A stretch of 64,000 nt of DNA from Rhodococcus sp. NBC_00297 (GTDB lineage: Bacteria; Actinomycetota; Actinomycetes; Mycobacteriales; Mycobacteriaceae), in contig NZ_CP108041.1 in the NCBI RefSeq assembly GCF_036173065.1, positions 4,343,001 to 4,407,000 of the forward strand, written 5' to 3'. The translations under genes were made by a program, and so were the position numbers. Under the pieces are notes generated by a model that saw nothing but the letters and a program-made list of their open reading frames with translations, did not search any database and was not told where the DNA came from. Shown here piece after piece: positions 1 to 64,000 of this stretch (positions are counted from its first letter, which is position 1; every line of letters begins with the position of its first letter).

Positions 1-1
1 C

Positions 2-358
2 CACGACACGTCCGTCATGCGCGCGGACCGGGGCTTCTTCTGCCTTCCCGAGGTGAACCTCGGCATGCCGTTCACCGAGGGCATGTCGACGCTGCTGGCC
101 GAGCGACTGCCGAGTCGGACGATGATCGACGCGATGACCACCGGCCGTCGCTACGGCGGCGCGGACGCCCTCGAGTTCGGCATCGTGCAGGCCGTCGCCG
201 GCGAGGACGAGCTGCTGTCCACCGCGGTGGCGCAGGCGGCCGAACGGGTGTCCACCCGCGGCGCCAACCTCACGTCCATCAAGGACAGCATCCACGTGCG
301 CACCCTCGCCGCGCTGTCCGTCCCCACGGCGGAGAGCACCTTCTCACTGGGGCAGTGA
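2..358 (+). CDS. Enoyl-CoA hydratase/isomerase family protein (C-terminal part)
   Basis: This is the C-terminal 118 residues of a crotonase-superfamily protein whose start lies before the window. The frame is open from base 2. The stretch RGFFCLPEVNLGMPF is the usual strand-turn region following the second oxyanion-hole segment in enoyl-CoA hydratases. It is followed by a helical trimerisation tail (GRRYGGADALEFGIVQAV) that is typical of the family. Enoyl-CoA hydratases add water to trans-2-enoyl-CoA in beta-oxidation, but the catalytic Glu/Asp pair and substrate specificity cannot be judged from this fragment. The next gene begins 13 bases downstream on the same strand, so it may be co-transcribed with the M20 pair. 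An enoyl-CoA isomerase is equally possible. Confidence 0.85.
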   Translation, partial: HDTSVMRADRGFFCLPEVNLGMPFTEGMSTLLAERLPSRTMIDAMTTGRRYGGADALEFGIVQAVAGEDELLSTAVAQAAERVSTRGANLTSIKDSIHVRTLAALSVPTAESTFSLGQ

Positions 359-371
359 CACACTGAGTCCC

Positions 372-1544
372 GTGTCCTCGACCCTCGATTCCGTTCTCGA
401 CGCCGCGACCGGCGATCTCGTCGCCCTGTCGCACGCCGTGCACGCGCGTCCGGAGCTGGCCTTCGAGGAGCACTTCGCGTCGGCGGCGACGGCCGATCTG
501 CTCGCAGGTGGCGGATTCGAGGTGCGGCGGGGTGTCGCGGGCCTGCCGACGGCGTTCGACGCGACCTACGGTTCGGGCGAGCTGGTGGTCGCCGTGTGCG
601 CCGAGTACGACGCACTGCCGGAGATCGGCCACGCCTGTGGACACAACATCATCGCGGCGTCGGCGGTCGGTGCGGGGCTGGCCCTCGCGTCGGTCGCCGA
701 CGAGCTGGGGCTGACCGTCCGGGTGCTCGGCACCCCGGCCGAGGAGTCCGGCGGCGGCAAGGTTCTCATGCTCGACGCCGGGGTGTTCGACGACGTCTCG
801 CTGGCGATGATGGTGCATCCCGGTCCGTTCGACATCGCCGCCGCGCGCTCCCTCGCGTTGTCGGACATCGCCGTTCGATACGCAGGGCGTGAAGCGCACG
901 CCTCCGCGGCGCCCGAGTGGGGCATCAACGCGGGCGACGCCGTCACCGTCGCGCAGGTCGGTGTCGGCCTGTTGCGCCAGCATCTGCGCCCGGGTCAGCA
1001 GATCCACGGCATCGTCGGTCACGCCGGCACCGCCCCGAACATCGTCCCCGGATCGGCGGAGATGTTCTACTACCTGCGCGCGGACACTGCGGAGGCACTC
1101 GCCGATCTCGATCGCCGCGCGCGGGGATGCTTCGAGGCCGGAGCGGTGGCCACCGGGTGCACCCACGAGATCGTCACCGTGTCCCCGACCTACACCGAAC
1201 TCACTCCCGATCCTTGGCTGGTGGCCGAATACCGTCGTGTCGCAAGCACTCTCGGTCGCGCACTGGTTCCCGAGGAGTTCGAGACCTCGCGCCCGTTCGG
1301 CAGCACGGACATGGGCAACGTCACCGCGCGGATCCCGGGCATCCATCCGGTGATCGGTCTCGATTCCGGCGGCGCGGTCACTCACCAGCCAGGTTTCACC
1401 ACGGCGTGCATCACCGAGTCGGCCGACCGCGCCGTCGTCGACGGGGCCCGCGCCCTCGCTCGGGTGGCCGTCGCGGCGGCCACCGACCCACAGCAACGCT
1501 CTCGACTCGTCGAGGGCACACACGAGAGGACGGTACGACGATGA
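372..1544 (+). CDS. amiB1: M20 family amidohydrolase (AmiB1-like)
   Basis: This 390-residue protein is a metal-dependent M20 (M20D) amidohydrolase. The family cleaves the amide bond of N-acyl amino acids or aminobenzoyl-glutamate-type compounds in the cytoplasm. The metal-binding HACGH motif is at residues 87-91, and the catalytic/metal EE pair sits in PAEESGGG near residue 126. The HARPELAFEEH segment near the N-terminus is the family's entry motif. The start is GTG at 372. The stop overlaps the ATG of the next M20 gene by four bases (ATGA), so the two are translationally coupled. The neighbours match the amiB1-amiA1-Rv3304-lpdA order I recall from M. tuberculosis, which is why I use that name. 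The natural substrate is unknown. Confidence 0.82.
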   Translation: MSSTLDSVLDAATGDLVALSHAVHARPELAFEEHFASAATADLLAGGGFEVRRGVAGLPTAFDATYGSGELVVAVCAEYDALPEIGHACGHNIIAASAVGAGLALASVADELGLTVRVLGTPAEESGGGKVLMLDAGVFDDVSLAMMVHPGPFDIAAARSLALSDIAVRYAGREAHASAAPEWGINAGDAVTVAQVGVGLLRQHLRPGQQIHGIVGHAGTAPNIVPGSAEMFYYLRADTAEALADLDRRARGCFEAGAVATGCTHEIVTVSPTYTELTPDPWLVAEYRRVASTLGRALVPEEFETSRPFGSTDMGNVTARIPGIHPVIGLDSGGAVTHQPGFTTACITESADRAVVDGARALARVAVAAATDPQQRSRLVEGTHERTVRR

Positions 1545-2707
1545 ATCCGGCCGACGCCTGGATCGCAGCACACGGGGCGGATCTCGTGACGTGGCGTCGA
1601 CGGATCCACATGCACCCCGAGCTGGCCAGGCAGGAATTCGAGACGACCAAGTTCGTCGCCGAGACCCTCACCGCCGCGGGACTGTCCCCGGTGGTGCTTC
1701 CCAGTGGCAGCGGCGTCATCTGCGACATCGGCCCCGCCGGTCCGCGCGTCGCTCTCCGGGCCGACATGGACGCGCTGCCCCTGACGGAGTTCACCGGCGC
1801 CGAGTACTCGTCGACGGTCCCGGGTGTGTCCCATGCGTGCGGACACGACGCCCACACGACGGTTCTGCTGGCGACCGGGCTGGCGCTGGCCTCACTCGAC
1901 TCGCTGCCGCACGGCGTCCGGCTGATCTTCCAGCCCGCCGAGGAAGTCATGCCCGGGGGCGCTCTCGACATGGTGGCCGCGGGCGCGCTGGAGAGCGTGT
2001 CGCAGATCTACGCGCTGCACTGCGATCCCCGTCTCGAGGTCGGACGCGTCGGCATCCGCGTGGGCGCGATCACCTCCGCGGCGGACACCGTGGAACTGCG
2101 GTTGGACTCGGCCGGCGGACACACCTCCCGTCCGCACCTGACGTCCGACCTGGTGTACGCGCTGGGCACGGTCATCACCGGTCTGCCGGGACTGCTGAGC
2201 CGCCGCGTCGACCCGCGTACCAGCACCGTCATGGTGTGGGGCGCCGTCGTCGCAGGTCAGGCTCCGAACGCCATCCCGCAGAAGGGGATGCTCACGGGCA
2301 CGGTCCGGACGGGCGACCACGAGACGTGGGCACTGCTCGAGCCGCTGGTGCAGGAGATCGTCGCCGGCGTGCTCGCGCCCACCGGCGTGAAGTACGAGGT
2401 GCACTACCGCCGCGGCGTGCCGCCGGTGGTCAACGACGAACACGCCACCCGGCGCTTCGAGGCGGCCATCCGCTCGCTGGGCCCGGATGCCCTGGCCGAC
2501 ACCGCACAGTCCGGCGGCGGCGAGGATTTCTCGTGGTACCTGGAGCACGTGCCGGGCGCGATGGCGCGTCTCGGCGTGTGGTCGGGCGTCGGACCCCAGC
2601 TCGACATCCATCAGCCGACGTTCGACCTGGACGAGCGTGCGCTGGCCGTCGGTGTCCGCACGATGACGGCACTGGCGCTGGGACTGGGAGACGACCCCGT
2701 CGCCTGA
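1541..2707 (+). CDS. amiA1: M20D family amidohydrolase (AmiA1-like)
   Basis: This 388-residue M20D amidohydrolase is related to IAA-amino acid hydrolases and hippurate hydrolases. RADMDALP lies at residues 73-80 and HACGHDAHT at 98-106; a PAEE segment and the late GGEDFSWYL motif (metal-ligand region) follow. The reading frame is open far upstream, but ATG 1541 is chosen because it gives the ATGA overlap with the preceding gene and a normal family length. It probably forms an operon with the upstream M20 gene, and two related hydrolases side by side suggest related N-acyl amino acid or peptide-like substrates. It ends against a tandem 17-bp repeat and a convergent gene. Confidence 0.85.
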   Translation: MNPADAWIAAHGADLVTWRRRIHMHPELARQEFETTKFVAETLTAAGLSPVVLPSGSGVICDIGPAGPRVALRADMDALPLTEFTGAEYSSTVPGVSHACGHDAHTTVLLATGLALASLDSLPHGVRLIFQPAEEVMPGGALDMVAAGALESVSQIYALHCDPRLEVGRVGIRVGAITSAADTVELRLDSAGGHTSRPHLTSDLVYALGTVITGLPGLLSRRVDPRTSTVMVWGAVVAGQAPNAIPQKGMLTGTVRTGDHETWALLEPLVQEIVAGVLAPTGVKYEVHYRRGVPPVVNDEHATRRFEAAIRSLGPDALADTAQSGGGEDFSWYLEHVPGAMARLGVWSGVGPQLDIHQPTFDLDERALAVGVRTMTALALGLGDDPVA

Positions 2708-2751
2708 GAATCAGAGCTGCCCGAGAATCAGAGCTGCCCGAGGATCAGAGC
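2706..2751 (+). repeat. 17-bp tandem repeat between convergent genes
   Basis: Two exact copies of the 17-base unit GAGAATCAGAGCTGCCC (2706-2722 and 2723-2739) are followed by a 12-base partial third copy with one mismatch (2740-2751). The unit covers the stop codon of the minus-strand cyclotransferase gene (TGA at 2745-2747 on that strand). The array therefore looks like a small tandem duplication of that gene's 3' end into the short convergent intergenic space. Confidence 0.8.
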
Positions 2752-3212
2752 GACGAGGTCCCGGGGCCGACGTTGCGGCTGTTGCGGGTGCGCAGGTCGC
2801 GCACGTAGTCGGCCGGGGCGCCGGCGATCTCCGCAGCCTCGGCCATGACGCCGAGATAGCGCGCCGAGGGCAGCCCACCCTCGTAGGCGTCGAGCACGTA
2901 GAGCCACGCCAGGACGGGTTCGTCGTCCGTCTCGACGCGGAGGCGGATCTTGCGGTGGATGCCGAGCTCGGAACCCTCCCACCGGTCGAGGCTCTCCTCG
3001 TCCTCCGGTGAGACGTCGTAGAGCACGACGAACACCTTCGAGTCGGGGTCCTCCACGACGGTCGCGAGCGCGCCCTCCCAGCCGATGTCGCCGCCGCCGA
3101 AGGTCAGACGCCACCCCGGCAACCACCCGGTTCCGGCCGCAGGGGAGTGGGGGCACCGCTCGAGCATCTGCTCGGGGTGCATGTTGGAGCCGTAAGCGGC
3201 ATAGATCGGCAC
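2745..3212 (-). CDS. Gamma-glutamylcyclotransferase-like (AIG2/GGCT fold) protein
   Basis: This 155-residue protein has the GGCT/AIG2 fold. The YGSN substrate-binding loop is at residues 7-10, and the likely catalytic Glu79 lies in LDRWEGSELGIHRK, matching the family pattern LDxxEGxxxGxYxR. The family releases 5-oxoproline from gamma-glutamyl compounds in the cytosol; the exact substrate is not evident. The frame extends upstream to 3335, but that N-terminus is Arg/Ala rich and unlike the family. The GTG at 3212 places YGSN at the normal distance from the N-terminus (VPIYAAYGSN). It is divergent from lpdA and convergent with the M20 pair, as in the Rv3304 position of M. tuberculosis. Confidence 0.82.
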   Translation of the reverse strand: MPIYAAYGSNMHPEQMLERCPHSPAAGTGWLPGWRLTFGGGDIGWEGALATVVEDPDSKVFVVLYDVSPEDEESLDRWEGSELGIHRKIRLRVETDDEPVLAWLYVLDAYEGGLPSARYLGVMAEAAEIAGAPADYVRDLRTRNSRNVGPGTSSL

Positions 3213-3307
3213 GGCGGTCAGCCTAAACCGTCGTACCCGATTCGCGCGGATCGAGGTGCCCACCGATATGGGCTCGGCCTGACGTGCAGCCGCGGCACCC
3301 CGTGGAA

Positions 3308-3377
3308 TAGGTTTGATGCTGTGAGCAACCCTCACTCGCCAGGACTCTCCCGAAAACCCGCAACGGAGGACGAATGA
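3308..3377 (+). CDS. Candidate leaderless 18-codon leader ORF upstream of lpdA
   Basis: A TANNNT-type -10 element (TAGGTT, 3308-3313) lies seven bases before a GTG at 3321. The resulting reading frame, VSNPHSPGLSRKPATEDE, is 18 codons long. It ends with a TGA whose bases overlap the ATG of lpdA (ATGA, 3374-3377). Within the small ORF, a GGAGG sequence 4-5 bases before the lpdA ATG serves as the lpdA ribosome binding site. The arrangement fits a leaderless transcript with a coupled leader peptide. No homologue is known to me, and the ORF could be fortuitous. Coordinates include the -10 element. Confidence 0.35.
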
Positions 3378-4777
3378 CCCGCATCGTGATCATCGGAGGC
3401 GGACCGGCCGGATACGAGGCCGCTCTGGTCGCCTCCCAGCACGGCGGGACGGTGACGCTCATCGACTCCGACGGAGTGGGCGGCGCCTGCGTCCTCTGGG
3501 ACTGTGTTCCGTCCAAGACCTTCATCGCCTCGACCGGCATCCGCACCGACATGCGTCGCGCGTCCGACCTCGGTATCGAGCTCGACCCGACCTCGGCCAC
3601 CATCGACCTGCCGCAGATCCACAACCGCGTGAAATCCCTTGCGCAGGCTCAATCCTCCGATATCCGCGCCCGTCTGCAGACGGTCGGCGTGACCGTGCTG
3701 TCGGGAACGGCGAAGGTGGTGGACACGCAGCCCGGCCTGGCCGCCCACCAGGTGGAGGCCACCCTGGCGGACGGGTCGACGCAGGAGATCGACGCCGAGG
3801 TCGTGCTCATCGCGACCGGTGCGAGCCCGCGCATCCTGCCCGGTGCCGAGCCCGACGGTGAGCGCATTCTGACCTGGCGTCAGCTCTACGACCTCGACTC
3901 CCTGCCCACCCACCTCATCGTGGTCGGGTCCGGCGTGACCGGAGCCGAGTTCGTCTCCGCGTACACCGAGATGGGCGTCAAGGTCACCGTCGTGTCCAGT
4001 CGCGACCGCGTCCTTCCCGGTGAGGACGCCGACGCGGCACTCGTGCTCGAGGACGTCCTGTCCGAGCGTGGTGTCACGTTGATCAAGAACGCACGCGCGG
4101 ACTCGGTGACCCGCACCGCCGACGGCATAGTCGTGACGATGTCCGACGGCAAGACCGTCGAGGGTTCGCATGCGCTGATGACGGTCGGCTCCGTCCCGAA
4201 CACGCAGAACCTCGGCCTCGAGAGCGTCGGCATCGAGCTCGACCGCGGCGGTTACCTTCGCGTGGACCGGGTCTCGCGTACCCGCGTGCCCGGCATCTAC
4301 GCGGCGGGCGACTGCACGGGCCTGCTGCCACTGGCCTCCGTCGCCGCCATGCAGGGCCGCATCGCGATGTACCACGCGCTGGGCGAGGGCGTCAGCCCCA
4401 TCAAGCTCAAGACGGTCGCCTCCGCCGTGTTCACGCGACCCGAGATCGCCACGGTGGGTGTCGGCCAGTCCGCCATCGACAACGGGGACGTCCCAGCGCG
4501 CACGGTCATGCTGCCGCTGAACACGAACCCCCGCGCCAAGATGTCCGGCCTGCGTCGCGGCTTCGTCAAGATCTTCTGCCGTCCCGCGACGGGTGTGGTC
4601 ATCGGCGGAGTGGTCGTCGCTCCCACCGCGTCCGAGCTGATTCTCCCCATCGCCATCGCTGTGCAGAACAACCTGACGGTGAACGATCTCGCCGCCACCT
4701 TCTCGGTCTACCCGTCTCTCACCGGATCGATCACCGAGGCGGCGCGTCAGCTCATGCGCCACGACGATCTGGACTGA
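3374..4777 (+). CDS. lpdA: FAD-dependent NAD(P)H quinone reductase LpdA (disulfide-reductase family)
   Basis: This 467-residue flavoprotein belongs to the pyridine nucleotide-disulfide oxidoreductase family. The FAD-binding GGGPAG is at residues 8-13, a second Rossmann motif VGSGVTGAE binds NAD(P)H, and the FAD motif GIYAAGDCTG is near residue 315. A cysteine pair C39-x4-C44 (CVLWDC) is present, but the C-terminal region that carries His-Glu in true lipoamide dehydrogenases reads VYPSLTGSITE, without the histidine. This matches the M. tuberculosis LpdA (Rv3303c) type, described as an NAD(P)H quinone reductase rather than a lipoamide dehydrogenase. GGAGG precedes the ATG. It follows a possible leader ORF and is divergent from the cyclotransferase gene, as in mycobacteria. 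Confidence 0.9.
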   Translation: MTRIVIIGGGPAGYEAALVASQHGGTVTLIDSDGVGGACVLWDCVPSKTFIASTGIRTDMRRASDLGIELDPTSATIDLPQIHNRVKSLAQAQSSDIRARLQTVGVTVLSGTAKVVDTQPGLAAHQVEATLADGSTQEIDAEVVLIATGASPRILPGAEPDGERILTWRQLYDLDSLPTHLIVVGSGVTGAEFVSAYTEMGVKVTVVSSRDRVLPGEDADAALVLEDVLSERGVTLIKNARADSVTRTADGIVVTMSDGKTVEGSHALMTVGSVPNTQNLGLESVGIELDRGGYLRVDRVSRTRVPGIYAAGDCTGLLPLASVAAMQGRIAMYHALGEGVSPIKLKTVASAVFTRPEIATVGVGQSAIDNGDVPARTVMLPLNTNPRAKMSGLRRGFVKIFCRPATGVVIGGVVVAPTASELILPIAIAVQNNLTVNDLAATFSVYPSLTGSITEAARQLMRHDDLD

Positions 4778-4810
4778 CACCCTCGCTCGACCGTGATCCC
4801 ACACTGTGAG

Positions 4811-4846
4811 ACAGTGGTTCCACTGTGTGAGTCACCGCGCTACGCT
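4811..4846 (+). promoter_or_regulatory. Aminotransferase promoter with palindromic operator candidate
   Basis: A perfect inverted repeat ACAGTGG-TT-CCACTGT spans 4811-4826, embedded in further CACTGTG/CACTGTGTG repeats. A -10-like TACGCT sits at 4841-4846, so the palindrome would cover the -35 region (about 4818-4823). A repressor or activator bound here would directly control the downstream aminotransferase gene. No local regulator gene adjoins this site, so the binding protein is unknown. Confidence 0.5.
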
Positions 4847-4848
4847 TC

Positions 4849-4880
4849 GAGAACGGTGCCCCACCCGCGGCACCGTTCTC
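4849..4880 (+). promoter_or_regulatory. 12-bp-stem hairpin at the aminotransferase transcript start
   Basis: GAGAACGGTGCC (4849-4860) and GGCACCGTTCTC (4869-4880) are perfectly complementary across an 8-base loop. The stem begins about where transcription from the TACGCT -10 box would start, so it would form at the very 5' end of the aminotransferase mRNA. There is no T-run after it, which argues against an intrinsic terminator of lpdA, although that cannot be excluded. It could equally be a DNA-level binding site. Confidence 0.55.
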
Positions 4881-4953
4881 GTCACGACCGACTCCGAGCC
4901 CACCCCGGTGAGCGCGCCGCGACGCCTCGTGTCCCACGATGCTCGGAGAATCC

Positions 4954-6141
4954 ATGTCGTCCTCTGTTCTGCCACCCCTGTCCGTCCGCGCCTCGGCGAT
5001 CACCGGATCGGCGATTCGTGACCTGCTCACGCTGACCGCGCGGCCTGACATTCTGTCCCTCGCGGGCGGTCTGCCCTCGTCGGACGTCATGCCGCACAGC
5101 ACCATTCGTGACGTCACGCATCGGATACTGAGTGGCTCCACCGCCGCCCTGCAGTACGCGGAGACCACGGGGGTGCGGCGGCTCCGAGACGTCATCGCGG
5201 CGCGGGAGTCGGCGCTCGTTCGGGACGAGGTGCCGTCCACCTCGGTGGTGGTGACGCACGGCTCCCAGCAGGCGCTCAGCCTGCTCGCGTCCGTGCTGGT
5301 CGATCCCGGCGACGTCGTCGTGGTCGATCGACCGGTGTATCCCGGTGCGCTGCAAGCGTTCCAGGCCGTCGGTGCCCGCATCGAGTCGGTCCCGGTCGAT
5401 GCGGACGGCACCGACACCGATGCCCTCGCGCGGCTGCTCGAGTCAGGAGTGCGCCCTCGCGCCGTGCACACCGTCAGCAACTTCCACAATCCTCGCGGGG
5501 GAGTGCTGTCGGTCGGGCGTCGCCGCGCCCTCGTCGACCTCGCGGAACGGTACGGCTTCTGGGTCGTCGACGACGATCCCTACGGCGACGTGTGGTTCGA
5601 CGCACCCCCGCCGGGCCCCATCGCGTCCGATCGGGTGATCCGTCTGGGCTCGGCGTCCAAGATCCTCGCACCGTCGTTGCGCGTCGGGTGGCTCACCGCG
5701 GCCCGACCGGTGTGCGACGCCGTGGAGCGGATCAAGCAGAGCGCCGATCTGTGCGGGTCGTCGTTGACGCAGCTGGTCGCGGCGGACCTGATCGCCGACG
5801 AGCCGTGGTTGCGACAACACCTGGACGACGTGCGTGCGGTCTACTCGGCACGGGCGGAGGTGTTGGTCGGAGCACTGCGGAGCGAACTCGGTTCGGCGAT
5901 CGAGGTCGATGCGGCCCGTGGCGGGATGTTCCTGTGGGTGCAGTTCACCGACGGCACGGACACGTCGGCGCTGCTGCCGGCAGCGCTGGACCGCGGCGTC
6001 GCGTACGTTCCCGGTCGCGCCTTCGATCCGGCCGGTGGCGACGAACTCGGTACCGCGTTGCGCGTCTGCTTCGCGACGTCGACCGACGACGAGCTGCGGG
6101 AGGCCGTGCGACGTCTCGCCACTGCGCACGTCGCGCGGTAG
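4954..6141 (+). CDS. PLP-dependent fold-type I aminotransferase (2-aminoadipate/aromatic type)
   Basis: This 395-residue class I/II aminotransferase is similar to the MocR-like and LysN-type enzymes, which use pyridoxal phosphate to move amino groups between amino acids and 2-oxo acids. Seen in order: substrate-loop SLAGGLPS near residue 35, SNFHNP at 175-180, the PLP-contacting DDDPY at 206-210, and the Schiff-base lysine K236 in GSASK. No N-terminal DNA-binding domain is present, so it is an enzyme only. An ATG at 4939 is also in frame, but GGAGA five bases before ATG 4954 favours the shorter start. The promoter region carries a strong palindrome and a hairpin, suggesting regulated expression. 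The amino acid substrate is not known. Confidence 0.85.
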   Translation: MSSSVLPPLSVRASAITGSAIRDLLTLTARPDILSLAGGLPSSDVMPHSTIRDVTHRILSGSTAALQYAETTGVRRLRDVIAARESALVRDEVPSTSVVVTHGSQQALSLLASVLVDPGDVVVVDRPVYPGALQAFQAVGARIESVPVDADGTDTDALARLLESGVRPRAVHTVSNFHNPRGGVLSVGRRRALVDLAERYGFWVVDDDPYGDVWFDAPPPGPIASDRVIRLGSASKILAPSLRVGWLTAARPVCDAVERIKQSADLCGSSLTQLVAADLIADEPWLRQHLDDVRAVYSARAEVLVGALRSELGSAIEVDAARGGMFLWVQFTDGTDTSALLPAALDRGVAYVPGRAFDPAGGDELGTALRVCFATSTDDELREAVRRLATAHVAR

Positions 6142-6187
6142 TCGCCTCCGGTTTTCCGACTCCCGCCGGACCTGGCATCGTGTCGGC

Positions 6188-7156
6188 ATGCGGTCCGTCG
6201 ACGGCGTCCAGCCACCGAGTGTTCGGCACGGAACCGCCCAACTCCGCACCCGCCTGCTGCGCCAGTATCTGCTGGTGACCACCTGCCTCTATGCGGTGGG
6301 GGTGACCGTCTCGCTGCTGCCGCACGGCGACCGGGTGACGTCACCGGTGGCGGGCGGCGTGGTGGCTGTCGTCCTCGGCGTGGCAGCGCTGCTCGTCCTG
6401 GCGGTCCGACCGCGCGGACGCACCGCTCTCGGCATCGCGGTGGGCGCCGCCCTGATCGCGACGCCCGCCGTCATGGCCTTTCACGTCCTCGCCGCGTCGC
6501 AGTTCATGTGCCTCATCGCGGTGATGTTCCTGGCCATGTACATCCGGGCCTTCCATGGACGGACGGTGGCACTCGTTCTCGTGGTCGTGCTGGTGGTGGC
6601 CGTGTGTGGTGCCGCGGCGGCATCCCCCGCGACGCTGTATCCCATCAGCTACCTGGTCTTCGTGGTCGCGATCGTCGGAGCGGCCGAGGCGTTCGGATCG
6701 GTGACCAGGGCGCTCATCGACGCGTCCCACACGGATCCGCTCACCGGTGTGCGGAACCGGGCGGGGTGGGAGATGGCCGTCAGCGAGGTGACGACGTCGT
6801 CGATCACCGTCGTCGCGCTGGACGTCGACGGCTTCAAAGCCATCAACGACACGTCCGGTCATCCCGCGGGCGACCGATTGTTGATCTCACTTGCTCGCTC
6901 CTGGTCCGATCTGGCACCACCGGGGACGGTGATCGCGAGACTGGGCGGCGACGAGTTCGCGGCACTCGTGCACGGAGCGTCTCCGACCGTGAGCCGTGCC
7001 TTCGTCGACGCGACCGCCGCTGCCTTCCCCCACGTCAGCGTCGGGTGCGCGTCGTCCGCGTTCCCCGGCGAGCCGGCGTCGGACGTTCTCGCACGCGCCG
7101 ACGCCGACCTCTACCAGGTGAAGCGGAGGAAAGCCGGCGTCGACGAGCAGGCGTGA
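6188..7156 (+). CDS. Membrane-bound diguanylate cyclase (GGDEF domain)
   Basis: This 322-residue protein has about six predicted transmembrane helices (roughly residues 25-170) followed by a GGDEF domain (about 185-320). The active-site motif GGDEF is intact at residues 253-257, so it can be expected to make cyclic di-GMP from two GTP at the inner face of the membrane. The usual inhibitory RxxD site just before the signature is absent: the aligned positions are Pro and Thr (PPGTVIARL). Product feedback through that site is therefore unlikely. ATG 6188 is chosen as the first start after the aminotransferase gene. The frame itself is open further upstream through that gene. What signal the membrane part senses is unknown. 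Confidence 0.88.
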   Translation: MRSVDGVQPPSVRHGTAQLRTRLLRQYLLVTTCLYAVGVTVSLLPHGDRVTSPVAGGVVAVVLGVAALLVLAVRPRGRTALGIAVGAALIATPAVMAFHVLAASQFMCLIAVMFLAMYIRAFHGRTVALVLVVVLVVAVCGAAAASPATLYPISYLVFVVAIVGAAEAFGSVTRALIDASHTDPLTGVRNRAGWEMAVSEVTTSSITVVALDVDGFKAINDTSGHPAGDRLLISLARSWSDLAPPGTVIARLGGDEFAALVHGASPTVSRAFVDATAAAFPHVSVGCASSAFPGEPASDVLARADADLYQVKRRKAGVDEQA

Positions 7157-7161
7157 GTGGG

Positions 7162-7377
7162 TCAGTCCTTCGGATCGAGCGCGGAGGGCTTGTGCACCGC
7201 GTCCTTGCCGGACTTGTCACTCTCCACTCGGTACTGCGGGTCGTCCTTCGACGCCTTGACCGTGCGCCCACCGGCTTCGGTCTCGGAGGTGATCTTCTCG
7301 ACCACCTCGCCTTCGGTCGTGGTGCCGTGCGTCCTCCACTCGACCTTGTCGCCCTTGCTGAACTCGTCCTTCGACAC
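7162..7377 (-). CDS. HVA1/DUF2945 TUDOR-like small protein
   Basis: This 71-residue protein has the pattern of the hypervirulence-associated TUDOR-domain family (DUF2945): FSKGDKVEWRTHGTTTEGEVVEKIT followed by ASKDDPQYRVESDKSGKDAVHKPSAL. It is a small beta-barrel domain of unproven function that is common in actinobacteria and proteobacteria. The frame is open upstream to 7929, but GTG 7377 has a GGAAGGA ribosome binding site about six bases upstream and gives the normal family length. It is convergent with the GGDEF gene (5-base gap) and divergent from the serine-hydrolase operon. Confidence 0.8.
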   Translation of the reverse strand: MSKDEFSKGDKVEWRTHGTTTEGEVVEKITSETEAGGRTVKASKDDPQYRVESDKSGKDAVHKPSALDPKD

Positions 7378-7473
7378 GTGCCGGTTCCTTCCGTCTGCCG
7401 ATTCCTCTTGTCCGGTGTGGGGCTCATACCCGAGAAGTGCTGTCGGCACACACGACCGTCCGGTGGTCGATAG

Positions 7474-7513
7474 TGCAACTTGCATGGTGCAAAGTACACA
7501 GTCGGCGTAGGGT
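7474..7513 (+). promoter_or_regulatory. Promoter and likely PadR operator of the serine-hydrolase operon
   Basis: TGCAA-C-TTGCA (7474-7484) is an inverted repeat, followed by a second GTGCAA and AGTACAC. A -10-like TAGGGT lies at 7508-7513, so the repeats overlap or flank the -35 region. The operon downstream ends with a PadR-family repressor gene, and PadR repressors commonly bind such short AT-containing palindromes in their own operon promoter. The assignment to this PadR is an inference. Confidence 0.45.
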
Positions 7514-7582
7514 CTCGAACCGATCGGTCTCCAGCCCATGTTCGTGGGACGGGGACTCGGCACGTCGAACGGGGAAGACGAG

Positions 7583-9166
7583 ATGGCCGCGAGAATTGCT
7601 GCGACGATACTGACGCTGGCCTTGGTGGCAGCGGGATGCAGCTCGGAGGAGGCGTCGCCGGAGCCACTCGCGGACAGCCCGCCGACCGTCCCTGCCGCCC
7701 AGATCGACCGCGCGGACGTCGACGCGGCCGTCGGCGATCTCGACGGGTACGTCGAGGCGATGATGGCGCGGACCGGGACGCCGGGAGTCGCGGCTGCCGT
7801 CGTGTACCAGGACGAGGTGCTGTACTCGCGGGGTTTCGGAGTCCGGAAGGTCGGCACCGACGAGCCCGTCGACACCCACACCCGGTTCCAGCTCGCGTCG
7901 GTGTCCAAGCCGGTCGCGTCGAGCGTCATCGCTGCCTCGGTCGGAGACGGAGCGGTCGACTGGGCCGATCCTGTCCGACGGTACGAGCCGGAGTTCGCGG
8001 TGGCGGATCCGTATGTGAGCGAGCACGCGACGTTCGTCGATCTGCTCTCGCACCGATCGGGTCTGCCCGATCACGCCGGTGACGTGCTCGAGGACTTCGG
8101 CTACGACTACGACGACATCATGGGCCGCCTCGACCAGCTCCCGCTGGCGTCGTTCCGGGACAGCTACGCGTACACGAACTTCGGGTTCACCGCCGCCGGC
8201 AACGCCGCGGCCAAGGCGCAGGGCACCGACTGGCCCGAGCTGTCTCGTCGTCGCATCTACGAGCCCCTCGGCATGGCCGACACCTCGTCACGATTCGAGG
8301 ACTGGGCGAACTCGCCCAACCATGCGGTGAACCACGTGCTCGCCGAGGGTTCGACCACCGAGTGGGAAGCGAAGTACGTCCGCGAGCCCGACAACCAGTC
8401 ACCTGCCGGCGGAGCGAGTTCGTCCGTCGACGACATGACGAAGTGGATCCGCATGGAACTCGGCGGGGGAGAGTTCGAGGGACGTCGCATCGTCGACGCG
8501 GACGCACTGCAGTACACGCACACCTCGCACTCCCTGTCGGGCGCGTCCGGGACGGAGGGCGCGCGAGACTCGTTCTACGGGTTGGGGTTCAACGTGGGCA
8601 CGGACGACAAGGGGCGCGTCGAGCTGTCGCATTCCGGAGCGTTCGCCCTCGGGGCGAGCACCACGGTGTTCATGTTGCCGAGTGAACAGCTGGGCATCGT
8701 CGTCCTGTCCAACTCGGCACCGGTCGGGGGCTCGGAAACTGTTGCCGCGCAGTTCATGGACCAGGTGAGGAACGGTCGGCAGACCGTCGATTGGGCACCG
8801 TTGATCGCCGGGATCTTCGACGGGATCGCAGAGGAGGAGGCGTCGCCGATCGACTACGCGACGCCGCCGGCCTCGGTGACCCCTGCTCGTCCCGCGACCG
8901 AGTACGTCGGAACGTTCGACAGCCCGTTCCACGGACCGGCTCGGGTCTCGGCGGACGGTGATCGGCTCACGCTCACCGTCGGAAAAGACGGCCGGCTGAC
9001 GTACCCCCTGACCCACTACGACGGTGACACCTACTGGTTCGAGACGTCCGGCGAGAACGCGGTCGGACCGACAGGAGTCACGTTCGAGATCGTGAACGGT
9101 GCTCCCGCCTCGTTCGCGGTCGAATACCTCGACAAGCAGGGACTCGGAAGGTTCACACGCTCATGA
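7583..9166 (+). CDS. Lipoprotein serine hydrolase (beta-lactamase class C/DD-peptidase fold)
   Basis: This 527-residue protein belongs to the class C beta-lactamase/penicillin-binding superfamily. A lipoprotein signal peptide ends in LVAAGC with the lipidated Cys19, so it should be anchored on the outer face of the cytoplasmic membrane. The SxxK active-site motif SVSK is at 106-109, and the YxN motif (Y-T-N) at 197-199. A C-terminal extension of about 120 residues resembles the DUF3471-type tail. ATG 7583 is used because it starts the signal peptide directly; an in-frame ATG at 7538 would add 15 residues of non-signal sequence. The family includes esterases, DD-peptidases and beta-lactamases, so the substrate is open. 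The stop overlaps the next gene's ATG. Confidence 0.85.
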   Translation: MAARIAATILTLALVAAGCSSEEASPEPLADSPPTVPAAQIDRADVDAAVGDLDGYVEAMMARTGTPGVAAAVVYQDEVLYSRGFGVRKVGTDEPVDTHTRFQLASVSKPVASSVIAASVGDGAVDWADPVRRYEPEFAVADPYVSEHATFVDLLSHRSGLPDHAGDVLEDFGYDYDDIMGRLDQLPLASFRDSYAYTNFGFTAAGNAAAKAQGTDWPELSRRRIYEPLGMADTSSRFEDWANSPNHAVNHVLAEGSTTEWEAKYVREPDNQSPAGGASSSVDDMTKWIRMELGGGEFEGRRIVDADALQYTHTSHSLSGASGTEGARDSFYGLGFNVGTDDKGRVELSHSGAFALGASTTVFMLPSEQLGIVVLSNSAPVGGSETVAAQFMDQVRNGRQTVDWAPLIAGIFDGIAEEEASPIDYATPPASVTPARPATEYVGTFDSPFHGPARVSADGDRLTLTVGKDGRLTYPLTHYDGDTYWFETSGENAVGPTGVTFEIVNGAPASFAVEYLDKQGLGRFTRS

Positions 9167-10455
9167 CTGTTCGCACTGTCTCCCGTTCCGTCGGTATCGC
9201 GACGGCCTCTGCCTTGATCTTCGTCGCGGGTTGCTCGTCCGGCAGCGGTGAGGCGCCGGCACCGGTCACGTCGTCAGCGACCGAATCGGCTCTCCTGCCA
9301 CTCGATCCCGCAGCTCTCGACGCGATGGTCGAGGACGTCGCCACGACGTCGCGGGAGATCGGCATGGTCGTGCTGATCACCACGCCGGACGGTGAGTACG
9401 TCAAGACCTGGGGGTCGGTGGCGGCCGATCGGTCGGAGGCCCCGACGCTCGACACCAAGGTGCGGATCGGGTCGAACACGAAGACGTGGACGGGCACGGT
9501 CATCCTGCAGATGGTCCAGGAGGGGTTGCTGTCCGTCGACGATCCGGTGAGCACGTTCCGACCCGATGTGCCGAACGGCGATGCCATCACGATCGGGCAA
9601 TTGCTCGACATGCGCAGTGGGCTCTACAGCTACACCCAGACCGTGGAGCTCAACGAGGCACTCGACACCGATCCCGGCCGGGTGTGGACCGCCGAGGAGC
9701 TTGTCGCACTGGGGCTGAGCAACCCGCCGAACTTCCCACCGGGAGAGGGCTACAGCTACTCCAACACCAACACGGTGCTGCTCGGACTGATCGCCGAGAA
9801 GCTCGACGGCAAGCCCATCGCTCAGATCTTCCAGGACAGGCTCTTCGGTCCGCTGGCGCTGGCGGGGACGTCGTATCCCGCCACCACCGATACGAGCATC
9901 CCGGCGCCGTTCACCCGCGGGTACAGCTACAGCGGCAACGTCGAGACGCTCGGGGAGGGCAAGGAAGCGCTGTCCCCGGACCGGATCGCTGCGATCGACG
10001 CCGGCTCGGTCCAGCCGAGGGACACCACGAACGACAACCCGTCGTGGACGAGTTCGGCCGGTCAGGGCATCTCGACGGCGAACGATCTGGCCACGTGGGT
10101 CCGGGCGCTGGTCAAGGGCGACCTGCTCGACGCGGACACCCAGACGTTGCGGATGGACAGTGTGCAGCCGACCGACCCCGACAACCCGTCCTCTGCCGGG
10201 TACGGCTACGGGCTCGCGCAGATGGGACCGATGTTCGGCCACATCGGCGAGATGCCCGGGTACAACTCCTTCATGGGGTACGACCCGGACAACGACATGA
10301 CCATGGTGGTCTGGGCGAACATGGCGCCCGGGACGGACGGGAGTGCGCCGGCGGCGGCGCTGGCCCTCTCCGTGGCGAAGGCTCTCTACCCGCAGGATTC
10401 CGCCGAGGACACAGCGGACGACATCGACGAGGTGGCGGAGGACACCGGCAAGTAG
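9163..10455 (+). CDS. Lipoprotein serine hydrolase (second copy)
   Basis: This is a second class C beta-lactamase-fold hydrolase, 430 residues long, translationally coupled to the first through an ATGA overlap. A lipoprotein signal with Cys24 (LIFVAGC) predicts membrane anchoring. The SxxK motif is S104-N-T-K107 and the YxN motif is Y199-S-N201. A late HIG-type segment (FGHIGEMPGYNS) occupies the KTG position of this superfamily. It lacks the long C-terminal extension of its neighbour and ends in an acidic tail (DTADDIDEVAEDT). The two may act on the same extracytoplasmic ester or peptidoglycan-like substrate, but no specificity can be read from sequence. A PadR regulator follows on the same strand. 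Confidence 0.85.
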   Translation: MTVRTVSRSVGIATASALIFVAGCSSGSGEAPAPVTSSATESALLPLDPAALDAMVEDVATTSREIGMVVLITTPDGEYVKTWGSVAADRSEAPTLDTKVRIGSNTKTWTGTVILQMVQEGLLSVDDPVSTFRPDVPNGDAITIGQLLDMRSGLYSYTQTVELNEALDTDPGRVWTAEELVALGLSNPPNFPPGEGYSYSNTNTVLLGLIAEKLDGKPIAQIFQDRLFGPLALAGTSYPATTDTSIPAPFTRGYSYSGNVETLGEGKEALSPDRIAAIDAGSVQPRDTTNDNPSWTSSAGQGISTANDLATWVRALVKGDLLDADTQTLRMDSVQPTDPDNPSSAGYGYGLAQMGPMFGHIGEMPGYNSFMGYDPDNDMTMVVWANMAPGTDGSAPAAALALSVAKALYPQDSAEDTADDIDEVAEDTGK

Positions 10456-10482
10456 GCTCGCTGCCGGGGGAGAAATCCAGAG

Positions 10483-11145
10483 GTGGAACCGGTGGCTCAG
10501 GGCGACCTCACCACGACGTCCTACGTCGTGCTCGGCATGTTGGTGTCGCGGGACCTCACCGCGTACGACATCTCGGAACTGTTCAGTCGTGGTGTGGGCG
10601 AACTGTGGCCTCGGGCGGGACGGCAGCACTACAACGCGCCGAAGAAGTTGCTCGAGCGCGGTCTCGTGTCAGCGAGGGCCGATGCCGTGGGCGCGCGTCC
10701 CCGCACCGTCTACTCGATCACCGACGAGGGGCGCGCAGCCCTGACGGCATGGTTGGCGGAGAAGTCTCGCCCGTCGGCCCTCGAGTTCGAGGGCATGATG
10801 CGGGTGCTGTTCGCCGAGCAGGGTTCCATCGAGGATCTGCGCGGCAACCTACGGACGATGCGGGAGCAGGCCGACGCCACCCGCCGACTCTTCGGGCGGC
10901 ACGCCGTCACGCTCCGAGACACCACCGTCGCGACGTTTCCCGAACGTCAGCACCTGATGGCACTCGCCAATCGCTTCATGGTCGGACACTTCTCGCACAT
11001 CGTCGAATGGAGCGACTGGGCGCTGGCAGAGATCGAGGACTGGCCGGACACCACGACTCCGGCCACCTCGCACCGGGATCGGACCGAGACGATGCTCGAC
11101 GCCTCGGCGCGACTGGGTGCACCGGAGGTGCACGAGGAGTCGTGA
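10483..11145 (+). CDS. PadR family transcriptional regulator
   Basis: This 220-residue protein has the PadR winged-helix domain (about residues 5-90: TTSYVVLGMLVSRDLTAYDISELF, then LVSARADAVGARPRTVYSITDEGRAAL) and the C-terminal Vir_act_alpha helical dimerisation domain (to about residue 190). PadR proteins are usually repressors released by small ligands such as phenolics or antibiotics. It lies 27 bases after the second serine hydrolase and should be co-transcribed, which suggests autoregulation through the TGCAA-C-TTGCA site upstream of the operon. GTG 10483 and GTG 10492 are both possible starts. Confidence 0.85.
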   Translation: MEPVAQGDLTTTSYVVLGMLVSRDLTAYDISELFSRGVGELWPRAGRQHYNAPKKLLERGLVSARADAVGARPRTVYSITDEGRAALTAWLAEKSRPSALEFEGMMRVLFAEQGSIEDLRGNLRTMREQADATRRLFGRHAVTLRDTTVATFPERQHLMALANRFMVGHFSHIVEWSDWALAEIEDWPDTTTPATSHRDRTETMLDASARLGAPEVHEES

Positions 11146-11158
11146 CCCAACAGTCGGT

Positions 11159-11938
11159 TCACGGAGCGGGTTGGCACCTCGGGCACCAGTAGATCTGCCG
11201 TTCCTCGAGAGGGTTGTCCCCGAGAAGCCCGTCGCGGATGCGTGTTCCGCAGCGACGACACGGCTTGTTCTCCCGGCCGTAGACCCAGAAGTGCCGGCCC
11301 GCACGGAGATCTCCGGTGAAGGTGCGCGCGTTGCGGTTCTTGTTGGCCGTGATCGTGCGGTGCGACAGATCGATCATCTTCGCCAGGTTCCCCGCCGCGG
11401 AGACCGGCGTGTGCGGGTCCACGCCGCGGAGGAACAGGATCTCGTTGCGGTAGACGTTCCCGAGTCCGGCGATGACGCGCTGGTCGAGCAGAGCGAGGCC
11501 GATGGGTCGATCGGGCTCCGCTTCCAGCTTTCCGAGAGCGACGGCCGGATCCCACAGGGGCCCCAGCAGATCCGGCCCGAGATACCCGACCGCCTCCTCG
11601 ACGGTATCCAGTATCTCGACGACACCGAGTTCGAACCCGACCGCGACTCGGTCACTCGTTCCCAGCACGATGCGCGCTTGGTAGGCGGGCCGTCGCCACG
11701 GTGTGTCCGGCTGGTAGACGTGCCACGCACCTTCCATCTTCAGATGGGAGTGGATGACCTTGCCGCCGACCTCGATGACGAGATGCTTCCCCGCCGACAG
11801 AACCGATTCCACTGTCTCGCCGGTGAAGTCGACCGTGGCGTAGCGCGGCACGCGGACATCACACGTGGTGAGAACCTTGCCGTCGAGTGCATCGCGCAGA
11901 CTGTTGGCCGTGCGCCAGACGGTGTCGCCTTCGGGCAT
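11159..11938 (-). CDS. nei2: Fpg/Nei family DNA glycosylase (endonuclease VIII, Nei2-like)
   Basis: This 259-residue base-excision-repair enzyme removes oxidised pyrimidines (Nei type) and nicks the resulting abasic site. The catalytic N-terminal Pro2-Glu3 (MPEGDTVW) is intact, with the conserved Lys51 in SAGKHL. A helix-two-turn-helix (QRVIAGLGNVYRNEILF) is followed by a C-terminal zinc finger with C227, C230, C252 and C255. It starts three bases after the stop of lhr on the same strand, so the two are co-transcribed. The lhr-nei pairing is the same as Rv3296-Rv3297 in M. tuberculosis and ties the glycosylase to DNA repair helicase activity. Confidence 0.92.
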   Translation of the reverse strand: MPEGDTVWRTANSLRDALDGKVLTTCDVRVPRYATVDFTGETVESVLSAGKHLVIEVGGKVIHSHLKMEGAWHVYQPDTPWRRPAYQARIVLGTSDRVAVGFELGVVEILDTVEEAVGYLGPDLLGPLWDPAVALGKLEAEPDRPIGLALLDQRVIAGLGNVYRNEILFLRGVDPHTPVSAAGNLAKMIDLSHRTITANKNRNARTFTGDLRAGRHFWVYGRENKPCRRCGTRIRDGLLGDNPLEERQIYWCPRCQPAP

Positions 11939-11941
11939 GGA

Positions 11942-14900
11942 TCAGGCCCTGATCCGGAGGCCACGCGGCGTCGCCGAGAAGCCCGCCTCGGTGAGGATCG
12001 TCGCGAAGACGGAGCCGTGGATGTCGCTCCCGTCGGTGCGTTCGATCACCAGCTTGTCGACGGACCTGGTGGTCACCAACGACACGAGAGCCGACGCCGC
12101 GGTGACCAGCACGTCGCGCTCCTCGGTGAAGGTGAGCACCGTCTTGCCGCCGCGCTCGACGTACAGCACGAGTTCGCCGTCCACCATGACGACGAGGGCA
12201 CCGGCCTTGCGTCCGGGGCGGTGCCCGGATGCCGCGTCCACAGGACTCTTGGGCCAGGGCAGTGCGGCGCCGTACGGGTTGGCGGGATCGGTCGCGGCAA
12301 GTGCGACGGCTCCGACAGGACGTTCCGACTCGCTGCGCAGTCGGTCGACGACGTCCGAGGTGGAGAACTGGGCGCCGCCGAGCGAGTCGACGAAATAGCC
12401 GCGACGGGCCCGGCCGCTGTCCTCGAAGCCGGTGAGCACCTTGTAGACACCGCCGAAGCCGCCGGGGACGCCCTCGTTCATGACGGACCCTCGGGTGACG
12501 ACGCCGTAGCGCTCGAGCAGGATGTCCGAGGTGGCATGTGCCCGGATGGTGGGGTCCGACTCGGCCTCCGGAAGCAGGGCCCACCGGCCACCCGCGGAGG
12601 GTGGGCCCGTGCGCGTCGGTAATGAGGGCCGCGCGAACCGCTGGTAGGACCGCGCCCGCGGCGAGCGTCGCGCGGGGCGGTGGCTCGGCGCGGAACGGGT
12701 GGTGCCGTGCAGCAGCGCTCGCAGCGGGGCGAACGTGTCGTTGGTGAGGTGCCCGGTCCACACCAGATCCCACAGTGCCGCAACCAGAGTCGGGTCGTCG
12801 GCCGGGGCGCCGGACTCGGTCTGGTGCAGCTGCCCGACGGTGTCGGACAGCTGTCGGAAGAAGTACGCGCCGCCGCCCGAGAGCACCTGCAGCACGGTCT
12901 GCTGCAAGTCCGTCAGCTCGTCGTCCTTGGCAGGCGGCAGCGTCACCGGGGCGGCGTCCGCAGGGTGCAGACAGATCCATCCGTCCTTGGACGAGATCGC
13001 GCCCTGGCCGGACCACACCACTTCGCCGGTGGCGGTGAGCTCGTCGAGCATCGCGGGGGAGTAGTCGCGGACACGCTGCGGCAGGATCAGCGACTCCCAG
13101 GCCGAGGCAGGAGCCGGGACACCTGCGAGCTGGTCGATGACCGTCGCCACACCGTCGAGTCCGCGCAGGGTGCCGCCGACGTGCTGCCAGCGCGGCAGGA
13201 AGCGGCCGAGGACACCGGTGGACACGGGTTCGACGTCCTGGCGTGCTGCGGCGAGCGAACGCCGGCGGAGCCTGCGCAGCACCTCGGCATCACACCACTC
13301 GCTGCCGGAACCGCCGGGCCGGAATTCACCTTCCACCACCCGCTTCTGGGCGACGAGGCGCAGCAGCACGTCACGGGCGACCGCCGACCCGATGCCGAAG
13401 CGGCCGGCGACGTCCGCGACGGAGAACGGACCGTGGGTGCGGGCGTAGCGGCTCACGAGGTCCCCGAGCGGATCCTCGACCGGCTCGATGAACGCCGCCG
13501 GGGTGCCGATGGGCAACGGGACACCCAGCGCGTCACGCAGTCTGCTGGCGTCCTCGATGGCGACCCACCACTGCGACCCGGCGAACGAGACCTCGAGGGC
13601 GCGGCGTGACGCGGTGAGCTCGCCGGCCCACTGCGCTGCGGAGCCGGGCGACTCGATGCGTGCCTCGATCTCCGCCGTCGTGAGCGGGCCGAGCAGGCGC
13701 AGCAGATCGGCCACGCCCTCCGCGTCACGGGCCTTGCGGTCGTCGACCAGGCGCTGCAGTTCGAGCTCGGTGTCGGTGACGACGTCGCCGTCGAGCAGAT
13801 CGCGCAGCTCGACGCGTCCGAGCAGCTCCGCCAGCAACGAGGCGTCGAGAGAAAGCGCAGCAGCACGACGCTCGGCGAGCGGGGAATCGCCCTCGTACAT
13901 GAACTGCCCGACGTAGCTGAACAGCAACGAGGTGGCGAAGGGTGACGGGGAGTCGGTCTCGACGTCGACGATGCGGATCTGGCGGCGCGCGATACGCACG
14001 CAGAGGTCCTCGAGTGCGGGCAGGTCGTACACGTCCTGGAGGCACTCGCGCACCGTCTCGAGCAGGATGGGGAACGTCGGATACTTCTTGGCGACGTCGA
14101 GGAGCTGCGCGGCACGTTGACGCTGCTGCCAGAGCGGTGCTCGCTTGCCCGGATTGCGGCGGGGCAGAAGCAGTGCGCGCGCGGCACATTCACGGAACCG
14201 CGACGCGAACAGGGCGGAGCCACCGACCTGCTCGGTGACGATGTCGGTGATCTCGTCCTTCTCGAAGACGAACAGGTCCGGGCCCGGCGGCTCGTCGTCG
14301 GTGTCCGGGAGCCGCACGATGATGCCGTCGTCCGATGCCGTCGGTTGGGAGTCGATGCCGTACCGCTCGATGAGGCGCGCGCCGATGGCCAGGGCCCACG
14401 GTGCGTGCACCTGCTGGCCGTACGGGGAGTGAAGAACCAGACGCCAGTCGCCCAGCTCGTCGCGGAACCGTTCGACGACCAATGTGCGATCGGTGGGCAT
14501 GTGGCCCGTCGCAGTGCGCTGCTCGGTGAGCAGTGCGGACAGGTTGTTCACCGCGTTGACGTCGAGCCCGCTCTCCTGCAGCCGGCCGCGCAGCGCGTCG
14601 TCGTCCGACGACTCGCGCAGGAACGCGCCCAGTGCCTCCCCGAGTTCGGCCGGACGTCCGAGGCCGTCACCGTGCCAGAACGGAAGCCGGCCCGGTTGAC
14701 CGTAGGCAGGGCTGACAAGCACACGGTCGTGCGTGATCTCCTCGATGCGCCAACTGGTGGCACCGAGGGCGAAGACGTCTCCGACGCGGGATTCGTAGAC
14801 CATCTCCTCGTCGAGTTCACCGACGCGGCTGGCCTTCTCGCCGACCATGAAGACGCCGAAGAGTCCGCGGTCGGGAATGGCGCCGCCGGAGGTGACCGCC

Positions 14901-16516
14901 AGACGCTGGGCGCCGGGGCGACCGGTCAGCGACCCACCGTCGCGGTCCCACACCAAACGTGGTCGCAGCTCGGCGAACTCGTCCGACGGGTACTTTCCCG
15001 ACAGCAGGTCCAGCGTGGACTCGTAGGCGGACCGCGGCAGCGACCCGAAATTGCCGGTGCGCCTGACCATGTCGAACCACTCGTCGGCGTCGATGGGTTC
15101 GAGGGCGCACGCCGCCACGGTGTGCTGGGCCAGGATGTCGAGGGGATTGGCCGGCACCTTCAGAGCCTCGATGTGCCCGTCTGTCATTCGCTGCACGGTG
15201 ACAGCGCAGTGGATCAGGTCGGTGCGGTGCTTCGGGAACAGCACGCCGCGGGAGATCTCGCCGACCTGGTGGCCGGCGCGACCGACACGCTGCAGACCAC
15301 TGGCCACGGACGGCGGCGCCTCGACCTGCACCACCAGATCGACTGCGCCCATGTCGATACCGAGTTCGAGGCTGCTGGTGGCCACGACGCAGCGGAGGCG
15401 GCCGGACTTGAGATCGTCCTCGATGAGCGCGCGCTGATCCTTGCTCACGCTGCCGTGGTGTGCGCGGGCCAGCAGCGGCTCGGCACCGTGGACGACGTCA
15501 CCGGAGGCGCCGATCTGCGAGGGCGGTGCGTGGTCGACGGGTGCACCGTCACCGAGGCGTTCGGCGTAGATCTCGTTGAGGCGCGCGGTGAGTCGCTCCG
15601 AGAGCCGTCGAGAATTGGCGAAGACGATGGACGACCGGTGCTCCAGGACGAGGTCGACGATCTGCGCCTCGACATGCGGCCAGATGGACCCCTGCTGCGG
15701 AGCGGCGGAGGCCGACCCCTCCTGCGGCTCGGTGGTGCCGAGTTCCGTCATGTCCTCCACCGGAACGCGCACCGAGAGGTCGAACGTCTTCGGCGACGGC
15801 GGGCACACGATGCTGATGGGTGCGGACCCGGTGAGGAAGCGTCCCACCTCCTCGTGCGGACGGACGGTGGCGGACAGACCGATGCGCTGAGCGGGCTTGT
15901 CCAACCTCGCGTCGAGACGCTCCAGCGACAGCGCCAGGTGCGCGCCGCGCTTGGTGCCGGCGACGGCATGCACCTCGTCGACGATGACGGTGTCGACGCG
16001 CTCGAGTGACTCTCGCGCTGCAGACGTCAGCATCAGGAATAACGACTCGGGTGTCGTGATGAGGATGTCCGGCGGCGTCTTGAGCATCAGACGACGATCG
16101 GCGGGGCTGGTGTCGCCGGAGCGCACACCGACCGAGATCTCCGGTGGCGCGACGCCCTGCAGCTTGGCAGTCTGGGTGATGCCGACCAGGGGAGCGCGGA
16201 GGTTGCGCTCGACGTCCACCGCGAGCGCCTTCAGCGGAGAGACGTACAGCACGCGGGTGCCGGGTGCCGTGTCCTCGGGATCACGGCTGACCAGCTTGTC
16301 CAGCGCCCACAGGAACGCGGACAGGGTCTTGCCGGAGCCGGTCGGGGCGACGACGAGGGTGTGCGCGCCGCTCGAGATGGAGTCCCACGCACCGAGCTGA
16401 GCGGCGGTGGGCGCGGGGAAGGCGCCGTCGAACCACGCCCGCGTCGGAGCCGTGAATCGCGCGAGCACGTCCTCCGGTGCCGGAGTGGGAGGGTTCTTCA
16501 CCTCTCCATAGTGCAC
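11942..16516 (-). CDS. lhr: Large ATP-dependent DNA helicase Lhr
   Basis: This 1524-residue superfamily 2 helicase matches the length of mycobacterial Lhr (about 1500). Walker A APTGSGKT is at 57-64 and the DEVH box at 180-183. The helicase C-terminal half includes SLELGIDMGAVDLVVQVEAPPSVASGLQRVGRAGH (motif VI about residue 410). Beyond it come the winged-helix, DUF-type core and the long Lhr C-terminal domain. Lhr is a 3'-to-5' single-stranded-DNA translocase that unwinds RNA:DNA hybrids and is induced by DNA damage in mycobacteria. It is encoded directly upstream of nei2. The start at ATG 16516 gives a good N-terminus without extra sequence. Confidence 0.93.
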   Translation of the reverse strand: MHYGEVKNPPTPAPEDVLARFTAPTRAWFDGAFPAPTAAQLGAWDSISSGAHTLVVAPTGSGKTLSAFLWALDKLVSRDPEDTAPGTRVLYVSPLKALAVDVERNLRAPLVGITQTAKLQGVAPPEISVGVRSGDTSPADRRLMLKTPPDILITTPESLFLMLTSAARESLERVDTVIVDEVHAVAGTKRGAHLALSLERLDARLDKPAQRIGLSATVRPHEEVGRFLTGSAPISIVCPPSPKTFDLSVRVPVEDMTELGTTEPQEGSASAAPQQGSIWPHVEAQIVDLVLEHRSSIVFANSRRLSERLTARLNEIYAERLGDGAPVDHAPPSQIGASGDVVHGAEPLLARAHHGSVSKDQRALIEDDLKSGRLRCVVATSSLELGIDMGAVDLVVQVEAPPSVASGLQRVGRAGHQVGEISRGVLFPKHRTDLIHCAVTVQRMTDGHIEALKVPANPLDILAQHTVAACALEPIDADEWFDMVRRTGNFGSLPRSAYESTLDLLSGKYPSDEFAELRPRLVWDRDGGSLTGRPGAQRLAVTSGGAIPDRGLFGVFMVGEKASRVGELDEEMVYESRVGDVFALGATSWRIEEITHDRVLVSPAYGQPGRLPFWHGDGLGRPAELGEALGAFLRESSDDDALRGRLQESGLDVNAVNNLSALLTEQRTATGHMPTDRTLVVERFRDELGDWRLVLHSPYGQQVHAPWALAIGARLIERYGIDSQPTASDDGIIVRLPDTDDEPPGPDLFVFEKDEITDIVTEQVGGSALFASRFRECAARALLLPRRNPGKRAPLWQQRQRAAQLLDVAKKYPTFPILLETVRECLQDVYDLPALEDLCVRIARRQIRIVDVETDSPSPFATSLLFSYVGQFMYEGDSPLAERRAAALSLDASLLAELLGRVELRDLLDGDVVTDTELELQRLVDDRKARDAEGVADLLRLLGPLTTAEIEARIESPGSAAQWAGELTASRRALEVSFAGSQWWVAIEDASRLRDALGVPLPIGTPAAFIEPVEDPLGDLVSRYARTHGPFSVADVAGRFGIGSAVARDVLLRLVAQKRVVEGEFRPGGSGSEWCDAEVLRRLRRRSLAAARQDVEPVSTGVLGRFLPRWQHVGGTLRGLDGVATVIDQLAGVPAPASAWESLILPQRVRDYSPAMLDELTATGEVVWSGQGAISSKDGWICLHPADAAPVTLPPAKDDELTDLQQTVLQVLSGGGAYFFRQLSDTVGQLHQTESGAPADDPTLVAALWDLVWTGHLTNDTFAPLRALLHGTTRSAPSHRPARRSPRARSYQRFARPSLPTRTGPPSAGGRWALLPEAESDPTIRAHATSDILLERYGVVTRGSVMNEGVPGGFGGVYKVLTGFEDSGRARRGYFVDSLGGAQFSTSDVVDRLRSESERPVGAVALAATDPANPYGAALPWPKSPVDAASGHRPGRKAGALVVMVDGELVLYVERGGKTVLTFTEERDVLVTAASALVSLVTTRSVDKLVIERTDGSDIHGSVFATILTEAGFSATPRGLRIRA

Positions 16517-16557
16517 GGACCCCCCGACACGGTCGCCGGATGCGCGTCCCCACCCCC

Positions 16558-16619
16558 CGCGAGTACGTCGATGAGGTCGCTGAGAAGGCCGGGATCACAA
16601 CACTCTGGACGTACTCGCG
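16558..16619. repeat. Inverted repeat with 12-bp perfect arms
   Basis: CGCGAGTACGTC (16558-16569) and GACGTACTCGCG (16608-16619) are exact reverse complements separated by 38 bases. The element fills most of the 122-base gap between lhr and the minus-strand gene upstream of it. It could act as a long stem-loop in the transcript or be a small dispersed intergenic repeat. No T-run follows the arm on the minus strand, so it is not a classical intrinsic terminator. Confidence 0.7.
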
Positions 16620-16638
16620 AGGTGTGGCGGCGCGACGA

Positions 16639-17241
16639 TCAGTCGTGCAGGCGTTCCTCGCCGCGATTGCGGAAGAACTTGAACCCCGGGATGCCGATGA
16701 CGGCCTTGCGCACGTCCTTGGTCACCTCGAGCAATTCGTGGATCTCGGGGGAGACCGTGTCGAGCGTCGCGAGGATCGGCATGATGCCCTCCATCCGCTG
16801 CACCAGCTCCGGCAGCTGGTCCACGAGCTTCACCGCCGCCTCCACCTCGGCCTCGGAGAAGTTGTCCACGAAGGTGCGGCCCAGCGGGATCGCGCGCGCG
16901 GTGATGGGTTCGAGCTCGGAGATCATCGCCAGCGCCTTGGACGAGGCGGACTCCGCTCCGACGATGACGCCCTGCGCGTCCTCGGTGGTGGCCGAGACCT
17001 TGCCGATGACCGTCTGGGCCTGGTCGGTGATGCGCTCGATCGCGGCGATGACCTCGTCGACACGAACGAACAGGTCGTCGATCCGCCGGGGCAGCTGAGC
17101 GACGAACGCGACGGTGTCGAGCGACCAGAGAACGGTCCCGCGGGCGAGTCCGAGCATGTTGCCGAGTGACGGTACGGGCAGCCGGACGGTACGCACCGAC
17201 AGATCGTTGTCGGGTGCTCGGTGTCGATCCACGTCGGCCAT
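16639..17241 (-). CDS. Conserved-looking hypothetical helical protein
   Basis: I do not recognise this 200-residue protein. After a short basic start (MADVDRHRAPDN), it has a moderately hydrophobic segment (SLGNMLGLARGTVLWSLDTVAFVAQLP, about residues 25-50). Then comes a long stretch rich in Val, Ile, Glu and Ala with heptad-like spacing (DDLFVRVDEVIAAIERITDQAQTVIGKVSATTEDAQ and onward to about 165), which suggests an amphipathic or coiled-coil helix. The tail is basic (GFKFFRNRGEERLHD). The frame is open to 17607, but the upstream part is Arg-rich and non-protein-like, so ATG 17241 is used. It is divergent from the SDR-like gene and might be a membrane-associated scaffold; no function is claimed. 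Confidence 0.6.
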   Translation of the reverse strand: MADVDRHRAPDNDLSVRTVRLPVPSLGNMLGLARGTVLWSLDTVAFVAQLPRRIDDLFVRVDEVIAAIERITDQAQTVIGKVSATTEDAQGVIVGAESASSKALAMISELEPITARAIPLGRTFVDNFSEAEVEAAVKLVDQLPELVQRMEGIMPILATLDTVSPEIHELLEVTKDVRKAVIGIPGFKFFRNRGEERLHD

Positions 17242-17312
17242 GAGCACAGTCTGCACGGTGACGCCCCTCACGCGGCGGTATGCGAGCGCACCGCACCCGT
17301 AATGTCGAGAAC

Positions 17313-18467
17313 ATGACTGCTTTCGTGACCGGGGCCAGCGGCTACATCGGTTCTCGCCTCGTCGACGCGCTCGTGTCGGCCGACGAGAGCGTCGTCGTGG
17401 GCTCGCGCACGCCGGAGAGGCTGACCGCCTTCGACTGGCACGACGACGTGCGGGCGGTGCGACTCGATGTGACCGACGCCGACTCGTGCGCCGAGGCGCT
17501 GTCCGCGGAGGACATCGACGTCGCGTACTACCTGGTGCACGCCATCGGGGAATCCGGCTACCGGGCCACCGACCTCGCGTCCGCCCGGCACTTCGCCGAG
17601 GCGGCACGCGCCGCGGGTGTCCGCCGCATCGTCTACCTCGGTGGCTTCGTCCCCGAGGGCGAGAAGCTGTCCGAGCACCTCGCGAGCCGCGCCGAGGTGG
17701 GCGAGGCGCTCACCATCGACGGCATCGAGGTGGTGTGGCTGCGCGCCGCCATCGTCATCGGCGCCGGATCGACGTCCTTCGAGATGATCCGGTACCTTGC
17801 CGACCGGCTGCCTGTGCTGCCGCTCCCGAGCTGGTTGAGCAAGCCGGTGCAGCCGATCGCCGTCGACGACGTCGTGCACTATCTCCTCGCGTGCGCGTCA
17901 CCCGACGTGCCCGCCGACGCGTACGACATCGCGGGCCCCGAGATCCTTCCGTACAAGGACCTCGTCTTCGCCTACGTCCGCGCCGCCGAGCTGCATCGTC
18001 TGGGTGTGCCCACCCCGGGCATCCCGACCAAGCTCGCGGCTCTCGTGATCGGCCGACTGATCCCGGTTCCGGGACTGCTCGCCGACGACCTGGTGCAGTC
18101 TCTCGTGAACTCGATGACCGCCTCGGAGAACCGCATCTCGGAGTTCGTCCCCGAGCCTGAGGGCGGTCTCACCGACGTCGACGACGCCATGCGCCGAAGC
18201 CTGCTCGGCGCGAGCGCCACCCGCGGCCTGGCCACGACGCCCGACTCGCTGCGCCTGGTGTCCTCGGACGCGGAGTGGACCGGCGGCGACGTCCGCAGCA
18301 TTCGCCGCCGCGGCGCCGATCTGCTGAGCGAGGACGGGTGGAAGCTCGCCGAGGCACTCGGCATCGGCGCGGTGCTCTACTCGTGGCCCGTCGCTCCGGT
18401 CGTCCGGACCAATCTGGACGTGGTTGCCGCGGTCTCGTCCCGGGTACGGTCTCTTCTGAAGTTCTAG
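17313..18467 (+). CDS. NAD(P)-binding atypical SDR/epimerase-like protein
   Basis: This 384-residue protein has an N-terminal Rossmann domain with the atypical SDR motif TGASGYIGSRL (TGxxGxxG, about residues 6-13). The YYLVHAIGESGY and IVYLGGF segments are typical of YbjT/NmrA-like extended SDRs, and VVWLRAAIVIGAGSTSFEMIRYL is the post-catalytic strand. The last 140 residues form an extra C-terminal domain found in a large actinobacterial subfamily. A catalytic YxxxK is not evident, so it may be a redox sensor or isomerase rather than a standard dehydrogenase. A -10 element TAATGT lies seven bases before the ATG, consistent with a leaderless transcript. Confidence 0.75.
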   Translation: MTAFVTGASGYIGSRLVDALVSADESVVVGSRTPERLTAFDWHDDVRAVRLDVTDADSCAEALSAEDIDVAYYLVHAIGESGYRATDLASARHFAEAARAAGVRRIVYLGGFVPEGEKLSEHLASRAEVGEALTIDGIEVVWLRAAIVIGAGSTSFEMIRYLADRLPVLPLPSWLSKPVQPIAVDDVVHYLLACASPDVPADAYDIAGPEILPYKDLVFAYVRAAELHRLGVPTPGIPTKLAALVIGRLIPVPGLLADDLVQSLVNSMTASENRISEFVPEPEGGLTDVDDAMRRSLLGASATRGLATTPDSLRLVSSDAEWTGGDVRSIRRRGADLLSEDGWKLAEALGIGAVLYSWPVAPVVRTNLDVVAAVSSRVRSLLKF

Positions 18468-18536
18468 TCGGTCTCTCGTTCACAGACCGCAAGTTCCGAC
18501 ACGACCGACAGGTTCGACGAGCCGGAGGAGTACTTC

Positions 18537-19247
18537 ATGGTGTCCTGGCAGATGAGGGCCGAATCCATCGTGCGCAACGCGCTGGTGGACAAGGTCGACC
18601 GCGACCATCACGAGACCGATCGCGCCTTCCTACGGCGGCGCATCATCGTGGCGGTCGTGCTCGTCGTGGGCGCGACGCTGCTGGGAGTGTCGCTGTCGAC
18701 CGAGCCCGGCGACCCCATGTTCTACACGCTGACCATCGCGCTGGCATTGGTGTGGATCGTCGGCGGGTTCCTGTCCGGGCCACTGCACCTCGGTCGCATC
18801 AACTTCCGCGGGACCCTGCGGCGACCGATCATCACGCCGATCGCGATCGGTCTGGCCGCAGGTGGCGTGTTCATCCTCGGCGCACTCGTCGTGCGGGAGA
18901 TCCCGCCGCTGCGGGACTTCACGGCCAACGTCCTCGATCACGCGCGCGTCGGACCGCTCGCGCTCATCGTCTTCATCACGTTGTTCAACGGGGTCGCCGA
19001 GGAGATCTTCTTCCGCGGCGCTCTGTTCTCGGCCATCGGCGTGAAGCGGCCGGTCGTCATCTCGACGATCGTCTACACCATCGCCACTCTGGCCACGGGC
19101 AACCCGATGCTCGGCTTCGCCGCCATCACCCTCGGTTTCGTGCTGGGACTCGAACGCCGGGCGTCCGGCGGCATTCTCGCGCCGATCCTGACGCACGTCG
19201 CGTGGTCGACGGTCATGGTCTTCGCCATGCCACCACTGTTCGCCTGA
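18537..19247 (+). CDS. CPBP family intramembrane metalloprotease
   Basis: This 236-residue membrane protein has about six helices and the CPBP (CAAX protease and bacteriocin-processing) motifs. EExxxR is at E155-E156-x3-R160 (NGVAEEIFFRG), then come the FxxxxxxGxxLG-like helix and His220 in THVAWS. These residues form the glutamic-type intramembrane active site of the ABI/Rce1 family. The protein is expected to cleave or bind membrane-embedded peptides, but the target is unknown. A strong GGAGGAG ribosome binding site precedes ATG 18537. Confidence 0.85.
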   Translation: MVSWQMRAESIVRNALVDKVDRDHHETDRAFLRRRIIVAVVLVVGATLLGVSLSTEPGDPMFYTLTIALALVWIVGGFLSGPLHLGRINFRGTLRRPIITPIAIGLAAGGVFILGALVVREIPPLRDFTANVLDHARVGPLALIVFITLFNGVAEEIFFRGALFSAIGVKRPVVISTIVYTIATLATGNPMLGFAAITLGFVLGLERRASGGILAPILTHVAWSTVMVFAMPPLFA

Positions 19248-19281
19248 CGCTCCCCGATCGGGACGTGGCAGGGTAGCGCCC

Positions 19282-19746
19282 ATGACCGGTGCACGAGGCA
19301 AGTCCGTCCGCTCGGACGATCTGGACGCCACCGATCGCGTGCTGGTGGAGGAACTGATCACCGACGGCCGCGCGACTCTCGCTCACCTCGCGGAGCGGGC
19401 GGGCCTCTCGGTCTCGGCCGTGCAGTCACGAGTGCGCAGGCTCGAGTCGTCCGGGGTGATCCTCGGATACACCGCGCGCGTCGATCGGGAGGCCATCGGC
19501 CAGCCACTGTCGGCGTTCGTGGCCATCACCCCCTTGGATCCGACGGCGCCCGACGACGCGCCCGCGCGTCTGCGGCCACTGCCCGAGGTGCAGGCGTGCC
19601 ATTCCGTGGCGGGGGAGGACAGCTATGTGCTGCTGGTCCGCGTCGCGTCACCGCGGGATCTCGAGCGACTCCTGCAGCAGATCCGGACCACTGCCAACGT
19701 GCAGACCCGCAGTACCATCATTCTGCAGACCTTCTACGACTCCTGA
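19282..19746 (+). CDS. Lrp/AsnC family transcriptional regulator
   Basis: This 154-residue protein has an N-terminal winged helix (DDLDATDRVLVEELITDGRATLAHLAERAGLSVSAVQSRVRRLESSGVILGY, residues about 12-65) and a C-terminal RAM ligand-binding domain. That layout is standard for Lrp/AsnC regulators, which sense amino acids as octamers. M. tuberculosis LrpA (Rv3291c) lies in a similar genomic position, though identity is not proven. A CAGGGT element seven bases before the ATG suggests a leaderless transcript. The 3' end overlaps the convergent molybdenum hydroxylase gene by 13 bases. Confidence 0.87.
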   Translation: MTGARGKSVRSDDLDATDRVLVEELITDGRATLAHLAERAGLSVSAVQSRVRRLESSGVILGYTARVDREAIGQPLSAFVAITPLDPTAPDDAPARLRPLPEVQACHSVAGEDSYVLLVRVASPRDLERLLQQIRTTANVQTRSTIILQTFYDS

Positions 19747-22436
19747 TCGCGCTGCAGCATTCTCCAGACGCGGTCCGCCGACATCGGCAGTGCGTGCGGC
19801 CGTACGCCGACGGCGTCCGTGACGGCATTGGCCAACGCCGGTGCGACGGGGTTGTACGGAGACTCGCTCATCGACTTGGCACCCAGCGGCCCGAGCGCGT
19901 CATAGGTGTCCGCGAACAACACTCGGGTCGTCGGAACGTCGGCGAGTTGCGGGATGTGGTAGTTCCGTAGCGACGCTGTGGTCACGTGCCCCGTCTCGTC
20001 GAGCCTCATCTCCTCGTAGAGCGCTGCGCCCAGCGCTTGCGCCACACCACCTTCCACTTGCCCACGGCACTGCACCGGATTCATGACCGTGCCGGCGTCG
20101 ACGGCCTGCACGGAGTCCAGGATCGCGACGCGGCCGCTCCCGGGGTCGACCGCGACCCGAAACCCGTGGACGTTGAACACCACCGAGCGAGGCGATCCGC
20201 CGTGGTACCCGTCCGCCGCCAACGGTCCGTCGTGGGCCGCGACGATCTCGTCGAGTGAGCACAGTGCGCCGTCCACCGTGACGCCCTCCGGACCGAGCAC
20301 GCCCTGCGTCGGCAGCGATCCGGTCAGGCTCGATGCGGCACCGATGATGCTCTCGCGCAACGACTCGGCGGCGAGTGCGACAGCCTTGCCGGCGACCACC
20401 GTGCCCGCCGACCCGAAGGCGCCCGTGTCGTGGGAGGTGACGTCGGTGTCCGACTGTGCGATCTCGATGCGGTCGACGGTCGTGTTCAGGATCGACGCCG
20501 CGATCTGACCGTGCACCGTCGTGGTGCCGTTACCGAACTCGGCGGTGCCGACGCGCACCAGGTAGCGCGCTCCGGGCAGAGCGGTGATCGACGCGTCGGA
20601 GACGTGGCCGCGCGGCGGCACGGTGGCATTCATGCCGATGGCCACGCCGACGCCCACCTGCCATCCGTCGGGCGCCGGCGATCCGGGCTCGGCGAGTGCC
20701 TCGTCCACGAGATCGAGGCACTGGTCGAGTCCGTAACTGCCGAACAGGAGGTCGCCGTCGAGGACGTGCGCGGCGACGAACGGATCACCCGGCACGACGA
20801 CGTTGCGACGCCGGAACTCGATCGGATCGATGTGCAATCGGTGCGCCAACTCGTCGAGCGCCGACTCGACGGCGAAACAGGTCTGCCCGACGCCGTATCC
20901 GCGGAACGCGCCGGACGGAATCGTGTTCGTGTACACCGCTCTCGCCTCGACGCGCTTGGCCGCGCAGCGGTAGAGGGCGATCGAGTCGGTGGAATGGTGC
21001 AGCACACCGGGACTGTGGTTGCCGTAGGCGCCGGCATCGCTCAGCACGTCGAGGGTCAGCGCGGTGAGCGTGCCGTCGGCCGTGGCGGCTGCGGTGACCG
21101 ACACCTCCATGGGATGCCGACAGGGCGCGACGGTGAACTGGTCGGCACGGGAGAACTCGAGCTGTACCGGTCGACGCACCGTCAGAGCGGCGAGCGTCAC
21201 GAGATCCTCGGTGAGCATCTCCTGTTTGGCGCCGAACCCGCCACCGACCCGCGTCGTGAACACCCGCACGGTGTCGGGATCGAGGTCGAAGATGTGACAC
21301 AGCTCGTCCCGTACGAGGAACGGGACCTGCGAGCTCGTGCGGACGGTCAGGCGCCCGTCCTCCGCGAACCAGGCGATCGCACCGTGCGTCTCGAGGTGAG
21401 TGTGCTGCACGCGGGCGGTGCGCCACGTTCCGGTCACCACGGCGTCCGCGGCCGCCAGGCCCGCCTCGACGTCGCCGGTCGTACCGCTCACCTCGGCCAC
21501 GACGTTGCGCTCGACGTCCGCGATCCTGGCCTCGGTACCCTTGCCGGCGTGGACGATCGGGGCTCCCGGTGCGAGCGCGTCCGCGGGATGCAGCACGGCG
21601 GGCAGCACCTCGTACTCGACGAGGAGGCGCCCTCTGCCCTCCTCCGCGGCGGCCACCGACTCGGCGATCACCGCCGCCACCCGCTGCCCGACGTAGCGGA
21701 GCTCGCGATCCAGAACGAGAGTGTCGTCGGGATCGTCGTCCCGTGACTCGTGGCGTGCGGTGGAGAAGGCGACGGGCGGCGCGTCCTCGTGGGTGAGCAC
21801 CGCGACCACGCCCTCGACGGCCAGCGCGGCCGACGTGTCGATCGAGACGATGCGCGCACGGGCGTGGGGGCTCCCCAGCACCGACAGATGCAGCAGACCC
21901 GGCATCGCGACGTCGAGCGTGTAGGGCTCCGTTCCCGTGACGACGCGAGCGCTGGCCGGTGCGGCGACGGAGCGTCCGCACGCCGGTCCCTCGGTGGACT
22001 TCTCGATGGTGCGCACACCCGTGACCGCGTCGGTGATCGCCCGATACCCGGTGCAGCGACACAGGTTTCCCTTGAGCGAGGTGTCCAGATCCTCGGTCTG
22101 CTCGTCGGTGAGGGCGGCGGCGGTGACGATCATGCCGGCCGTGCAGAAACCGCACTGGAATCCGGCGGCGTCGACGAATCGCTGCTGCATCGGATGCAGG
22201 TCGTCCGGCGTGCCCAGCCCGGCCACCGTGGTGACCTCCCGACCGTCGGCGCGGTAGGCCGGAACGATGCACGACTGGACGGCGGCACCGTCCAGCAGCA
22301 CCGAGCACGCGCCGCAGTCGCCCGCGTCGCACCCCTTTTTCACCTCGAACCGTCCGATGTCGCGCAGGGCCGTGCGCAGGCACTGGCCCGGTCGCGGCGA
22401 CATCTCCACGGTCTCCCCGTTGACTCCCACTCTCAT
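19734..22436 (-). CDS. Molybdenum hydroxylase: fused 2Fe-2S and molybdopterin subunit (xanthine dehydrogenase type)
   Basis: This 900-residue protein fuses the small iron-sulfur subunit to the large molybdopterin subunit of a xanthine dehydrogenase-like enzyme. Residues 1-145 carry two 2Fe-2S clusters: plant-type C36, C41, C44, C56 and the second set C95, C98, C126, C128. The molybdopterin domains fill about 155-900, with the GGGFGAKQEM motif and a late segment GAKSMSESPYNPVAPALANAV holding the probable active-site Glu. FAD is on a separate subunit encoded just upstream (ATGA overlap). With the deaminase next door it probably oxidises hypoxanthine/xanthine or a related purine to urate. ATG 22436 is chosen over longer frames because it gives the coupled overlap and a proper ferredoxin start. 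Confidence 0.88.
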   Translation of the reverse strand: MRVGVNGETVEMSPRPGQCLRTALRDIGRFEVKKGCDAGDCGACSVLLDGAAVQSCIVPAYRADGREVTTVAGLGTPDDLHPMQQRFVDAAGFQCGFCTAGMIVTAAALTDEQTEDLDTSLKGNLCRCTGYRAITDAVTGVRTIEKSTEGPACGRSVAAPASARVVTGTEPYTLDVAMPGLLHLSVLGSPHARARIVSIDTSAALAVEGVVAVLTHEDAPPVAFSTARHESRDDDPDDTLVLDRELRYVGQRVAAVIAESVAAAEEGRGRLLVEYEVLPAVLHPADALAPGAPIVHAGKGTEARIADVERNVVAEVSGTTGDVEAGLAAADAVVTGTWRTARVQHTHLETHGAIAWFAEDGRLTVRTSSQVPFLVRDELCHIFDLDPDTVRVFTTRVGGGFGAKQEMLTEDLVTLAALTVRRPVQLEFSRADQFTVAPCRHPMEVSVTAAATADGTLTALTLDVLSDAGAYGNHSPGVLHHSTDSIALYRCAAKRVEARAVYTNTIPSGAFRGYGVGQTCFAVESALDELAHRLHIDPIEFRRRNVVVPGDPFVAAHVLDGDLLFGSYGLDQCLDLVDEALAEPGSPAPDGWQVGVGVAIGMNATVPPRGHVSDASITALPGARYLVRVGTAEFGNGTTTVHGQIAASILNTTVDRIEIAQSDTDVTSHDTGAFGSAGTVVAGKAVALAAESLRESIIGAASSLTGSLPTQGVLGPEGVTVDGALCSLDEIVAAHDGPLAADGYHGGSPRSVVFNVHGFRVAVDPGSGRVAILDSVQAVDAGTVMNPVQCRGQVEGGVAQALGAALYEEMRLDETGHVTTASLRNYHIPQLADVPTTRVLFADTYDALGPLGAKSMSESPYNPVAPALANAVTDAVGVRPHALPMSADRVWRMLQRDQES

Positions 22437-23245
22437 GACAGCTCCTCGCAGATCTGCTGTGCCAGCACGCCGCTCACGTGGCGTCGCCAGTCCGGCGCCC
22501 CGTGCACGTCGTCGTACCACTGGTCGGCGGGTATCGCGGCGTCCAGCAGCGCGGCCACGTCCTCGGCGTGCGGCACTTCCTCGAGTCGCAGCTGGTGTGG
22601 GCGGCACGTCGATGCGGTGACGGTGAGGACGCACGATCCCTCGGCGTCCCGGCGACCGATCACGACGGCGCCGGAGCGCCCGCGAGGTGCCAAGGACATT
22701 CTGCGGCAGGCGAATCGGGAGCGCAGAACGGCGTCGTCGATCTCGATGCTGCGTATCACCTCGCCCGGTGCGAGCGACGTGCGCTGGGGTCCGGTGACCA
22801 GCGCCGCGACGGGCACGCGCCGTTCGTGACCGTCGGGGGTCCAGATCACCGCGACGCCGTCGAGCGCCGAACAGAGCGAGGTCATGGATCCCGCGGGAAG
22901 TCCGAGGGCGATGTTCCCACCGACCGTGGCGAACTGCTGCACCTTGAACGACGCGAGCAACGCGTCGGAGCAGAGGGCCACCAGCGACTCGAGGTCCGGC
23001 CACCGCGGCGGCCACGACATCCGACGCAGCGTGTCCACGGTGCACGTCGCGGCGATCTCGAGCCCCTCGCCGACGACGACGGGTTCCCAGCCGAGGTCCG
23101 TCAGATCGACCAGTCGGTGCACCCCCACCTGCGGTTCCGAGAAGACCCACGTCCCACCTGCCACCACGGCGGTGCCGCCGTCGATGACCGAGAGATCGCC
23201 CCGCGTACGAGCCCGGACGACCTCGCGCACGGTGTTCAGGTCCAC
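22433..23245 (-). CDS. FAD-binding subunit of the molybdenum hydroxylase
   Basis: This 270-residue protein has the FAD-binding type 5 domain of molybdopterin dehydrogenases. IDGGTAVVAGGTWVF near residues 20-34 and QQFATVGGNIALGLPAGSMTSLCSALDG near 103-130 match the two FAD-loop motifs (AGGT and TxGGNI). The C-terminal CO_deh_flav_C domain follows. It accepts electrons from the 2Fe-2S clusters of the adjacent catalytic subunit and passes them to NAD or oxygen. It lies four bases after the deaminase gene and overlaps the catalytic subunit by ATGA, so the three form one operon. Confidence 0.88.
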   Translation of the reverse strand: MDLNTVREVVRARTRGDLSVIDGGTAVVAGGTWVFSEPQVGVHRLVDLTDLGWEPVVVGEGLEIAATCTVDTLRRMSWPPRWPDLESLVALCSDALLASFKVQQFATVGGNIALGLPAGSMTSLCSALDGVAVIWTPDGHERRVPVAALVTGPQRTSLAPGEVIRSIEIDDAVLRSRFACRRMSLAPRGRSGAVVIGRRDAEGSCVLTVTASTCRPHQLRLEEVPHAEDVAALLDAAIPADQWYDDVHGAPDWRRHVSGVLAQQICEELS

Positions 23246-23249
23246 GGAA

Positions 23250-24620
23250 TCACCGCCCGGCCTTCGTGAGCAGCGCCGTGTGCGCCGCCGCCACGTCCCG
23301 GGCCACTGTCTCCTCGTCGACGGTCATGACCACCCCGTTCTCGACCACCACCCGCCCGTGCACGAGGAGCCGTTCGAGGGGCGGCCGGTCGCCCAGTACC
23401 AACGCGGCGACGGGGTCGGTGATGCCGGCGTGGGCGGCGCCGTCGATGCGCCACAGCGCCAGATCGGCGAGCTTCCCCACCTCCAGCGAGCCGATCTCGT
23501 TCTCGCGCCCGAGGACTCGGGCACCGCCGAGTGTCGCGAGGTCGAGGCTCTCGCGCACGGTCATGGCGCGGGGTCCGCCGCGCGCCCGTGCGAACAGTGC
23601 TGCGTGGTGCGCCTCCTCGAGCATGCTGCAGGACTCGTTGCTGGCGGCACCGTCGACGCCGAGCCCCAGGGGAACCCGCGCGTCGATCAGATCGCGCGCT
23701 CGGGCGATACCGGCGCCCAGCCGCGCGTTGGACGTGGGGCAGTGGGCCGCCCCGGTTCCGGTGGCCGCCATGGTCGCGATCGCGGCGTCGTCGAGATGCA
23801 CGGCGTGCGCGTACCAGACGTCGTCGCCGACCCAGCCGACCGATTCCATGTACTGCACGGGAGTCATGCCGAAGTTGCTGCGGCAGAACTCCTCCTCGTC
23901 CAGGGTCTCGGCGAGGTGTGTGTGCAACCGGACGCCCAGCTCGCGCGCCAGCGTCGCCGATTCGCGAAGGAGGTCGCCGGTGACGGAGAACGGCGAGCAC
24001 GGTGCGAGAGCGATGCGCAGCATCGATCCGAAGGACGGGTCGTGCCAGCGGTCGACCGCGGCGCTGCTCGCGGCCAGGATCGCATCGAGCGACTCCACGA
24101 CGCTGTCCGGCGGCAGACCACCCTGACTGTGTCCCAGGTCCATCGATCCGCGCGTCGGGTGGAACCGCAGACCGACCGTCCTCGCGGCGTCGATCTCTGC
24201 GCCCAACACGTCGCCGCCGTCGTGGGGGAAGACGTAGAGGTGGTCGGTGGTGGTGGTGCATCCGGTCGCGGCCAACCGAGCGAGCCCACCCGTCGCTGCG
24301 ACGCGGACCGAGTCGGCGTCGATGCCGGCCCACACGGGATACAGCGTCGTCAACCACTCGAAGAGCGTCGAGTCCGCGGCCAGACCGCGGGTGATCCACT
24401 GATAGAGATGGTGGTGCGTGTTCACGAGGCCGGGAGTCAGGACGCAACCGCGGCCGTCGATGACGGTGACCTCCGGACCGTCGGGACGCGGCGGCGGTGT
24501 CCCGTCGCCGAGCGCCGCGATGAGCCCGTCCTCGATCAGGACCCAGCCCGCCGCCCACTCGGAGCGGGCGGGATCCACGGTGATCACGTGGGCGCCCGTG
24601 ATGAGAATGCGGTCCGGCAC
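23250..24620 (-). CDS. Amidohydrolase, probable 8-oxoguanine/guanine deaminase
   Basis: This 456-residue amidohydrolase-superfamily enzyme resembles the ATZ/TrzN and 8-oxoguanine deaminase group. The metal-binding HxH is H69-H71 in TPGLVNTHHHLYQW. HTHLAET, WYAHAVHLDD and the metal Asp in GVDGAASNES follow in the usual order. Deamination of 8-oxoguanine gives urate and of guanine gives xanthine, both of which fit the surrounding urate pathway. The call to 8-oxoguanine rests on family style and context, not assay. GTG 24620 has AGGAG six bases upstream; it is the first gene of the three-gene operon and is divergent from pucR. Confidence 0.8.
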   Translation of the reverse strand: MPDRILITGAHVITVDPARSEWAAGWVLIEDGLIAALGDGTPPPRPDGPEVTVIDGRGCVLTPGLVNTHHHLYQWITRGLAADSTLFEWLTTLYPVWAGIDADSVRVAATGGLARLAATGCTTTTDHLYVFPHDGGDVLGAEIDAARTVGLRFHPTRGSMDLGHSQGGLPPDSVVESLDAILAASSAAVDRWHDPSFGSMLRIALAPCSPFSVTGDLLRESATLARELGVRLHTHLAETLDEEEFCRSNFGMTPVQYMESVGWVGDDVWYAHAVHLDDAAIATMAATGTGAAHCPTSNARLGAGIARARDLIDARVPLGLGVDGAASNESCSMLEEAHHAALFARARGGPRAMTVRESLDLATLGGARVLGRENEIGSLEVGKLADLALWRIDGAAHAGITDPVAALVLGDRPPLERLLVHGRVVVENGVVMTVDEETVARDVAAAHTALLTKAGR

Positions 24621-24690
24621 GTCGTACTCCTGTCCTCGCTGTGTCACCGAGTCAACACCGTGTCGGCCACCCGCGCAGGGCGCGCGCCGA

Positions 24691-24723
24691 CGAAACGTGG
24701 TCGAAACGAGCGGCGCCTACTGT
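24691..24723 (+). promoter_or_regulatory. Divergent pucR control region with 11-bp-spaced direct repeat
   Basis: CGAAACG occurs twice (24691-24697 and 24702-24708) with an 11-base period, one turn of the helix. A -10-like TACTGT is at 24718-24723, so the repeats cover the -35 region of the rightward pucR promoter. The 140-base gap also has to hold the leftward promoter of the deaminase operon. This is a plausible PucR-binding site, although it does not match the Bacillus PucR box I know. Confidence 0.4.
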
Positions 24724-24760
24724 CGGATCCTCCAACGACGATGCGGGCGGGTGAACGGGT

Positions 24761-26314
24761 GTGCTGATCCAGGACGTGCTCGACGTACCGGAACTCGCGC
24801 TGCGGCGCCTCGTCGGCACCGACGACCAACTCGGTCGGACCGTGCGGTGGGCCTTCGCGACCGATCTGCCGGACCCGTCGCGCTACATCGTGGGCGGCGA
24901 GCTGGTCGTCACCGGCATGGTGTGGCGCCGCGCGCCGGAGGACAGCGATGCCTTCGTGGGGTCGGTCGTCGCGGCGGGCGCTGTGGCGCTCGCGGCGGGC
25001 GACGAAGTGTTCGGTTCCGTCCCCGACGACGTGGTGCGTGCGTGCGAGAAGTACTCGCTACCGCTGCTGGCGGTGCCGTCGGCGGTCGCGTTCGCGGACG
25101 TCATCGATGCCGTCACCAGCCGGGTGACCGGCGATCGGGTGGCGCGGCTCTCCGCCAGTCTGGCCCGCCAGCACCGATTGCTCACCGCGGTCACCGACGG
25201 ACGCGCGCTCGCGGACCTCACGAACGAGACGGCGCGGGACACGGGCGTGACCTGCCGGATCATCACCGCGGTGGGCCGGCCCGTGGTGTCCGCCGAGCCG
25301 TTGGCCACGGAGGTGGTGGACGCTCTCGTACGGGCTGCGGCGCAGAGTCTTCCGTGCCGCGTGGTCACCGAGAACGCGGTGCGGTCCGTGCTGCCCGTCG
25401 GATCGAGTTTCGGTCACCGTGCGACTGCGTGGTACCTCGTCGTGGACGGTGACCACGAGTGCATGGACGGGCAGGTTCTCGAAGCGCTCGGTCAGCTGGC
25501 GAGCATCGCGGCCCTCGATCGCGTGCGCGTGGACGACGGCGCGCGGGTGCTGCGCACCATGGCCGACCGCGCGGCCGAACTCCTCGTCGACGGATCCGGA
25601 GAGCAGGCGCTGGAACGCATTCGACAGATCGGCGTCGACGTGACAGGAGACGTCGTCGCGCTGGCCGCCACGTCGGATATGCCTGTCGAGGTCCTGGCCG
25701 CGGTGCTCACCGACGCAGTGCGGGAGTCGGTCGACGGTGCGGTGAGTGTGGGAGTCACCGACGGGGACCTCGTGATCGGTGTCGTCGGGCTACCTCCCGG
25801 TCGGACGTCCACCCGCATGGCCGCCGATATCGCCCTTGCACTGCGGCGACTCGAGGACACCGTGGCCGGACGGATCGCCGTGGGCGTGGGTACGGCGTCC
25901 GAGGCCGCGGCCCTCGTCGGATGTGTGCGGTCGGCGCAACACGCACGCGAGGTCGCCGCGGCGTCGGCCGACCGCATCGCGGTGCGGACCAGCGCGGACA
26001 CCGGATCGGCCGCCGTCCTGCTCTCGGTGGTGCCGGACGGACTGCGCGCTGCCTATGCCCGGCGGGTGCTCGGCGCGGTACTCGACCACGACAGCCGCAC
26101 CGACGCGGGACTGCTGGACACGCTGCGGGCGTACCTGCACCACGACGGTTCCTGGAGTCGCACGGCGGACGCCCTTCACGTGCACGTCAACACGGTGCGG
26201 TACCGCATCGGACGGGTGGAGGCGCTGACGGACCGAGACCTGGGGACGACGGAGGACCGCACCGACGTCTTCGTCGCGTTGGCCGTGCTCGGGCCTCAGC
26301 CGACGACGCTGTAA
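24761..26314 (+). CDS. pucR: PucR family purine catabolism regulator
   Basis: This 517-residue regulator has the N-terminal PucR domain (about residues 5-120: DVLDVPELALRRLVG, then PDPSRYIVGGELVVTGM) and the C-terminal HTH_30 helix-turn-helix (HDGSWSRTADALHVHVNTVRYRIGRVEALT, about 465-495). PucR proteins control purine degradation genes in response to pathway intermediates such as allantoin or urate. It sits between two operons of that pathway, divergent from the deaminase/molybdenum hydroxylase genes and convergent with the uricase operon (19-base 3' overlap). The start is GTG 24761. Confidence 0.88.
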   Translation: MLIQDVLDVPELALRRLVGTDDQLGRTVRWAFATDLPDPSRYIVGGELVVTGMVWRRAPEDSDAFVGSVVAAGAVALAAGDEVFGSVPDDVVRACEKYSLPLLAVPSAVAFADVIDAVTSRVTGDRVARLSASLARQHRLLTAVTDGRALADLTNETARDTGVTCRIITAVGRPVVSAEPLATEVVDALVRAAAQSLPCRVVTENAVRSVLPVGSSFGHRATAWYLVVDGDHECMDGQVLEALGQLASIAALDRVRVDDGARVLRTMADRAAELLVDGSGEQALERIRQIGVDVTGDVVALAATSDMPVEVLAAVLTDAVRESVDGAVSVGVTDGDLVIGVVGLPPGRTSTRMAADIALALRRLEDTVAGRIAVGVGTASEAAALVGCVRSAQHAREVAAASADRIAVRTSADTGSAAVLLSVVPDGLRAAYARRVLGAVLDHDSRTDAGLLDTLRAYLHHDGSWSRTADALHVHVNTVRYRIGRVEALTDRDLGTTEDRTDVFVALAVLGPQPTTL

Positions 26315-27216
26315 CCCCGCCAGGCGGATCCCGCGTCGGGGGCGTCCTCGCGTTCGACGGTCGCCTGGATGAGCCCGTAGGGACGGTCGTCGGCGTGGAA
26401 CACCTCGCCGTTGTTCTCGACACCGAACCGGTCGAGGTCGTACAGGAAGTGGTGCTTGTTCGGTGCACTCATCCGGAGCTCCGCGATGAACGGGAATGCC
26501 TCCAGCGCAGCGCGTCCCATCGCGAACAGTGTCTGTTGCAACGCGAGCGACTGGAGTGTGGCGAACTGCTCGATCATCACTGCCTTGACGCCGGCATACA
26601 CCTCGTCCCACGCCACGTCGGTGGTGGTGTAGCGCCACCGGGCCTCGAGCGAGGTGGCCATGACGCGATCATGAGTCGGGGCGAGCACGGTGTAGGAGTC
26701 CTCGAGGAAGCCGGCGAACTCGGACCCCGTCGACTTCAGAATGATCAGATCCTTGAAACCTGCAGTGACCCAAGTCTTCTGCTCCGATCCTGCGCCCGCC
26801 ACGGTGATCGAGGCGACCCGCGTCTCCTGGCCCTTGCGTACCCACGTGTGATCGTGCGGACGTCCGTCGACGGTGACGCGCTCCCACGCGTACTCCTCGA
26901 GTTCGATCCGCGCCTCCGTCACCGGCTCGACGTCGTCGACGAAATGCCGTGCCAGATCCAGGCCGTACGACTCGAGATGCAGCAGGCCCTTCTCCTTCGC
27001 GTAGGCGTACGCGGTCTGCTTCTGGGTGTCCGTCGGCAGGACCGCGCCCTGGTCACCGACGAGATGGGCGGCGGAGAAGTCGCCCCGCAGTGCCGAGGAC
27101 ACGGAGATGTCCCGGATCTCGTGGCGAGCGGTGTCGCGGTAGATGCGCACCACTCGGTTCTCGGCCTTGCCGTACTGGTTGGCTCCCAGGACGATGTTCC
27201 CGGTCAGATCGGTCAT
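26296..27216 (-). CDS. uox: Urate oxidase (uricase)
   Basis: This 306-residue cofactor-free uricase converts urate and oxygen to 5-hydroxyisourate and hydrogen peroxide. The two T-fold halves are visible, with QYGKAENRVVRIYRD at the start and DTQKQTAYAYAKEKG around residue 60 (the Thr of the catalytic Lys-Thr pair region). The conserved FKDLIILKSTGSEFAGF and a C-terminal ELRMSAPNKHHFLYDLDRFG region follow. ATG 27216 comes after a GAGGAAGC ribosome binding site and four bases after the HIU hydrolase stop. It is the last gene of the permease-uraD-uraH-uox operon, so its product is handed directly to the next two enzymes. Confidence 0.95.
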   Translation of the reverse strand: MTDLTGNIVLGANQYGKAENRVVRIYRDTARHEIRDISVSSALRGDFSAAHLVGDQGAVLPTDTQKQTAYAYAKEKGLLHLESYGLDLARHFVDDVEPVTEARIELEEYAWERVTVDGRPHDHTWVRKGQETRVASITVAGAGSEQKTWVTAGFKDLIILKSTGSEFAGFLEDSYTVLAPTHDRVMATSLEARWRYTTTDVAWDEVYAGVKAVMIEQFATLQSLALQQTLFAMGRAALEAFPFIAELRMSAPNKHHFLYDLDRFGVENNGEVFHADDRPYGLIQATVEREDAPDAGSAWRGYSVVG

Positions 27217-27220
27217 GGGG

Positions 27221-27544
27221 TCAGCTTCCTCGATAGGTGGAGTACGCGAACGGGGACAGCAGCAGCGGAACATGGTGGTGCGCATCGACATCGAGGACGG
27301 TGAAGGTGATGGAAACCTCGGGGTAGAAGGTCTGCGTCCCGGACTGCTCGAAGTACGCGGCGGTGTCGAACACGAGAGTGTAGACACCGGCAACGGCGTC
27401 GTCCGGGAGCAGTTCCTTGGCGCGTCCCTCCTCGTCGGTGATGCCGGTGGTGACCACGTCGCCGTGCTCGTCGACCACCGCGAGACCCACCCCTGTCGCC
27501 GGTGTCCCGTGCACCGCGTCGAGGACGTGGGTGCTGACGCTCAC
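27221..27544 (-). CDS. uraH: 5-hydroxyisourate hydrolase (transthyretin-like)
   Basis: This 107-residue transthyretin-related enzyme hydrolyses 5-hydroxyisourate to OHCU, the second step after uricase. The N-terminal STHVLDAVHGTPA (His6), the central histidine cluster in DVDAHHHVPLLLSPF and the family's C-terminal YRGS tetrapeptide are all intact. GTG 27544 overlaps the uraD stop by four bases (GTGA), and the stop is four bases before the uricase ATG, so translation is coupled on both sides. Confidence 0.95.
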   Translation of the reverse strand: MSVSTHVLDAVHGTPATGVGLAVVDEHGDVVTTGITDEEGRAKELLPDDAVAGVYTLVFDTAAYFEQSGTQTFYPEVSITFTVLDVDAHHHVPLLLSPFAYSTYRGS

Positions 27545-28056
27545 TGTTCGGTCCGCTCGGTCAGCATGCGGGTCAACCTGATTCGATTGATCTTCGCCAG
27601 TTCGGTTCTCATCACGCGCCTCTCCGTCTCCCGATCGTTGTCGAGCCTCTCGGTGAGGATAGCGAGAAGCTCCGTCGCAGGGCGGCCCGTCGCACACACC
27701 AGGTAGACGTGGCCGAACTTCTCCTCGTAGGTCCGATTCCCCGCCGCGAGCGCGTCCTTGACGCCCTGGTCCGCCGCGCTCACGGCCGCTTGCTCGCGCT
27801 GTGACGACGAGCCGGCGGTCACCGAGGCACCGATACGTGGATGACCGTCGAGTGCGCGGTCGATCTCCGTCTCGGACAGTTCCGCCAACTCGCTGTCGGC
27901 GCGTTCCAGGAGGGCCTCGGCGCTGTCGAAGGGGCGACCGACGGCCACCCGGCGCGCCCAGATGGACGACGAGCAGCACTCGAACAAGGCGTGCATCGCG
28001 GCGCGATCGGACAGCCGATTGAATCCGTCGAGCCCGAGTGCTTCGTGCAGGAACAC
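27541..28056 (-). CDS. uraD: OHCU decarboxylase (stand-alone)
   Basis: This 171-residue enzyme decarboxylates 2-oxo-4-hydroxy-4-carboxy-5-ureidoimidazoline to (S)-allantoin. The catalytic His72 is in GHPRIGAS and Glu88 in SSSQREQ, the two residues required in the family. The end of the domain (FGHVYLVCATGRPATELLAILTERLDNDRETERR) is typical. The start is GTG 28056, preceded by AAGGGA. It lies 24 bases after a permease gene that carries a second, degenerate OHCU-decarboxylase-like domain; this intact copy is presumably the working enzyme. Confidence 0.93.
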   Translation of the reverse strand: MFLHEALGLDGFNRLSDRAAMHALFECCSSSIWARRVAVGRPFDSAEALLERADSELAELSETEIDRALDGHPRIGASVTAGSSSQREQAAVSAADQGVKDALAAGNRTYEEKFGHVYLVCATGRPATELLAILTERLDNDRETERRVMRTELAKINRIRLTRMLTERTEQ

Positions 28057-28080
28057 GAGCGTTCCCTTCTGTGGTGGGGA

Positions 28081-29985
28081 TCAGGACAGGTCGTTCAGTC
28101 TGCCGAAACGCGCCGCGGCGATGGGATTCGCATCGGCGACCAGGTCGTCGAACCGGTGGTTCGCGATCTTCGCGACCTCGATCATGGCGAACGACCGCTC
28201 CGCACCCGGTGAGTTCTCCATCCGCGACCACCCGTTGGCGAGCACCCGGTCGTAGTGCTCGGTCTCGGCCGCGCAGATGACGAGGGGGAAGCCGAAGTGA
28301 TCCCGGTAGGCGGTGGCCAGGTCGACCACCGAGCGGTGCTCCTCGTCGCCGAGGTGCGCGAGCGAGACGTGGTCCTTGGCGAACGCGGTGCCGGTGTCGT
28401 CCTCGCTGCCCAGATCGGGGAAGGCGCTGATCAGCTCGACCTGCTCCTCCGTGGTGCCTGCGAGCAGGGAATCCTGGAACGCCTCCCGCAGTGCATGAGC
28501 ATCCGCGTAGGGCCGCTGCTCGTACGCGCGACGCACCACCCAGTCCGATCCCTGCACCACGTCGCCGAACGTCGTCGAGAACTCGTCGAGGCTCATCTCG
28601 TTGACGGCGTCGAGGGTGATCGAGTAGCCGGGGGAGCCCGCCACCGTCGCCCCGCGCGAGCCGCCCACGTGGAAGAACAGGATGTTGAGGACGATCGCGG
28701 TGAACGCACCCAGCACGATGCCGCTCGAGAACAGCAGCTCGAGCCAGCTCGGAACACCCTCCGAGACGGTCGGCTGGATCGTGACCAGCAGGGCCAGACC
28801 GAGACTCGTCGCGACGATGATGAGGTTGCGGTGGTCGGTGAAGTCCACCTTCGACAGGGTCTGGATGCCCACGACCGCCACGGTGGCGAAGAGCGCCAAC
28901 GCGGCGCCGCCCAGGACGGGTGACGGAATGGACGCGACCACCGCCGCCGTCTTCGGCAGCAGGCCCAGGACGATCATGATGACACCGGCGGCAGCGACCA
29001 CCCACCGGCTGCGCACGCGAGTCAGGCGCACCAGGCCGACGTTCTCCGAAAAGGCCGTGTACGGGAACGAGTTGAAGGAGCCGCCGATCACCGTGGCCAC
29101 GCCGTCGGCACGCAGGGTGGCGGCGATGTCGTCCTTCGTGATCCGCTTGCCGACGATCTCACCCGTCGCGAAGACGCTGCCCGTCGACTCGACCGCCGTG
29201 ATCATCAGGACCACGCTCATCGAGATGATGGCGATGACACTGAACTTGGGCGCGCCGAACAGGAACGGCTGCGTGAACCCTACCCACGACGCCTCGGAGA
29301 CACCGTCGAACGTCATGTCGCCCAACACGTACGCGGTGGCGCTGCCGATGACGAGTCCCAGCAGCACGGCGATGGTGGCGGTGAAGCCGCGGAAGAATCG
29401 CTGGATCAGCACGATGATCACCAGCGTGCCGATCGCGTAGGCCATCCAGCGACCGTTGGTCGGATCCTGTTCGTGCGTAGCAGGATTCGTGACGGCATCG
29501 TTGACGGCCACCGGCAGCAGGGCGATACCGATGATGGCAATGACCGTTCCGGTCACCACCGGCGGGAAGAACCTCAGCAGCCTGCTGAACCAGGGGGCGA
29601 TGAGAAACGTGAACAGGCCCGCCACGATGACGGCGCCGTACACGTACAGCAGGCCCTCGGTCCCGCCGCCGTTCGCCATCGCGATCGCGATGACCGGGCT
29701 GACACCGGCGAAGGTGACGCCCTGCAGGAGCGGCAGCTTCACGCCGATCTTCCGGAAGCCGACCGCCTGGATGATCGAGGCGATGCCACACGTGAAGAGG
29801 TCGGCGTTGATCAGGTGGATCAACTGCTCGTTGGTGAGGCCGATGGCCCCACCGATGATGATCGGGACCAGCACCGCCCCGGCGTAGAAGGCGACGACGT
29901 GCTGGAACCCGTAGGCCGCCAGCTTGTGGGCGGGGAGAACCTCGTCGACGGGGTGACGCCGCGTGACGGCGGAGCGAACAGTCAT
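28081..29985 (-). CDS. NCS2 purine permease fused to an OHCU-decarboxylase-like domain
   Basis: This 634-residue protein has two parts. Residues about 20-440 are a nucleobase:cation symporter-2 (uracil/xanthine/urate permease) with roughly 12-14 membrane segments, the early QGVTFAGVSP loop and the NCS2 signature SFNSFPYTAFSENVGLVRLT near 303-322. Residues about 460-620 match OHCU decarboxylase (MSLDEFSTTFGDVVQGSDWV; AYRDHFGFPLVI; RSFAMIEVAKIANHRFDDLV). The catalytic His position reads F522 (AFPDL instead of HPxL), and the Glu of the usual SxxEQ motif appears replaced by Asp538, so the tail is probably not catalytic. It is the first gene of the operon ending in uricase, which points to urate or xanthine uptake. 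The tail may tether or sense pathway intermediates. Confidence 0.88.
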   Translation of the reverse strand: MTVRSAVTRRHPVDEVLPAHKLAAYGFQHVVAFYAGAVLVPIIIGGAIGLTNEQLIHLINADLFTCGIASIIQAVGFRKIGVKLPLLQGVTFAGVSPVIAIAMANGGGTEGLLYVYGAVIVAGLFTFLIAPWFSRLLRFFPPVVTGTVIAIIGIALLPVAVNDAVTNPATHEQDPTNGRWMAYAIGTLVIIVLIQRFFRGFTATIAVLLGLVIGSATAYVLGDMTFDGVSEASWVGFTQPFLFGAPKFSVIAIISMSVVLMITAVESTGSVFATGEIVGKRITKDDIAATLRADGVATVIGGSFNSFPYTAFSENVGLVRLTRVRSRWVVAAAGVIMIVLGLLPKTAAVVASIPSPVLGGAALALFATVAVVGIQTLSKVDFTDHRNLIIVATSLGLALLVTIQPTVSEGVPSWLELLFSSGIVLGAFTAIVLNILFFHVGGSRGATVAGSPGYSITLDAVNEMSLDEFSTTFGDVVQGSDWVVRRAYEQRPYADAHALREAFQDSLLAGTTEEQVELISAFPDLGSEDDTGTAFAKDHVSLAHLGDEEHRSVVDLATAYRDHFGFPLVICAAETEHYDRVLANGWSRMENSPGAERSFAMIEVAKIANHRFDDLVADANPIAAARFGRLNDLS

Positions 29986-29992
29986 GAGTGGA

Positions 29993-30104
29993 CCTGGTTC
30001 CAGGCGAGGGCCGAAAAGGCCTGAGGCGGTGCCCTGCGACGGTGCAGGGCGGCGAGTGACCGGAGTGCGGTGCGATCAGACTCCGCCATGCGGGGCGACC
30101 CCGC
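29993..30104 (-). promoter_or_regulatory. Structured 5' leader of the permease-uricase operon
   Basis: Four short perfect inverted repeats lie in the 200-base region before the permease ATG. They are CCTGG-TT-CCAGG (29993-30004), GGCC-GAAAA-GGCC (30009-30021), GCCCTGC-GACGGT-GCAGGGC (30031-30050) and GCGGGG-CGA-CCCCGC (30090-30104). If transcribed leftward they would form a chain of stem-loops in the leader. A 35-codon open frame starting at ATG 30089 (minus strand) runs through them and ends in an ATGA overlap with the permease start. Its codon usage is weaker than that of real genes here, so it may be chance. No known riboswitch class is recognised. Confidence 0.4.
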
Positions 30105-30187
30105 CAGTCGAGACCGCACAAAGTCGGGGCACCGGTCCGCGCTGGTCGTTGGGTGATCCGCCAACAGGTGGTGAAGAGTGAGGGGCG

Positions 30188-30829
30188 ATGAGTAACCACT
30201 ATCACCACCTGGTGTTCGGACCCTCGGCGCTGGCGCGGCAGCGCGCGAAGGGCAGCTACACGGCCTACGGTGCACAGACGGAACGCGGCGACGACGGACC
30301 CGACGAACTCGACGGCCGCGAGAAGGTGATCATCCGCGCCGCGGACCAGTTCTACCTGTCGACGGTCACCGAGACCGGATGGCCCTACGTCCAGTACCGC
30401 AGCGGGCCGGCCGGGTTCCTGCAGGTGCTCGACGACCGCACACTCGCGTTCGCCGACTTCGCCGGGAACAACCAGTACGTGACGGCCGGCAATCTCGACG
30501 CGAACGACCGCGTGGCGCTGATCGTCGTGGACTACCCGCGCCGCCAGCGCGTGAAGATCTACGGGCGCGCGACGGTGGTCGAGGGAAGTGCGAACCCGGC
30601 GTTGCTCGAGCGACTTCGGCAGGTGCCCGGCGGCACCGTCGAGTCGCGGTGCGAGCGCAGCGTCGTGATCTCCGTCGAGGCGATCGACTGGAACTGCACC
30701 CGCAGCATCATTCCGCGCTACGACCAGGACTACGTGAGCCGGATGGGGGCGCTCTACGAGCGTGACGCTGCGGCACGGGAGAAGGTGCTGCTCGACCGCA
30801 TCGCGGAGCTCGAGGCGCGGCTGGAGTAG
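30188..30829 (+). CDS. Pyridoxamine 5'-phosphate oxidase-family flavin-binding protein
   Basis: This 213-residue protein has the split-barrel PNPOx-like fold. FYLSTVTETGWPYVQYRSGPAGFLQVLDDRTLAFADFAGNNQYVTAGNL (about residues 57-105) is the FMN/F420-binding region, followed by VALIVVDYPRRQRVKIYGRATVV. The tail is a long charged helix (ALYERDAAAREKVLLDRIAELEARLE), likely a coiled coil. Family members use FMN or F420 to reduce small molecules or oxidise pyridoxine phosphates; this one is not assignable further. It is divergent from the permease-uricase operon, and may share its control region. Confidence 0.82.
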   Translation: MSNHYHHLVFGPSALARQRAKGSYTAYGAQTERGDDGPDELDGREKVIIRAADQFYLSTVTETGWPYVQYRSGPAGFLQVLDDRTLAFADFAGNNQYVTAGNLDANDRVALIVVDYPRRQRVKIYGRATVVEGSANPALLERLRQVPGGTVESRCERSVVISVEAIDWNCTRSIIPRYDQDYVSRMGALYERDAAAREKVLLDRIAELEARLE

Positions 30830-30838
30830 GCGTGGGGC

Positions 30839-30916
30839 GGGGTGTTCCACTCGCGGCCAGTGGGGGCGGGTTCCCGCGCGTGGGTGCGAAAAGTGGGACG
30901 TGGCGCCCGGGAGGTG
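30839..30916 (+). repeat. 78-bp direct repeat, copy 1
   Basis: This 78-base unit begins GGGGTGTTCCACTCGCGG and ends GCGCCCGGGAGGTG, with GAAAAGTGGGACGTGG near its end. It matches the unit at 30992-31069 at 74 of 78 positions. It contains a GCGGG-TT-CCCGC dyad. It lies in the 287-base gap between two plus-strand genes; the frame through it is open but the translation (Gly/Arg/Trp rich) does not look like protein. Confidence 0.85.
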
Positions 30917-30991
30917 GAGTTTCTGGTCCCCTCGGCGGCGGATGGGGCGGGATCCCGCGCCATTCCGCGTCGAGCGGAGCGTCACGTGCGT

Positions 30992-31069
30992 GGGGTGTTC
31001 CACTCGCGGGCGCTGGGGGCGGGTTCCCGCGAGTGGGTGCGAAAAGTGGGACGTGGCGCCCGGGAGGTG
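30992..31069 (+). repeat. 78-bp direct repeat, copy 2
   Basis: This is the second copy of the unit, 153 bases downstream of the first, with four substitutions. The 75-base spacer between copies contains a related GGGGCGGGATCCCGCG block with a perfect 12-base palindrome (GCGGGATCCCGC), suggesting a degenerate third partial unit. The structure resembles short dispersed intergenic repeats of rhodococci. Confidence 0.85.
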
Positions 31070-31116
31070 CTCGGCGCGCACTGGCGCCGGGGACGCAGCC
31101 CGTGCAGGGTGGTCGC

Positions 31117-31656
31117 ATGACGACGGTCGGCGTGGTGCTCGCGGCGGGTGCGGGCACCCGGTACGGCGCCCCCAAGATCCTGGCGCACGACGGGCTCTGG
31201 TTGGACCTGGCGGTGCGGGCGCTGCGCGATGGCGGGTGCGACGTGGTCCTGGTCGTCGTGGGTGCCGCGGCGCCGGAGATGCCTCCCGGCGCGCAGGCCG
31301 TGGTGAACGACGAGTGGCGCACCGGCATGGGCAGCTCGGTGCGGGTGGGCCTGCAGGCATGTGAGACGACCGACGCCGACCTCGCGGTGCTGCACCTGGT
31401 GGACACCCCCGACATCGGCGCCGAGGTGGTGGGGCGGGTTCTCGACCACGCCGCGAGCACTGGAATCGCGCGGGCCACCTTCGATGACACTCCCGGTCAC
31501 CCCGTGGTGCTCGCGCGCCGGTGGTGGGCGGAGGTCGCGGAGGCGGCGACGGGGGATCAGGGCGCCCGCACCTTCCTCCGCGGCAACCCCGACGTGATCA
31601 CCGTCGAGTGCGGGGACCTCGCGACGGGTCGCGATCACGACCGCCCGAGCCCCTGA
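31117..31656 (+). CDS. MobA-like nucleotidyltransferase, probable molybdenum cofactor cytidylyltransferase
   Basis: This 179-residue protein has the NTP_transf_3 fold. The signature VVLAAGAGTRYGAPK is at residues 6-20 (LAAGxGxRxGxPK). The substrate segment GMGSSVRVGL and the metal-site DTPDIG region follow. MocA-type enzymes attach CMP to molybdopterin for xanthine dehydrogenase-family enzymes, which fits the molybdenum hydroxylase encoded about 8 kb away, but linkage is inferential. ATG 31117 follows a CAGGGT -10-like element by six bases. The upstream open frame is repeat DNA. Confidence 0.78.
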   Translation: MTTVGVVLAAGAGTRYGAPKILAHDGLWLDLAVRALRDGGCDVVLVVVGAAAPEMPPGAQAVVNDEWRTGMGSSVRVGLQACETTDADLAVLHLVDTPDIGAEVVGRVLDHAASTGIARATFDDTPGHPVVLARRWWAEVAEAATGDQGARTFLRGNPDVITVECGDLATGRDHDRPSP

Positions 31657-31692
31657 CGATTACGCCGAGGCCCGGCTGGGCACAGGACAGTC

Positions 31693-32211
31693 ATGCCGAT
31701 GAGTTCGTCCGAAGGTAAGTCCTGGACCCGCGACCGTGTCCACGCCCTGGGGTCCGAGCGACCCGTCTCCGTGCTCGACATCGGACCGGGGGTGGGGACC
31801 TACGCGAAACTGCTTGCAGGGCCGCAGCTCTCCCGCCTCACCGGTGTCGAGATCTGGGAGCCGTACGTGGAGACCTACCGCCTCCACGAGTACTACGACG
31901 AGATCATCCTCGGTGACGCGCGCACGGTGGACCTGCCGACGGCGGACGTGGTGATCATCGGCGACGTGGCGGAGCACATGACCGAGGCCGACGCGGTGGC
32001 GCTGTGGGCCAGGTGCTGTGCGGCCGCGACGCGGGCGGCGTACCTGTCGATCCCGATCGTCCACTACCCGCAGCACGAGATCGAGGGCAATCCGCACGAG
32101 ATCCACGTCGACGAGGACTGGAATCACGAGCGCGTGCTGTCCTCCTTCGAGGGCATCGGCGCCTGGGAACTCGGGTCCGAGGTCGGCGTCTACGAACGAC
32201 TGCTCGCCTGA
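31693..32211 (+). CDS. Class I SAM-dependent methyltransferase-like protein
   Basis: This 172-residue protein has the motif I glycine loop VLDIGPGVGTY (residues about 27-37), an acidic motif II end (GVEIWEPYVETY) and a motif IV-like VVIIGDVAEHM. This is the core of a small class I methyltransferase. The end has IPIVHYPQHEIEGNPHEIHVDEDWNHE, which is common in methyltransferases of sugar or lipid clusters. The substrate is unknown. Its 3' end overlaps the convergent dehalogenase-like gene by 22 bases. Confidence 0.75.
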   Translation: MPMSSSEGKSWTRDRVHALGSERPVSVLDIGPGVGTYAKLLAGPQLSRLTGVEIWEPYVETYRLHEYYDEIILGDARTVDLPTADVVIIGDVAEHMTEADAVALWARCCAAATRAAYLSIPIVHYPQHEIEGNPHEIHVDEDWNHERVLSSFEGIGAWELGSEVGVYERLLA

Positions 32212-32915
32212 CCGGACCGGAGAAGCCTGCCCAGTTCCTCGAGGTCGTCGACGACGAACTCCCAGTCGTCGGTGGGTTCGGACTCGGTCTGCTGCGGTCC
32301 GTGCTCGTGCGGGCGGCGCACGAAGGCGGTCTGTAGTCCGCACCCACGGGCGGCGGCGAGATCATCGTTGTGTGTCGCGACCATCAGGCACTGGCCGGGA
32401 GCGAGATCGAGCAACTCCGCCGTCCGCAGATACGACTCGGGAGTCGGCTTGTAGGCCTGCACCACCTCCGCGCCGAGCACCGCGTCCCAGGGGATGCCGG
32501 CACGCTTGGCCATGTCGAGGAGCAACGACACGTTGCCGTTGGACAGGGGTGCCACGATGACGGACTCGCGGACGGCTGCGATACCGGCGACCGAGTCCGG
32601 CCACGGCGGCAACCGGTGCCACGCCAGAGTCAGATCGTCGACCGCCTCGGTGGGGAGCACGTACTCCGCCAGCAGTTCCACGAGACTCTCGCGGTGCAGC
32701 ACGTCGAGCTTGGTGAAGGGGCGCTCACCGGTCCGGATCGGTTGCATCGAGGGCTGGTACCTCGCACGCCACAGGTCCGCGAAGTCGCCCGGATCGATGT
32801 CGTCGCGTTCGGGGGCGTACTCCTCCAGCCAGCGCCGCGCCTCGTCGGCGATACCCCCGCGCCAGTCGACGACGGTGCCGAACACGTCGAAGAGAGCGGC
32901 CCGGACCTCTGTCAC
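32190..32915 (-). CDS. HAD-superfamily haloacid dehalogenase type II-like hydrolase
   Basis: This 241-residue HAD hydrolase fits the L-2-haloacid dehalogenase subfamily. The nucleophile Asp10 is in ALFDVFGTVVDW, motif II Ser in APLSNGN near residue 118, motif III Lys in VVQAYKPTPESY, and motif IV around MVATHNDDLAAARG. The family replaces halogen by hydroxyl on 2-haloacids, though many members act on other small molecules. The start is GTG 32915. It is transcribed away from accA3 upstream and toward the methyltransferase gene. Confidence 0.85.
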   Translation of the reverse strand: MTEVRAALFDVFGTVVDWRGGIADEARRWLEEYAPERDDIDPGDFADLWRARYQPSMQPIRTGERPFTKLDVLHRESLVELLAEYVLPTEAVDDLTLAWHRLPPWPDSVAGIAAVRESVIVAPLSNGNVSLLLDMAKRAGIPWDAVLGAEVVQAYKPTPESYLRTAELLDLAPGQCLMVATHNDDLAAARGCGLQTAFVRRPHEHGPQQTESEPTDDWEFVVDDLEELGRLLRSGQASSRS

Positions 32916-33030
32916 GACGCGTGCCCGTACGAGCCGGGAGACGGGAACGCCCGCCCTCGTCGATCGGTTCTCACATGCGGACTGTCGTCGGCCATGAGAG
33001 GAGCGTAACGGGGGCGGGCGTCCGGCCGGC

Positions 33031-34824
33031 TCACTTCAGTTCTGCGAGAACAGTTCCCTGGGTGATCGCGGAGCCGGGCTCCACGGCGAGTCCGGTGACG
33101 ACGCCGTCCTTGTGGGCGGTGACGGGGTTCTCCATCTTCATGGCCTCGAGGACGGCGATGAGGTCGCCGGCGACGACTTCCTGGCCCTCGGTGACGGCGA
33201 CCTTGACGACGGTGCCCTGCATGGGTGCGGTGACGGCGTCACCGGACGCGGCCGCGCTGCCGGCGCCGCCACGGGTGCGCGCCTTGGGCTTGCGACGGAT
33301 GACGTTGCCACCGGCAGCAGCGTTGCCGCCGAGCGAGAACTGGCCGGGCAGGGACACCTCGACACGGCGGCCGCCGACCTCGACGACGACGTTCTGTCGG
33401 GGTCCGTTCTCGTCGTCCTCGATGGGGGCGCCGGCGGTGAACGGTTCGACGGTGTTGTCCCACTCGGTCTCGATCCACCGGGTGTGAACGTCGAAGGACT
33501 GACCGTCGCCGATGAAGGCGGGGTCGGAGACGACGGCGCGGTGGAACGGGATGACGGTGGCGAGGCCCTCGACGCGGAACTCGGCGAGGGCGCGGCGGGA
33601 GCGGGCGAGGGCTTCCTCGCGGGTGGCGCCGGTGACGATGAGCTTGGCGAGCATGGAGTCGAACTGGCCGCCGATGACGGAGCCGGACTCGACACCGGAG
33701 TCGACGCGCACGCCGGGGCCCTCGGGGGCGATGAAGGTGGTGACCGGTCCGGGAGCGGGGAGGAAGCCGCGGCCGGCGTCCTCACCGTTGATGCGGAACT
33801 CGAAGGAGTGTCCGCGCGGTGCCGGGTCCTCGGTGATGGAGAGTTCGTCGCCGTTGGCGATGCGGAACTGCTGCAGCACCAGGTCGATGCCGGAGGTCTC
33901 CTCGGTGACGGGGTGTTCGACCTGCAGGCGGGTGTTGACCTCGAGGAAGGAGACGAGTCCGTCCTGGCCGACGAGGTATTCGACGGTGCCGGCGCCGTAG
34001 TAGCCGGCTTCCTTGCAGATGGCCTTGGCGGAGGCGTGGATCTCGGCGCGCTGGTCGTCGGTGAGGAACGGTGCGGGAGCTTCCTCGACGAGCTTCTGGA
34101 AGCGGCGCTGCAGGGAGCAGTCGCGGGTGCCGGCGACGACGACGTTGCCGTGCTGGTCGGCGATGACCTGCGCTTCGACGTGGCGGGGCTTGTCGAGGTA
34201 GCGCTCGACGAAGCACTCACCGCGGCCGAAGGCGGAGACCGCTTCGCGGGTGGCGGAGTCGAAGAGCTCCGGAATCTCCTCGCGGGTGCGGGCGACCTTC
34301 ATGCCGCGTCCGCCGCCGCCGAAGGCGGCCTTGATGGCGATGGGGAGGCCGTGCTCGTCGGCGAAGGCGAGGATCTCGTCGGCGTCCTTGACGGGCTCGG
34401 ACGTACCGGGCACGGAGGGGGCCTTGGCGCGGGTGGCGATGTGGCGGGCGGTGACCTTGTCGCCGAGGTCGCGGATGGACTGCGGGGACGGTCCGATCCA
34501 GATCAGGCCGGCGTCGAGGACGGCCTGGGCGAAGTCGGCGTTCTCGGAGAGGAAGCCGTAGCCGGGGTGGATCGCGTCGGCGCCGGACTTGGCGGCGGCG
34601 TCGATGATCTTGTCGATCGCGAGGTAGGACTCGGCGGAGGTCTGACCGCCGAGGGCGAAGGCTTCGTCGGCGAGGCGGACGAAGGGCGCGTCGGCGTCGG
34701 GTTCGGCGTAAACCGCGACGGAGGTGTAGCCGGCGTCGGCCGCTGCGCGGATCACACGTACCGCTATCTCACCGCGGTTCGCGACGAGAACCTTGCTGAT
34801 GCGGGCAGTGGCGTGGCTGGGCAC
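33031..34824 (-). CDS. accA3: Acyl-CoA carboxylase alpha subunit (biotin carboxylase + BCCP)
   Basis: This 597-residue protein joins a biotin carboxylase domain (about 1-455; ATP-grasp loop [46 protein letters not shown]) to a C-terminal biotin carrier domain with the biotinylated Lys563 in EAMKMENP. AccA3 is the shared alpha subunit that carboxylates biotin for acetyl- and propionyl-CoA carboxylases, feeding malonyl- and methylmalonyl-CoA into fatty and mycolic acid synthesis. Its partners accE5 and accD5 and the ligase birA are in the same region. In M. tuberculosis accA3 adjoins sufE; here a PapA-type acyltransferase gene lies between. A TAGGAT -10-like box (34911-34916, minus strand) overlaps the stop codon of that inserted gene. 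Confidence 0.95.
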
Positions 34825-34913
34825 GAAGCCTCCTGTGAGGTCGGGTGGGCCGTCGCGTGGTGTCGCTCCGGCGGACGAGCACGGGCCTTCGCCCGCGCCA
34901 TCGGTTGGTCATC

Positions 34914-36371
34914 CTAGTTTCGGAGTGTAGGGGTGAGCTCACTCCGGGCCCGCACGAGGTGTGTCCCGGTGGTCACGACGTCGCTGAGCACGGTCCGCAG
35001 TTCTGCCACGAACCGGTGGACGGCAGCGGTGGCGACCTCGCTGCTGGGGAACCGGGCCGAGATGTTGACGCCCTGCGGAGTGCGATGCACCCACAGGTAG
35101 ACGTCGTGGTCGTACTTCCTGCTCCGCAGTGCGCGCGCGTTGACGTCGGGCCACGTCCGCGCGTCGGGTGCGAAGCGCACGTCCATGAAGGAGACGACGA
35201 AACGCGGGGTCTCGTGCAGGTCGATCGCCTCGGCGACGAGATCGAGGGGGACGCGCGAGATCGGACGGGTGCGTGCGATCTCGGCTCCGGCGCGCACGAC
35301 GACGTCCCCGAACGACTCGCCGTCCGCGACGTCGAACGCGAGGGGAGCCACGCCGACGAACCAGCCGAGGGACGCGGCCCACGACGGGTCGTGACGGGTG
35401 TGCATCGGGGTGACCGTGCGGAAACGCCCCGCACCGGACACGGCAGCCGCCGCAGCGCCCATCGAGGCCATGAGGCCGGCGGAGAAGCCCGGACCGGCGC
35501 GGCGGCACGCCACGGTGAACGCGTCCGCCTCCTCGGGCGAGAGGACCCACGCGGACAGTCCGGCCTGCGGGAGCGGCACCTCCGGGACGGGTCCGATGTC
35601 GAGCGGGAAGGACGGGAATCGTCCCCCGTCCTCGGCGAGGAAGTTCGCCCACTCCACGGCGGCGTCGTGCGTCCGGTCGACCCCGCTGCAGAGGGTGCGC
35701 TCGAGTTCGCCGAAATCGAGGTAACTGCCGGTGGGGAAGAGCCCTGCCGGGGCGCCGGTGGTCTCCTGCTCGTAGAGGCGGGTGAGTTCGTGCGCGATGA
35801 GCACGATGGACAGCCCGTCGATGATCGAGTGATCGGCGGCGAAGAACACGGTGAAGTGGTCCGGTGCCGCGTCGCCGCCGGAGTGTCCGGTGGGTTCGAG
35901 AGTGACGAACGCGTACGACGGCCACACCAGCGGCGACGTGTACTCGTCGAACAGGTGCTGAAGATGCTGGTATACCTCGCCGGCCTGCGTGCACGTGTCC
36001 TGCTGGATGACCCAGATGTCGGTGGCACCGACCGGGGCCGTCACGCGTGAGAGCAGGCCCGTGTCGGGGTCGACGGTGGCGTTGGACCGCATGCCCTCGT
36101 GCCGGTCGATCCACGCCAGCACCGCGCGCCGGAACGCGGCGGTGTCGAGCGGGCCCGCGATGTCGAACGCGGTGCCGAGCCACGACTCGCGACCGGCAGA
36201 CGGCCTGGCCAGGGTGCGACGCAGGTGCGCCTCGTGCACGTAGGAGGTGGGCCGATCGTCGGGCAGCCACCCCGCGTCCTCCGGCGTCGATGCGTGCGGA
36301 CCGACGCTTGGGATCCATTCGGTGAGGGTGCCTGCCGGAATCGGGTAGTCGACCAGTTCGGTGAACTCCAC
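34914..36371 (-). CDS. PapA-type condensation-domain acyltransferase
   Basis: This 485-residue protein is a stand-alone condensation domain like the mycobacterial polyketide-associated PapA acyltransferases. The catalytic HxxxDG is complete at H181-SIID-G186 (ADHSIIDG), and a GWF segment (336-338) corresponds to the DFGW/solvent-channel motif. Such enzymes move long acyl groups from CoA or carrier protein to hydroxyls of sugars or diols. The N-terminus (MEFTELVDYPIPAGTLTEWIPSV) closely resembles the acyltransferase at 41637-43097 (MEFTELADHPLPRGVVTEWIPTV), so they are paralogues. It is wedged between sufE and accA3, which are neighbours in mycobacteria. The start is GTG 36371 with AAAGGA upstream. 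The acyl donor and acceptor are unknown. Confidence 0.85.
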   Translation of the reverse strand: MEFTELVDYPIPAGTLTEWIPSVGPHASTPEDAGWLPDDRPTSYVHEAHLRRTLARPSAGRESWLGTAFDIAGPLDTAAFRRAVLAWIDRHEGMRSNATVDPDTGLLSRVTAPVGATDIWVIQQDTCTQAGEVYQHLQHLFDEYTSPLVWPSYAFVTLEPTGHSGGDAAPDHFTVFFAADHSIIDGLSIVLIAHELTRLYEQETTGAPAGLFPTGSYLDFGELERTLCSGVDRTHDAAVEWANFLAEDGGRFPSFPLDIGPVPEVPLPQAGLSAWVLSPEEADAFTVACRRAGPGFSAGLMASMGAAAAAVSGAGRFRTVTPMHTRHDPSWAASLGWFVGVAPLAFDVADGESFGDVVVRAGAEIARTRPISRVPLDLVAEAIDLHETPRFVVSFMDVRFAPDARTWPDVNARALRSRKYDHDVYLWVHRTPQGVNISARFPSSEVATAAVHRFVAELRTVLSDVVTTGTHLVRARSELTPTLRN

Positions 36372-36473
36372 GATTCGGCTGTCCTTTCAGACCGGCGCGG
36401 CGCCCCGTCCGGACGCCGCTCTCGGTACCTCAGTCTACCGCCGAGAGCGACATTGTCCGAACAAAGCGGCGAG

Positions 36474-36893
36474 TCAGGACCGCAGGTGCTGTTTGACGCG
36501 GCTGAGCATCGCCGACATCCCGCGCAGCCGTAGCGGACTCACGGCCGCCGCGAGTCCCAGCTCGGTGTAGAAGTCGTCCGGGACGTCGAGGATGTCGTCG
36601 GCGGGAAGACCGTCGAGCCCCTGCGCCAGGATCGACGCGAAGCCGCGCGTGGTCGGTGCCTCCGGCGGGGCGCTGAAGTACAGGCGCACCGCAGACCGGT
36701 CGGACGAGTCCACCGACAGGAACAGCGGTGACTGGCACTCCGGGACGGGCTCCATCGCGGCCTGCTCGAGACCTGCGGGCAAGGCCGGCAGCTCCTTGCT
36801 GAACTCGAGCAGCATCGTGATCTTGTCCTGACCCTCGACTGCCGCGAAGTCGTCGACGATCTCGGCCAGCGGCGCGGGCAGTGTTCCGCTCAC
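36474..36893 (-). CDS. sufE: SufE family sulfur acceptor protein
   Basis: This 139-residue SufE-like protein accepts sulfane sulfur on Cys53 ([10 protein letters not shown], the SufE loop) from a cysteine desulfurase or rhodanese for iron-sulfur cluster and cofactor biosynthesis. The C-terminal [43 protein letters not shown] is typical of the family. GTG 36893 overlaps the sseA stop (GTGA), so SseA and SufE are made together, as in M. tuberculosis (Rv3283-Rv3284). Confidence 0.9.
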
Positions 36894-37777
36894 TGCAGGG
36901 CTCCGGGCTCCTCGCCGCGCGCGATCGGTGTGCGCACGGCGTTGCCCCACTCGGTCCAGGAACCGTCGTAGTTCCGGACGTTCTCGTAGCCGAGCAGATG
37001 CGTCAGCACGAACCACGTGTGCGACGACCGCTCGCCGATGCGGCAGTACGCGATGACGTCGGCGTCGGAGGACACGTCCCCGTAGACCTCGTCGAGCTCG
37101 GTGCGGGACTTGAACCGGCCGTCGGGTGCCGCGGCCTTCGCCCACGGGATGCTCAGCGCTGTCGGGATGTGTCCACCGCGCAGCGCACCCTCGTCGGGGT
37201 AGTCGGGCATGTGGGTGCGCTCGCCGGTGTACTCGGCGGGGGACCGCACATCGACCAGCGGGCCGGATCCGAGGTGTGCGAGGACGTCGTCCTTGAACGC
37301 ACGGATGGCGGCGTCGTCGCGCTCGACGACGGGGTAGTCCGCCCCGGAGATGTCGGGGACGTCGAGTGTGGTGTCGCGATTCTCGGCGAGCCAGGCGTCG
37401 CGTCCACCGTCCAGCAGGCGCACGTCCTCGTGGCCGAACAGGGTGAAGACCCACAGCGCGTACGCGGCCCACCAGTTGCTCTTGTCGCCGTAGATGACGA
37501 CGGTGTCGTCGCGCGAGATGCCCTTGCGGTTCATCAGGTCGGCGAACTTCTCGCCGTCGACGTAGTCGCGCGTGACGGGGTCGTTCAGGTCGAGATGCCA
37601 GTCGATCTTGACCGCGCCGGGGATGTGGCCGACGTCGTAGAGGAGCACGTCCTCGTCGGACTCGACGACCTTGAGTCCGGGTGTGCCGATGTTGGCGGAG
37701 AGCCACTGCGTCGTGACGAGTCGTTCGGGGTGCGCGAACGACGCGAAGGCGGGGTGGGGATCTGGCGCGACGGACAC
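36890..37777 (-). CDS. sseA: Thiosulfate/3-mercaptopyruvate sulfurtransferase
   Basis: This 295-residue tandem rhodanese has an inactive N-terminal repeat and a catalytic C-terminal repeat with Cys245 in the loop CRIGERS. It transfers sulfur from thiosulfate or 3-mercaptopyruvate to acceptors, plausibly to SufE, whose gene overlaps it. The start is GTG 37777 with AGGAG upstream. A TAGGAT -10-like element on the minus strand (37834-37839) suggests its own promoter between maf and sseA. Confidence 0.92.
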
Positions 37778-37859
37778 GTGCGTCTCCTGAGGTTGTCAGA
37801 CGGGGGGTCGAACTGGTTGTGCGTGACCACACGATCCTAGGGCGCGCGTCGGGACGGCG

Positions 37860-38540
37860 TCAGACGCTGGTGTCGTCGATCCCGTCACGATGCGCCGCGG
37901 CGCTCTCCCACAGATCGGCGATGCCGACACCCACCTCGGCGAGCAACCGGCGTACCAGCGGCAGCCCGATACCGATGACGGACGACGGGTCACCCTCGAT
38001 GCCGTCGACGAACCAGCCACCGAGACCGTCGAGGGTGAACGCGCCCGCGACGGCGAGTGGCTCGCCCGAGCGAAGGTATGCCTCGAGGTCCCGCTCGGTC
38101 GGCGAGGAGAAGTGCACCGTGGTCCCGCAGTGGGCCGCGCCGCGTGCGGTCACCCGGCCGTCGTCGAGCCGTAGGACGCAGTGACCGGTGAGCAGGTCAC
38201 CGCTCGCACCGGCCATCGCCGCCCAGCGTTCGCGAGCGACGGCGACGTCTCGTGGTTTGCCCACGAGGTCGCCGCCGATCGACAGCATGGAGTCGCAGCC
38301 CACGACGACGACGGTGCCGGTCGACAGCTCCGGATCGTGGGCGAGAGCCTCTGCGATCACGGCCGCCTTGGCCGCGGCCAGCTCGGTGACCACCACCTCG
38401 TGGGGGGAGTCGGAGGGCAGTGCTGCGGCGACCGCGTCCTCGTCGACGTCCGAGACTCGGACGATCGGATCCACCCCGGCTGCCCGCAACACGGACAGGC
38501 GGGCGGGCGAGCGCGACGCGAGTACGAACCGGACCGTCAC
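37860..38540 (-). CDS. maf: Maf family nucleotide pyrophosphatase
   Basis: This 226-residue Maf/HAM1-like pyrophosphatase carries the signature LASRSPARLSVLRAAGV at the N-terminus, VVGCDSML and GKPRD for nucleotide and metal binding, and the late GDPSSVIGIGLPL segment. Maf proteins hydrolyse modified or canonical nucleoside triphosphates and have been linked to septum control. GTG 38540 overlaps the accE5 stop (GTGA). The order accE5-maf-sseA-sufE is the mycobacterial one. Confidence 0.92.
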   Translation of the reverse strand: MTVRFVLASRSPARLSVLRAAGVDPIVRVSDVDEDAVAAALPSDSPHEVVVTELAAAKAAVIAEALAHDPELSTGTVVVVGCDSMLSIGGDLVGKPRDVAVARERWAAMAGASGDLLTGHCVLRLDDGRVTARGAAHCGTTVHFSSPTERDLEAYLRSGEPLAVAGAFTLDGLGGWFVDGIEGDPSSVIGIGLPLVRRLLAEVGVGIADLWESAAAHRDGIDDTSV

Positions 38541-38794
38541 CGCGGTCCGGTGACCCCGGTGGTGAACGAGTAGGGCGAGAAGGCCGTGCCCGCGCGGTGC
38601 ATGGTGGACGGGCGACCCCAGTGATCGAGCACGGGGATCTCGGTCGGCCCGGCGTCGGCCGTGGCGGCGGACAGGACGGCCACGAGGGCGGCGATCTCCT
38701 CGTCGGTCGGGTTGCCCGACTCGACGCGCAGGAAGGGCGCCGAGGGAGCGGTCTCGTCCGTACCGGACTCGGTCCGGTCGTCGGCTGATGTCAC
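38537..38794 (-). CDS. accE5: Acyl-CoA carboxylase epsilon subunit
   Basis: This 85-residue protein matches AccE5: an acidic variable N-terminus followed by FLRVESGNPTDEEIAALVAVLSA and the invariant-looking end HWGRPSTMHRAGTAFSPYSF. It stabilises the AccA3-AccD5 propionyl-CoA carboxylase complex. The start is GTG 38794 with GGAGGAG upstream. A TAGAGT -10-like box (38828-38833, minus strand) overlaps the stop codon of the upstream acyltransferase gene, giving accE5 its own promoter. In mycobacteria accD5 is directly upstream; here 11 kb of other genes intervene. Confidence 0.92.
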   Translation of the reverse strand: MTSADDRTESGTDETAPSAPFLRVESGNPTDEEIAALVAVLSAATADAGPTEIPVLDHWGRPSTMHRAGTAFSPYSFTTGVTGPR

Positions 38795-38830
38795 GAAGCG
38801 TCTCCTCCAGGTGCAGGTGTTCCCCGAACT

Positions 38831-40213
38831 CTAGGGGACGGTGACCGGCGCGTCGGCCGCGGTCCGGGTGTCCACCGCGAACCGTAGGGCGGCCTCGCAC
38901 GGCTGGGCGACGAGTGCGAGATGGTCCGTGACGGCGGCCACGAAGACCTCGATCGTGGTGCGGGCGGTCGGGTTGTCGGGGAACCGGCTCCGCAGTGCGA
39001 GACCGTCCGCGGTGCGGGAGATCCAGAACTGCGCGTCGTCGGAGACGGTGACGTTGGAGATGTGGTGGGCGTCGATGCTGCGCAGCAGGTCGTGTCCGGG
39101 GGCCGACCGGTAGTCGACGTAGGACACCATGAAGACGTCCTTGCGCGGGCGCCGGAGTCCGCCCGCGGCCTCGACCACGCGGGCGATGGGCACCTCGCCC
39201 AGCGCGACCGCGCGTCGCACCGCCGGACCGGCCGAGCGGATCGTGGCCCTCAGGTCGCTCTCGGTGACCACCTCGAGCGGCGCGTTGGTGACGAACCAGC
39301 CGACGGACGACCGCCACGCCGCGGATCGACGGGTGTGCAGCGGGAACAGCAGGGGAACCGTGGCGCCACCACCGAGGTCGCGTACCGCGTGCGCCATGGC
39401 CGCGAGCACACCGGCGTAGAGGCTGGCCCCGTCGGCCCGGCACCCGGTCTCGGCCGCGTCGGCCTCCCGTGCGGTGAGCAGGGTGTCGACGCGGACCGCA
39501 CAGCGGTCCGTGCGCCCGTGCGGGACTCCGAGATCGAGAGGGAACTGCGGCGGAGCGCCGGCGCCCGCGTGCAGGAACTCGACCCACGTGCGGAGCCGGT
39601 CGTCCTCGAGGTCGATCGGCGTGCCCGCGGACTCGGCTGCGCAGTAGTCGACGAAGTCACCCGGATCCGGCGCGGTCTCCGGCTGGCCGAGATAGCCCCG
39701 ACGGACGTCGTCGATGACGACCGCCAGCGAATACGCGTCGACGTGCGCGTGATCGAACCCGCACACCACCGTGGAGACGTCCGGACGATCGATGGCGAGG
39801 AAGGTGTAGGCCGGTGCGGAGAAGGGAGCGCACGCGGCGTCGAGCGCACCGCGCACGACGCGGTGTGCCTCCGGGACGGACGGGACCGCGATGTCCGGTC
39901 GTCGTCGGAGGGTGAGCGCACCCTGCGGATGGTTCACGCGTGACGGACCGGAGTCGGACCGCACGAACCCGGTCCGGAGCGAACCGTGGCGTGCGACCAA
40001 CCGCTCGAGAGAACGCTCCAGGGCATCGGTGTCCAGCGGCCCCGGGACGTCGAACGATGCTGCGAGCCACGTGCTGCCGTCGTCGACGTCGGCGAGGTGC
40101 GCACTCTGGTTGAACGACGGCGGGACCGTCGACGGGACGGGTTCGGCGTCGGAACGCACGAGCCACTGCAGGATGACGCCGGGGCGCGGGGCCCAGGCGT
40201 CCACTCCGATCAC
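38831..40213 (-). CDS. PapA-type condensation-domain acyltransferase (HxxxDA variant)
   Basis: This 460-residue acyltransferase of the condensation superfamily has the catalytic His and Asp in H155-AHVD-A160, with the usual final Gly replaced by Ala. A GWF motif (VGWFVTNAP) follows in the second lobe. The frame runs on upstream, but GTG 40213 gives a GTGA overlap with the preceding acyltransferase gene and an N-terminus (VDAWAPRPGVILQW) that resembles its neighbour's NWKPAPGQLLEW. It is the last of three coupled acyltransferases downstream of two glycosyltransferases. It likely esterifies a sugar hydroxyl; substrates are unknown. Confidence 0.82.
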   Translation of the reverse strand: MIGVDAWAPRPGVILQWLVRSDAEPVPSTVPPSFNQSAHLADVDDGSTWLAASFDVPGPLDTDALERSLERLVARHGSLRTGFVRSDSGPSRVNHPQGALTLRRRPDIAVPSVPEAHRVVRGALDAACAPFSAPAYTFLAIDRPDVSTVVCGFDHAHVDAYSLAVVIDDVRRGYLGQPETAPDPGDFVDYCAAESAGTPIDLEDDRLRTWVEFLHAGAGAPPQFPLDLGVPHGRTDRCAVRVDTLLTAREADAAETGCRADGASLYAGVLAAMAHAVRDLGGGATVPLLFPLHTRRSAAWRSSVGWFVTNAPLEVVTESDLRATIRSAGPAVRRAVALGEVPIARVVEAAGGLRRPRKDVFMVSYVDYRSAPGHDLLRSIDAHHISNVTVSDDAQFWISRTADGLALRSRFPDNPTARTTIEVFVAAVTDHLALVAQPCEAALRFAVDTRTAADAPVTVP

Positions 40214-41640
40214 GTGCACGCGCCACCACCGACGACGCGGTTCCCGTCCCGCGCGACCGTCTGCAGGACCTCCCGCAGGTGCTGGTGGTATCGCGCCACC
40301 TGCCGCTGAGCCTCGGGCGTCGCGGGAGTCTGCGACCCGAGATAGAAGTGGCGATCGTCCCGGTTGAACCACATGGACGCGTTCGCGGTGCGGCCCTCGC
40401 CGGTGAACAGGATCGCGTCGTCGTCGGCCTCGGAGCCGTGGCCGGGGAACCAGCGGAAATCAATGTAGGACAACAGGTGCGGGCTCGATGCCAGTCCGGC
40501 GCCGCCGACACCGGACTCGAAGAGCAGCTGCAGCACCTTCCCGATCGGCGCTGCCGCGGTGGCCTTCGTGCGGGCGTAGGCCTCGCTCGCTCGACCGACG
40601 AGGGTGCGGAAGTCGCCGACGCCCGCCACGGGGAACGTCACGGGCGCGAAGTTGCAGAACCAGCCCTGGGACAGGGCGAAGTCCCCGAGGTGGCGGGTAC
40701 CGAGCACGGTGATGCCGGCGTAGTCGTCGCGGCCCGCGAGCTCGTGATCGGTGATCGCGACCGCGGCGAACAGGCCCGTGACGAACTTCCCACCCGCCTC
40801 CCGGCACGCGGCGTCGAAGGCCGCGGTGTCGTCCGCGCCCAGCAGGTCCATCTCGATCGGTTCGACGGGAGCGGTCTCACCCGGTGCGAGTCCGAGGTCG
40901 AGCGGGAAGGACGGCATCGCGCCGCCGTGGGCTCGCACGACGTCGATCCACTCGGCCAGCTCGGGGGAGTCGGCGTCGACGGCCTCGGCCCTCTCGTTCT
41001 CGATCGCGACGTGCTCGAGGAAGCTTCCGGTCCACGCCGAGATGTCGGTGGGTGCACGGTTCGACTGCGCCGCGCGATAGAGATCGATCAGCTCCGCCAG
41101 GACCAGGACCTGAGAGGCGCCGTCGGAGAACGCGTGGTCCGCACCGTAATAGAGCGTGAATCCCCCCGGTCGCGCCACCGCCCCGAACGCCACGGCGGGC
41201 CAACTCAGGGGTGTGGCGTCCCGCGAGAGCCGATCGCGCACGTAGTCGAGGAACTGGTCGGGCGCCGAGCACTCGCCCGCGGAGACGGCCCGCAGGCGCG
41301 CGGCCGCCGGGGGAACGCGGCGCCGCACGACCGCGCCGCCGTCCGTCTCGAACCACGTCTGCAGTCCCTCGTGGCGCAGGAGGAACTGCTCGAAGGCGAG
41401 GGTCAACGCGGCGACGTCGAGATCTCCGGCGACCTCGGTCGCGGAGCCGAGGTACGCGGTGTGCGTGCCTCCCCGGTCCGCCACCGCGCGCACACCGCGA
41501 ACATGGTTCTCCTGCAGAAACGACGGCGGGGTGGGATCGACCGGTGCGGACTCGACGAGCGGCCGTGCGTCGTCGACCGGATGCCACTCGAGCAGTTGGC
41601 CGGGTGCGGGTTTCCAGTTGCGCATCGCCGTGATGATCAT
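40210..41640 (-). CDS. PapA-type condensation-domain acyltransferase
   Basis: This 476-residue acyltransferase has a complete HxxxDG at H169-AFSD-G174 and a GWF segment (SQGWFCNFAP). Its N-terminus, NWKPAPGQLLEWHP followed by PTPPSFLQENHVRG, is strikingly like M. tuberculosis PapA1/PapA2, which acylate sulfated trehalose. This is the best evidence in the cluster for a trehalose- or sugar-acylating role. ATG 41640 overlaps the stop of the upstream acyltransferase gene (ATGA), and its stop overlaps the next start (GTGA). Confidence 0.85.
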   Translation of the reverse strand: MIITAMRNWKPAPGQLLEWHPVDDARPLVESAPVDPTPPSFLQENHVRGVRAVADRGGTHTAYLGSATEVAGDLDVAALTLAFEQFLLRHEGLQTWFETDGGAVVRRRVPPAAARLRAVSAGECSAPDQFLDYVRDRLSRDATPLSWPAVAFGAVARPGGFTLYYGADHAFSDGASQVLVLAELIDLYRAAQSNRAPTDISAWTGSFLEHVAIENERAEAVDADSPELAEWIDVVRAHGGAMPSFPLDLGLAPGETAPVEPIEMDLLGADDTAAFDAACREAGGKFVTGLFAAVAITDHELAGRDDYAGITVLGTRHLGDFALSQGWFCNFAPVTFPVAGVGDFRTLVGRASEAYARTKATAAAPIGKVLQLLFESGVGGAGLASSPHLLSYIDFRWFPGHGSEADDDAILFTGEGRTANASMWFNRDDRHFYLGSQTPATPEAQRQVARYHQHLREVLQTVARDGNRVVGGGACT

Positions 41641-43097
41641 GCGTGCACCGTCCTGTCCGCCCCGCTCTCGACGACGGCGCCGGCGGACTCGCGCAACACC
41701 TCCTGGAATCGGGCGAGGTAGGCGTGCACGTTGCGGACCGCCTCCTCGTGGCCGGGGAACCGGGCCGCGATGCTGAGGCCGAGCGGCGTGCGGAGAATCC
41801 AGAAGTAGACCTCGTCGCGGGAGGCGGTGGCACTGCGGAGTGTGCGCGTGTTCCACAGCGGCCACGACTCGGCATCGGGGGTGTGCCGCAGATCGAGATA
41901 GGACACCACGAACTGCGGCACCGAGTCCACGTTCAGCAGCCGCGCGACACGGGAGTACGGCTGGCGTGCATAGCCCTTGACGGCGTCCAGGCCGGCGGCG
42001 GCGCGGCGCACGGCGTCGTCCACGTCCGAGCCGGGGTCGACGTGGACGTCGACCGGCACCACTCCCACGTACCAGCCGACCGATTCGGCGTACTGGGGCT
42101 CGAAGCGCGTGTGCATGGGCATGGTCACTCGCAGTCGGCGTTCACCAGCGAGGTCGCGGGAGGTCAGTGCCAGCGCACCGACCACGGCCGCGGTCATGGA
42201 CGCACCCCGCGCGCGGGTGTGTGCGGCGAGCGCGTCGGTGTCCGCCGCACTCAACAGGTAGCGGGAGAGACTGCTCTGCCGCTCGGGACCGTGCTCGTCG
42301 TCGGCGCCGACCGGGAGGGGGAACGGGGGGAAGCTGCCGTCGGAGAGGAAGGACGACCAGGTGCGGACCACCTCGTGGTCGGGGGTCAGGCAGTCACCGG
42401 TCTCCCGGTCGACGACGCTGAAGTCGAGATGACTGCCGATCGCCGCCAGCCGTGGATCGCGCGCGTGGATCTCGAACTCGTACAGTCGGCGGAGTTCGCT
42501 GACGGCCAACAGCATCGAGTACGCGTCCATGACGGAGTGATCGGCTCCGAAGACGAGCAGGAACCGGTCCGTCTCGTCGTCCTCCTCGGTCGACGAACTC
42601 GGGGCGATGTCCTCGACCGTGGCGACCACGCAGTGCGGCCACCGGAACGGCGACAGGGTGCGGGCGAAGAAGTCGGAGACGTCGGCGTGCACGTCGGATC
42701 CAGTGCGCCGACGCCCGAGTACACGCGGAACCACGTCCACCGCATCCTCCGGGACGGTGGAGCGGGCGAGACGGGCGCCGCCGTCGGCGTCGACGCCGTC
42801 CGTCGTGACCGTCGAGCGGAAGGTCTCGTGGCGAGCGGTCCACGCGCGCAGAGCACGACGCAGCGCCTCGGCGTCGTACCGGTCGTGGATCTCGAACACC
42901 GCCCCGATCCAGGCGGCGCCGATCTCGTCCGAGGATCCCGTGGCAGCCTTGGCGAGGCTGTGACGGCAATGTTCCTCGTGCGTGTAGGCCAGTGGTCGGT
43001 CGTCCCGATACCAGCGGTCGGTCGCGGTGACGGTGGGGATCCACTCGGTCACCACGCCCCGGGGGAGCGGGTGATCGGCGAGCTCGGTGAATTCCAT
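41637..43097 (-). CDS. PapA-type condensation-domain acyltransferase (HxxxDA variant)
   Basis: This 486-residue paralogue of the acyltransferase at 34914-36371 shares the N-terminus MEFTEL...GVVTEWIP. The active-site motif is H187-SVMD-A192, with Ala instead of Gly at the last position, and a VGWYVGVVP segment follows. ATG 43097 is chosen by comparison with the paralogue; a GTG at 43109 would add four residues. The stop overlaps the next gene's ATG. It is separated from the upstream GT2 gene by 58 bases and is probably in the same transcript. Confidence 0.83.
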   Translation of the reverse strand: MEFTELADHPLPRGVVTEWIPTVTATDRWYRDDRPLAYTHEEHCRHSLAKAATGSSDEIGAAWIGAVFEIHDRYDAEALRRALRAWTARHETFRSTVTTDGVDADGGARLARSTVPEDAVDVVPRVLGRRRTGSDVHADVSDFFARTLSPFRWPHCVVATVEDIAPSSSTEEDDETDRFLLVFGADHSVMDAYSMLLAVSELRRLYEFEIHARDPRLAAIGSHLDFSVVDRETGDCLTPDHEVVRTWSSFLSDGSFPPFPLPVGADDEHGPERQSSLSRYLLSAADTDALAAHTRARGASMTAAVVGALALTSRDLAGERRLRVTMPMHTRFEPQYAESVGWYVGVVPVDVHVDPGSDVDDAVRRAAAGLDAVKGYARQPYSRVARLLNVDSVPQFVVSYLDLRHTPDAESWPLWNTRTLRSATASRDEVYFWILRTPLGLSIAARFPGHEEAVRNVHAYLARFQEVLRESAGAVVESGADRTVHA

Positions 43098-43155
43098 CTT
43101 CGGTCTCACGTCCGTTCGGGTCGAGATCGCAGGGTCGGGAAGTGGAGCGGTGCGC

Positions 43156-44031
43156 TCAAGGCATTCCGCGATCGGTGCGGGGGCGCAGGAGATGTCGCGC
43201 GGAGAAGGATCCGCTGTCGCTGTCGTAGGCGCGGATCATCACGAGTCGGCAGGCGTGGAGCACGGACACCCCCGGCACGTACAGCACGAGCGCTGCCGCC
43301 GCGAGCGCGTGGCGTCGATGCAGTCGCAGGGTTCGGGGGAGGCACGCCATGTAGCGGACGAATGACCGCATTCCCGATTCCATTCGGCGCGGCGACACTC
43401 CCACGGTGAGGGAGGGCAGAAAGGCGTTGCGCCCGCCCGACTCCTGGACGCAGAGCCCCATGTCGACGTCCTCGAAGACGTCGCGGCGCAGCGAGACGTC
43501 CTCGCGGATCAGCTTCCACGTCTCGCGGCGCAGGATCATGTTCGAGCCGTACAGGACCGGAACGTCGCGGACCTCTGGGGTGGACGGCGACCGCCGGGCG
43601 AGCGGTGACCACCGCGCCTTGATGCGGGCGGCCGCGTCGCCGTAGGGCAGCTCGTACGCCTCACCGCGTCCGCACGCGGCGGCCCAGTGCTGATCGACGT
43701 CGGCGGCGAAGAAGTCGAGAATCGTTGCCGCCCAGTCATCGGGCACGCGGGTGTCGGCATCGATCCGGGCGACGAGATCCCCGGACGCCGCATCCATACC
43801 GGCGTTCCGGGCGAAGACGAGACCCTGCTGCTTCTCGGTCACCACGCGGATCTCGGGGTGGTCCGTGGCATGTCGTCGCACGACGTCACGGGTGCCGTCC
43901 GCGGAGTTGTTGTCCACGACGATGATCTCGGTGATGCAGTCGAGCTGGGTGCACAGCAGGTCCAGGCACGCGCCGATGCACTCCTCCTCGTCGAATGCCG
44001 GGACGACGACGGACAGGGACAGTCGGTTCAT
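43156..44031 (-). CDS. Family 2 glycosyltransferase
   Basis: This 291-residue GT-A fold enzyme has SVVVPAFDEEECIGACLDLL at the start, VVDNNSADGT in the nucleotide loop and the DxD metal motif in ARIDADTRVP (about residues 90-100). VLYGSNMILRRE and FEDVDMGLCVQESG are GT2 acceptor-side motifs. A hydrophobic stretch near residues 245-265 (ALAAAALVLYVPGVSVLHA) may attach it to the membrane. It should transfer a sugar from a nucleotide donor on the cytoplasmic face. ATG 44031 overlaps the stop of the GT1 gene upstream, so the two glycosyltransferases are coupled. Confidence 0.88.
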   Translation of the reverse strand: MNRLSLSVVVPAFDEEECIGACLDLLCTQLDCITEIIVVDNNSADGTRDVVRRHATDHPEIRVVTEKQQGLVFARNAGMDAASGDLVARIDADTRVPDDWAATILDFFAADVDQHWAAACGRGEAYELPYGDAAARIKARWSPLARRSPSTPEVRDVPVLYGSNMILRRETWKLIREDVSLRRDVFEDVDMGLCVQESGGRNAFLPSLTVGVSPRRMESGMRSFVRYMACLPRTLRLHRRHALAAAALVLYVPGVSVLHACRLVMIRAYDSDSGSFSARHLLRPRTDRGMP

Positions 44032-45365
44032 CGGGAGGTCTCCGTTCGCGAGGCGGTCGGGTGCAGCGGGGCCGTGCGGCGCTGCGCTGCCGCCTCGACG
44101 AGGTCGGCGCACCGCCGGACCGCATCGGTGGGCGAGACGAGGGAATCCGCGAGACGCTCTGCAGCAGAACGTGTCCGTGGGTGGAGCACCCGGGCCAGAG
44201 CGGCATCGAGCGAGGCGGAGGACGCCGATCGTGCGGCGACGCTCGCGCCGACTCGCGAGGCGACGACGCGTCGTCCCCACAGGGGTTGATCGGCACCGAC
44301 GTGACACACGAGGGTGGGTCGACCGGCGCGCAGACCGGCCGCGGTGGACCCGGCGCCGCCGTGGTGGACGACGGCCTCGCACTGAGGGAGCACCGCGGTG
44401 TGGTCGACGGCCGACACCGAGAGGACATCGTGCCCGAACTCGCTGGAACCGGGGGCGTTCTCGCGCAGCAGCCGGTCGTCCCAGCCGCCGACGAGCAGAA
44501 CGCGTCTCCCGGCACGCCGAACGGCAGCGACGAGTTCGTCGAGAAGAGCCGCGCCGCCGGGGACCGTCATGCTGCCGAACCCGATGTACACCGGTGGTGT
44601 GCCCGCGCGGAGCCAGGAATCGAGACCGTCGGTGACCGGGGCAGCTCGCTGCACCGCGGCGCGAGTGCGGGCGTCGGGATGCAGGAAACCGGTGAGAGGT
44701 CGCGCCGGGCCCCATTCCTCCGTGAGCCCGGGGAACAGCGCCGCGTCGTACGCCTGGATCTCGGTGACGCCGGAACGCGCCAGCGCCCCAGCGACACTGG
44801 ATGTCATGGGCGGAAGTCCGAGTTCTGCTCGGAGGGTGGTGTGCGCACCACGGGAGGCGCGCCACAGTGTGGTGTCGAGCGCCCACCACGCCGCGCGGTG
44901 CACGAACCCCGGGAGGGCCGACGGTACCGGGACGACGGAGGCGACGCCGTTGCTGCGAACCGGGCAGAAGTGCAGGGGTGCGTAGGGGATCGAGTGCACC
45001 TCAGCCACGTCGTACGCGCTCTCCTGACCGACGGACGACCCCACGAGGACATCGCTGCCGGCGGCCAGGTCGGTCAGCGCGGCTCGCGCGGCGCGACCTC
45101 CCGCGACGGTGACGGCCGTGATGGCTGCCAGCCGGCGGCGCGGGTTGCGCGAGGCCATGTCTCGGGTCACGAGGGGCGAGGTGAGCAGCTCCGCGGTGTC
45201 CACACCGCACGGGCGAGCATCGAGTCCGGCGGACGCGGCGAAGGCGACGAGGTTCGGCGGAACGGCGAGCACCACACGGTGTCCACGTCGTTCCAGCTCG
45301 GTGGCCAGGACGACGCCGGGCTGCACGTCGCCTCTACTTCCCTGAAATGCCAACGTGACCTGCAT
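44028..45365 (-). CDS. Family 1 glycosyltransferase (MGT type)
   Basis: This 445-residue GT-B enzyme belongs to the UDP/dTDP-sugar MGT group that includes the glycosyltransferases of mycobacterial glycopeptidolipids and macrolide glycosylation. GSRGDVQPGVVLATELERRGH opens the acceptor domain. PPVYIGFGSMTV and the donor-binding signature VVHHGGAGSTAAGLRAGRPTLVCHVGADQPLWGRRV are in the C-terminal half. It heads the minus-strand arm of the cluster, divergent from a paralogous GT1, with GAGGGGG upstream of its ATG. The likely acceptor is a lipid or sugar hydroxyl; donor unknown. Confidence 0.88.
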   Translation of the reverse strand: MQVTLAFQGSRGDVQPGVVLATELERRGHRVVLAVPPNLVAFAASAGLDARPCGVDTAELLTSPLVTRDMASRNPRRRLAAITAVTVAGGRAARAALTDLAAGSDVLVGSSVGQESAYDVAEVHSIPYAPLHFCPVRSNGVASVVPVPSALPGFVHRAAWWALDTTLWRASRGAHTTLRAELGLPPMTSSVAGALARSGVTEIQAYDAALFPGLTEEWGPARPLTGFLHPDARTRAAVQRAAPVTDGLDSWLRAGTPPVYIGFGSMTVPGGAALLDELVAAVRRAGRRVLLVGGWDDRLLRENAPGSSEFGHDVLSVSAVDHTAVLPQCEAVVHHGGAGSTAAGLRAGRPTLVCHVGADQPLWGRRVVASRVGASVAARSASSASLDAALARVLHPRTRSAAERLADSLVSPTDAVRRCADLVEAAAQRRTAPLHPTASRTETSR

Positions 45366-45808
45366 GTCTCACCCCCTCGAGCGTTGCTTCGCGACCCCCG
45401 CGCGCCGAGCGTCCGCAACTGATGACCTCCGCGAACTGTTCGTGGAACGACCATTGCAGACATGGTGGGACTCCGCCAATCGTGACGTCCTACGCCACAC
45501 CGACACGCCAGGGTGACGAGTGTCTCGCTGTCCGAGTTGCGATCGGGCCCGTCGTGACATCCCACGCCGCTGCGCCGACCCGACCTCCTTGTTCGGCGTA
45601 TTCTGCTGTCAGCCTTGACAAGTCGACTGCGGCACTGCTTGTGACCAGCGTGCGTTCCCGACCTCGAGGTCTGTCCGTGGTCCAGTTCTCGGATCGGCAC
45701 CACGACATGCCGTCCCGTGCGTCGAATGGTACGAACAAGTGACACAAGCGGACGAGACGCCATTTCCGGCGCACTCCACATCAGGTATGTCCGAGGGGGA
45801 ATCGAGTC
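45366..45808. promoter_or_regulatory. 443-bp divergent control region between two GT1 genes
   Basis: No convincing gene lies here; short open frames show poor codon usage. The region is less GC-rich than its flanks. It holds a perfect 12-base palindrome GACCTCGAGGTC (45660-45671), a TTGACA box (45615-45620) within CTTGACAAG, and similar GAGGGGG ribosome binding sites before both GT1 starts. It is long enough for two promoters and regulator sites controlling both arms of the cluster. No regulator gene is in the cluster, so control must come from elsewhere. Confidence 0.5.
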
Positions 45809-47104
45809 GTGCGTATCGTCATGGCCGTCAGCGGAACGCGAGGCGACGTACAACCTGCCGTCGTCCTGGGTTCGGATCTGGCGGGCCGGGGCCACCACGT
45901 GGTCATGGCAGTTCCGCCCAACCTCGTGCACCTGGCCCGCGGGGTCGGACTCGAGACGGTGCCGTTCGGGTACGACACCCGCGAGCACATGAACTCGGAC
46001 CTGGTCCGTCACGGCCTGTCCCGCGGGTCGGTCGCCGACCGTGCGCGGGCGCTCGCCGCACTGTGGAACTTCGGGTGGGACCATATGGTGACGGAACTGC
46101 GCGACGTCGTCGACACCACGGCGCCGGACGTGCTGCTCACCGGCATCACCACCGAACAGATCGCGCTGCCCCTCGCCGAGGCGCGCGGGATCGGTCTCGT
46201 CGCGCTGCATCACGCGCCGGTGCGCGCCAACCCGCGGTACTCACCTGTGCCCGGCATCGACGGTGCGCCGGCTGCGGTCGTCGGACTGGCCTGGACCGTG
46301 CTGGACCACGTCCTGTGGACGGCGACCCGGCGGCGCGAGAACACGCTGCGCCGCTCCCTGGGCATCCCCACGGTGTCGTCACCGCTTCCCGGTCGCATGG
46401 CCCGTCGCCGGACCGTCGAGATCCAGGCCTACGACCGGGTGTTCTGCCCCGAACTCGCCGTCGACTGGGACGGCACGCGTCCCCTCACCGGTTTCCTCGA
46501 GGTGTGCCCGGAGCTGCGGGCACGGATGGATCCGCAGCCGTCCGACCCGTCCCTGGACGAGTGGATCGACGACGGCCCCCCGCCCGTCTACGTCGGCTTC
46601 GGATCCATGCCGGTGACGAACCCGGCGGCCGTCCTGGCCGCCGTCGCGGATGCCGCGGTGCGCGTGGGCGAACGGGTTCTGCTGTGCGCCGGCTGGAACG
46701 ACGTCGACTCCGCAGACGCGCTCGGTGATCACGTCCGTGTGACCGGCGCCGTCGACCACGCCGCGGTCTTCCCCCGATGCCGCGCCGTCGTGCACCACGG
46801 CGGCGCGGGGACCACCGCGGCGGGACTGCGGGCCGGGCGGCCGACGGTGGTGTGCTCGGTGTCGTCGGATCAGCCCTTCTGGGGTCGGCGGGTCGTCGCC
46901 CTGTCGTGCGGCGCCGCGATGTCCGCCTCCGACATCACGGCGCAGTCGTTGGAGAAGGCGTTGCGCCTCGCTCTGACGCCCGAGGCGGCCGCGGGCGCTG
47001 CTGCCGTGGCCGCCGCCATGACGAGTCCCGCGGAGGCGGTTCGCCGCGCGTCCGACCTCGTGGAGTCGGCCCGCCCCGCACCGACGGACGCGGTGGTCGC
47101 ATGA
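45809..47104 (+). CDS. Family 1 glycosyltransferase (MGT type), second copy
   Basis: This 431-residue paralogue of the divergent GT1 has VSGTRGDVQPAVVLGSDLAGRGH at the start, PPPVYVGFGSMPV in the hinge and VVHHGGAGTTAAGLRAGRPTVVCSVSSDQPFWGRR as donor signature. It starts at GTG 45809 with GAGGGGGA eight bases upstream. It opens the plus-strand arm and overlaps the next gene by ATGA. Two GT1 enzymes plus one GT2 predict up to three sugar additions on the cluster product. Confidence 0.88.
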   Translation: MRIVMAVSGTRGDVQPAVVLGSDLAGRGHHVVMAVPPNLVHLARGVGLETVPFGYDTREHMNSDLVRHGLSRGSVADRARALAALWNFGWDHMVTELRDVVDTTAPDVLLTGITTEQIALPLAEARGIGLVALHHAPVRANPRYSPVPGIDGAPAAVVGLAWTVLDHVLWTATRRRENTLRRSLGIPTVSSPLPGRMARRRTVEIQAYDRVFCPELAVDWDGTRPLTGFLEVCPELRARMDPQPSDPSLDEWIDDGPPPVYVGFGSMPVTNPAAVLAAVADAAVRVGERVLLCAGWNDVDSADALGDHVRVTGAVDHAAVFPRCRAVVHHGGAGTTAAGLRAGRPTVVCSVSSDQPFWGRRVVALSCGAAMSASDITAQSLEKALRLALTPEAAAGAAAVAAAMTSPAEAVRRASDLVESARPAPTDAVVA

Positions 47105-48447
47105 CGGCGCGCCTTCAGGATCAGGACTTCACCTACTGGTTCCTCTCCGAGGCGTTCGGGTGGGACGTGGTCCTGCAACTCGTGTGGCGCTTCGACGACG
47201 CGGTGCCGGACGCCGACGTGACGGCGATGGCGGTGGGACTCGCGCGCGGAGCACTGCATCGACGCATCGTGCGACCGTCGATTCCCGTCGCCCGCCCGAG
47301 CTGGGTCCGGTCCGACCGGGCTCCCGCCGTTCGGCTCGACGACGAGTCTGTGACACCGGACGAGGTCCTCGACTGGGCGACGCGCGATCTCGAGACCGTC
47401 GACCTCGACGTCGAGGAGGGTCGCTGCTGGGCGCTGCGGTCCACCCGGACGACCACCGGTGGATCGGCGCTGTCTCTCACCTGCCTGCACCTCGTCGCGG
47501 ACGGCCGAGCGATGACGGCGGCCGCTGTGGCCGCCGTCGCCGACACGGCCGGGGTGCGCGACGACGTCGGCGCCGCGCCGACCGGGCCGGCCGCACTCGT
47601 CGGGGACGTCGGCGACGCAGCACGTCAGGTGGTCGGAGCCGCGGCCGGCGTGGCACGGACCGCCGCCGCCTTGGTGTCCGATCTCCGCTCGACCGGCTCC
47701 GGCGTCGCACGTCCGGCCCCCGTCACCCCCCGCGCTCCCGCACACACCCGTGCGCCGCTGGCTCGTCCGTCCTGGGCGACGGTCACGGTGCCGCTGGCGG
47801 AGTGGGACGCCGTCGCGCAGCGTCACGGCGGGACACGGAACTCGTTGTTCGTCGCGGTACTCGCCGGTGCGCTCGTCGCCACCGGCTACGCAGACGACGG
47901 GCTGCCCGTGAAGGTCGGCATCCCGATGAGTCTGCGCCGGGGGGAGGACGATCAGCGCAGCAATGCCACCGGGGGCGTGTCGATCTCACTCGCCGAGCGC
48001 GTGATTCCGGGCTCCGATCTGGGCGGTGTCCGCGCGCTGTGCCGGGACGCGTTCGCGGCGCTGTCCGCCGGACGCCGGCCGGCGATGATTCATCTGCAAC
48101 CGCTGCTCCAGGTACTCCCGCTGTCCGTCGTGACGTCCGTGGTGACGGGCGGCGGGTCCGGTATGCCCGACGTGGTCGCGTCGAATCTCGGGTCCTTCGA
48201 CGGTCTCCGCCGGGTCGGCGGCCGTACCGCCACGGACGTCGCCTTCCGGGGAACAGCGCACCACGTCGACCCCGCCGGCACGCAACGCTTCGGCGAGGGC
48301 GTGCAGTCCTGGTACCTGGAGACGGACGGTGCGGCGACCTTCGCCGTGGCCGGGTTCGACGAGACACGCGTGGGTTCCGCGCAGGCGCTGACGGCAGCCC
48401 TGTCCGCGGAGCTCACCGGATGGGATGTGCCGCATGAGTTCTGGTGA
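47101..48447 (+). CDS. HxxxDG acyltransferase (WS/DGAT-like condensation fold)
   Basis: This 448-residue protein has the condensation/WS-DGAT layout: HxxxDG at H130-LVAD-G135 (CLHLVADGR), an Ala/Val-rich linker (about 170-215), and a second half with GGTRNSLFVAVLAGALVATGY and GIPMSLRRGEDDQRSNATGG, which recall the NDxxLAxxxGALR and PVSLR motifs of wax ester synthases. It is shorter and of a different subfamily from the four PapA-like proteins. ATG 47101 overlaps the GT1 stop. It is expected to acylate a hydroxyl group using acyl-CoA; substrate unknown. Confidence 0.75.
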   Translation: MTARLQDQDFTYWFLSEAFGWDVVLQLVWRFDDAVPDADVTAMAVGLARGALHRRIVRPSIPVARPSWVRSDRAPAVRLDDESVTPDEVLDWATRDLETVDLDVEEGRCWALRSTRTTTGGSALSLTCLHLVADGRAMTAAAVAAVADTAGVRDDVGAAPTGPAALVGDVGDAARQVVGAAAGVARTAAALVSDLRSTGSGVARPAPVTPRAPAHTRAPLARPSWATVTVPLAEWDAVAQRHGGTRNSLFVAVLAGALVATGYADDGLPVKVGIPMSLRRGEDDQRSNATGGVSISLAERVIPGSDLGGVRALCRDAFAALSAGRRPAMIHLQPLLQVLPLSVVTSVVTGGGSGMPDVVASNLGSFDGLRRVGGRTATDVAFRGTAHHVDPAGTQRFGEGVQSWYLETDGAATFAVAGFDETRVGSAQALTAALSAELTGWDVPHEFW

Positions 48448-49831
48448 CGTGACCACTGCTCCGGTCCGCCCGGCAGACCGCGTGGCGGGTGCCGACGAGT
48501 CGTACGCGTTGGCGGAGCGACTCTTCGGATGGACGGCGCCGATCCAGTACCTGTGGATCTTCCCGGCCGACCCGGGTGCGGACGCCGTCGCGACGCTCGC
48601 CGACCGGCTCGCGTCGGGATCGTTCGACCGCCGGGTGGTCCCCACCTCCGTGCCGTTCGGCCACGACCGATGGGTGCGGGCCGAGCGCCCCGCCACGGTG
48701 TACACCGAACCGGGCACCATCGCGGATGACGCGGTGGGGGACTGGGTCGATGCGCGGCTCCGTGCGGCCGATCTCGACCCGTCTGCCGGACGCGGTTTCA
48801 CGCTCGAGTGCGCGCACACCGATACCGGACGAGTCGTCGTGGCACTGCTGGTCTCGCACATGATCGCCGACGGTCAGGCCGTGTACGCGGCGCTCGATGC
48901 GGCTCGCCGGGGGCCGACGCGCTCGGCACTGCCCACCGGGCGTGACGTCGCCGGGTGGGCCGGCGTGCGGGGCGATCTCCGTGACGCGGGGGCGCAGATT
49001 CCGGCGGTGGCGCGGGCTCTCGCGGTGATCGGGAAGGCGGCGGCGACGGCCGGCGCGACGGCGCTGCGGACGGCGATCACACGATCCGACGAGACTGCCC
49101 CGACCGCCGCGCCGGTCGAGGCTCGCGCGGACGAACCCACTCCGACCGAGTCCGACACCACCCTCGCCGTGGTGGATCTCGATCGCCGTGAGTGGATCGC
49201 CCGCGCGGCCGAGCACGGTGGTACGCCGAACAGCCTCTTCACAGCCGTCATGGGCGGGGTTCTGCGTGCGTCCGGCCATCCGACGGGTCCCGAGGGCACG
49301 CGCATCTGCATCGCGGTGAGCAACCGCGCCGACGGCGACGACAGAGCGAATGCGTCCGGGGGCGTGTGGATCCGGGTGCCCGGGCCGATCGGACCCGAGG
49401 TGGGGCTCGGCGAGATCCGCGCGCTGAGCAAGGCGGCGTTCGCGAAGTACGCGACCACGGACGACGCGGTCACCGACCACCTGCAGGCGGTGGCCAGGTT
49501 GCTTCCGGACCGGGTGCTCGGGCGGATGATGACGTCCATCGCCGGGCCGGACACCACCGTGTCGAACCTGGGCGCCGCGCCGCAGAGCGCTCTCGAACTC
49601 GGTGATCAGGTCGCGGAGTCGTTCGGGATCCGCGCGATCATGCAGGGCCGCGACGCGGCCGCCCGGCGTCGACAGGGACCGGCGATCGCCGCGTGGGCGG
49701 TGGAGTACGGCGACAAGGTGACGGTCACCGTGTTCGGCATCCACCCCGAGTACGCGGGAGACACCGGCCGGCTCCGCGAGACGGTGTCCGCGGAGCTCGA
49801 CCGGTGGTCACTCGAGCACTCGTTCTGGTGA
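48434..49831 (+). CDS. HxxxDG acyltransferase (WS/DGAT-like), tandem paralogue
   Basis: This 465-residue paralogue of the preceding gene has H142-MIAD-G147 (SHMIADGQ), GGTPNSLFTAVMGGVLRASGH in the second half and the same kind of C-terminus (LEHSFW versus VPHEFW). An Ala/Thr-rich low-complexity linker spans about residues 190-240. ATG 48434 lies inside the end of the previous gene (14-base overlap); GTG 48425 is also possible. Tandem duplication with retained motifs suggests that both are active on related positions of one product. It ends four bases before the convergent accD5 stop. Confidence 0.75.
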   Translation: MSSGDVTTAPVRPADRVAGADESYALAERLFGWTAPIQYLWIFPADPGADAVATLADRLASGSFDRRVVPTSVPFGHDRWVRAERPATVYTEPGTIADDAVGDWVDARLRAADLDPSAGRGFTLECAHTDTGRVVVALLVSHMIADGQAVYAALDAARRGPTRSALPTGRDVAGWAGVRGDLRDAGAQIPAVARALAVIGKAAATAGATALRTAITRSDETAPTAAPVEARADEPTPTESDTTLAVVDLDRREWIARAAEHGGTPNSLFTAVMGGVLRASGHPTGPEGTRICIAVSNRADGDDRANASGGVWIRVPGPIGPEVGLGEIRALSKAAFAKYATTDDAVTDHLQAVARLLPDRVLGRMMTSIAGPDTTVSNLGAAPQSALELGDQVAESFGIRAIMQGRDAAARRRQGPAIAAWAVEYGDKVTVTVFGIHPEYAGDTGRLRETVSAELDRWSLEHSFW

Positions 49832-49834
49832 GGT

Positions 49835-51496
49835 CTAGAGCGGGATGTTGCCGTGCTTCTTCGGAGGCAGGGTGACCATCTTGCGTTCGAGCAGGCGCAG
49901 TGCGGTGACGATCTGTCCGCGGGTGTGGCTCGGGGGGATCACCGCGTCGACGTAGCCGCGTTCGGCGGCGACGTACGGGTTGACGAGGGTGTCCTCGTAC
50001 TCGTTCTGCAGCTCGAGGCGCAGTGCGTCGACGTCGTCACCGTTCTTGGCGGCCTCGAGGAGACGTTTGCGGTAGACGAAGCCGACGGCGCCGGAGGCGC
50101 CCATGACGGCGATCTGCGCGGTGGGCCACGCGAGGTTGAGATCGGCGCCCATGTGCTTGGACCCCATCACGTCGTATGCGCCGCCGTACGCCTTGCGGGT
50201 GATGACGGTGATCTTGCCGACGGTGGCCTCGCCGTAGGCGTAGAGCAGTTTCGCGCCGCGGCGGATGATGCCGTTGAACTCCTGATCGGTGCCGGGCAGG
50301 AAGCCGGGGACGTCGACGAGGGTGATGATCGGGATGTTGAAGCAGTCGCAGGTGCGCACGAACCGGGCGGCCTTCTCGGACGCGTCGATGTCGAGGGTGC
50401 CGGCGAACGCGGTGGGCTGGTTGGCGACGATGCCGACGCTGCGCCCGTCGACGCGGCCGAACCCGACGATGATGTTGCGGGCGCGCCCTTCCTGCACCTC
50501 GAGGAACTCGTCGTCGTCGAGGATGCGGCGGATGACCTCGTGCATGTCGTACGGGGTGTTCGGCGAATCCGGGATCAGGGTGTCGAGTTCCAGATCCTCG
50601 GCGGTGAGGGAGTCGGCGATGGCCCCGTCGATGGGGTCCGAGGGGGCAAGGCGGGGCGCGGTGGCCTGGTTGTTGGAGGGGAGGTAGCCCAGGAGTTCGC
50701 GGACGTAGTCGAGGGCGTCCTGCTCGCCGGAGGCGACGTAGTGGGCGACGCCGGACTTCTCCATGTGGGTGTGGGCGCCGCCGAGGTCCTCCATGGTGAC
50801 GTTCTCGCCGGTGACGGTCTTGATGACGTCGGGTCCGGTGACGAACATCTGGGAGGTCTTGTCGACCATGACGACGAAGTCGGTCAGCGCCGGGGAGTAG
50901 ACGTGCCCGCCCGCGGCCGGTCCCATGATCAGCGAGATCTGGGGGACGACGCCGGACATGCGGACGTTGCGGTGGAAGATCTCGCCGTAGAGGCCGAGGG
51001 AGACGACGCCTTCCTGGATACGGGCGCCGGCGCCCTCGTTGATGCCGACGAGGGGGCGTCCGGTCTTGAGGGCGAGGTCCATGACCTTGACGATCTTCTC
51101 GCCGTAGATCTCGCCGAGGCTGCCGCCGAAGACGGTGGCGTCCTGGGAGAACACGCACACGTCGCGGCCGTCGACGGTGCCGTAGCCGGTGACGACGCCG
51201 TCGCCGAAGGGGCGGTTGTCGGCGAGGCCGAAGTTGACGGAGCGGTGGCGGGCGAGGGCGTCGAGTTCGACGAACGAGCCCTCGTCGAGGAGGGCGGTGA
51301 TGCGTTCGCGGGCGGTGAGCTTGCCCTTGGCGTGCACCTTCTCCACGGCCGCCTCGCCCATGGGCTTCTCGGCCTGGGCCTGGCGGGCGGCGAGCTCGGC
51401 CAGCTTTCCGGCAGTGGTGTGGATGTCGGGTGCGGCAGCCCCCGTCTCTTCTCGAGCCACTGATTCCTGCGCGGACGCATCCTGAACACTCGTCAT
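49835..51496 (-). CDS. accD5: Propionyl-CoA carboxylase beta subunit AccD5
   Basis: This 553-residue carboxyltransferase transfers CO2 from carboxybiotin to propionyl- or acetyl-CoA. [24 protein letters not shown] and the [22 protein letters not shown] oxyanion-hole loop belong to the N-terminal half. [56 protein letters not shown] is the C-terminal acyl-CoA/biotin face. The C-terminal KKHGNIPL is the family end. A TACAGT -10 element eight bases before the ATG predicts a leaderless transcript. It is divergent from birA. Unlike in mycobacteria, it is cut off from accE5 by the acyltransferase/glycosyltransferase cluster. Confidence 0.95.
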
Positions 51497-51573
51497 AGAC
51501 CAGCACTGTATCGACGCCGCGCCGCCGGACGTGGCAGGGGTGGTGCGTCGGCCGCGTCTCTATGCTCGGCCCC

Positions 51574-52428
51574 ATGTGGGAGAACCTGGACAGACCGCCG
51601 CTCGACGGGCGTGCGCTCACCCGCGCACTCGTCGAGGGACCCCGCGGATCGTGGTCGCGTGTCGACGTCGTGGCGCGGACCGGATCGACCAACGCGGACC
51701 TGCTGGCCGTCGCCGACACCGCCGGTGACCGCACCGCGCTGATCGCCGACGTCCAGGACGCGGGCCGCGGACGGCACTCGCGGTCGTTCACCGCTCCCGC
51801 GCGGTCGCAGGTCATCGTGTCGGCGCTGGTCAAGCTGCCCGGCGTGCCGCCCGGATCGGTGGGGTGGCTCCCGCTGCTCACCGGTGTCGCGGTGGTCGAC
51901 GTGCTGCGCACCGTCACCGAGGTCGACGCGGTGCTCAAGTGGCCCAACGACGTCCTCATCCGCGGCGACGAGTCGTCCGGCTACGCCGGAGGCAAGGTGG
52001 CGGGCATCCTGGTGGAGGTGGCCTCGACCCATCCCGTCGTGACGGCGGTGTCCGGAGTCGGCATCAACGTCAGCCTCACCGAGGCGGAGCTGCCCGTCCC
52101 GACGGCGACGTCCCTGCAACTGGCCGGCGCGGCGGTGATCGATCGCGGCACCGTGGTGCGCGCCTTCCTGCGGGCCATGGGTTCGGCACTGGACGAGTGG
52201 CGGGAGTCGGGGTGGGACACCGCGCCGATCGCGGAGCTGTACCGCTCCCGGTGCGATACTCTCGGCCGCCGCGTGCGGGTCACGATGCCGGGCGACACCG
52301 AGCTGGTGGGCGTCGCGACCGACATCGACGAGCACGGTCGGGTGGTGATCGTGCCCGAGTCGGGGGACACCACGCCGGTCGCCGTCTCGGCGGGCGACGT
52401 CACTCACCTCCGCGCGCTCGACGCCTGA
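51574..52428 (+). CDS. birA: Biotin-[acetyl-CoA carboxylase] ligase
   Basis: This is a monofunctional biotin protein ligase of 284 residues. GSTNADLLA, the biotinyl-AMP loop DAGRGRHSRSF and KWPNDVLI with the following GGKVAGILVE are intact, and a C-terminal SH3-like cap is present; there is no N-terminal DNA-binding domain. It attaches biotin to AccA3. ATG 51574 lies seven bases after a TATGCT -10 element, fitting a leaderless start; ATG 51562 is also in frame but would overlap that element. Confidence 0.93.
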   Translation: MWENLDRPPLDGRALTRALVEGPRGSWSRVDVVARTGSTNADLLAVADTAGDRTALIADVQDAGRGRHSRSFTAPARSQVIVSALVKLPGVPPGSVGWLPLLTGVAVVDVLRTVTEVDAVLKWPNDVLIRGDESSGYAGGKVAGILVEVASTHPVVTAVSGVGINVSLTEAELPVPTATSLQLAGAAVIDRGTVVRAFLRAMGSALDEWRESGWDTAPIAELYRSRCDTLGRRVRVTMPGDTELVGVATDIDEHGRVVIVPESGDTTPVAVSAGDVTHLRALDA

Positions 52429-52454
52429 CCGCCCCTTCCCCTCAGGAGAATCGC

Positions 52455-52997
52455 ATGTCGTTTCCGCAGGACGCACTGGGGCACGAGGAGGACCTGATCC
52501 TGCATCGGCACCCGCACTGGAAGATGCTCGTGCTGCCGGTGCTGACGTTCCTCGTCGCGACGCTTCTCGCGGGCTTCCTCGTGGGTCTGATCGGACGGTC
52601 GCTGGAGTCCACGGCGCGGTCCGCCGCGCTGATCGCCGTCGCGGTGGTGTGGGTCGGGCTGATCGCCTGGCGCACCGCTGTCCCCGTACTGCGGTGGCGG
52701 TCCACACATTTCGTCGTGACCGACCGACGCGTCCTCGTCCGCCAGGGTGTGCTGTCGCACTCGGGCATCGACATCCCGGTACGCCGGGTGTCCAACGTGC
52801 AGTTCCGTCACGGTCTTCTCGACCGGCTCCTGAAGACCGGCACCCTGGTGATCGTGGCGAGCTCCGACGACCCCCTCGAGTTCGACGACATCCCCGACGT
52901 CGAGCGGGTCCACTCCCTGCTGTACCACCAGGTCTTCGACTCCCAGAATCACGGCTGGGACGACGGAGACGATCTCGGTCCCGCGCGCACTACGTAG
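52455..52997 (+). CDS. PH-domain (bPH2/DUF304) membrane protein
   Basis: This 180-residue protein has two transmembrane helices (about residues 23-50 and 56-75) followed by a bacterial PH-like domain: HFVVTDRRVLVRQGVLSHSGIDIPVRRVSNVQFRHGLLDRLLKTGTLVIVASS. It corresponds in position to Rv3278c beside birA. Function is unknown; related proteins take part in membrane or lipid homeostasis. A CAGGAGA ribosome binding site precedes ATG 52455. Confidence 0.85.
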   Translation: MSFPQDALGHEEDLILHRHPHWKMLVLPVLTFLVATLLAGFLVGLIGRSLESTARSAALIAVAVVWVGLIAWRTAVPVLRWRSTHFVVTDRRVLVRQGVLSHSGIDIPVRRVSNVQFRHGLLDRLLKTGTLVIVASSDDPLEFDDIPDVERVHSLLYHQVFDSQNHGWDDGDDLGPARTT

Positions 52998-53006
52998 GGT
53001 GGTCCG

Positions 53007-53690
53007 GTGACCGAAGTCCTGCTCGCCGAAGACGATGAAGCCATCGCGACCCCGCTGTCCCGCGCACTCGGACGAGAGGGGTACACGGTGACGGTCGAGC
53101 AGACCGGTCCGGCAGCGCTCTCGCGCGCCCTGGAAGGCTCGTTCGATCTCCTGATCCTCGATCTCGGGCTCCCCGGGATGGACGGCCTCGAGGTGTGCCG
53201 GCAGATCCGCGCCACCAGGTCCGACCTCGCCGTCCTGATGCTCACCGCACGCACCGACGAGGTCGACTTCGTCGTCGGTCTCGACGCGGGAGCCGACGAC
53301 TACGTGAGCAAGCCCTTCCGCGTCGCCGAGCTCATGGCGCGGGTCCGGGCCCTGCTCCGGCGCCGCGGCGCGGCCTCCGAGGACGGCACCATCGAGGTGG
53401 GCGGCCTGCGCCTCGAACCCGCCGCACGGCGCGTCCTGCTCGACGGCCACGAGATCCCCCTGGCCAACAAGGAGTACGAACTTCTCAAGATCCTGCTCGA
53501 CCATGCCGGTCAGGTGGTCTCGCGCGAGACCATTCTGCGCGAGGTGTGGGGCGACGCCGAGCTGCGCGGCTCGAAGACGCTGGACATGCACATGTCCTGG
53601 CTGCGCCGCAAGATCGGCGACGAGGGCTCGGTGGCCGAACGACGCATCGCGACCGTGCGCGGCGTCGGCTTCCGGATCAACACGGACTGA
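53007..53690 (+). CDS. OmpR/PhoB-type response regulator
   Basis: This 227-residue protein has a receiver domain (1-115) with phosphoacceptor Asp52 (LLILDLGLPGMDG), acidic pocket E8-D9-D10 and Lys in the KPF motif, and a C-terminal winged helix (about 130-225) ending in MHMSWLRRKIGDEGSVAERRIATVRGVGFRI. It is paired with the histidine kinase 12 bases downstream. A TAGGGT -10 element six bases before GTG 53007 suggests a leaderless promoter. The signal and target genes are unknown. Confidence 0.93.
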   Translation: MTEVLLAEDDEAIATPLSRALGREGYTVTVEQTGPAALSRALEGSFDLLILDLGLPGMDGLEVCRQIRATRSDLAVLMLTARTDEVDFVVGLDAGADDYVSKPFRVAELMARVRALLRRRGAASEDGTIEVGGLRLEPAARRVLLDGHEIPLANKEYELLKILLDHAGQVVSRETILREVWGDAELRGSKTLDMHMSWLRRKIGDEGSVAERRIATVRGVGFRINTD

Positions 53691-53702
53691 CCGGGCCACC
53701 GC

Positions 53703-55028
53703 ATGAGGCGTCGGATCCTGCAGTCGATCCTCGCGGTCGTCATCCTCACCGGCATGCTGCTCGGCATCCCGTTGACCTACACCGCCTGGCTGTGGGTCGA
53801 GGACTTCACTCGCGGCGACCTGCGCACCCGGCTCGAGCGCATGGCGTCCGAGATCATCGATCAGGAGGGCGGGGACGGCCGCGTGGACGGCGGCCTCGAC
53901 ACCGCCTCGCTGCGTCTCGTCGTGCCCATGGGCGGGCGCCTCGTCGTCGTCTACCCCACCCCCGAGAACCCGGCGTCCCGCATGGACATCGGCGCACCGT
54001 CCGTCGAGGATCCGATCGAGGAGTCCCTCTCGATGGGCACCTCCGGGTCGCTGCTCCTCGAAGTGCCGTCCGACGAGATGCGCACCGCCCAGAAGCAGGC
54101 CGTCGGCGCGGTGGCGCTCGTCGTCCTGGCCTCGATCGCGGCCGGCACCGTCGTCGCCGTCCTCACGTCCCGTCGACTCTCCACGCCCCTGCAGCACGTC
54201 GCGGGGCGGGCCGCCCGGCTGGCCGAGGGCGATTTCCGCAAGGACCCCACCCGCCACGGCATTCCCGAACTCGACCGGGTGTCCGACGTGCTGGACTCCG
54301 CATCGGTGGAGATCGTGGGGCGCCTGCAACGCGAACACTCCCTCGTCGCGGACGTCTCCCACCAGTTGCGCAGCCGTCTCACCGCGGTGCGCCTGCGTCT
54401 CGACGAGCTGTCCGGCCACCCCGATCCCGAGGTGGTCACCGAGGCCAACGAGGCGATGGCCCAGGTGGACCGGCTCACCACCGCGATCGACGACCTCGTG
54501 CGATCGTCCCGCAGTGACGGCGCGGCCGACGCCTCGACCGTGCGCGTACGCGGCGAACTCGAACCCGTCATCGACGACTGGCGCGGGCCGTTCGCCGATG
54601 CCGGCCGCGACCTCGAGCTGCGCGGCGACTCGTCGGTCACCGCCCTGGTCACGGGTTCCCGGCTCCGCGAGGCGGTGTCGGTGCTGCTGCACAACGCGCT
54701 GGACCACGGCGGCGGGCGCTGCGTCGTCACGGTGCGCCTCGTGGGGGAGTCGCGTGCACCCGCGCAGGACGGACCACGGCCGCCCGTGGTCGTGGAGGTC
54801 TCCGACGAGGGAACCGGTGTCAAAGACGAACTCGCGCCGCACATCTTCGACCGTGGCTTCTCCGGCGCCGGATCCACCGGGGTGGGCCTCGCCCTCGCCC
54901 GCGCGCTGGTCGAGGCGGACGGGGGACGACTCGAACTGCAGCGCCGACGTCCGGCGCTCTTCGCGGTGTTCCTGCCCGCGGCACGCGTCGACCAGGTGAT
55001 CCCGGCCGGGATGTCCGAACCGCGCTGA
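53703..55028 (+). CDS. Sensor histidine kinase
   Basis: This 441-residue kinase has transmembrane helix 1 (about 8-31), an extracytoplasmic loop of about 100 residues, helix 2 (about 132-155) and a HAMP region. The phosphorylated His220 is in the H-box VADVSHQLRSRLTAVRL, the N-box in LLHNALDHGGG, and the ATP lid in VSDEGTGVKDELAPHIFDRGFSGAGSTGVGLALAR. It should phosphorylate the regulator encoded just upstream. The periplasmic loop has no recognisable ligand domain. Confidence 0.92.
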   Translation: MRRRILQSILAVVILTGMLLGIPLTYTAWLWVEDFTRGDLRTRLERMASEIIDQEGGDGRVDGGLDTASLRLVVPMGGRLVVVYPTPENPASRMDIGAPSVEDPIEESLSMGTSGSLLLEVPSDEMRTAQKQAVGAVALVVLASIAAGTVVAVLTSRRLSTPLQHVAGRAARLAEGDFRKDPTRHGIPELDRVSDVLDSASVEIVGRLQREHSLVADVSHQLRSRLTAVRLRLDELSGHPDPEVVTEANEAMAQVDRLTTAIDDLVRSSRSDGAADASTVRVRGELEPVIDDWRGPFADAGRDLELRGDSSVTALVTGSRLREAVSVLLHNALDHGGGRCVVTVRLVGESRAPAQDGPRPPVVVEVSDEGTGVKDELAPHIFDRGFSGAGSTGVGLALARALVEADGGRLELQRRRPALFAVFLPAARVDQVIPAGMSEPR

Positions 55029-55055
55029 CCGGCTCGACTCACCTAGGCTCGCGAC

Positions 55056-55613
55056 GTGACTGCGCCCGACTTCTATTCCGAACTGCGGACTCTGCGACTC
55101 GAGCGGGTGCTCGACGCCGGGGTGGAGATCATCGCCGACCGCGGGTGGGACGGCCTGAGCATGACCGAGGTCGCGAAGCGTTCCGGGGTGCCCCGGCAGA
55201 GCCTCTACAAGGAGGTGGGTACCAAGGACGACCTCGGTCGCGCCGTCGTGGACCGCGAGGTCGAGCGATTCCTGGAGCAGGTGCGCACCGGGCTGGCAGC
55301 GCATCCCGACAGCTTCGAGGACGGCATCTCCGCTGCTGTTCGGGGCGTGCTCGAACACGGTCGGGCCAATGTCGCTCTCGCAGCCGTTCTGCGGCCGGGG
55401 CACGATTCGGGTCTGCTCGCCCTGGTCACGGTCCACCCCGACGCCGTGTTGGGCCACGCGAACGGTGCCGTCGGTGCGTTGGTGGGCGAGAGAGCGCCGG
55501 ACGCGTTGGTGGACTGCGTGGTTCGACTGACGCTGAGCCATCTGGTGCAACCGTCCGTGGACGTGGACGAGGCGGTGGATCGCATCGACCGGGTGGTCCG
55601 CGGGTTCGCCTGA
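55056..55613 (+). CDS. TetR family transcriptional regulator
   Basis: This 185-residue protein has the TetR helix-turn-helix at the N-terminus (VLDAGVEIIADRGWDGLSMTEVAKRSGVPRQSLYKEVGTKDDLGRAV, about 17-63) and a divergent helical ligand domain. A TAGGCT -10 element six bases before GTG 55056 suggests a leaderless transcript. It lies tail-to-tail with the P450-reductase fusion gene, so it may control it from a distance through the palindrome at 58163-58183, but that is only a guess. Confidence 0.87.
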   Translation: MTAPDFYSELRTLRLERVLDAGVEIIADRGWDGLSMTEVAKRSGVPRQSLYKEVGTKDDLGRAVVDREVERFLEQVRTGLAAHPDSFEDGISAAVRGVLEHGRANVALAAVLRPGHDSGLLALVTVHPDAVLGHANGAVGALVGERAPDALVDCVVRLTLSHLVQPSVDVDEAVDRIDRVVRGFA

Positions 55614-55646
55614 GCGGACTCGGCTCGGTCCCACCGGCCCGGCGCA

Positions 55647-58088
55647 CTACAGGTCGAGCACCAGCTTCGACGACAGCGACCGCGAGACACACATCATGAC
55701 CGTGTCCCCGCGTTCGCGTTCGCGACGCGACAGCACGGAGTCGCGGTGGTCGGGAGTGCCGCTCAGGACGTCGGCCTCGCACGTCCCGCAGATGCCTTCC
55801 ATACACGACCCGATGACGTCGGCACCGGCCTTCTCGACGGCGTCGAAGATCGACGTGCCGTCGGGGACGGTGACGGTCACCCCCGAGCGCGCGCACTCGA
55901 CCTCGAACGAGTCGAGCGCGTCGTCGGGTGCCTCGACGGTCTCGGCCGCGAAACGCTCCAGGTGCAGGCTCCCGTCCGGCCACGCCGCGCACGCGTTCTC
56001 CACGGCATCGAGGAGCGGGCCGGGCCCGCAGCAGTAGATCAGGGTCTCGGGCCGGGGCTCACCCAGCACGGTGTCGAGATCGACACGCTCGCCGCGTTCG
56101 TCCTTGGCCCAGACCGTCACGCGGTCGTCGCCGTCGAACTCGTCGAGGAACGCCATGGACGAACGAGATCGACCGGCGTACACCAGGTTCCACTCGGCGC
56201 CGCCGGCTCGGGCAGCGGCGATCATGGCGCGGATCGGTGTGATGCCGATGCCGCCGGCGATGAAGAGATAGCTCGGTGCGGGATCGAGTGCGAAGTGGTT
56301 GAGCGGCCCTCGTGCTCGCAGAGTGGCTCCCTCCGGCAGGTGGTCGTGCACGTGCGCCGAGCCGCCGCGGCCGTCCGGCTCGCGCAGGACCGCGATCGTC
56401 CACGAGGACTCGTCGGCGGTGTCCCCACAGAGTGAGTAGTGCCTGACCAGGTCGGGGCGCAGCATCAGTTCGACGTGCGCGCCGGGCGTCCAGGACGGCA
56501 GCGATCCGCCGGCGGCATCGGTGAGGACGAGTTCGACGACGCCCTCCGCCGCGGTACGCCGGTGCGCGACCCGCACATCGAGCTGCGTCCGCTCTGCTCC
56601 GTCGCCGTCGCGGCGCTGCCGAGGGGGCGTGACGGTGGACGTGTCCACCACGGGAGCGGCGCCGGCGGCCTTCCGGTCGGTGCGGTAGGTGCCGTGCCGT
56701 CGACGCTCCCCGCCCTTCGGTGTCGTCGTCACCATCATGGAGCTGTAGCCACGAACGAAGTTGGACTGCACGCGCGTCGGCTCCGCGAGGACCTCGATGT
56801 CGTCGAAGCGCGTCAGCAGCTCCTCCCAGAGGATTCGCAGCTGCATCTCCGCGAGCCGACTTCCCATGCAGCGGTGGGTGCCGATGCCGAACGCGAGGTG
56901 ATGCCGTGCGTTGCGCCGGTCGATCACGAAGCTGTCCGGGTCGTCGAACGTGCGCTCGTCGCGGTTGGCCGAGGCGTACCACATGACGACCTTGTCGCCC
57001 TCGCGGACGAACTGACCGTTCAGGACGGTGTCTCGAGTCGCGATGCGGCGCATGTAGGCGAGGGGCGTCTGCCACCGCAGGATCTCGTGGACCATCTTCG
57101 GTACCAGGCCCGGATCGGCGCGCAGGCGATCGAACTGCTCCGGGAACTGGTTCAGGGCCAGCAGTCCGCCCGTCATCGAATTGCGGGTGGTGTCGTTGCC
57201 TCCGACGACGAGCAGGACGATGTTGCCCAGGAACTCCATCGGGCGGTCGATCAGGTCCTTCGTGTCCTCCGAGAGCTGCATGAGGGTGATGAGGTCGTAC
57301 CCGGGCTTCTCGCCGGCTGCGAGGCGCGCCGCCTTGTCGTGCCACAGCGCACTGAAACTGCGCGCTGCTTCCGCCGCGGCCCGATACGCCGCGTCCGTGT
57401 CGGTGGACCCGCCGGTGGCCGACGCGCTCGCGGCCACCAGATCGGTCCACTCGACCAACTTCCGACGTTCCTCGTACGGGAAGTCGAGCAGCGTCGCGAG
57501 CATCCGCGAGGTCAACTCGATGCTGACCCGGTCGACCCAGTCGAAGGGCTCGCCCACCGGGAGCTCGTCGAGGACCTCCGCGACCCGCGAGCGGATGAGA
57601 CCCTCCATCTCCTCCAGATTCCGAGGTGCGACGACGCCTTGCACCGCGGCGCGCTGCTGATCGTGGCGCGGCGGGTCCATCGCGATGAACATCTCGATGT
57701 CGAGACCCTCCGGCGGTGTGCCCAGGATGATCTGCGGTTCCGCCGAGAACGTCTCGAAATCCCGGTCGACTGCGACGATGTCGTCGTAGCGCGTGACGGA
57801 CCAGAACGGCCCGAACGCGCTGTCGGCCCGGAAGTGCACGGGCGACTCGTCTCGCAGTCTCCGGAAATAGGCCTCCCACGATCCCTGCCGCCACAGGAAC
57901 GGGTTGCTGACATCGATCTCGGTCAGATCCAGCTCCGCCACGTCGGGGATCGCGGACTCACGGAAGTGGGGCTGCCCGTCGCTCACCACGAGCCTCTTCG
58001 CGCGCTGCCACAGATGCAGTCCCTGGATCTGACGCTCCATCGGGACCAGTGCCTGTGTTTTCGTGATGATCGTGTCGCGAACGCTCAT
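55647..58088 (-). CDS. Self-sufficient cytochrome P450 (CYP153-like) fused to FMN/2Fe-2S reductase
   Basis: This 813-residue protein is a catalytically complete P450 system in one chain. Residues 1-460 form the P450: I-helix GGNDTT (296-301), ExxR E335-R338, heme Cys407 in FGIGTHRCMG. The sequence around FIAMDPPRHDQQR, FDWVDRVSIELTSRMLATLLDFPYEERRK and VGGNDTTRNSMTGGLLALN closely resembles CYP153 alkane terminal hydroxylases. After a linker (about 460-505) comes a phthalate-dioxygenase-reductase type module: RHYS FMN site (549-552), NAD-binding GGIGITP (612-618) and a C-terminal plant-type 2Fe-2S with C762, C767, C770, C800. It probably hydroxylates alkyl chains using NAD(P)H. This is the CYP116B (P450RhF) architecture with a different P450 family. 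Confidence 0.9.
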   Translation of the reverse strand: MSVRDTIITKTQALVPMERQIQGLHLWQRAKRLVVSDGQPHFRESAIPDVAELDLTEIDVSNPFLWRQGSWEAYFRRLRDESPVHFRADSAFGPFWSVTRYDDIVAVDRDFETFSAEPQIILGTPPEGLDIEMFIAMDPPRHDQQRAAVQGVVAPRNLEEMEGLIRSRVAEVLDELPVGEPFDWVDRVSIELTSRMLATLLDFPYEERRKLVEWTDLVAASASATGGSTDTDAAYRAAAEAARSFSALWHDKAARLAAGEKPGYDLITLMQLSEDTKDLIDRPMEFLGNIVLLVVGGNDTTRNSMTGGLLALNQFPEQFDRLRADPGLVPKMVHEILRWQTPLAYMRRIATRDTVLNGQFVREGDKVVMWYASANRDERTFDDPDSFVIDRRNARHHLAFGIGTHRCMGSRLAEMQLRILWEELLTRFDDIEVLAEPTRVQSNFVRGYSSMMVTTTPKGGERRRHGTYRTDRKAAGAAPVVDTSTVTPPRQRRDGDGAERTQLDVRVAHRRTAAEGVVELVLTDAAGGSLPSWTPGAHVELMLRPDLVRHYSLCGDTADESSWTIAVLREPDGRGGSAHVHDHLPEGATLRARGPLNHFALDPAPSYLFIAGGIGITPIRAMIAAARAGGAEWNLVYAGRSRSSMAFLDEFDGDDRVTVWAKDERGERVDLDTVLGEPRPETLIYCCGPGPLLDAVENACAAWPDGSLHLERFAAETVEAPDDALDSFEVECARSGVTVTVPDGTSIFDAVEKAGADVIGSCMEGICGTCEADVLSGTPDHRDSVLSRRERERGDTVMMCVSRSLSSKLVLDL

Positions 58089-58162
58089 GACGACTACCGC
58101 CTCGGTGCTGGGATGGTTCTGACGAGTGGGATGACAGAACTAAACCATGTGTATCCGGAGAT

Positions 58163-58183
58163 GACAATAGTCGACTTATTGTC
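58163..58183. promoter_or_regulatory. 21-bp palindromic operator candidate upstream of the P450 gene
   Basis: GACAATA (58163-58169) and TATTGTC (58177-58183) are perfect inverted arms around a centre containing GTCGAC. The surrounding 60 bases are clearly more AT-rich than the average here. On the minus strand a TTGTCA box inside the repeat is followed 17 bases later by TTTAGT, a possible -35/-10 pair reading into the P450 gene about 50 bases downstream. A repressor binding here would block that promoter. Confidence 0.5.
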
Positions 58184-58252
58184 GCCACTGAGCGACAGCG
58201 CATCAGCGGGCCCGCCGCCGGGTGAGTGAGGAGAGGGGCCTGACGCGTCGCG

Positions 58253-58843
58253 TCAGCTGTGACCCATGAACTGAGTCTGCTCGTCGTCCGGGTCGACGTC
58301 GGGATCGAGATCGGGGTCCGGCTCGTCCTCGATCAGCGGATTCGCGATGATCCCGCGGCCGTTCTCGTCCGGGAACGCGAAGCGACGCAGTGCCCAGAAT
58401 CGGAAGACCATCTGCAGCAGATTGCCGATGACGTAGTTGAGGACGAAGTCGATGATGATCAACGCGGTAAGGGTGGTCTGTCCCTCGCGGATGTCGAAGA
58501 CGTTGTTCGCGATCCAGAGCGGAGCGGCGGCGAGGATGACGCCGATGCCACTGATGGTGAAGAACAACAGCGCCTCGTGATGACGCTCGCGGCCACCACG
58601 GTTCTTGAACGACCACTCGCGGTTGAGGATGTAGCTGAGAATCGTCGCCATCACGCCGGAGAAGATCTTGGCGACGACGGGCTTCGACTCGAGCACGGTG
58701 AGGCTCAGTGAGTAGAAGATCGCGAGGTCGAACACCATCGTGGTCGCGCCGACGATCGCGAACTTGATCAGTTCGGAGTGGCGGAGGGCGATGCTTCGGA
58801 ACGGCTGCGGGATACCGGCAACCACACGGTCGATCAGAGGCAC
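58253..58843 (-). CDS. GtrA family membrane protein
   Basis: This 196-residue protein has four transmembrane segments (about residues 25-45, 52-72, 95-115, 125-145) and the GtrA pattern LIKFAIVGATTMVFDLAIFYSL, SYILNREWSF. GtrA-like proteins move polyprenyl-linked sugars or support glycosyl transfer in the membrane. The tail is very acidic (EDEPDPDLDPDVDPDDEQ). GTG 58843 lies eight bases after a TAAAGT -10 element, so the long upstream frame is not used. It corresponds to Rv3277, divergent from purK. Confidence 0.85.
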   Translation of the reverse strand: MPLIDRVVAGIPQPFRSIALRHSELIKFAIVGATTMVFDLAIFYSLSLTVLESKPVVAKIFSGVMATILSYILNREWSFKNRGGRERHHEALLFFTISGIGVILAAAPLWIANNVFDIREGQTTLTALIIIDFVLNYVIGNLLQMVFRFWALRRFAFPDENGRGIIANPLIEDEPDPDLDPDVDPDDEQTQFMGHS

Positions 58844-58924
58844 GGTGACCCACTTTACGAAGAGCAGTGACCAAACACTAATCGGACTCGTGACACGATG
58901 AGCGGCGTGACAGCAGGAGACACC

Positions 58925-60190
58925 GTGAATTCGGACATCCCCCAGCAGACCCCGCGCACCGACCCGCCGCGGCAGCGCACCTCGTCCCTGCCCGTCGTCG
59001 CGATGGTCGGCGGAGGACAGCTCGCACGGATGACCCACCAGGCCGCCATCGAGCTGGGCCAGACCCTGCGCGTGCTGGCGGCCGGGGAGAACGATCCGGC
59101 GGCTCGGGTGAGCGCCGACGTGGTGCTCGGCGAGCACACCGATCTCGCGGCACTGCGTGCGGTCGCCGCCGGTGCCGACGCGCTGACGTTCGATCACGAA
59201 CACGTTCCCACCGAGCATCTCGACGTCCTCGTCGCCGAGGGCGTCAACGTCCAGCCGCCTCCCGAGGCGCTGATCTTCGCGCAGGACAAGCTGCGGATGC
59301 GCGTTCGCCTGCGGGAACTGGGACTACCGGTACCGGATTTCACGGAGGTGGCCTCCGTCGAGGACGTCGTCACCTTCGGTGACGCCCACGACTGGCGCAT
59401 CGTGATCAAGGCCGTGCGCGGCGGCTACGACGGTCGCGGCGTCTGGATGCCCGACGACGCCGACGAGGCGCGCACCGTGGTGTCCGACCAGCTCGCCGCC
59501 GGAGTGCCGCTGATGGCGGAACAGCGTGTCGACATGGCGCGCGAACTCTCGGCGATGGTCGCGCGGTCCCCGTTCGGGCAGGGAGCGACCTGGCCCGTCG
59601 TCGAGACCGTGCAGCGGTCCGGACAGTGCGCCGTCGTCATCGCACCCGCTCCCGGCCTGTCCGAGGACCTGGCTGCGGACGCCGAGCACATCGCGCTCCG
59701 CATCGCGTCCGAGCTGGGTGTGGTGGGAGTCATGGCCGTGGAGCTGTTCGAGAAGGTCGACGGCACCCTGTCGATCAACGAACTCGCCATGCGCCCGCAC
59801 AACTCGGGCCACTGGACGCAGGACGGTGCCCGGACCTCGCAGTTCGAGCAGCACCTGCGCGCGGTGCTCGACTATCCCCTCGGTGACTGCGCGCCTCTCG
59901 CGCCGGTGTCCGTCATGGCCAACGTCCTCGGCGCCGAGGAGCAGCCGTCCTCGACCATGGACGAGCGGGTGCATCACCTGTTCGCGCGGATGCCCGACGC
60001 CAAGGTGCACCTCTACGACAAGGGTGAGCGCAAGGACCGCAAGATCGGCCACGTCAACATCGTGGGCCCGCGGAACGGCTCCGCGTCGGATGCCGAGCAC
60101 GTCGCCGAGGTCCGGGAGCGTGCCGAGCGTGCCGCGCACTGGCTCTCGCACGGCGTCTGGACCGACGGATGGGATCCGCATCATGGATGA
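58925..60190 (+). CDS. purK: 5-(carboxyamino)imidazole ribonucleotide synthase
   Basis: This 421-residue ATP-grasp enzyme converts AIR, bicarbonate and ATP to N5-CAIR in purine synthesis. [22 protein letters not shown] opens the N-terminal domain, [15 protein letters not shown] follows, [11 protein letters not shown] is the ATP-grasp loop, and [13 protein letters not shown] is the catalytic end. GTG 58925 has AGGAG five bases upstream and gives an N-terminal extension similar in length to mycobacterial PurK; ATG 58898 would add nine residues. Its end overlaps purE by eight bases. Confidence 0.95.
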
Positions 60191-60701
60191 GAACAGCAAC
60201 AGCACGGCCGTCCGGGTCGGCATCATCATGGGCAGCGACTCGGACTGGCCGGTGATGGAGGACGCCGCCCTGGCGGTCGCCGAGTTCGGCGTCCGCTTCG
60301 AGGTGGGTGTGGTCTCCGCGCACCGGACGCCGCAGCGCATGCTCGACTACGCGCGGGACGCGGCGGACCGCGGAATCGAGGTGATCATCGCCGGCGCCGG
60401 CGGTGCCGCTCACCTGCCGGGCATGGTCGCCTCCGCGACGCCGCTCCCCGTCATCGGTGTCCCGGTTCCCCTGAAGTACCTCGACGGGATGGACTCGCTC
60501 CTGTCGATCGTCCAGATGCCGGCGGGGGTTCCCGTCGCGACGGTCTCCATCGGCGGCGCACGCAACGCCGGTCTGCTCGCCGTGCGCATTCTCGGTGCCG
60601 CCGATCCGCAGCTGCGTGGACGGATGGCCGAGTTCCAGCGCGGACTCGAGCAGATGGTGCTGGACAAGGACGAGGCGCTGCGTCGCAGTCTGCTGGAATG
60701 A
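60183..60701 (+). CDS. purE: N5-carboxyaminoimidazole ribonucleotide mutase
   Basis: This 172-residue class I PurE converts N5-CAIR to [17 protein letters not shown] carries the catalytic Ser-Asp pair, [15 protein letters not shown] the conserved His, and [15 protein letters not shown] the phosphate loop. It overlaps purK at the start and the first crcB at the stop (ATGA), so the fluoride-channel genes are co-transcribed with purine synthesis genes. Confidence 0.95.
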
Positions 60702-61138
60702 CCGCGTCCGCGGACTCGGTCCGTCCTCTGCACCGCACGCCCGCTGCCCTGGCCGCGGTCGTCGTCGGCGGTGCCGCGGGGACGGGTGCCCGCTACGCGG
60801 GGGAGTCCTGGGTGCCGCACTCCGGAACGGGATGGCCGTGGGCCACGTTCCTGATCAACCTGAGCGGTGCGTTCGTCCTCGGTCTGCTGCTGGAAGCGTT
60901 GGCGCGCTCGGGACCGGACGTCGGGCGGCGTCGGTGGGTGCGCCTGGTGGCGGGCACCGGTTTCTGTGGCGCGTTCACGACCTACAGTACGTTCGCCCTC
61001 GAGACGGTCGAGCTCGTCCGGGACGGCGCACCGACGACTGCACTGACCTACGCCGCCGTCGGAGTCGTGGCGGGACTGATCTGTGCCTGGGCGGGCATCG
61101 TGACCGGTGGCACGCTCCATCGGAGGCCACGCACATGA
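60698..61138 (+). CDS. crcB: CrcB/Fluc fluoride channel subunit 1
   Basis: This 146-residue membrane protein has four helices and the Fluc signature: GTGARY near the start, [15 protein letters not shown] (the conserved Asn of the pore) and [15 protein letters not shown] (phenylalanine-box and Na-site region). Fluc channels export fluoride as dual-topology dimers. Here, as in many Gram-positive bacteria, two subunit genes are side by side and should form a heterodimer. It overlaps purE and the second crcB by four bases each. Confidence 0.93.
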
Positions 61139-61521
61139 CGGTCGCCGCGGTGCTGCTCGCGGGGGCGCTCGGGGCGGTGGTCCGCTTCGTCGTCGACGGC
61201 GAGGTGACGGCTCGTTTCGGTCGGCCGTTCCCCCTGGGGACTCTGATCGTCAACGTCAGTGGGTCGTTCCTTCTCGGCATCCTGGCCGGGCTCGTGCTGT
61301 TCGCCGGCCGGCCCGCCGAGTGGCAGGCCGTCGCCGGCACCGGGTTCTGCGGCGGGTACACCACGTTCAGCACCGCGAGCGTGCAGACGGTCCGACTCGT
61401 GCAGGAGGGTCGGCACCGGGCGGCCGCGGCGAACGCGGGGACCACCGTGATCGCCTCCGTCCTGGCCTGCGCCGGTGGACTGGCTCTCGTGTGGGCGGCG
61501 TCGGGTGGGAGCTCGGTGTGA
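61135..61521 (+). CDS. crcB: CrcB/Fluc fluoride channel subunit 2
   Basis: This 128-residue partner of the preceding channel subunit has GALGAVVRFVVDG, TLIVNVSGSFLLGIL and GFCGGYTTFSTASVQ, the same motifs in a slightly shorter protein. The two presumably insert in opposite orientation. Its start and stop overlap the neighbouring genes by four bases, so the whole purK-purE-crcB-crcB-HEXXH string is one operon. Confidence 0.93.
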   Translation: MTVAAVLLAGALGAVVRFVVDGEVTARFGRPFPLGTLIVNVSGSFLLGILAGLVLFAGRPAEWQAVAGTGFCGGYTTFSTASVQTVRLVQEGRHRAAAANAGTTVIASVLACAGGLALVWAASGGSSV

Positions 61522-61931
61522 CGTCCTCCGGTCCGCGGGGGTCGAGCCCGCTGCGACGGGTGTCGCGCGGCAGCATCCAGTCGCTCGTCGTCACGGCCAC
61601 GGCGCTCACCTGGGCTCGTCTGTGGCGCTCGCGGATCTCGTACGACGCGTCGTCGAACCTGATCGTGTGCGAGGCGATGCGAGGCGGATACGTCCGCGGC
61701 GGAACGTGTTTCGGCGGAGCGTTCCTCACCGGACACGCGCTCGTCGATCCCCGTCGACGGCGGGCGATGCTGCGCCACGAGTCCGTGCACGCCGACCAGT
61801 GGGCCCGCCACGGGTTCTCGTTCGCGATCCGGTACCTGGTGGAGGAGATGCGCCGGCCGGGCGCCGCCAACCGCTTCGAGGTGGAGGCCGGACTCGGCGA
61901 CGGGGGCTATCTCACTCGAGGACCGTCGTGA
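61518..61931 (+). CDS. Small HEXXH-motif protein of unknown function
   Basis: This 137-residue protein has a zinc-protease-like H87-E-S-V-H91 (LRHESVHADQWARHG) preceded by GGTCFGGAFLTGHAL. A further acidic residue may be supplied by E106 or E107 in RYLVEEMRR. The N-terminus has a moderately hydrophobic stretch (SLVVTATALTWARLW). It is not a family I can name. GTG 61518 overlaps the crcB stop (GTGA), so it is translated together with the fluoride channel. Its end overlaps the convergent TIGR03089 gene by 20 bases. Confidence 0.75.
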   Translation: MTSSGPRGSSPLRRVSRGSIQSLVVTATALTWARLWRSRISYDASSNLIVCEAMRGGYVRGGTCFGGAFLTGHALVDPRRRRAMLRHESVHADQWARHGFSFAIRYLVEEMRRPGAANRFEVEAGLGDGGYLTRGPS

Positions 61932-62634
61932 CCTTCTCCGTGGCGACGCGGCGATCGAGTGCCGCCGGGTCCAGCGCGGTCACCTGAACCAGTGACGCGC
62001 CGGCCGCGAGCACCGCGACGAGACCGTCGAGCAGGCCGTCGGCGTCGTCCCACGACCCGGTCGCGAGAACCCGGTCCGTCGCCGACAGTCCGCGCGCTGC
62101 GGCGCGGCCCTGTGCATCGGTCAGGACGTCCTGGACGGAGCGACCCTCCAGGGCCGGCCCGGCGCCGACGGGAACGAACTGATCGCCGTGCACGCGAACC
62201 GACGTCGCGTAGTCGGTGACTCCGAGGGGGAGGTCGTCGACGGGCCGACCGAACGGGTCGAGCGACAGTGCGGCCACCTCACCGGCGTCGGCGGTCTCCA
62301 CACCCGAGGCGGTCACCAGGGCGACCGCCGCGTCCGGATCGGGCCGGAGAGTCACCTCGGCGCCGGCCCACCACGCGCCGAGCAGCACCGAGGCGGTCTG
62401 CCAGTGCGCGGGGAGCACGACGCTGACGACGTCGCCGGGCGACACACCGAGCTCGTCTCTGAGGAAGTTGGCCGTCTTCGCGGCCCAGTTGGCCAGAGTC
62501 AGCGCGGACAACTCGATGCGCTCACCGGTCGAGTCGTCGTAGTAGGTGATGCGCGGTCCCGCCGCGTCCGCCGCGAGGATTGGTCCGAGAAGCGCGTCCG
62601 TGAGCGTCGTGCCACCTGAGGTCATCGACGACAT
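61912..62634 (-). CDS. TIGR03089 family protein (truncated adenylate-forming-like)
   Basis: This 240-residue protein resembles the N-terminal part of acyl-CoA synthetase-type adenylating enzymes (ITYYDDSTGERIELSALTLANWAAKTANFLRDELGVSPGDVVSVVLPAHWQTASVLLGAWWAGAEV) but lacks the ATP-binding and C-terminal domains, so it cannot be a normal ligase. This is the TIGR03089 family of actinobacteria, function unknown. It lies 18 bases after the LytR-CpsA-Psr gene on the same strand, the arrangement of Rv3267-Rv3268. ATG 62625 is an alternative start. Confidence 0.87.
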   Translation of the reverse strand: MSSMTSGGTTLTDALLGPILAADAAGPRITYYDDSTGERIELSALTLANWAAKTANFLRDELGVSPGDVVSVVLPAHWQTASVLLGAWWAGAEVTLRPDPDAAVALVTASGVETADAGEVAALSLDPFGRPVDDLPLGVTDYATSVRVHGDQFVPVGAGPALEGRSVQDVLTDAQGRAAARGLSATDRVLATGSWDDADGLLDGLVAVLAAGASLVQVTALDPAALDRRVATEKVTTVLE

Positions 62635-62652
62635 TCTTCCGAACGGGCCCGA

Positions 62653-64000
62653 TCAGTTGACGCACTGGGGGCCCGTGGACCCGGCGTCGATCGGGTCCGC
62701 GGCCGCGGGAGCCGGGGTAGCGGTGTCGCCTGCGGGCGAGACACCGGCCGGAAGTGAGCCCGCCGCCGCGGGAGCGGAGTAGTCGGAGGCCAGCACGACG
62801 CGCACGGTCCCGGACGGCAGCGAGTCGTCGGTCTCGGTCCGGTCGGTGCCCACTCGCGCGGCGACGGCCGCCGCGGCGTCACCGTCCGACGACGCGGCGT
62901 ACACGGTGGTCCGGTCGACGCTCGCACCCTCGTTGTTGCCGACCTCGCCCGGAACGAAGCCCTCGCCCGACAGAGTGTCGGAGACCGAGGACGCCAGACC
63001 GTCGACGCCGCTGTCGTTCGCGACGTCCACGGTGACACTCGAGGCGTCGATGTCGGGAACGGTGGGCGTCGGCGTCACGCTCTCGGACGGCGCCGCGTCG
63101 CCGATCAGGCCTCGCACCCACGTCTGGACCTCGACGGGGTCGACCGCGACGATCGACTCGCCGTAGTCGGTGACGCCGTTGATGTCCGCGACGGGAATGG
63201 TGTCGAAGGTGACCGCGCCGCCGGCGACGTCCTGCAACTTCGTGGCGAAGTCGAGGACGTCCCAGTCGTCGTCGATGGTGACGGAGCGCTGCACGGCCGA
63301 CCCGAGCTGCCCCAACGTGCCGGGGTTGCTGAGCGTGCGGGCGCTGAGCACCTTGCGGACCAGCGACGCCATGAACACCTGCTGACGGACGATGCGGTCG
63401 AGATCGCCACGGGGGAGATCGTGGCGCTGGCGCACGAAGCTGAGTGCGTCGGCACCCGAGAGCGTCTGCTGCCCGGCCGCGAAGCGCGCGCCCGAGAGGG
63501 GCTCGTCGACCGGCGCGTTCAGACACACGTCGACGCCGCCGACGGCATCGGTGAGCAGGACGAATCCGAGCAGCCCGACCTCGGCGTAGTGATCGACCGT
63601 CACGCCGGTGAGGCCCGCGACGGAGTCGATGAGCGCCTTGCGGCCCGCGAGCGTCGACTCGCTGTCGGCCTCGGCGTCGGGCACCCCGCTCTCGACGAGT
63701 TCGAGGCGCTTCTCCTCCTTGGTGGCTCCGTACGCGGCATTGATCTTGCTGTCGCCGATGCCGGGCACGTTCACGTAGGCGTCGCGCGGGATGGAGATCG
63801 CCGACGCGGACGATCCGTCGTTGGGAACGCGGATCAGAATGATGGTGTCGGTGTTGTTGGCCACCTCGTCGCCGGCGCGGAGCGAGTCGAGCTCGTTCTG
63901 CGAGAGGGCGTTGCCGTGCGCGTCGGTTCTGCTGTCGGTGCCCACGAGCAGGATGTCGACCGCACCGTCGGCCCCGTCGCCGAGATCGAGGTTCGACACC
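62653..64000 (-). CDS. LytR-CpsA-Psr family cell-wall ligase (N-terminus outside window)
   Basis: At least 449 residues of an LCP protein are present; the start lies beyond base 64000. The LCP domain shows DILLVGTDSRTD, DTIILIRVPNDGSSASAISIPRDAYVNVPG (the pyrophosphate-binding Arg/Asp), KINAAYG and FVRQRHDLPRGDLDRIVRQQVF. A LytR_C domain follows (about 310-410), and the tail is Ala/Pro rich. LCP enzymes attach arabinogalactan or other glycopolymers to peptidoglycan on the outside of the membrane; this one is in the Rv3267 position. The missing N-terminus should hold the membrane anchor. Confidence 0.92.
   Translation of the reverse strand, partial: VSNLDLGDGADGAVDILLVGTDSRTDAHGNALSQNELDSLRAGDEVANNTDTIILIRVPNDGSSASAISIPRDAYVNVPGIGDSKINAAYGATKEEKRLELVESGVPDAEADSESTLAGRKALIDSVAGLTGVTVDHYAEVGLLGFVLLTDAVGGVDVCLNAPVDEPLSGARFAAGQQTLSGADALSFVRQRHDLPRGDLDRIVRQQVFMASLVRKVLSARTLSNPGTLGQLGSAVQRSVTIDDDWDVLDFATKLQDVAGGAVTFDTIPVADINGVTDYGESIVAVDPVEVQTWVRGLIGDAAPSESVTPTPTVPDIDASSVTVDVANDSGVDGLASSVSDTLSGEGFVPGEVGNNEGASVDRTTVYAASSDGDAAAAVAARVGTDRTETDDSLPSGTVRVVLASDYSAPAAAGSLPAGVSPAGDTATPAPAAADPIDAGSTGPQCVN

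Follow-up and report, generated by a model that had tools for sequence, protein, structure and literature searches.

An island of eight genes, located in the accE5–accD5 interval of a 64,000-nucleotide stretch of Rhodococcus sp. NBC_00297 (the whole stretch analysed, hereafter the window), probably makes a succinoylated, multiply acylated trehalose oligosaccharide lipid, which in this strain is most likely a pentasaccharide of the R. (Nocardia) corynebacteroides kind. The initial annotation had proposed that the product is a sugar lipid bearing several acyl chains, and this part of the proposal is supported, while the proposed number of up to three sugars is amended here, since three glycosyltransferases acting on a trehalose acceptor predict five. 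In the pathway envisaged, trehalose, the putative acceptor, would be acylated from acyl-CoA by PapA_0 and PapA_c1-c3 at presumptive positions and with presumptive chains. GT1_L, GT1_R and GT2 would add one sugar each, presumably a hexose, in a presumptive order and linkage (2 + 3 = 5 sugars). WS1 and WS2, which share one overlapping arm with GT1_R, may place acyl groups either on the sugars attached by the glycosyltransferases or on the 3-hydroxyl of the chains introduced first; succinate would perhaps be added by a SucT-like membrane acyltransferase encoded elsewhere, which is a lead, and export may be carried out by a DrrAB-type ABC transporter, whose genes are absent from the window island.

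The ORF list and the family searches place eight ORFs in two divergent arms within this interval (Table 1), at the place given in the initial annotation; the names accE5 and accD5 for the flanking genes are presumptive and follow that annotation. The description of nearly all genes as joined by 4-base overlaps was slightly generous: four of the six within-arm junctions show such an overlap, whereas WS1 and WS2 overlap by 14 bases and GT2 and PapA_c3 are separated by a 58-base gap. At the outer ends, the PapA_c1 stop is followed after 36 bases by the start of accE5, which lies downstream, and the WS2 stop is 3 bases from the end of accD5 on the opposite strand. A scan of the divergent intergenic region for promoters and terminators found none. 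The block also contains no PKS, MmpL or regulator, as had been stated before, based on the ORF list and on Pfam and NCBIfam searches of the eight ORFs; MmpL-family matches sit outside the block, elsewhere in the genome. The gene order and the site recur in six named relatives, with both flanks visible in five of them (L021, L022, L024-L026); in R. trifolii the accD5 side is seen, as is the accE5 side (L038), and the island additionally holds drrAB. The window genome belongs to Rhodococcoides (Rhodococcus), and its WS1 is 98% identical to the counterpart in strain UNC23MFCrub1.1. This recurrence, together with the retention of the checked catalytic residues in every retained row (see below), argues that the island is not a product of chance.

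Table 1. Genes of the island and its surroundings in the window
Feature	Position	Strand	Evidence and remarks
accA3, flank	33031..34824	-	Pfam biotin carboxylase and biotinyl domain
PapA_0, fourth PapA, sufE–accA3 interval	34914..36371	-	Pfam Condensation 6e-19; PDB PapA2 7e-32
accE5 (presumptive name), flank, 85 aa	38537..38794	-	Translation; coordinates via offset from L021; outside the pathway as far as shown
PapA_c1, trehalose-acyltransferase-like, 460 aa, GTG start	38831..40213	-	Pfam Condensation 1e-12; PDB PapA2 1.4e-30
PapA_c2, 476 aa, island marker	40210..41640	-	Pfam Condensation 5e-13; PDB PapA2 3.5e-43
PapA_c3, 486 aa	41637..43097	-	Pfam Condensation 6e-15; PDB PapA2 9e-18
GT2-family glycosyltransferase, 291 aa	43156..44031	-	Pfam Glycos_transf_2 1e-26; D91xD93
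GT1_L, GT-B glycosyltransferase, 445 aa	44028..45365	-	Pfam EryCIII-like_C/Glyco_transf_28
GT1_R, GT-B glycosyltransferase, 431 aa	45809..47104	+	Pfam EryCIII-like_C and Glyco_transf_28; PDB GtfB 6e-34
WS1, remote WS/DGAT/PapA-like acyltransferase, 448 aa	47101..48447	+	NCBIfam TIGR02946 1.1e-8, under cut-off
WS2, WS1 paralogue, 465 aa	48434..49831	+	No family match; hhalign to WS1 probability 100
accD5 (presumptive name), flank	49835..51496	-	ORF; 99% identity to L021/L022 counterparts

The fourth PapA gene, PapA_0, had been overlooked in the initial annotation. It is retained even in genomes without the island and is a probable partner of it. The best PDB match of all four PapA proteins is M. 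tuberculosis PapA2 (6aef; 9e-18 to 3.5e-43), which is a trehalose-2-sulfate acyltransferase, and this homology suggests trehalose as their acceptor. The H and D of the HxxxD(G) motif are invariant in all kept rows, which were assigned to the four proteins by best match, i.e., PapA_c1 (H155/D159, 34/34), PapA_c2 (H169/D173/G174, 39/39), PapA_c3 (H187/D191, 37/37) and PapA_0 (24 rows); in the window's c1 and c3, A replaces the G after the motif D. An acceptor other than trehalose, e.g., a diol, carotenoid, menaquinol or peptide lipid, with the GT1 enzymes glycosylating a lipid aglycone, is unlikely. Among solved structures, GT1_R is most similar to glycosyltransferases acting on antibiotics and sterols (the latter at 4e-23), PapA5-type enzymes use diols as acceptors, and large NRPS clusters are present in the window genome, all of which would fit such an acceptor. 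However, each PapA is nearest to PapA2, most closely c2, and no aglycone-making gene is found among those assigned in the laid-out loci, for which window proteins served as queries.

The catalytic motifs of the glycosyltransferases are likewise fully conserved: D91xD93 of GT2 in 27/27 rows, and HHGGAG plus DQP.WG in 28/28 rows for GT1_L and again in 28/28 for GT1_R. The 56 retained GT1 rows, from whose collection tblastn pieces shorter than 75% of the query or containing stops were dropped, fall into two clades, each conserved in its own right across genera and with complete motifs. In 298 genomes drawn from the whole order, with 8 candidates per genome scored, a close GT2 appeared only in the window genome (100%) and in G005 (70%), with three further matches at 39-42%. 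Possible, although rather unlikely, is an acylated trehalose lipid for which one of the glycosyltransferases is not used for sugar addition, leading to a tri- or tetrasaccharide. The glycosyltransferases are indeed separable, as in three of the four regions of the genus labelled g91 GT1_L and GT2 are retained, with a single GT1 visible (L079, the fourth, is without the core), and GT2 homologues at 35-42% occur outside the island in several genomes. R. corynebacterioides has two additional GT2 genes elsewhere that could add sugars. The separate conservation of the GT1_L and GT1_R clades argues against an unused enzyme, as does the R. corynebacteroides pentasaccharide, which requires three additions to trehalose.

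For WS1 and WS2, Pfam gave no family at E<=0.001, and neither protein reached the cut-off of the WS/DGAT wax ester synthase family. WS1 matched the NCBIfam WS/DGAT model weakly (34.5 bits, cut-off 310) and, alone of the window's two, Pfam WS_DGAT_cat at E 0.044; WS2 had no match to either. The two are paralogues by hhalign, and both keep the HxxxDG motif throughout (WS1 H130/D134/G135, 36/36 rows; WS2 H142/D146/G147, 18/18 rows). Profile searches of the PDB returned penicillin-binding-protein matches near E 1e-3, probably by chance, and WSD at 0.098 for the WS1 alignment A1, and one match at 0.23 for the WS2 alignment A2. As regards the succinyl groups, a SucT-family protein is encoded in the window genome outside the island (771 bits, cut-off 1275), and a PF01757 survey for a succinyltransferase (four regions, 13-kb stretches, nine selected ORFs) gave a SucT match at L103 only. 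Adjacency of such a gene to treXYZ has been reported for strain I2R.

The number of sugars expected from the island can be compared with published lipids. A trisaccharide succinic tetraester is known from R. fascians NBRC 12155 and a Rhodococcus sp., a pentasaccharide succinic octaester from Nocardia corynebacteroides SM1, and tri- and tetrasaccharide lipids from Tsukamurella (PMC4365757); di- and trisaccharide succinic esters were detected in I2R by MS (PMC8396431). By treating it under glycosylated trehalose, the review implies that the SM1 pentasaccharide is trehalose-based. The trisaccharide (trehalose + 1) then corresponds to islands with one GT1 and the pentasaccharide (trehalose + 3) to islands with two GT1 and a GT2, so that the number of glycosyltransferases equals the number of sugars beyond trehalose in two chemotypes of the genus, a very small sample in which genomes and products come from different strains and I2R is matched by gene positions only. 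Tsukamurella does not fit; there, the sugar-counting rule fails or requires other genes. The eight ester groups of the SM1 lipid compare with six acyltransferases in the island plus PapA_0. The I2R paper names four papA genes as candidates and mentions many glycosyltransferases on several contigs (PMC8396431, accessible text). The open-access literature searched, as far as its text was accessible, yielded neither experimentally tested genes for the addition of the sugars nor a paper testing these island genes.

Among 37 genomes of the genus, seven carry the window type, 25 the sister (R. fascians) type and five no island, although the carboxylase genes are present in these five. The window type has two GT1 and a GT2 in all six laid-out loci (a seventh genome, G061, was typed by PapA_c2 at 99% alone), and both named R. 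corynebacterioides genomes have such islands. The sister type has one GT1 and no GT2 in 10/10 laid-out loci, the remaining 15 genomes being typed from PapA and GT1 matches only; genomes G018 and G008 are fragmented. The spacing between the third and fourth PapA starts is 2,877-2,960 bases in the one-GT1 type (10/10) and 3,776-3,850 in the window type (6/6), and the published I2R spacing of 2,911 bases falls inside the former range and outside the latter. This measure discriminates only between the two types within this genus, as Williamsia and g91 loci can also have about 2,800-2,850 (L064, L080), and negative spacings at L061-L063, L070 and L071, where the papA_0 query matched c3 best, were left out.

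The island core is not unique to the window but common to several genera. Of 20 regions from other genera, picked as mostly the best from 68 non-genus genomes with matches, 18 combine three PapA, GT2, GT1 and a DrrAB exporter, and DrrAB lies inside the island in 19 of the 20, Williamsia included; these scans queried the window's own proteins and thus typed only their homologues near islands. The order is not shared by all relatives including mycobacteria: a close PapA_c2 is found patchily, in 100 of 401 family genomes and not in the other 301, and both g24 genomes read, g24 presumably being Mycobacterium, have no such island at that site. Identification of g91 as Tsukamurella was ruled out, as a named T. 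tyrosinosolvens record gives DNA matches of 97% and 88% to g27 but of 74-75% to g91. In Tsukamurella, the island occupying this site contains a single distant GT1 (34-35%) and no GT2 match, with PapA5-family enzymes in the one genome typed.

A recent foreign insertion was also ruled out, because the G+C of island (0.67-0.74) and flanks (0.68-0.73) overlaps and because several genera share this core. In a paralogue-rooted PapA tree of 15 chosen loci, window-type c1, c2 and c3 join other genera rather than the R. fascians type (SH-aLRT 96, 89 and 96, respectively). An unrooted concatenated tree was built from 32 loci of a selection of 35 (L049, L027 and L072 were without a complete trio; L029, L079 and L080 had not been selected), and there the two Rhodococcoides types together make up one side of a branch with bootstrap 100 and SH-aLRT 98.7. 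The idea that the window clade had its island replaced horizontally was therefore dropped, as this union and the long R. fascians branch make vertical descent sufficient, although a transfer may still have taken place.

The initial annotation tied the island to the neighbouring carboxylase, with AccA3-AccD5-AccE5 supplying malonyl/methylmalonyl-CoA, which would serve for branched acyl chains. The position of the island, which in this genus and in Williamsia falls within the segment from accA3 to accD5 and in g91 lies beside sseA...accA3, is in line with this. However, the island contains no PKS, the five island-less congeners keep the carboxylase, and 12 of 19 other-genus islands have no sseA/accA3 alongside within the stretch read, suggesting that the link is positional. 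In addition, the acyl groups of the candidate products are succinyl, hexanoyl and, for the most part, 3-hydroxy medium-chain groups (PMC4365757, PMC8396431), i.e., mainly straight chains with minor branched hydroxy acids reported in the accessible text. The supply is thus not borne out and is highly improbable.

More tentatively, with somewhat less than an even chance, the maf-sseA gap of the accA3...accD5 segment may serve throughout the family as a docking site at which lipid-sugar islands can be exchanged, and the docked glycosyltransferase set would determine how many sugars the envelope glycolipid carries: five with two GT1 and GT2, four with one GT1 and GT2 (g91), three in the R. fascians type, which would have lost GT2 and DrrAB, with the lipid missing altogether from the five genomes that would have lost the island. 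If true, one genus would offer a natural series of surface-oligosaccharide shortening by gene loss. If the reading of the island as a source of trehalose oligosaccharide lipids is right, candidate genes would be named for every sugar and acyl step, the R. fascians trisaccharide and the R. corynebacteroides pentasaccharide would be explained, and products would be predicted for Williamsia and several genera.

Mycobacterial LOS, sulfolipid and PAT systems use PapA acyltransferases on trehalose, and LOS also adds sugars. These loci carry PKS, FadD/FAAL and MmpL; together with the GPL locus, LOS, SL-1 and PAT have PKS or NRPS, FadD and MmpL in the cluster. In contrast, all of these are missing from the window block, where six of the eight ORFs belong to PapA or GT families and WS1 and WS2 fall outside PKS, NRPS, FadD and MmpL, and the island's relatives have a DrrAB-type exporter in the block. 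The earlier view that the block does not duplicate the sulfolipid, PAT or GPL loci is supported. TlsA of Rhodococcus sp. SD-74, a putative acyl-CoA transferase for succinoyl trehalose lipids, is another parallel, and its closest I2R homologues are four clustered papA genes at about 30% similarity (PMC8396431, accessible text). Oligosaccharide trehalose lipids are biosurfactants, and antiviral activity has been reported for a fraction rich in them (PMC8396431, likewise). The Rhodococcus and SM1 lipids, which come from the same group of organisms, are known as chemicals. As far as the accessible text describes them, the succinoyl trehalose and glucotriose lipids of isolate Q, BS-15, R. fascians and I2R resemble the proposed product as acylated trehalose with 0 or 1 extra sugars, and the SM1 pentasaccharide, from a species carrying the same island, resembles it as trehalose + 3 if trehalose-based.

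The two divergent arms that the initial annotation placed between accE5 and accD5 are present, with five genes on the minus strand (GT1_L, GT2, PapA_c3, PapA_c2 and PapA_c1, heading to accE5) and three on the plus strand (GT1_R, WS1 and WS2, heading to accD5). Four junctions within this island are 4-base overlaps, WS1 and WS2 overlap by 14 bases, and a gap of 58 bases separates GT2 from PapA_c3. Past accE5 lie maf, sseA and sufE, followed by a fourth PapA gene, PapA_0, and accA3. Family searches on these flank genes covered accA3, and the names maf, sseA, sufE, accE5 and accD5 are assumed by us from sequence and mycobacterial gene order. The nearest named record for WS1 is from Rhodococcus sp. 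UNC23MFCrub1.1 (98% identity).

Positions of the window, of PapA_0 and of loci elsewhere
Feature	Position	Setting	Remark
Window	C1:4343001-4407000	4.8-Mb genome (G000)	
PapA_0, fourth PapA gene	34914-36371 of the window	between sufE and accA3	outside the island as first delimited
Large NRPS regions	C1:3029000-3135300	window genome (G000)	open frames up to 8,879 and 5,903 codons
Two tandem GT2 genes	C3:242310-244123	another locus of R. corynebacterioides (G005)	40% and 37% identity to the island's GT2
Second, different island (drrAB, WS1, GT1, c3, c2)	L096 1-8400	genus g89, directly adjoining maf	same genome also carries the island in L077

All four PapA proteins belong to the Pfam family Condensation, and the best PDB match of each is the solved PapA2, a trehalose-2-sulfate acyltransferase, with E-values of 3.5e-43 (c2), 7e-32 (PapA_0), 1.4e-30 (c1) and 9e-18 (c3); trehalose may be the acceptor. 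GT2 matches Glycos_transf_2, and both GT1_L and GT1_R match EryCIII-like_C and Glyco_transf_28. WS1 and WS2, which are paralogues of each other, have no Pfam match at E<=0.001; one search gave WS1 a weak WS/DGAT match, under the cut-off, and gave none for WS2. The roles of both in the pathway are putative. Among the kept rows, labelled by best match, HxxxD is invariant in c1 (34/34), c2 (39/39), c3 (37/37), PapA_0 (24/24), WS1 (36/36) and WS2 (18/18), as are HHGGAG and DQP.WG in GT1_L and GT1_R (28/28 each) and DxD in GT2 (27/27). DQP.WG is presumably the hexose-donor site, by analogy with sterol glucosyltransferases, some of which GT1_R matches in the PDB.

Within the genus, PapA_c2 finds some match at E<=1e-20 in all 37 congeneric genomes, which split by its identity into three types: a window type (n=7: the window genome, the same-species G061, and G002, G005, G015, G016 and G034; 59-100%), an R. 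fascians type (n=25; 51-55%) and an empty type (n=5: G001, G020, G026, G029 and G031), in which the single PapA match is PapA_0, retained even there. Gene order was mapped in twenty congeneric loci (5, 10 and 5, respectively). The window-type order (5/5 and the window) is accD5, WS2, WS1, GT1_R, GT1_L, GT2, c3, c2, c1, accE5, maf, sseA, sufE, PapA_0, accA3, with drrAB between GT2 and c3 only in the R. trifolii locus. The R. fascians-type order (10/10) is accD5, accE5, maf, WS, GT1, WS, c3, c2, c1, sseA, sufE, PapA_0, accA3, with one GT1 per locus (10/10), no GT2 match (0/10) and no accE5 match in 2 of the 10. The empty type (5/5) runs accD5, accE5, maf, sseA, sufE, PapA_0, accA3. A quick tree of sseA and accA3 nests the empty genomes in the R. 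fascians type (branches 98 and 92) and sets the window type apart as a group of its own (SH-aLRT 94); thus, losses of the island are the simpler story.

Across the family, 100 of 401 genomes have a PapA_c2 homologue at E<=1e-75, 32 of them in the window's genus; 12 of 31 genera are represented. GT2 is rarer in the wider draw (5/298 order genomes at E<=1e-40), with close copies only in the window genome (100%) and G005 (70%). Among 20 other-genus regions hand-chosen from the 401-genome survey, c1, c2, c3, drrA, drrB, GT2 and GT1_L are all present in 18, L072 lacking a c1 match and L079 the core; drrAB occurs in 19 and WS1 in 18. A second GT1, labelled GT1_R, and WS2 are each present in 14 regions, although some stretches stop short of WS2. 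In the GT1 tree, GT1_L (25 rows) and GT1_R (21 rows) form deep clades that span genera (SH-aLRT 100 each), and the lone GT1 of R. fascians-type loci forms a third (10 rows, 99). The window genome has a drrB homologue (65%) away from the island, at 2165871, which is not island-specific because the island-free G001 holds one of 64%. Seven of the chosen regions, from Williamsia (g83) and g91, adjoin sseA-sufE-PapA_0-accA3; sseA and accA3 are absent beside the other 12 islands within the stretch read. Since Williamsia muralis carries the island, with drrAB, between maf and sseA as in the R. fascians type, this site looks ancestral, and accE5-maf may have moved to the other side of the island in the window clade. 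The record L028 (NZ_JNYV01000009.1), labelled Kitasatospora arboriphila, has 94-96% DNA identity to W. muralis across the locus and is probably mislabelled.

The maf-sseA gap was followed further in 20 stretches around accD5, taken from 19 genomes. All four Tsukamurella loci (L082-L085) have a GT1 (34-35%) and a WS2-like match (31-34%) in this gap; L082, the one typed by families, also encodes three proteins of the PapA5 family and one of the VC0807 family. This acyltransferase island in the maf-sseA gap differs from the window's. Both g94 genomes have distant c2/c1 homologues there (32-40%), and other inserts encode DUF222 proteins in L087 and L090, the latter also with an MFS transporter, while L099 has a sigma-factor-like ORF. 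No PapA match was found in the gap of either genome of g24 (probably Mycobacterium), and no island in that of several other genera (L091-L095, L097, L098, L100). Therefore, the gap accepts inserts repeatedly, though not always. G354 (L088, L089) and G469 each have two accD5-like genes with 88-92% identity to the window's; in G354, PapA genes lie beside one copy and only accA3 beside the other. The suggestion that the flanking AccA3-AccD5-AccE5 supply the island with malonyl- or methylmalonyl-CoA is not supported: the genes do lie close together, but the island also occurs elsewhere, is accompanied by no polyketide synthase and is lacking in five congeners in which the carboxylase genes are retained. 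The association is thus treated as a matter of position.

A review (PMC4365757) describes succinic tetraesters of a trisaccharide from R. fascians NBRC 12155 and from a Rhodococcus sp.; for Nocardia corynebacteroides SM1 it describes a pentasaccharide succinic octaester. N. corynebacteroides is a former name of R. corynebacterioides (PMC9233653). PMC8396431 identifies by MS succinic esters of di- and trisaccharides from strain I2R, whose closest 16S relatives are R. yunnanensis, R. cerastii and R. fascians, and names three papA3 genes and one papA1 on contig 9 as candidates. The positions printed there give PapA start-to-start distances of 1,478, 1,434 and 2,911 bases. The last distance is 2,877-2,960 in the R. 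fascians type (10/10), a label coined here after this match, versus 3,776-3,850 in the window type (6/6); therefore, I2R, which makes a trisaccharide, fits the one-GT1 arrangement in its spacing. The arrangement of two GT1 genes and GT2 is found in R. corynebacterioides NBRC 14404 and BP-281. Among the matches listed from open-access literature, no paper was seen to link a glycosyltransferase island to these lipids. The lipid is predicted to be exported, and it may be succinylated by a SucT-like protein, which scores 771 bits in the window genome, under the 1275 cut-off. From the published structure we count six ester bonds in the trisaccharide (succinate, two acyloxyacyl groups and one hexanoate), and the number of acyltransferases encoded in the R. 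fascians-type segment is six (four PapA, two WS). For the pentasaccharide, an octaester, the acyl count matches less simply. The sugar arithmetic fits these two chemotypes of the genus: if each glycosyltransferase adds one sugar, two sugars plus one enzyme would give the trisaccharide, and two plus three the pentasaccharide.
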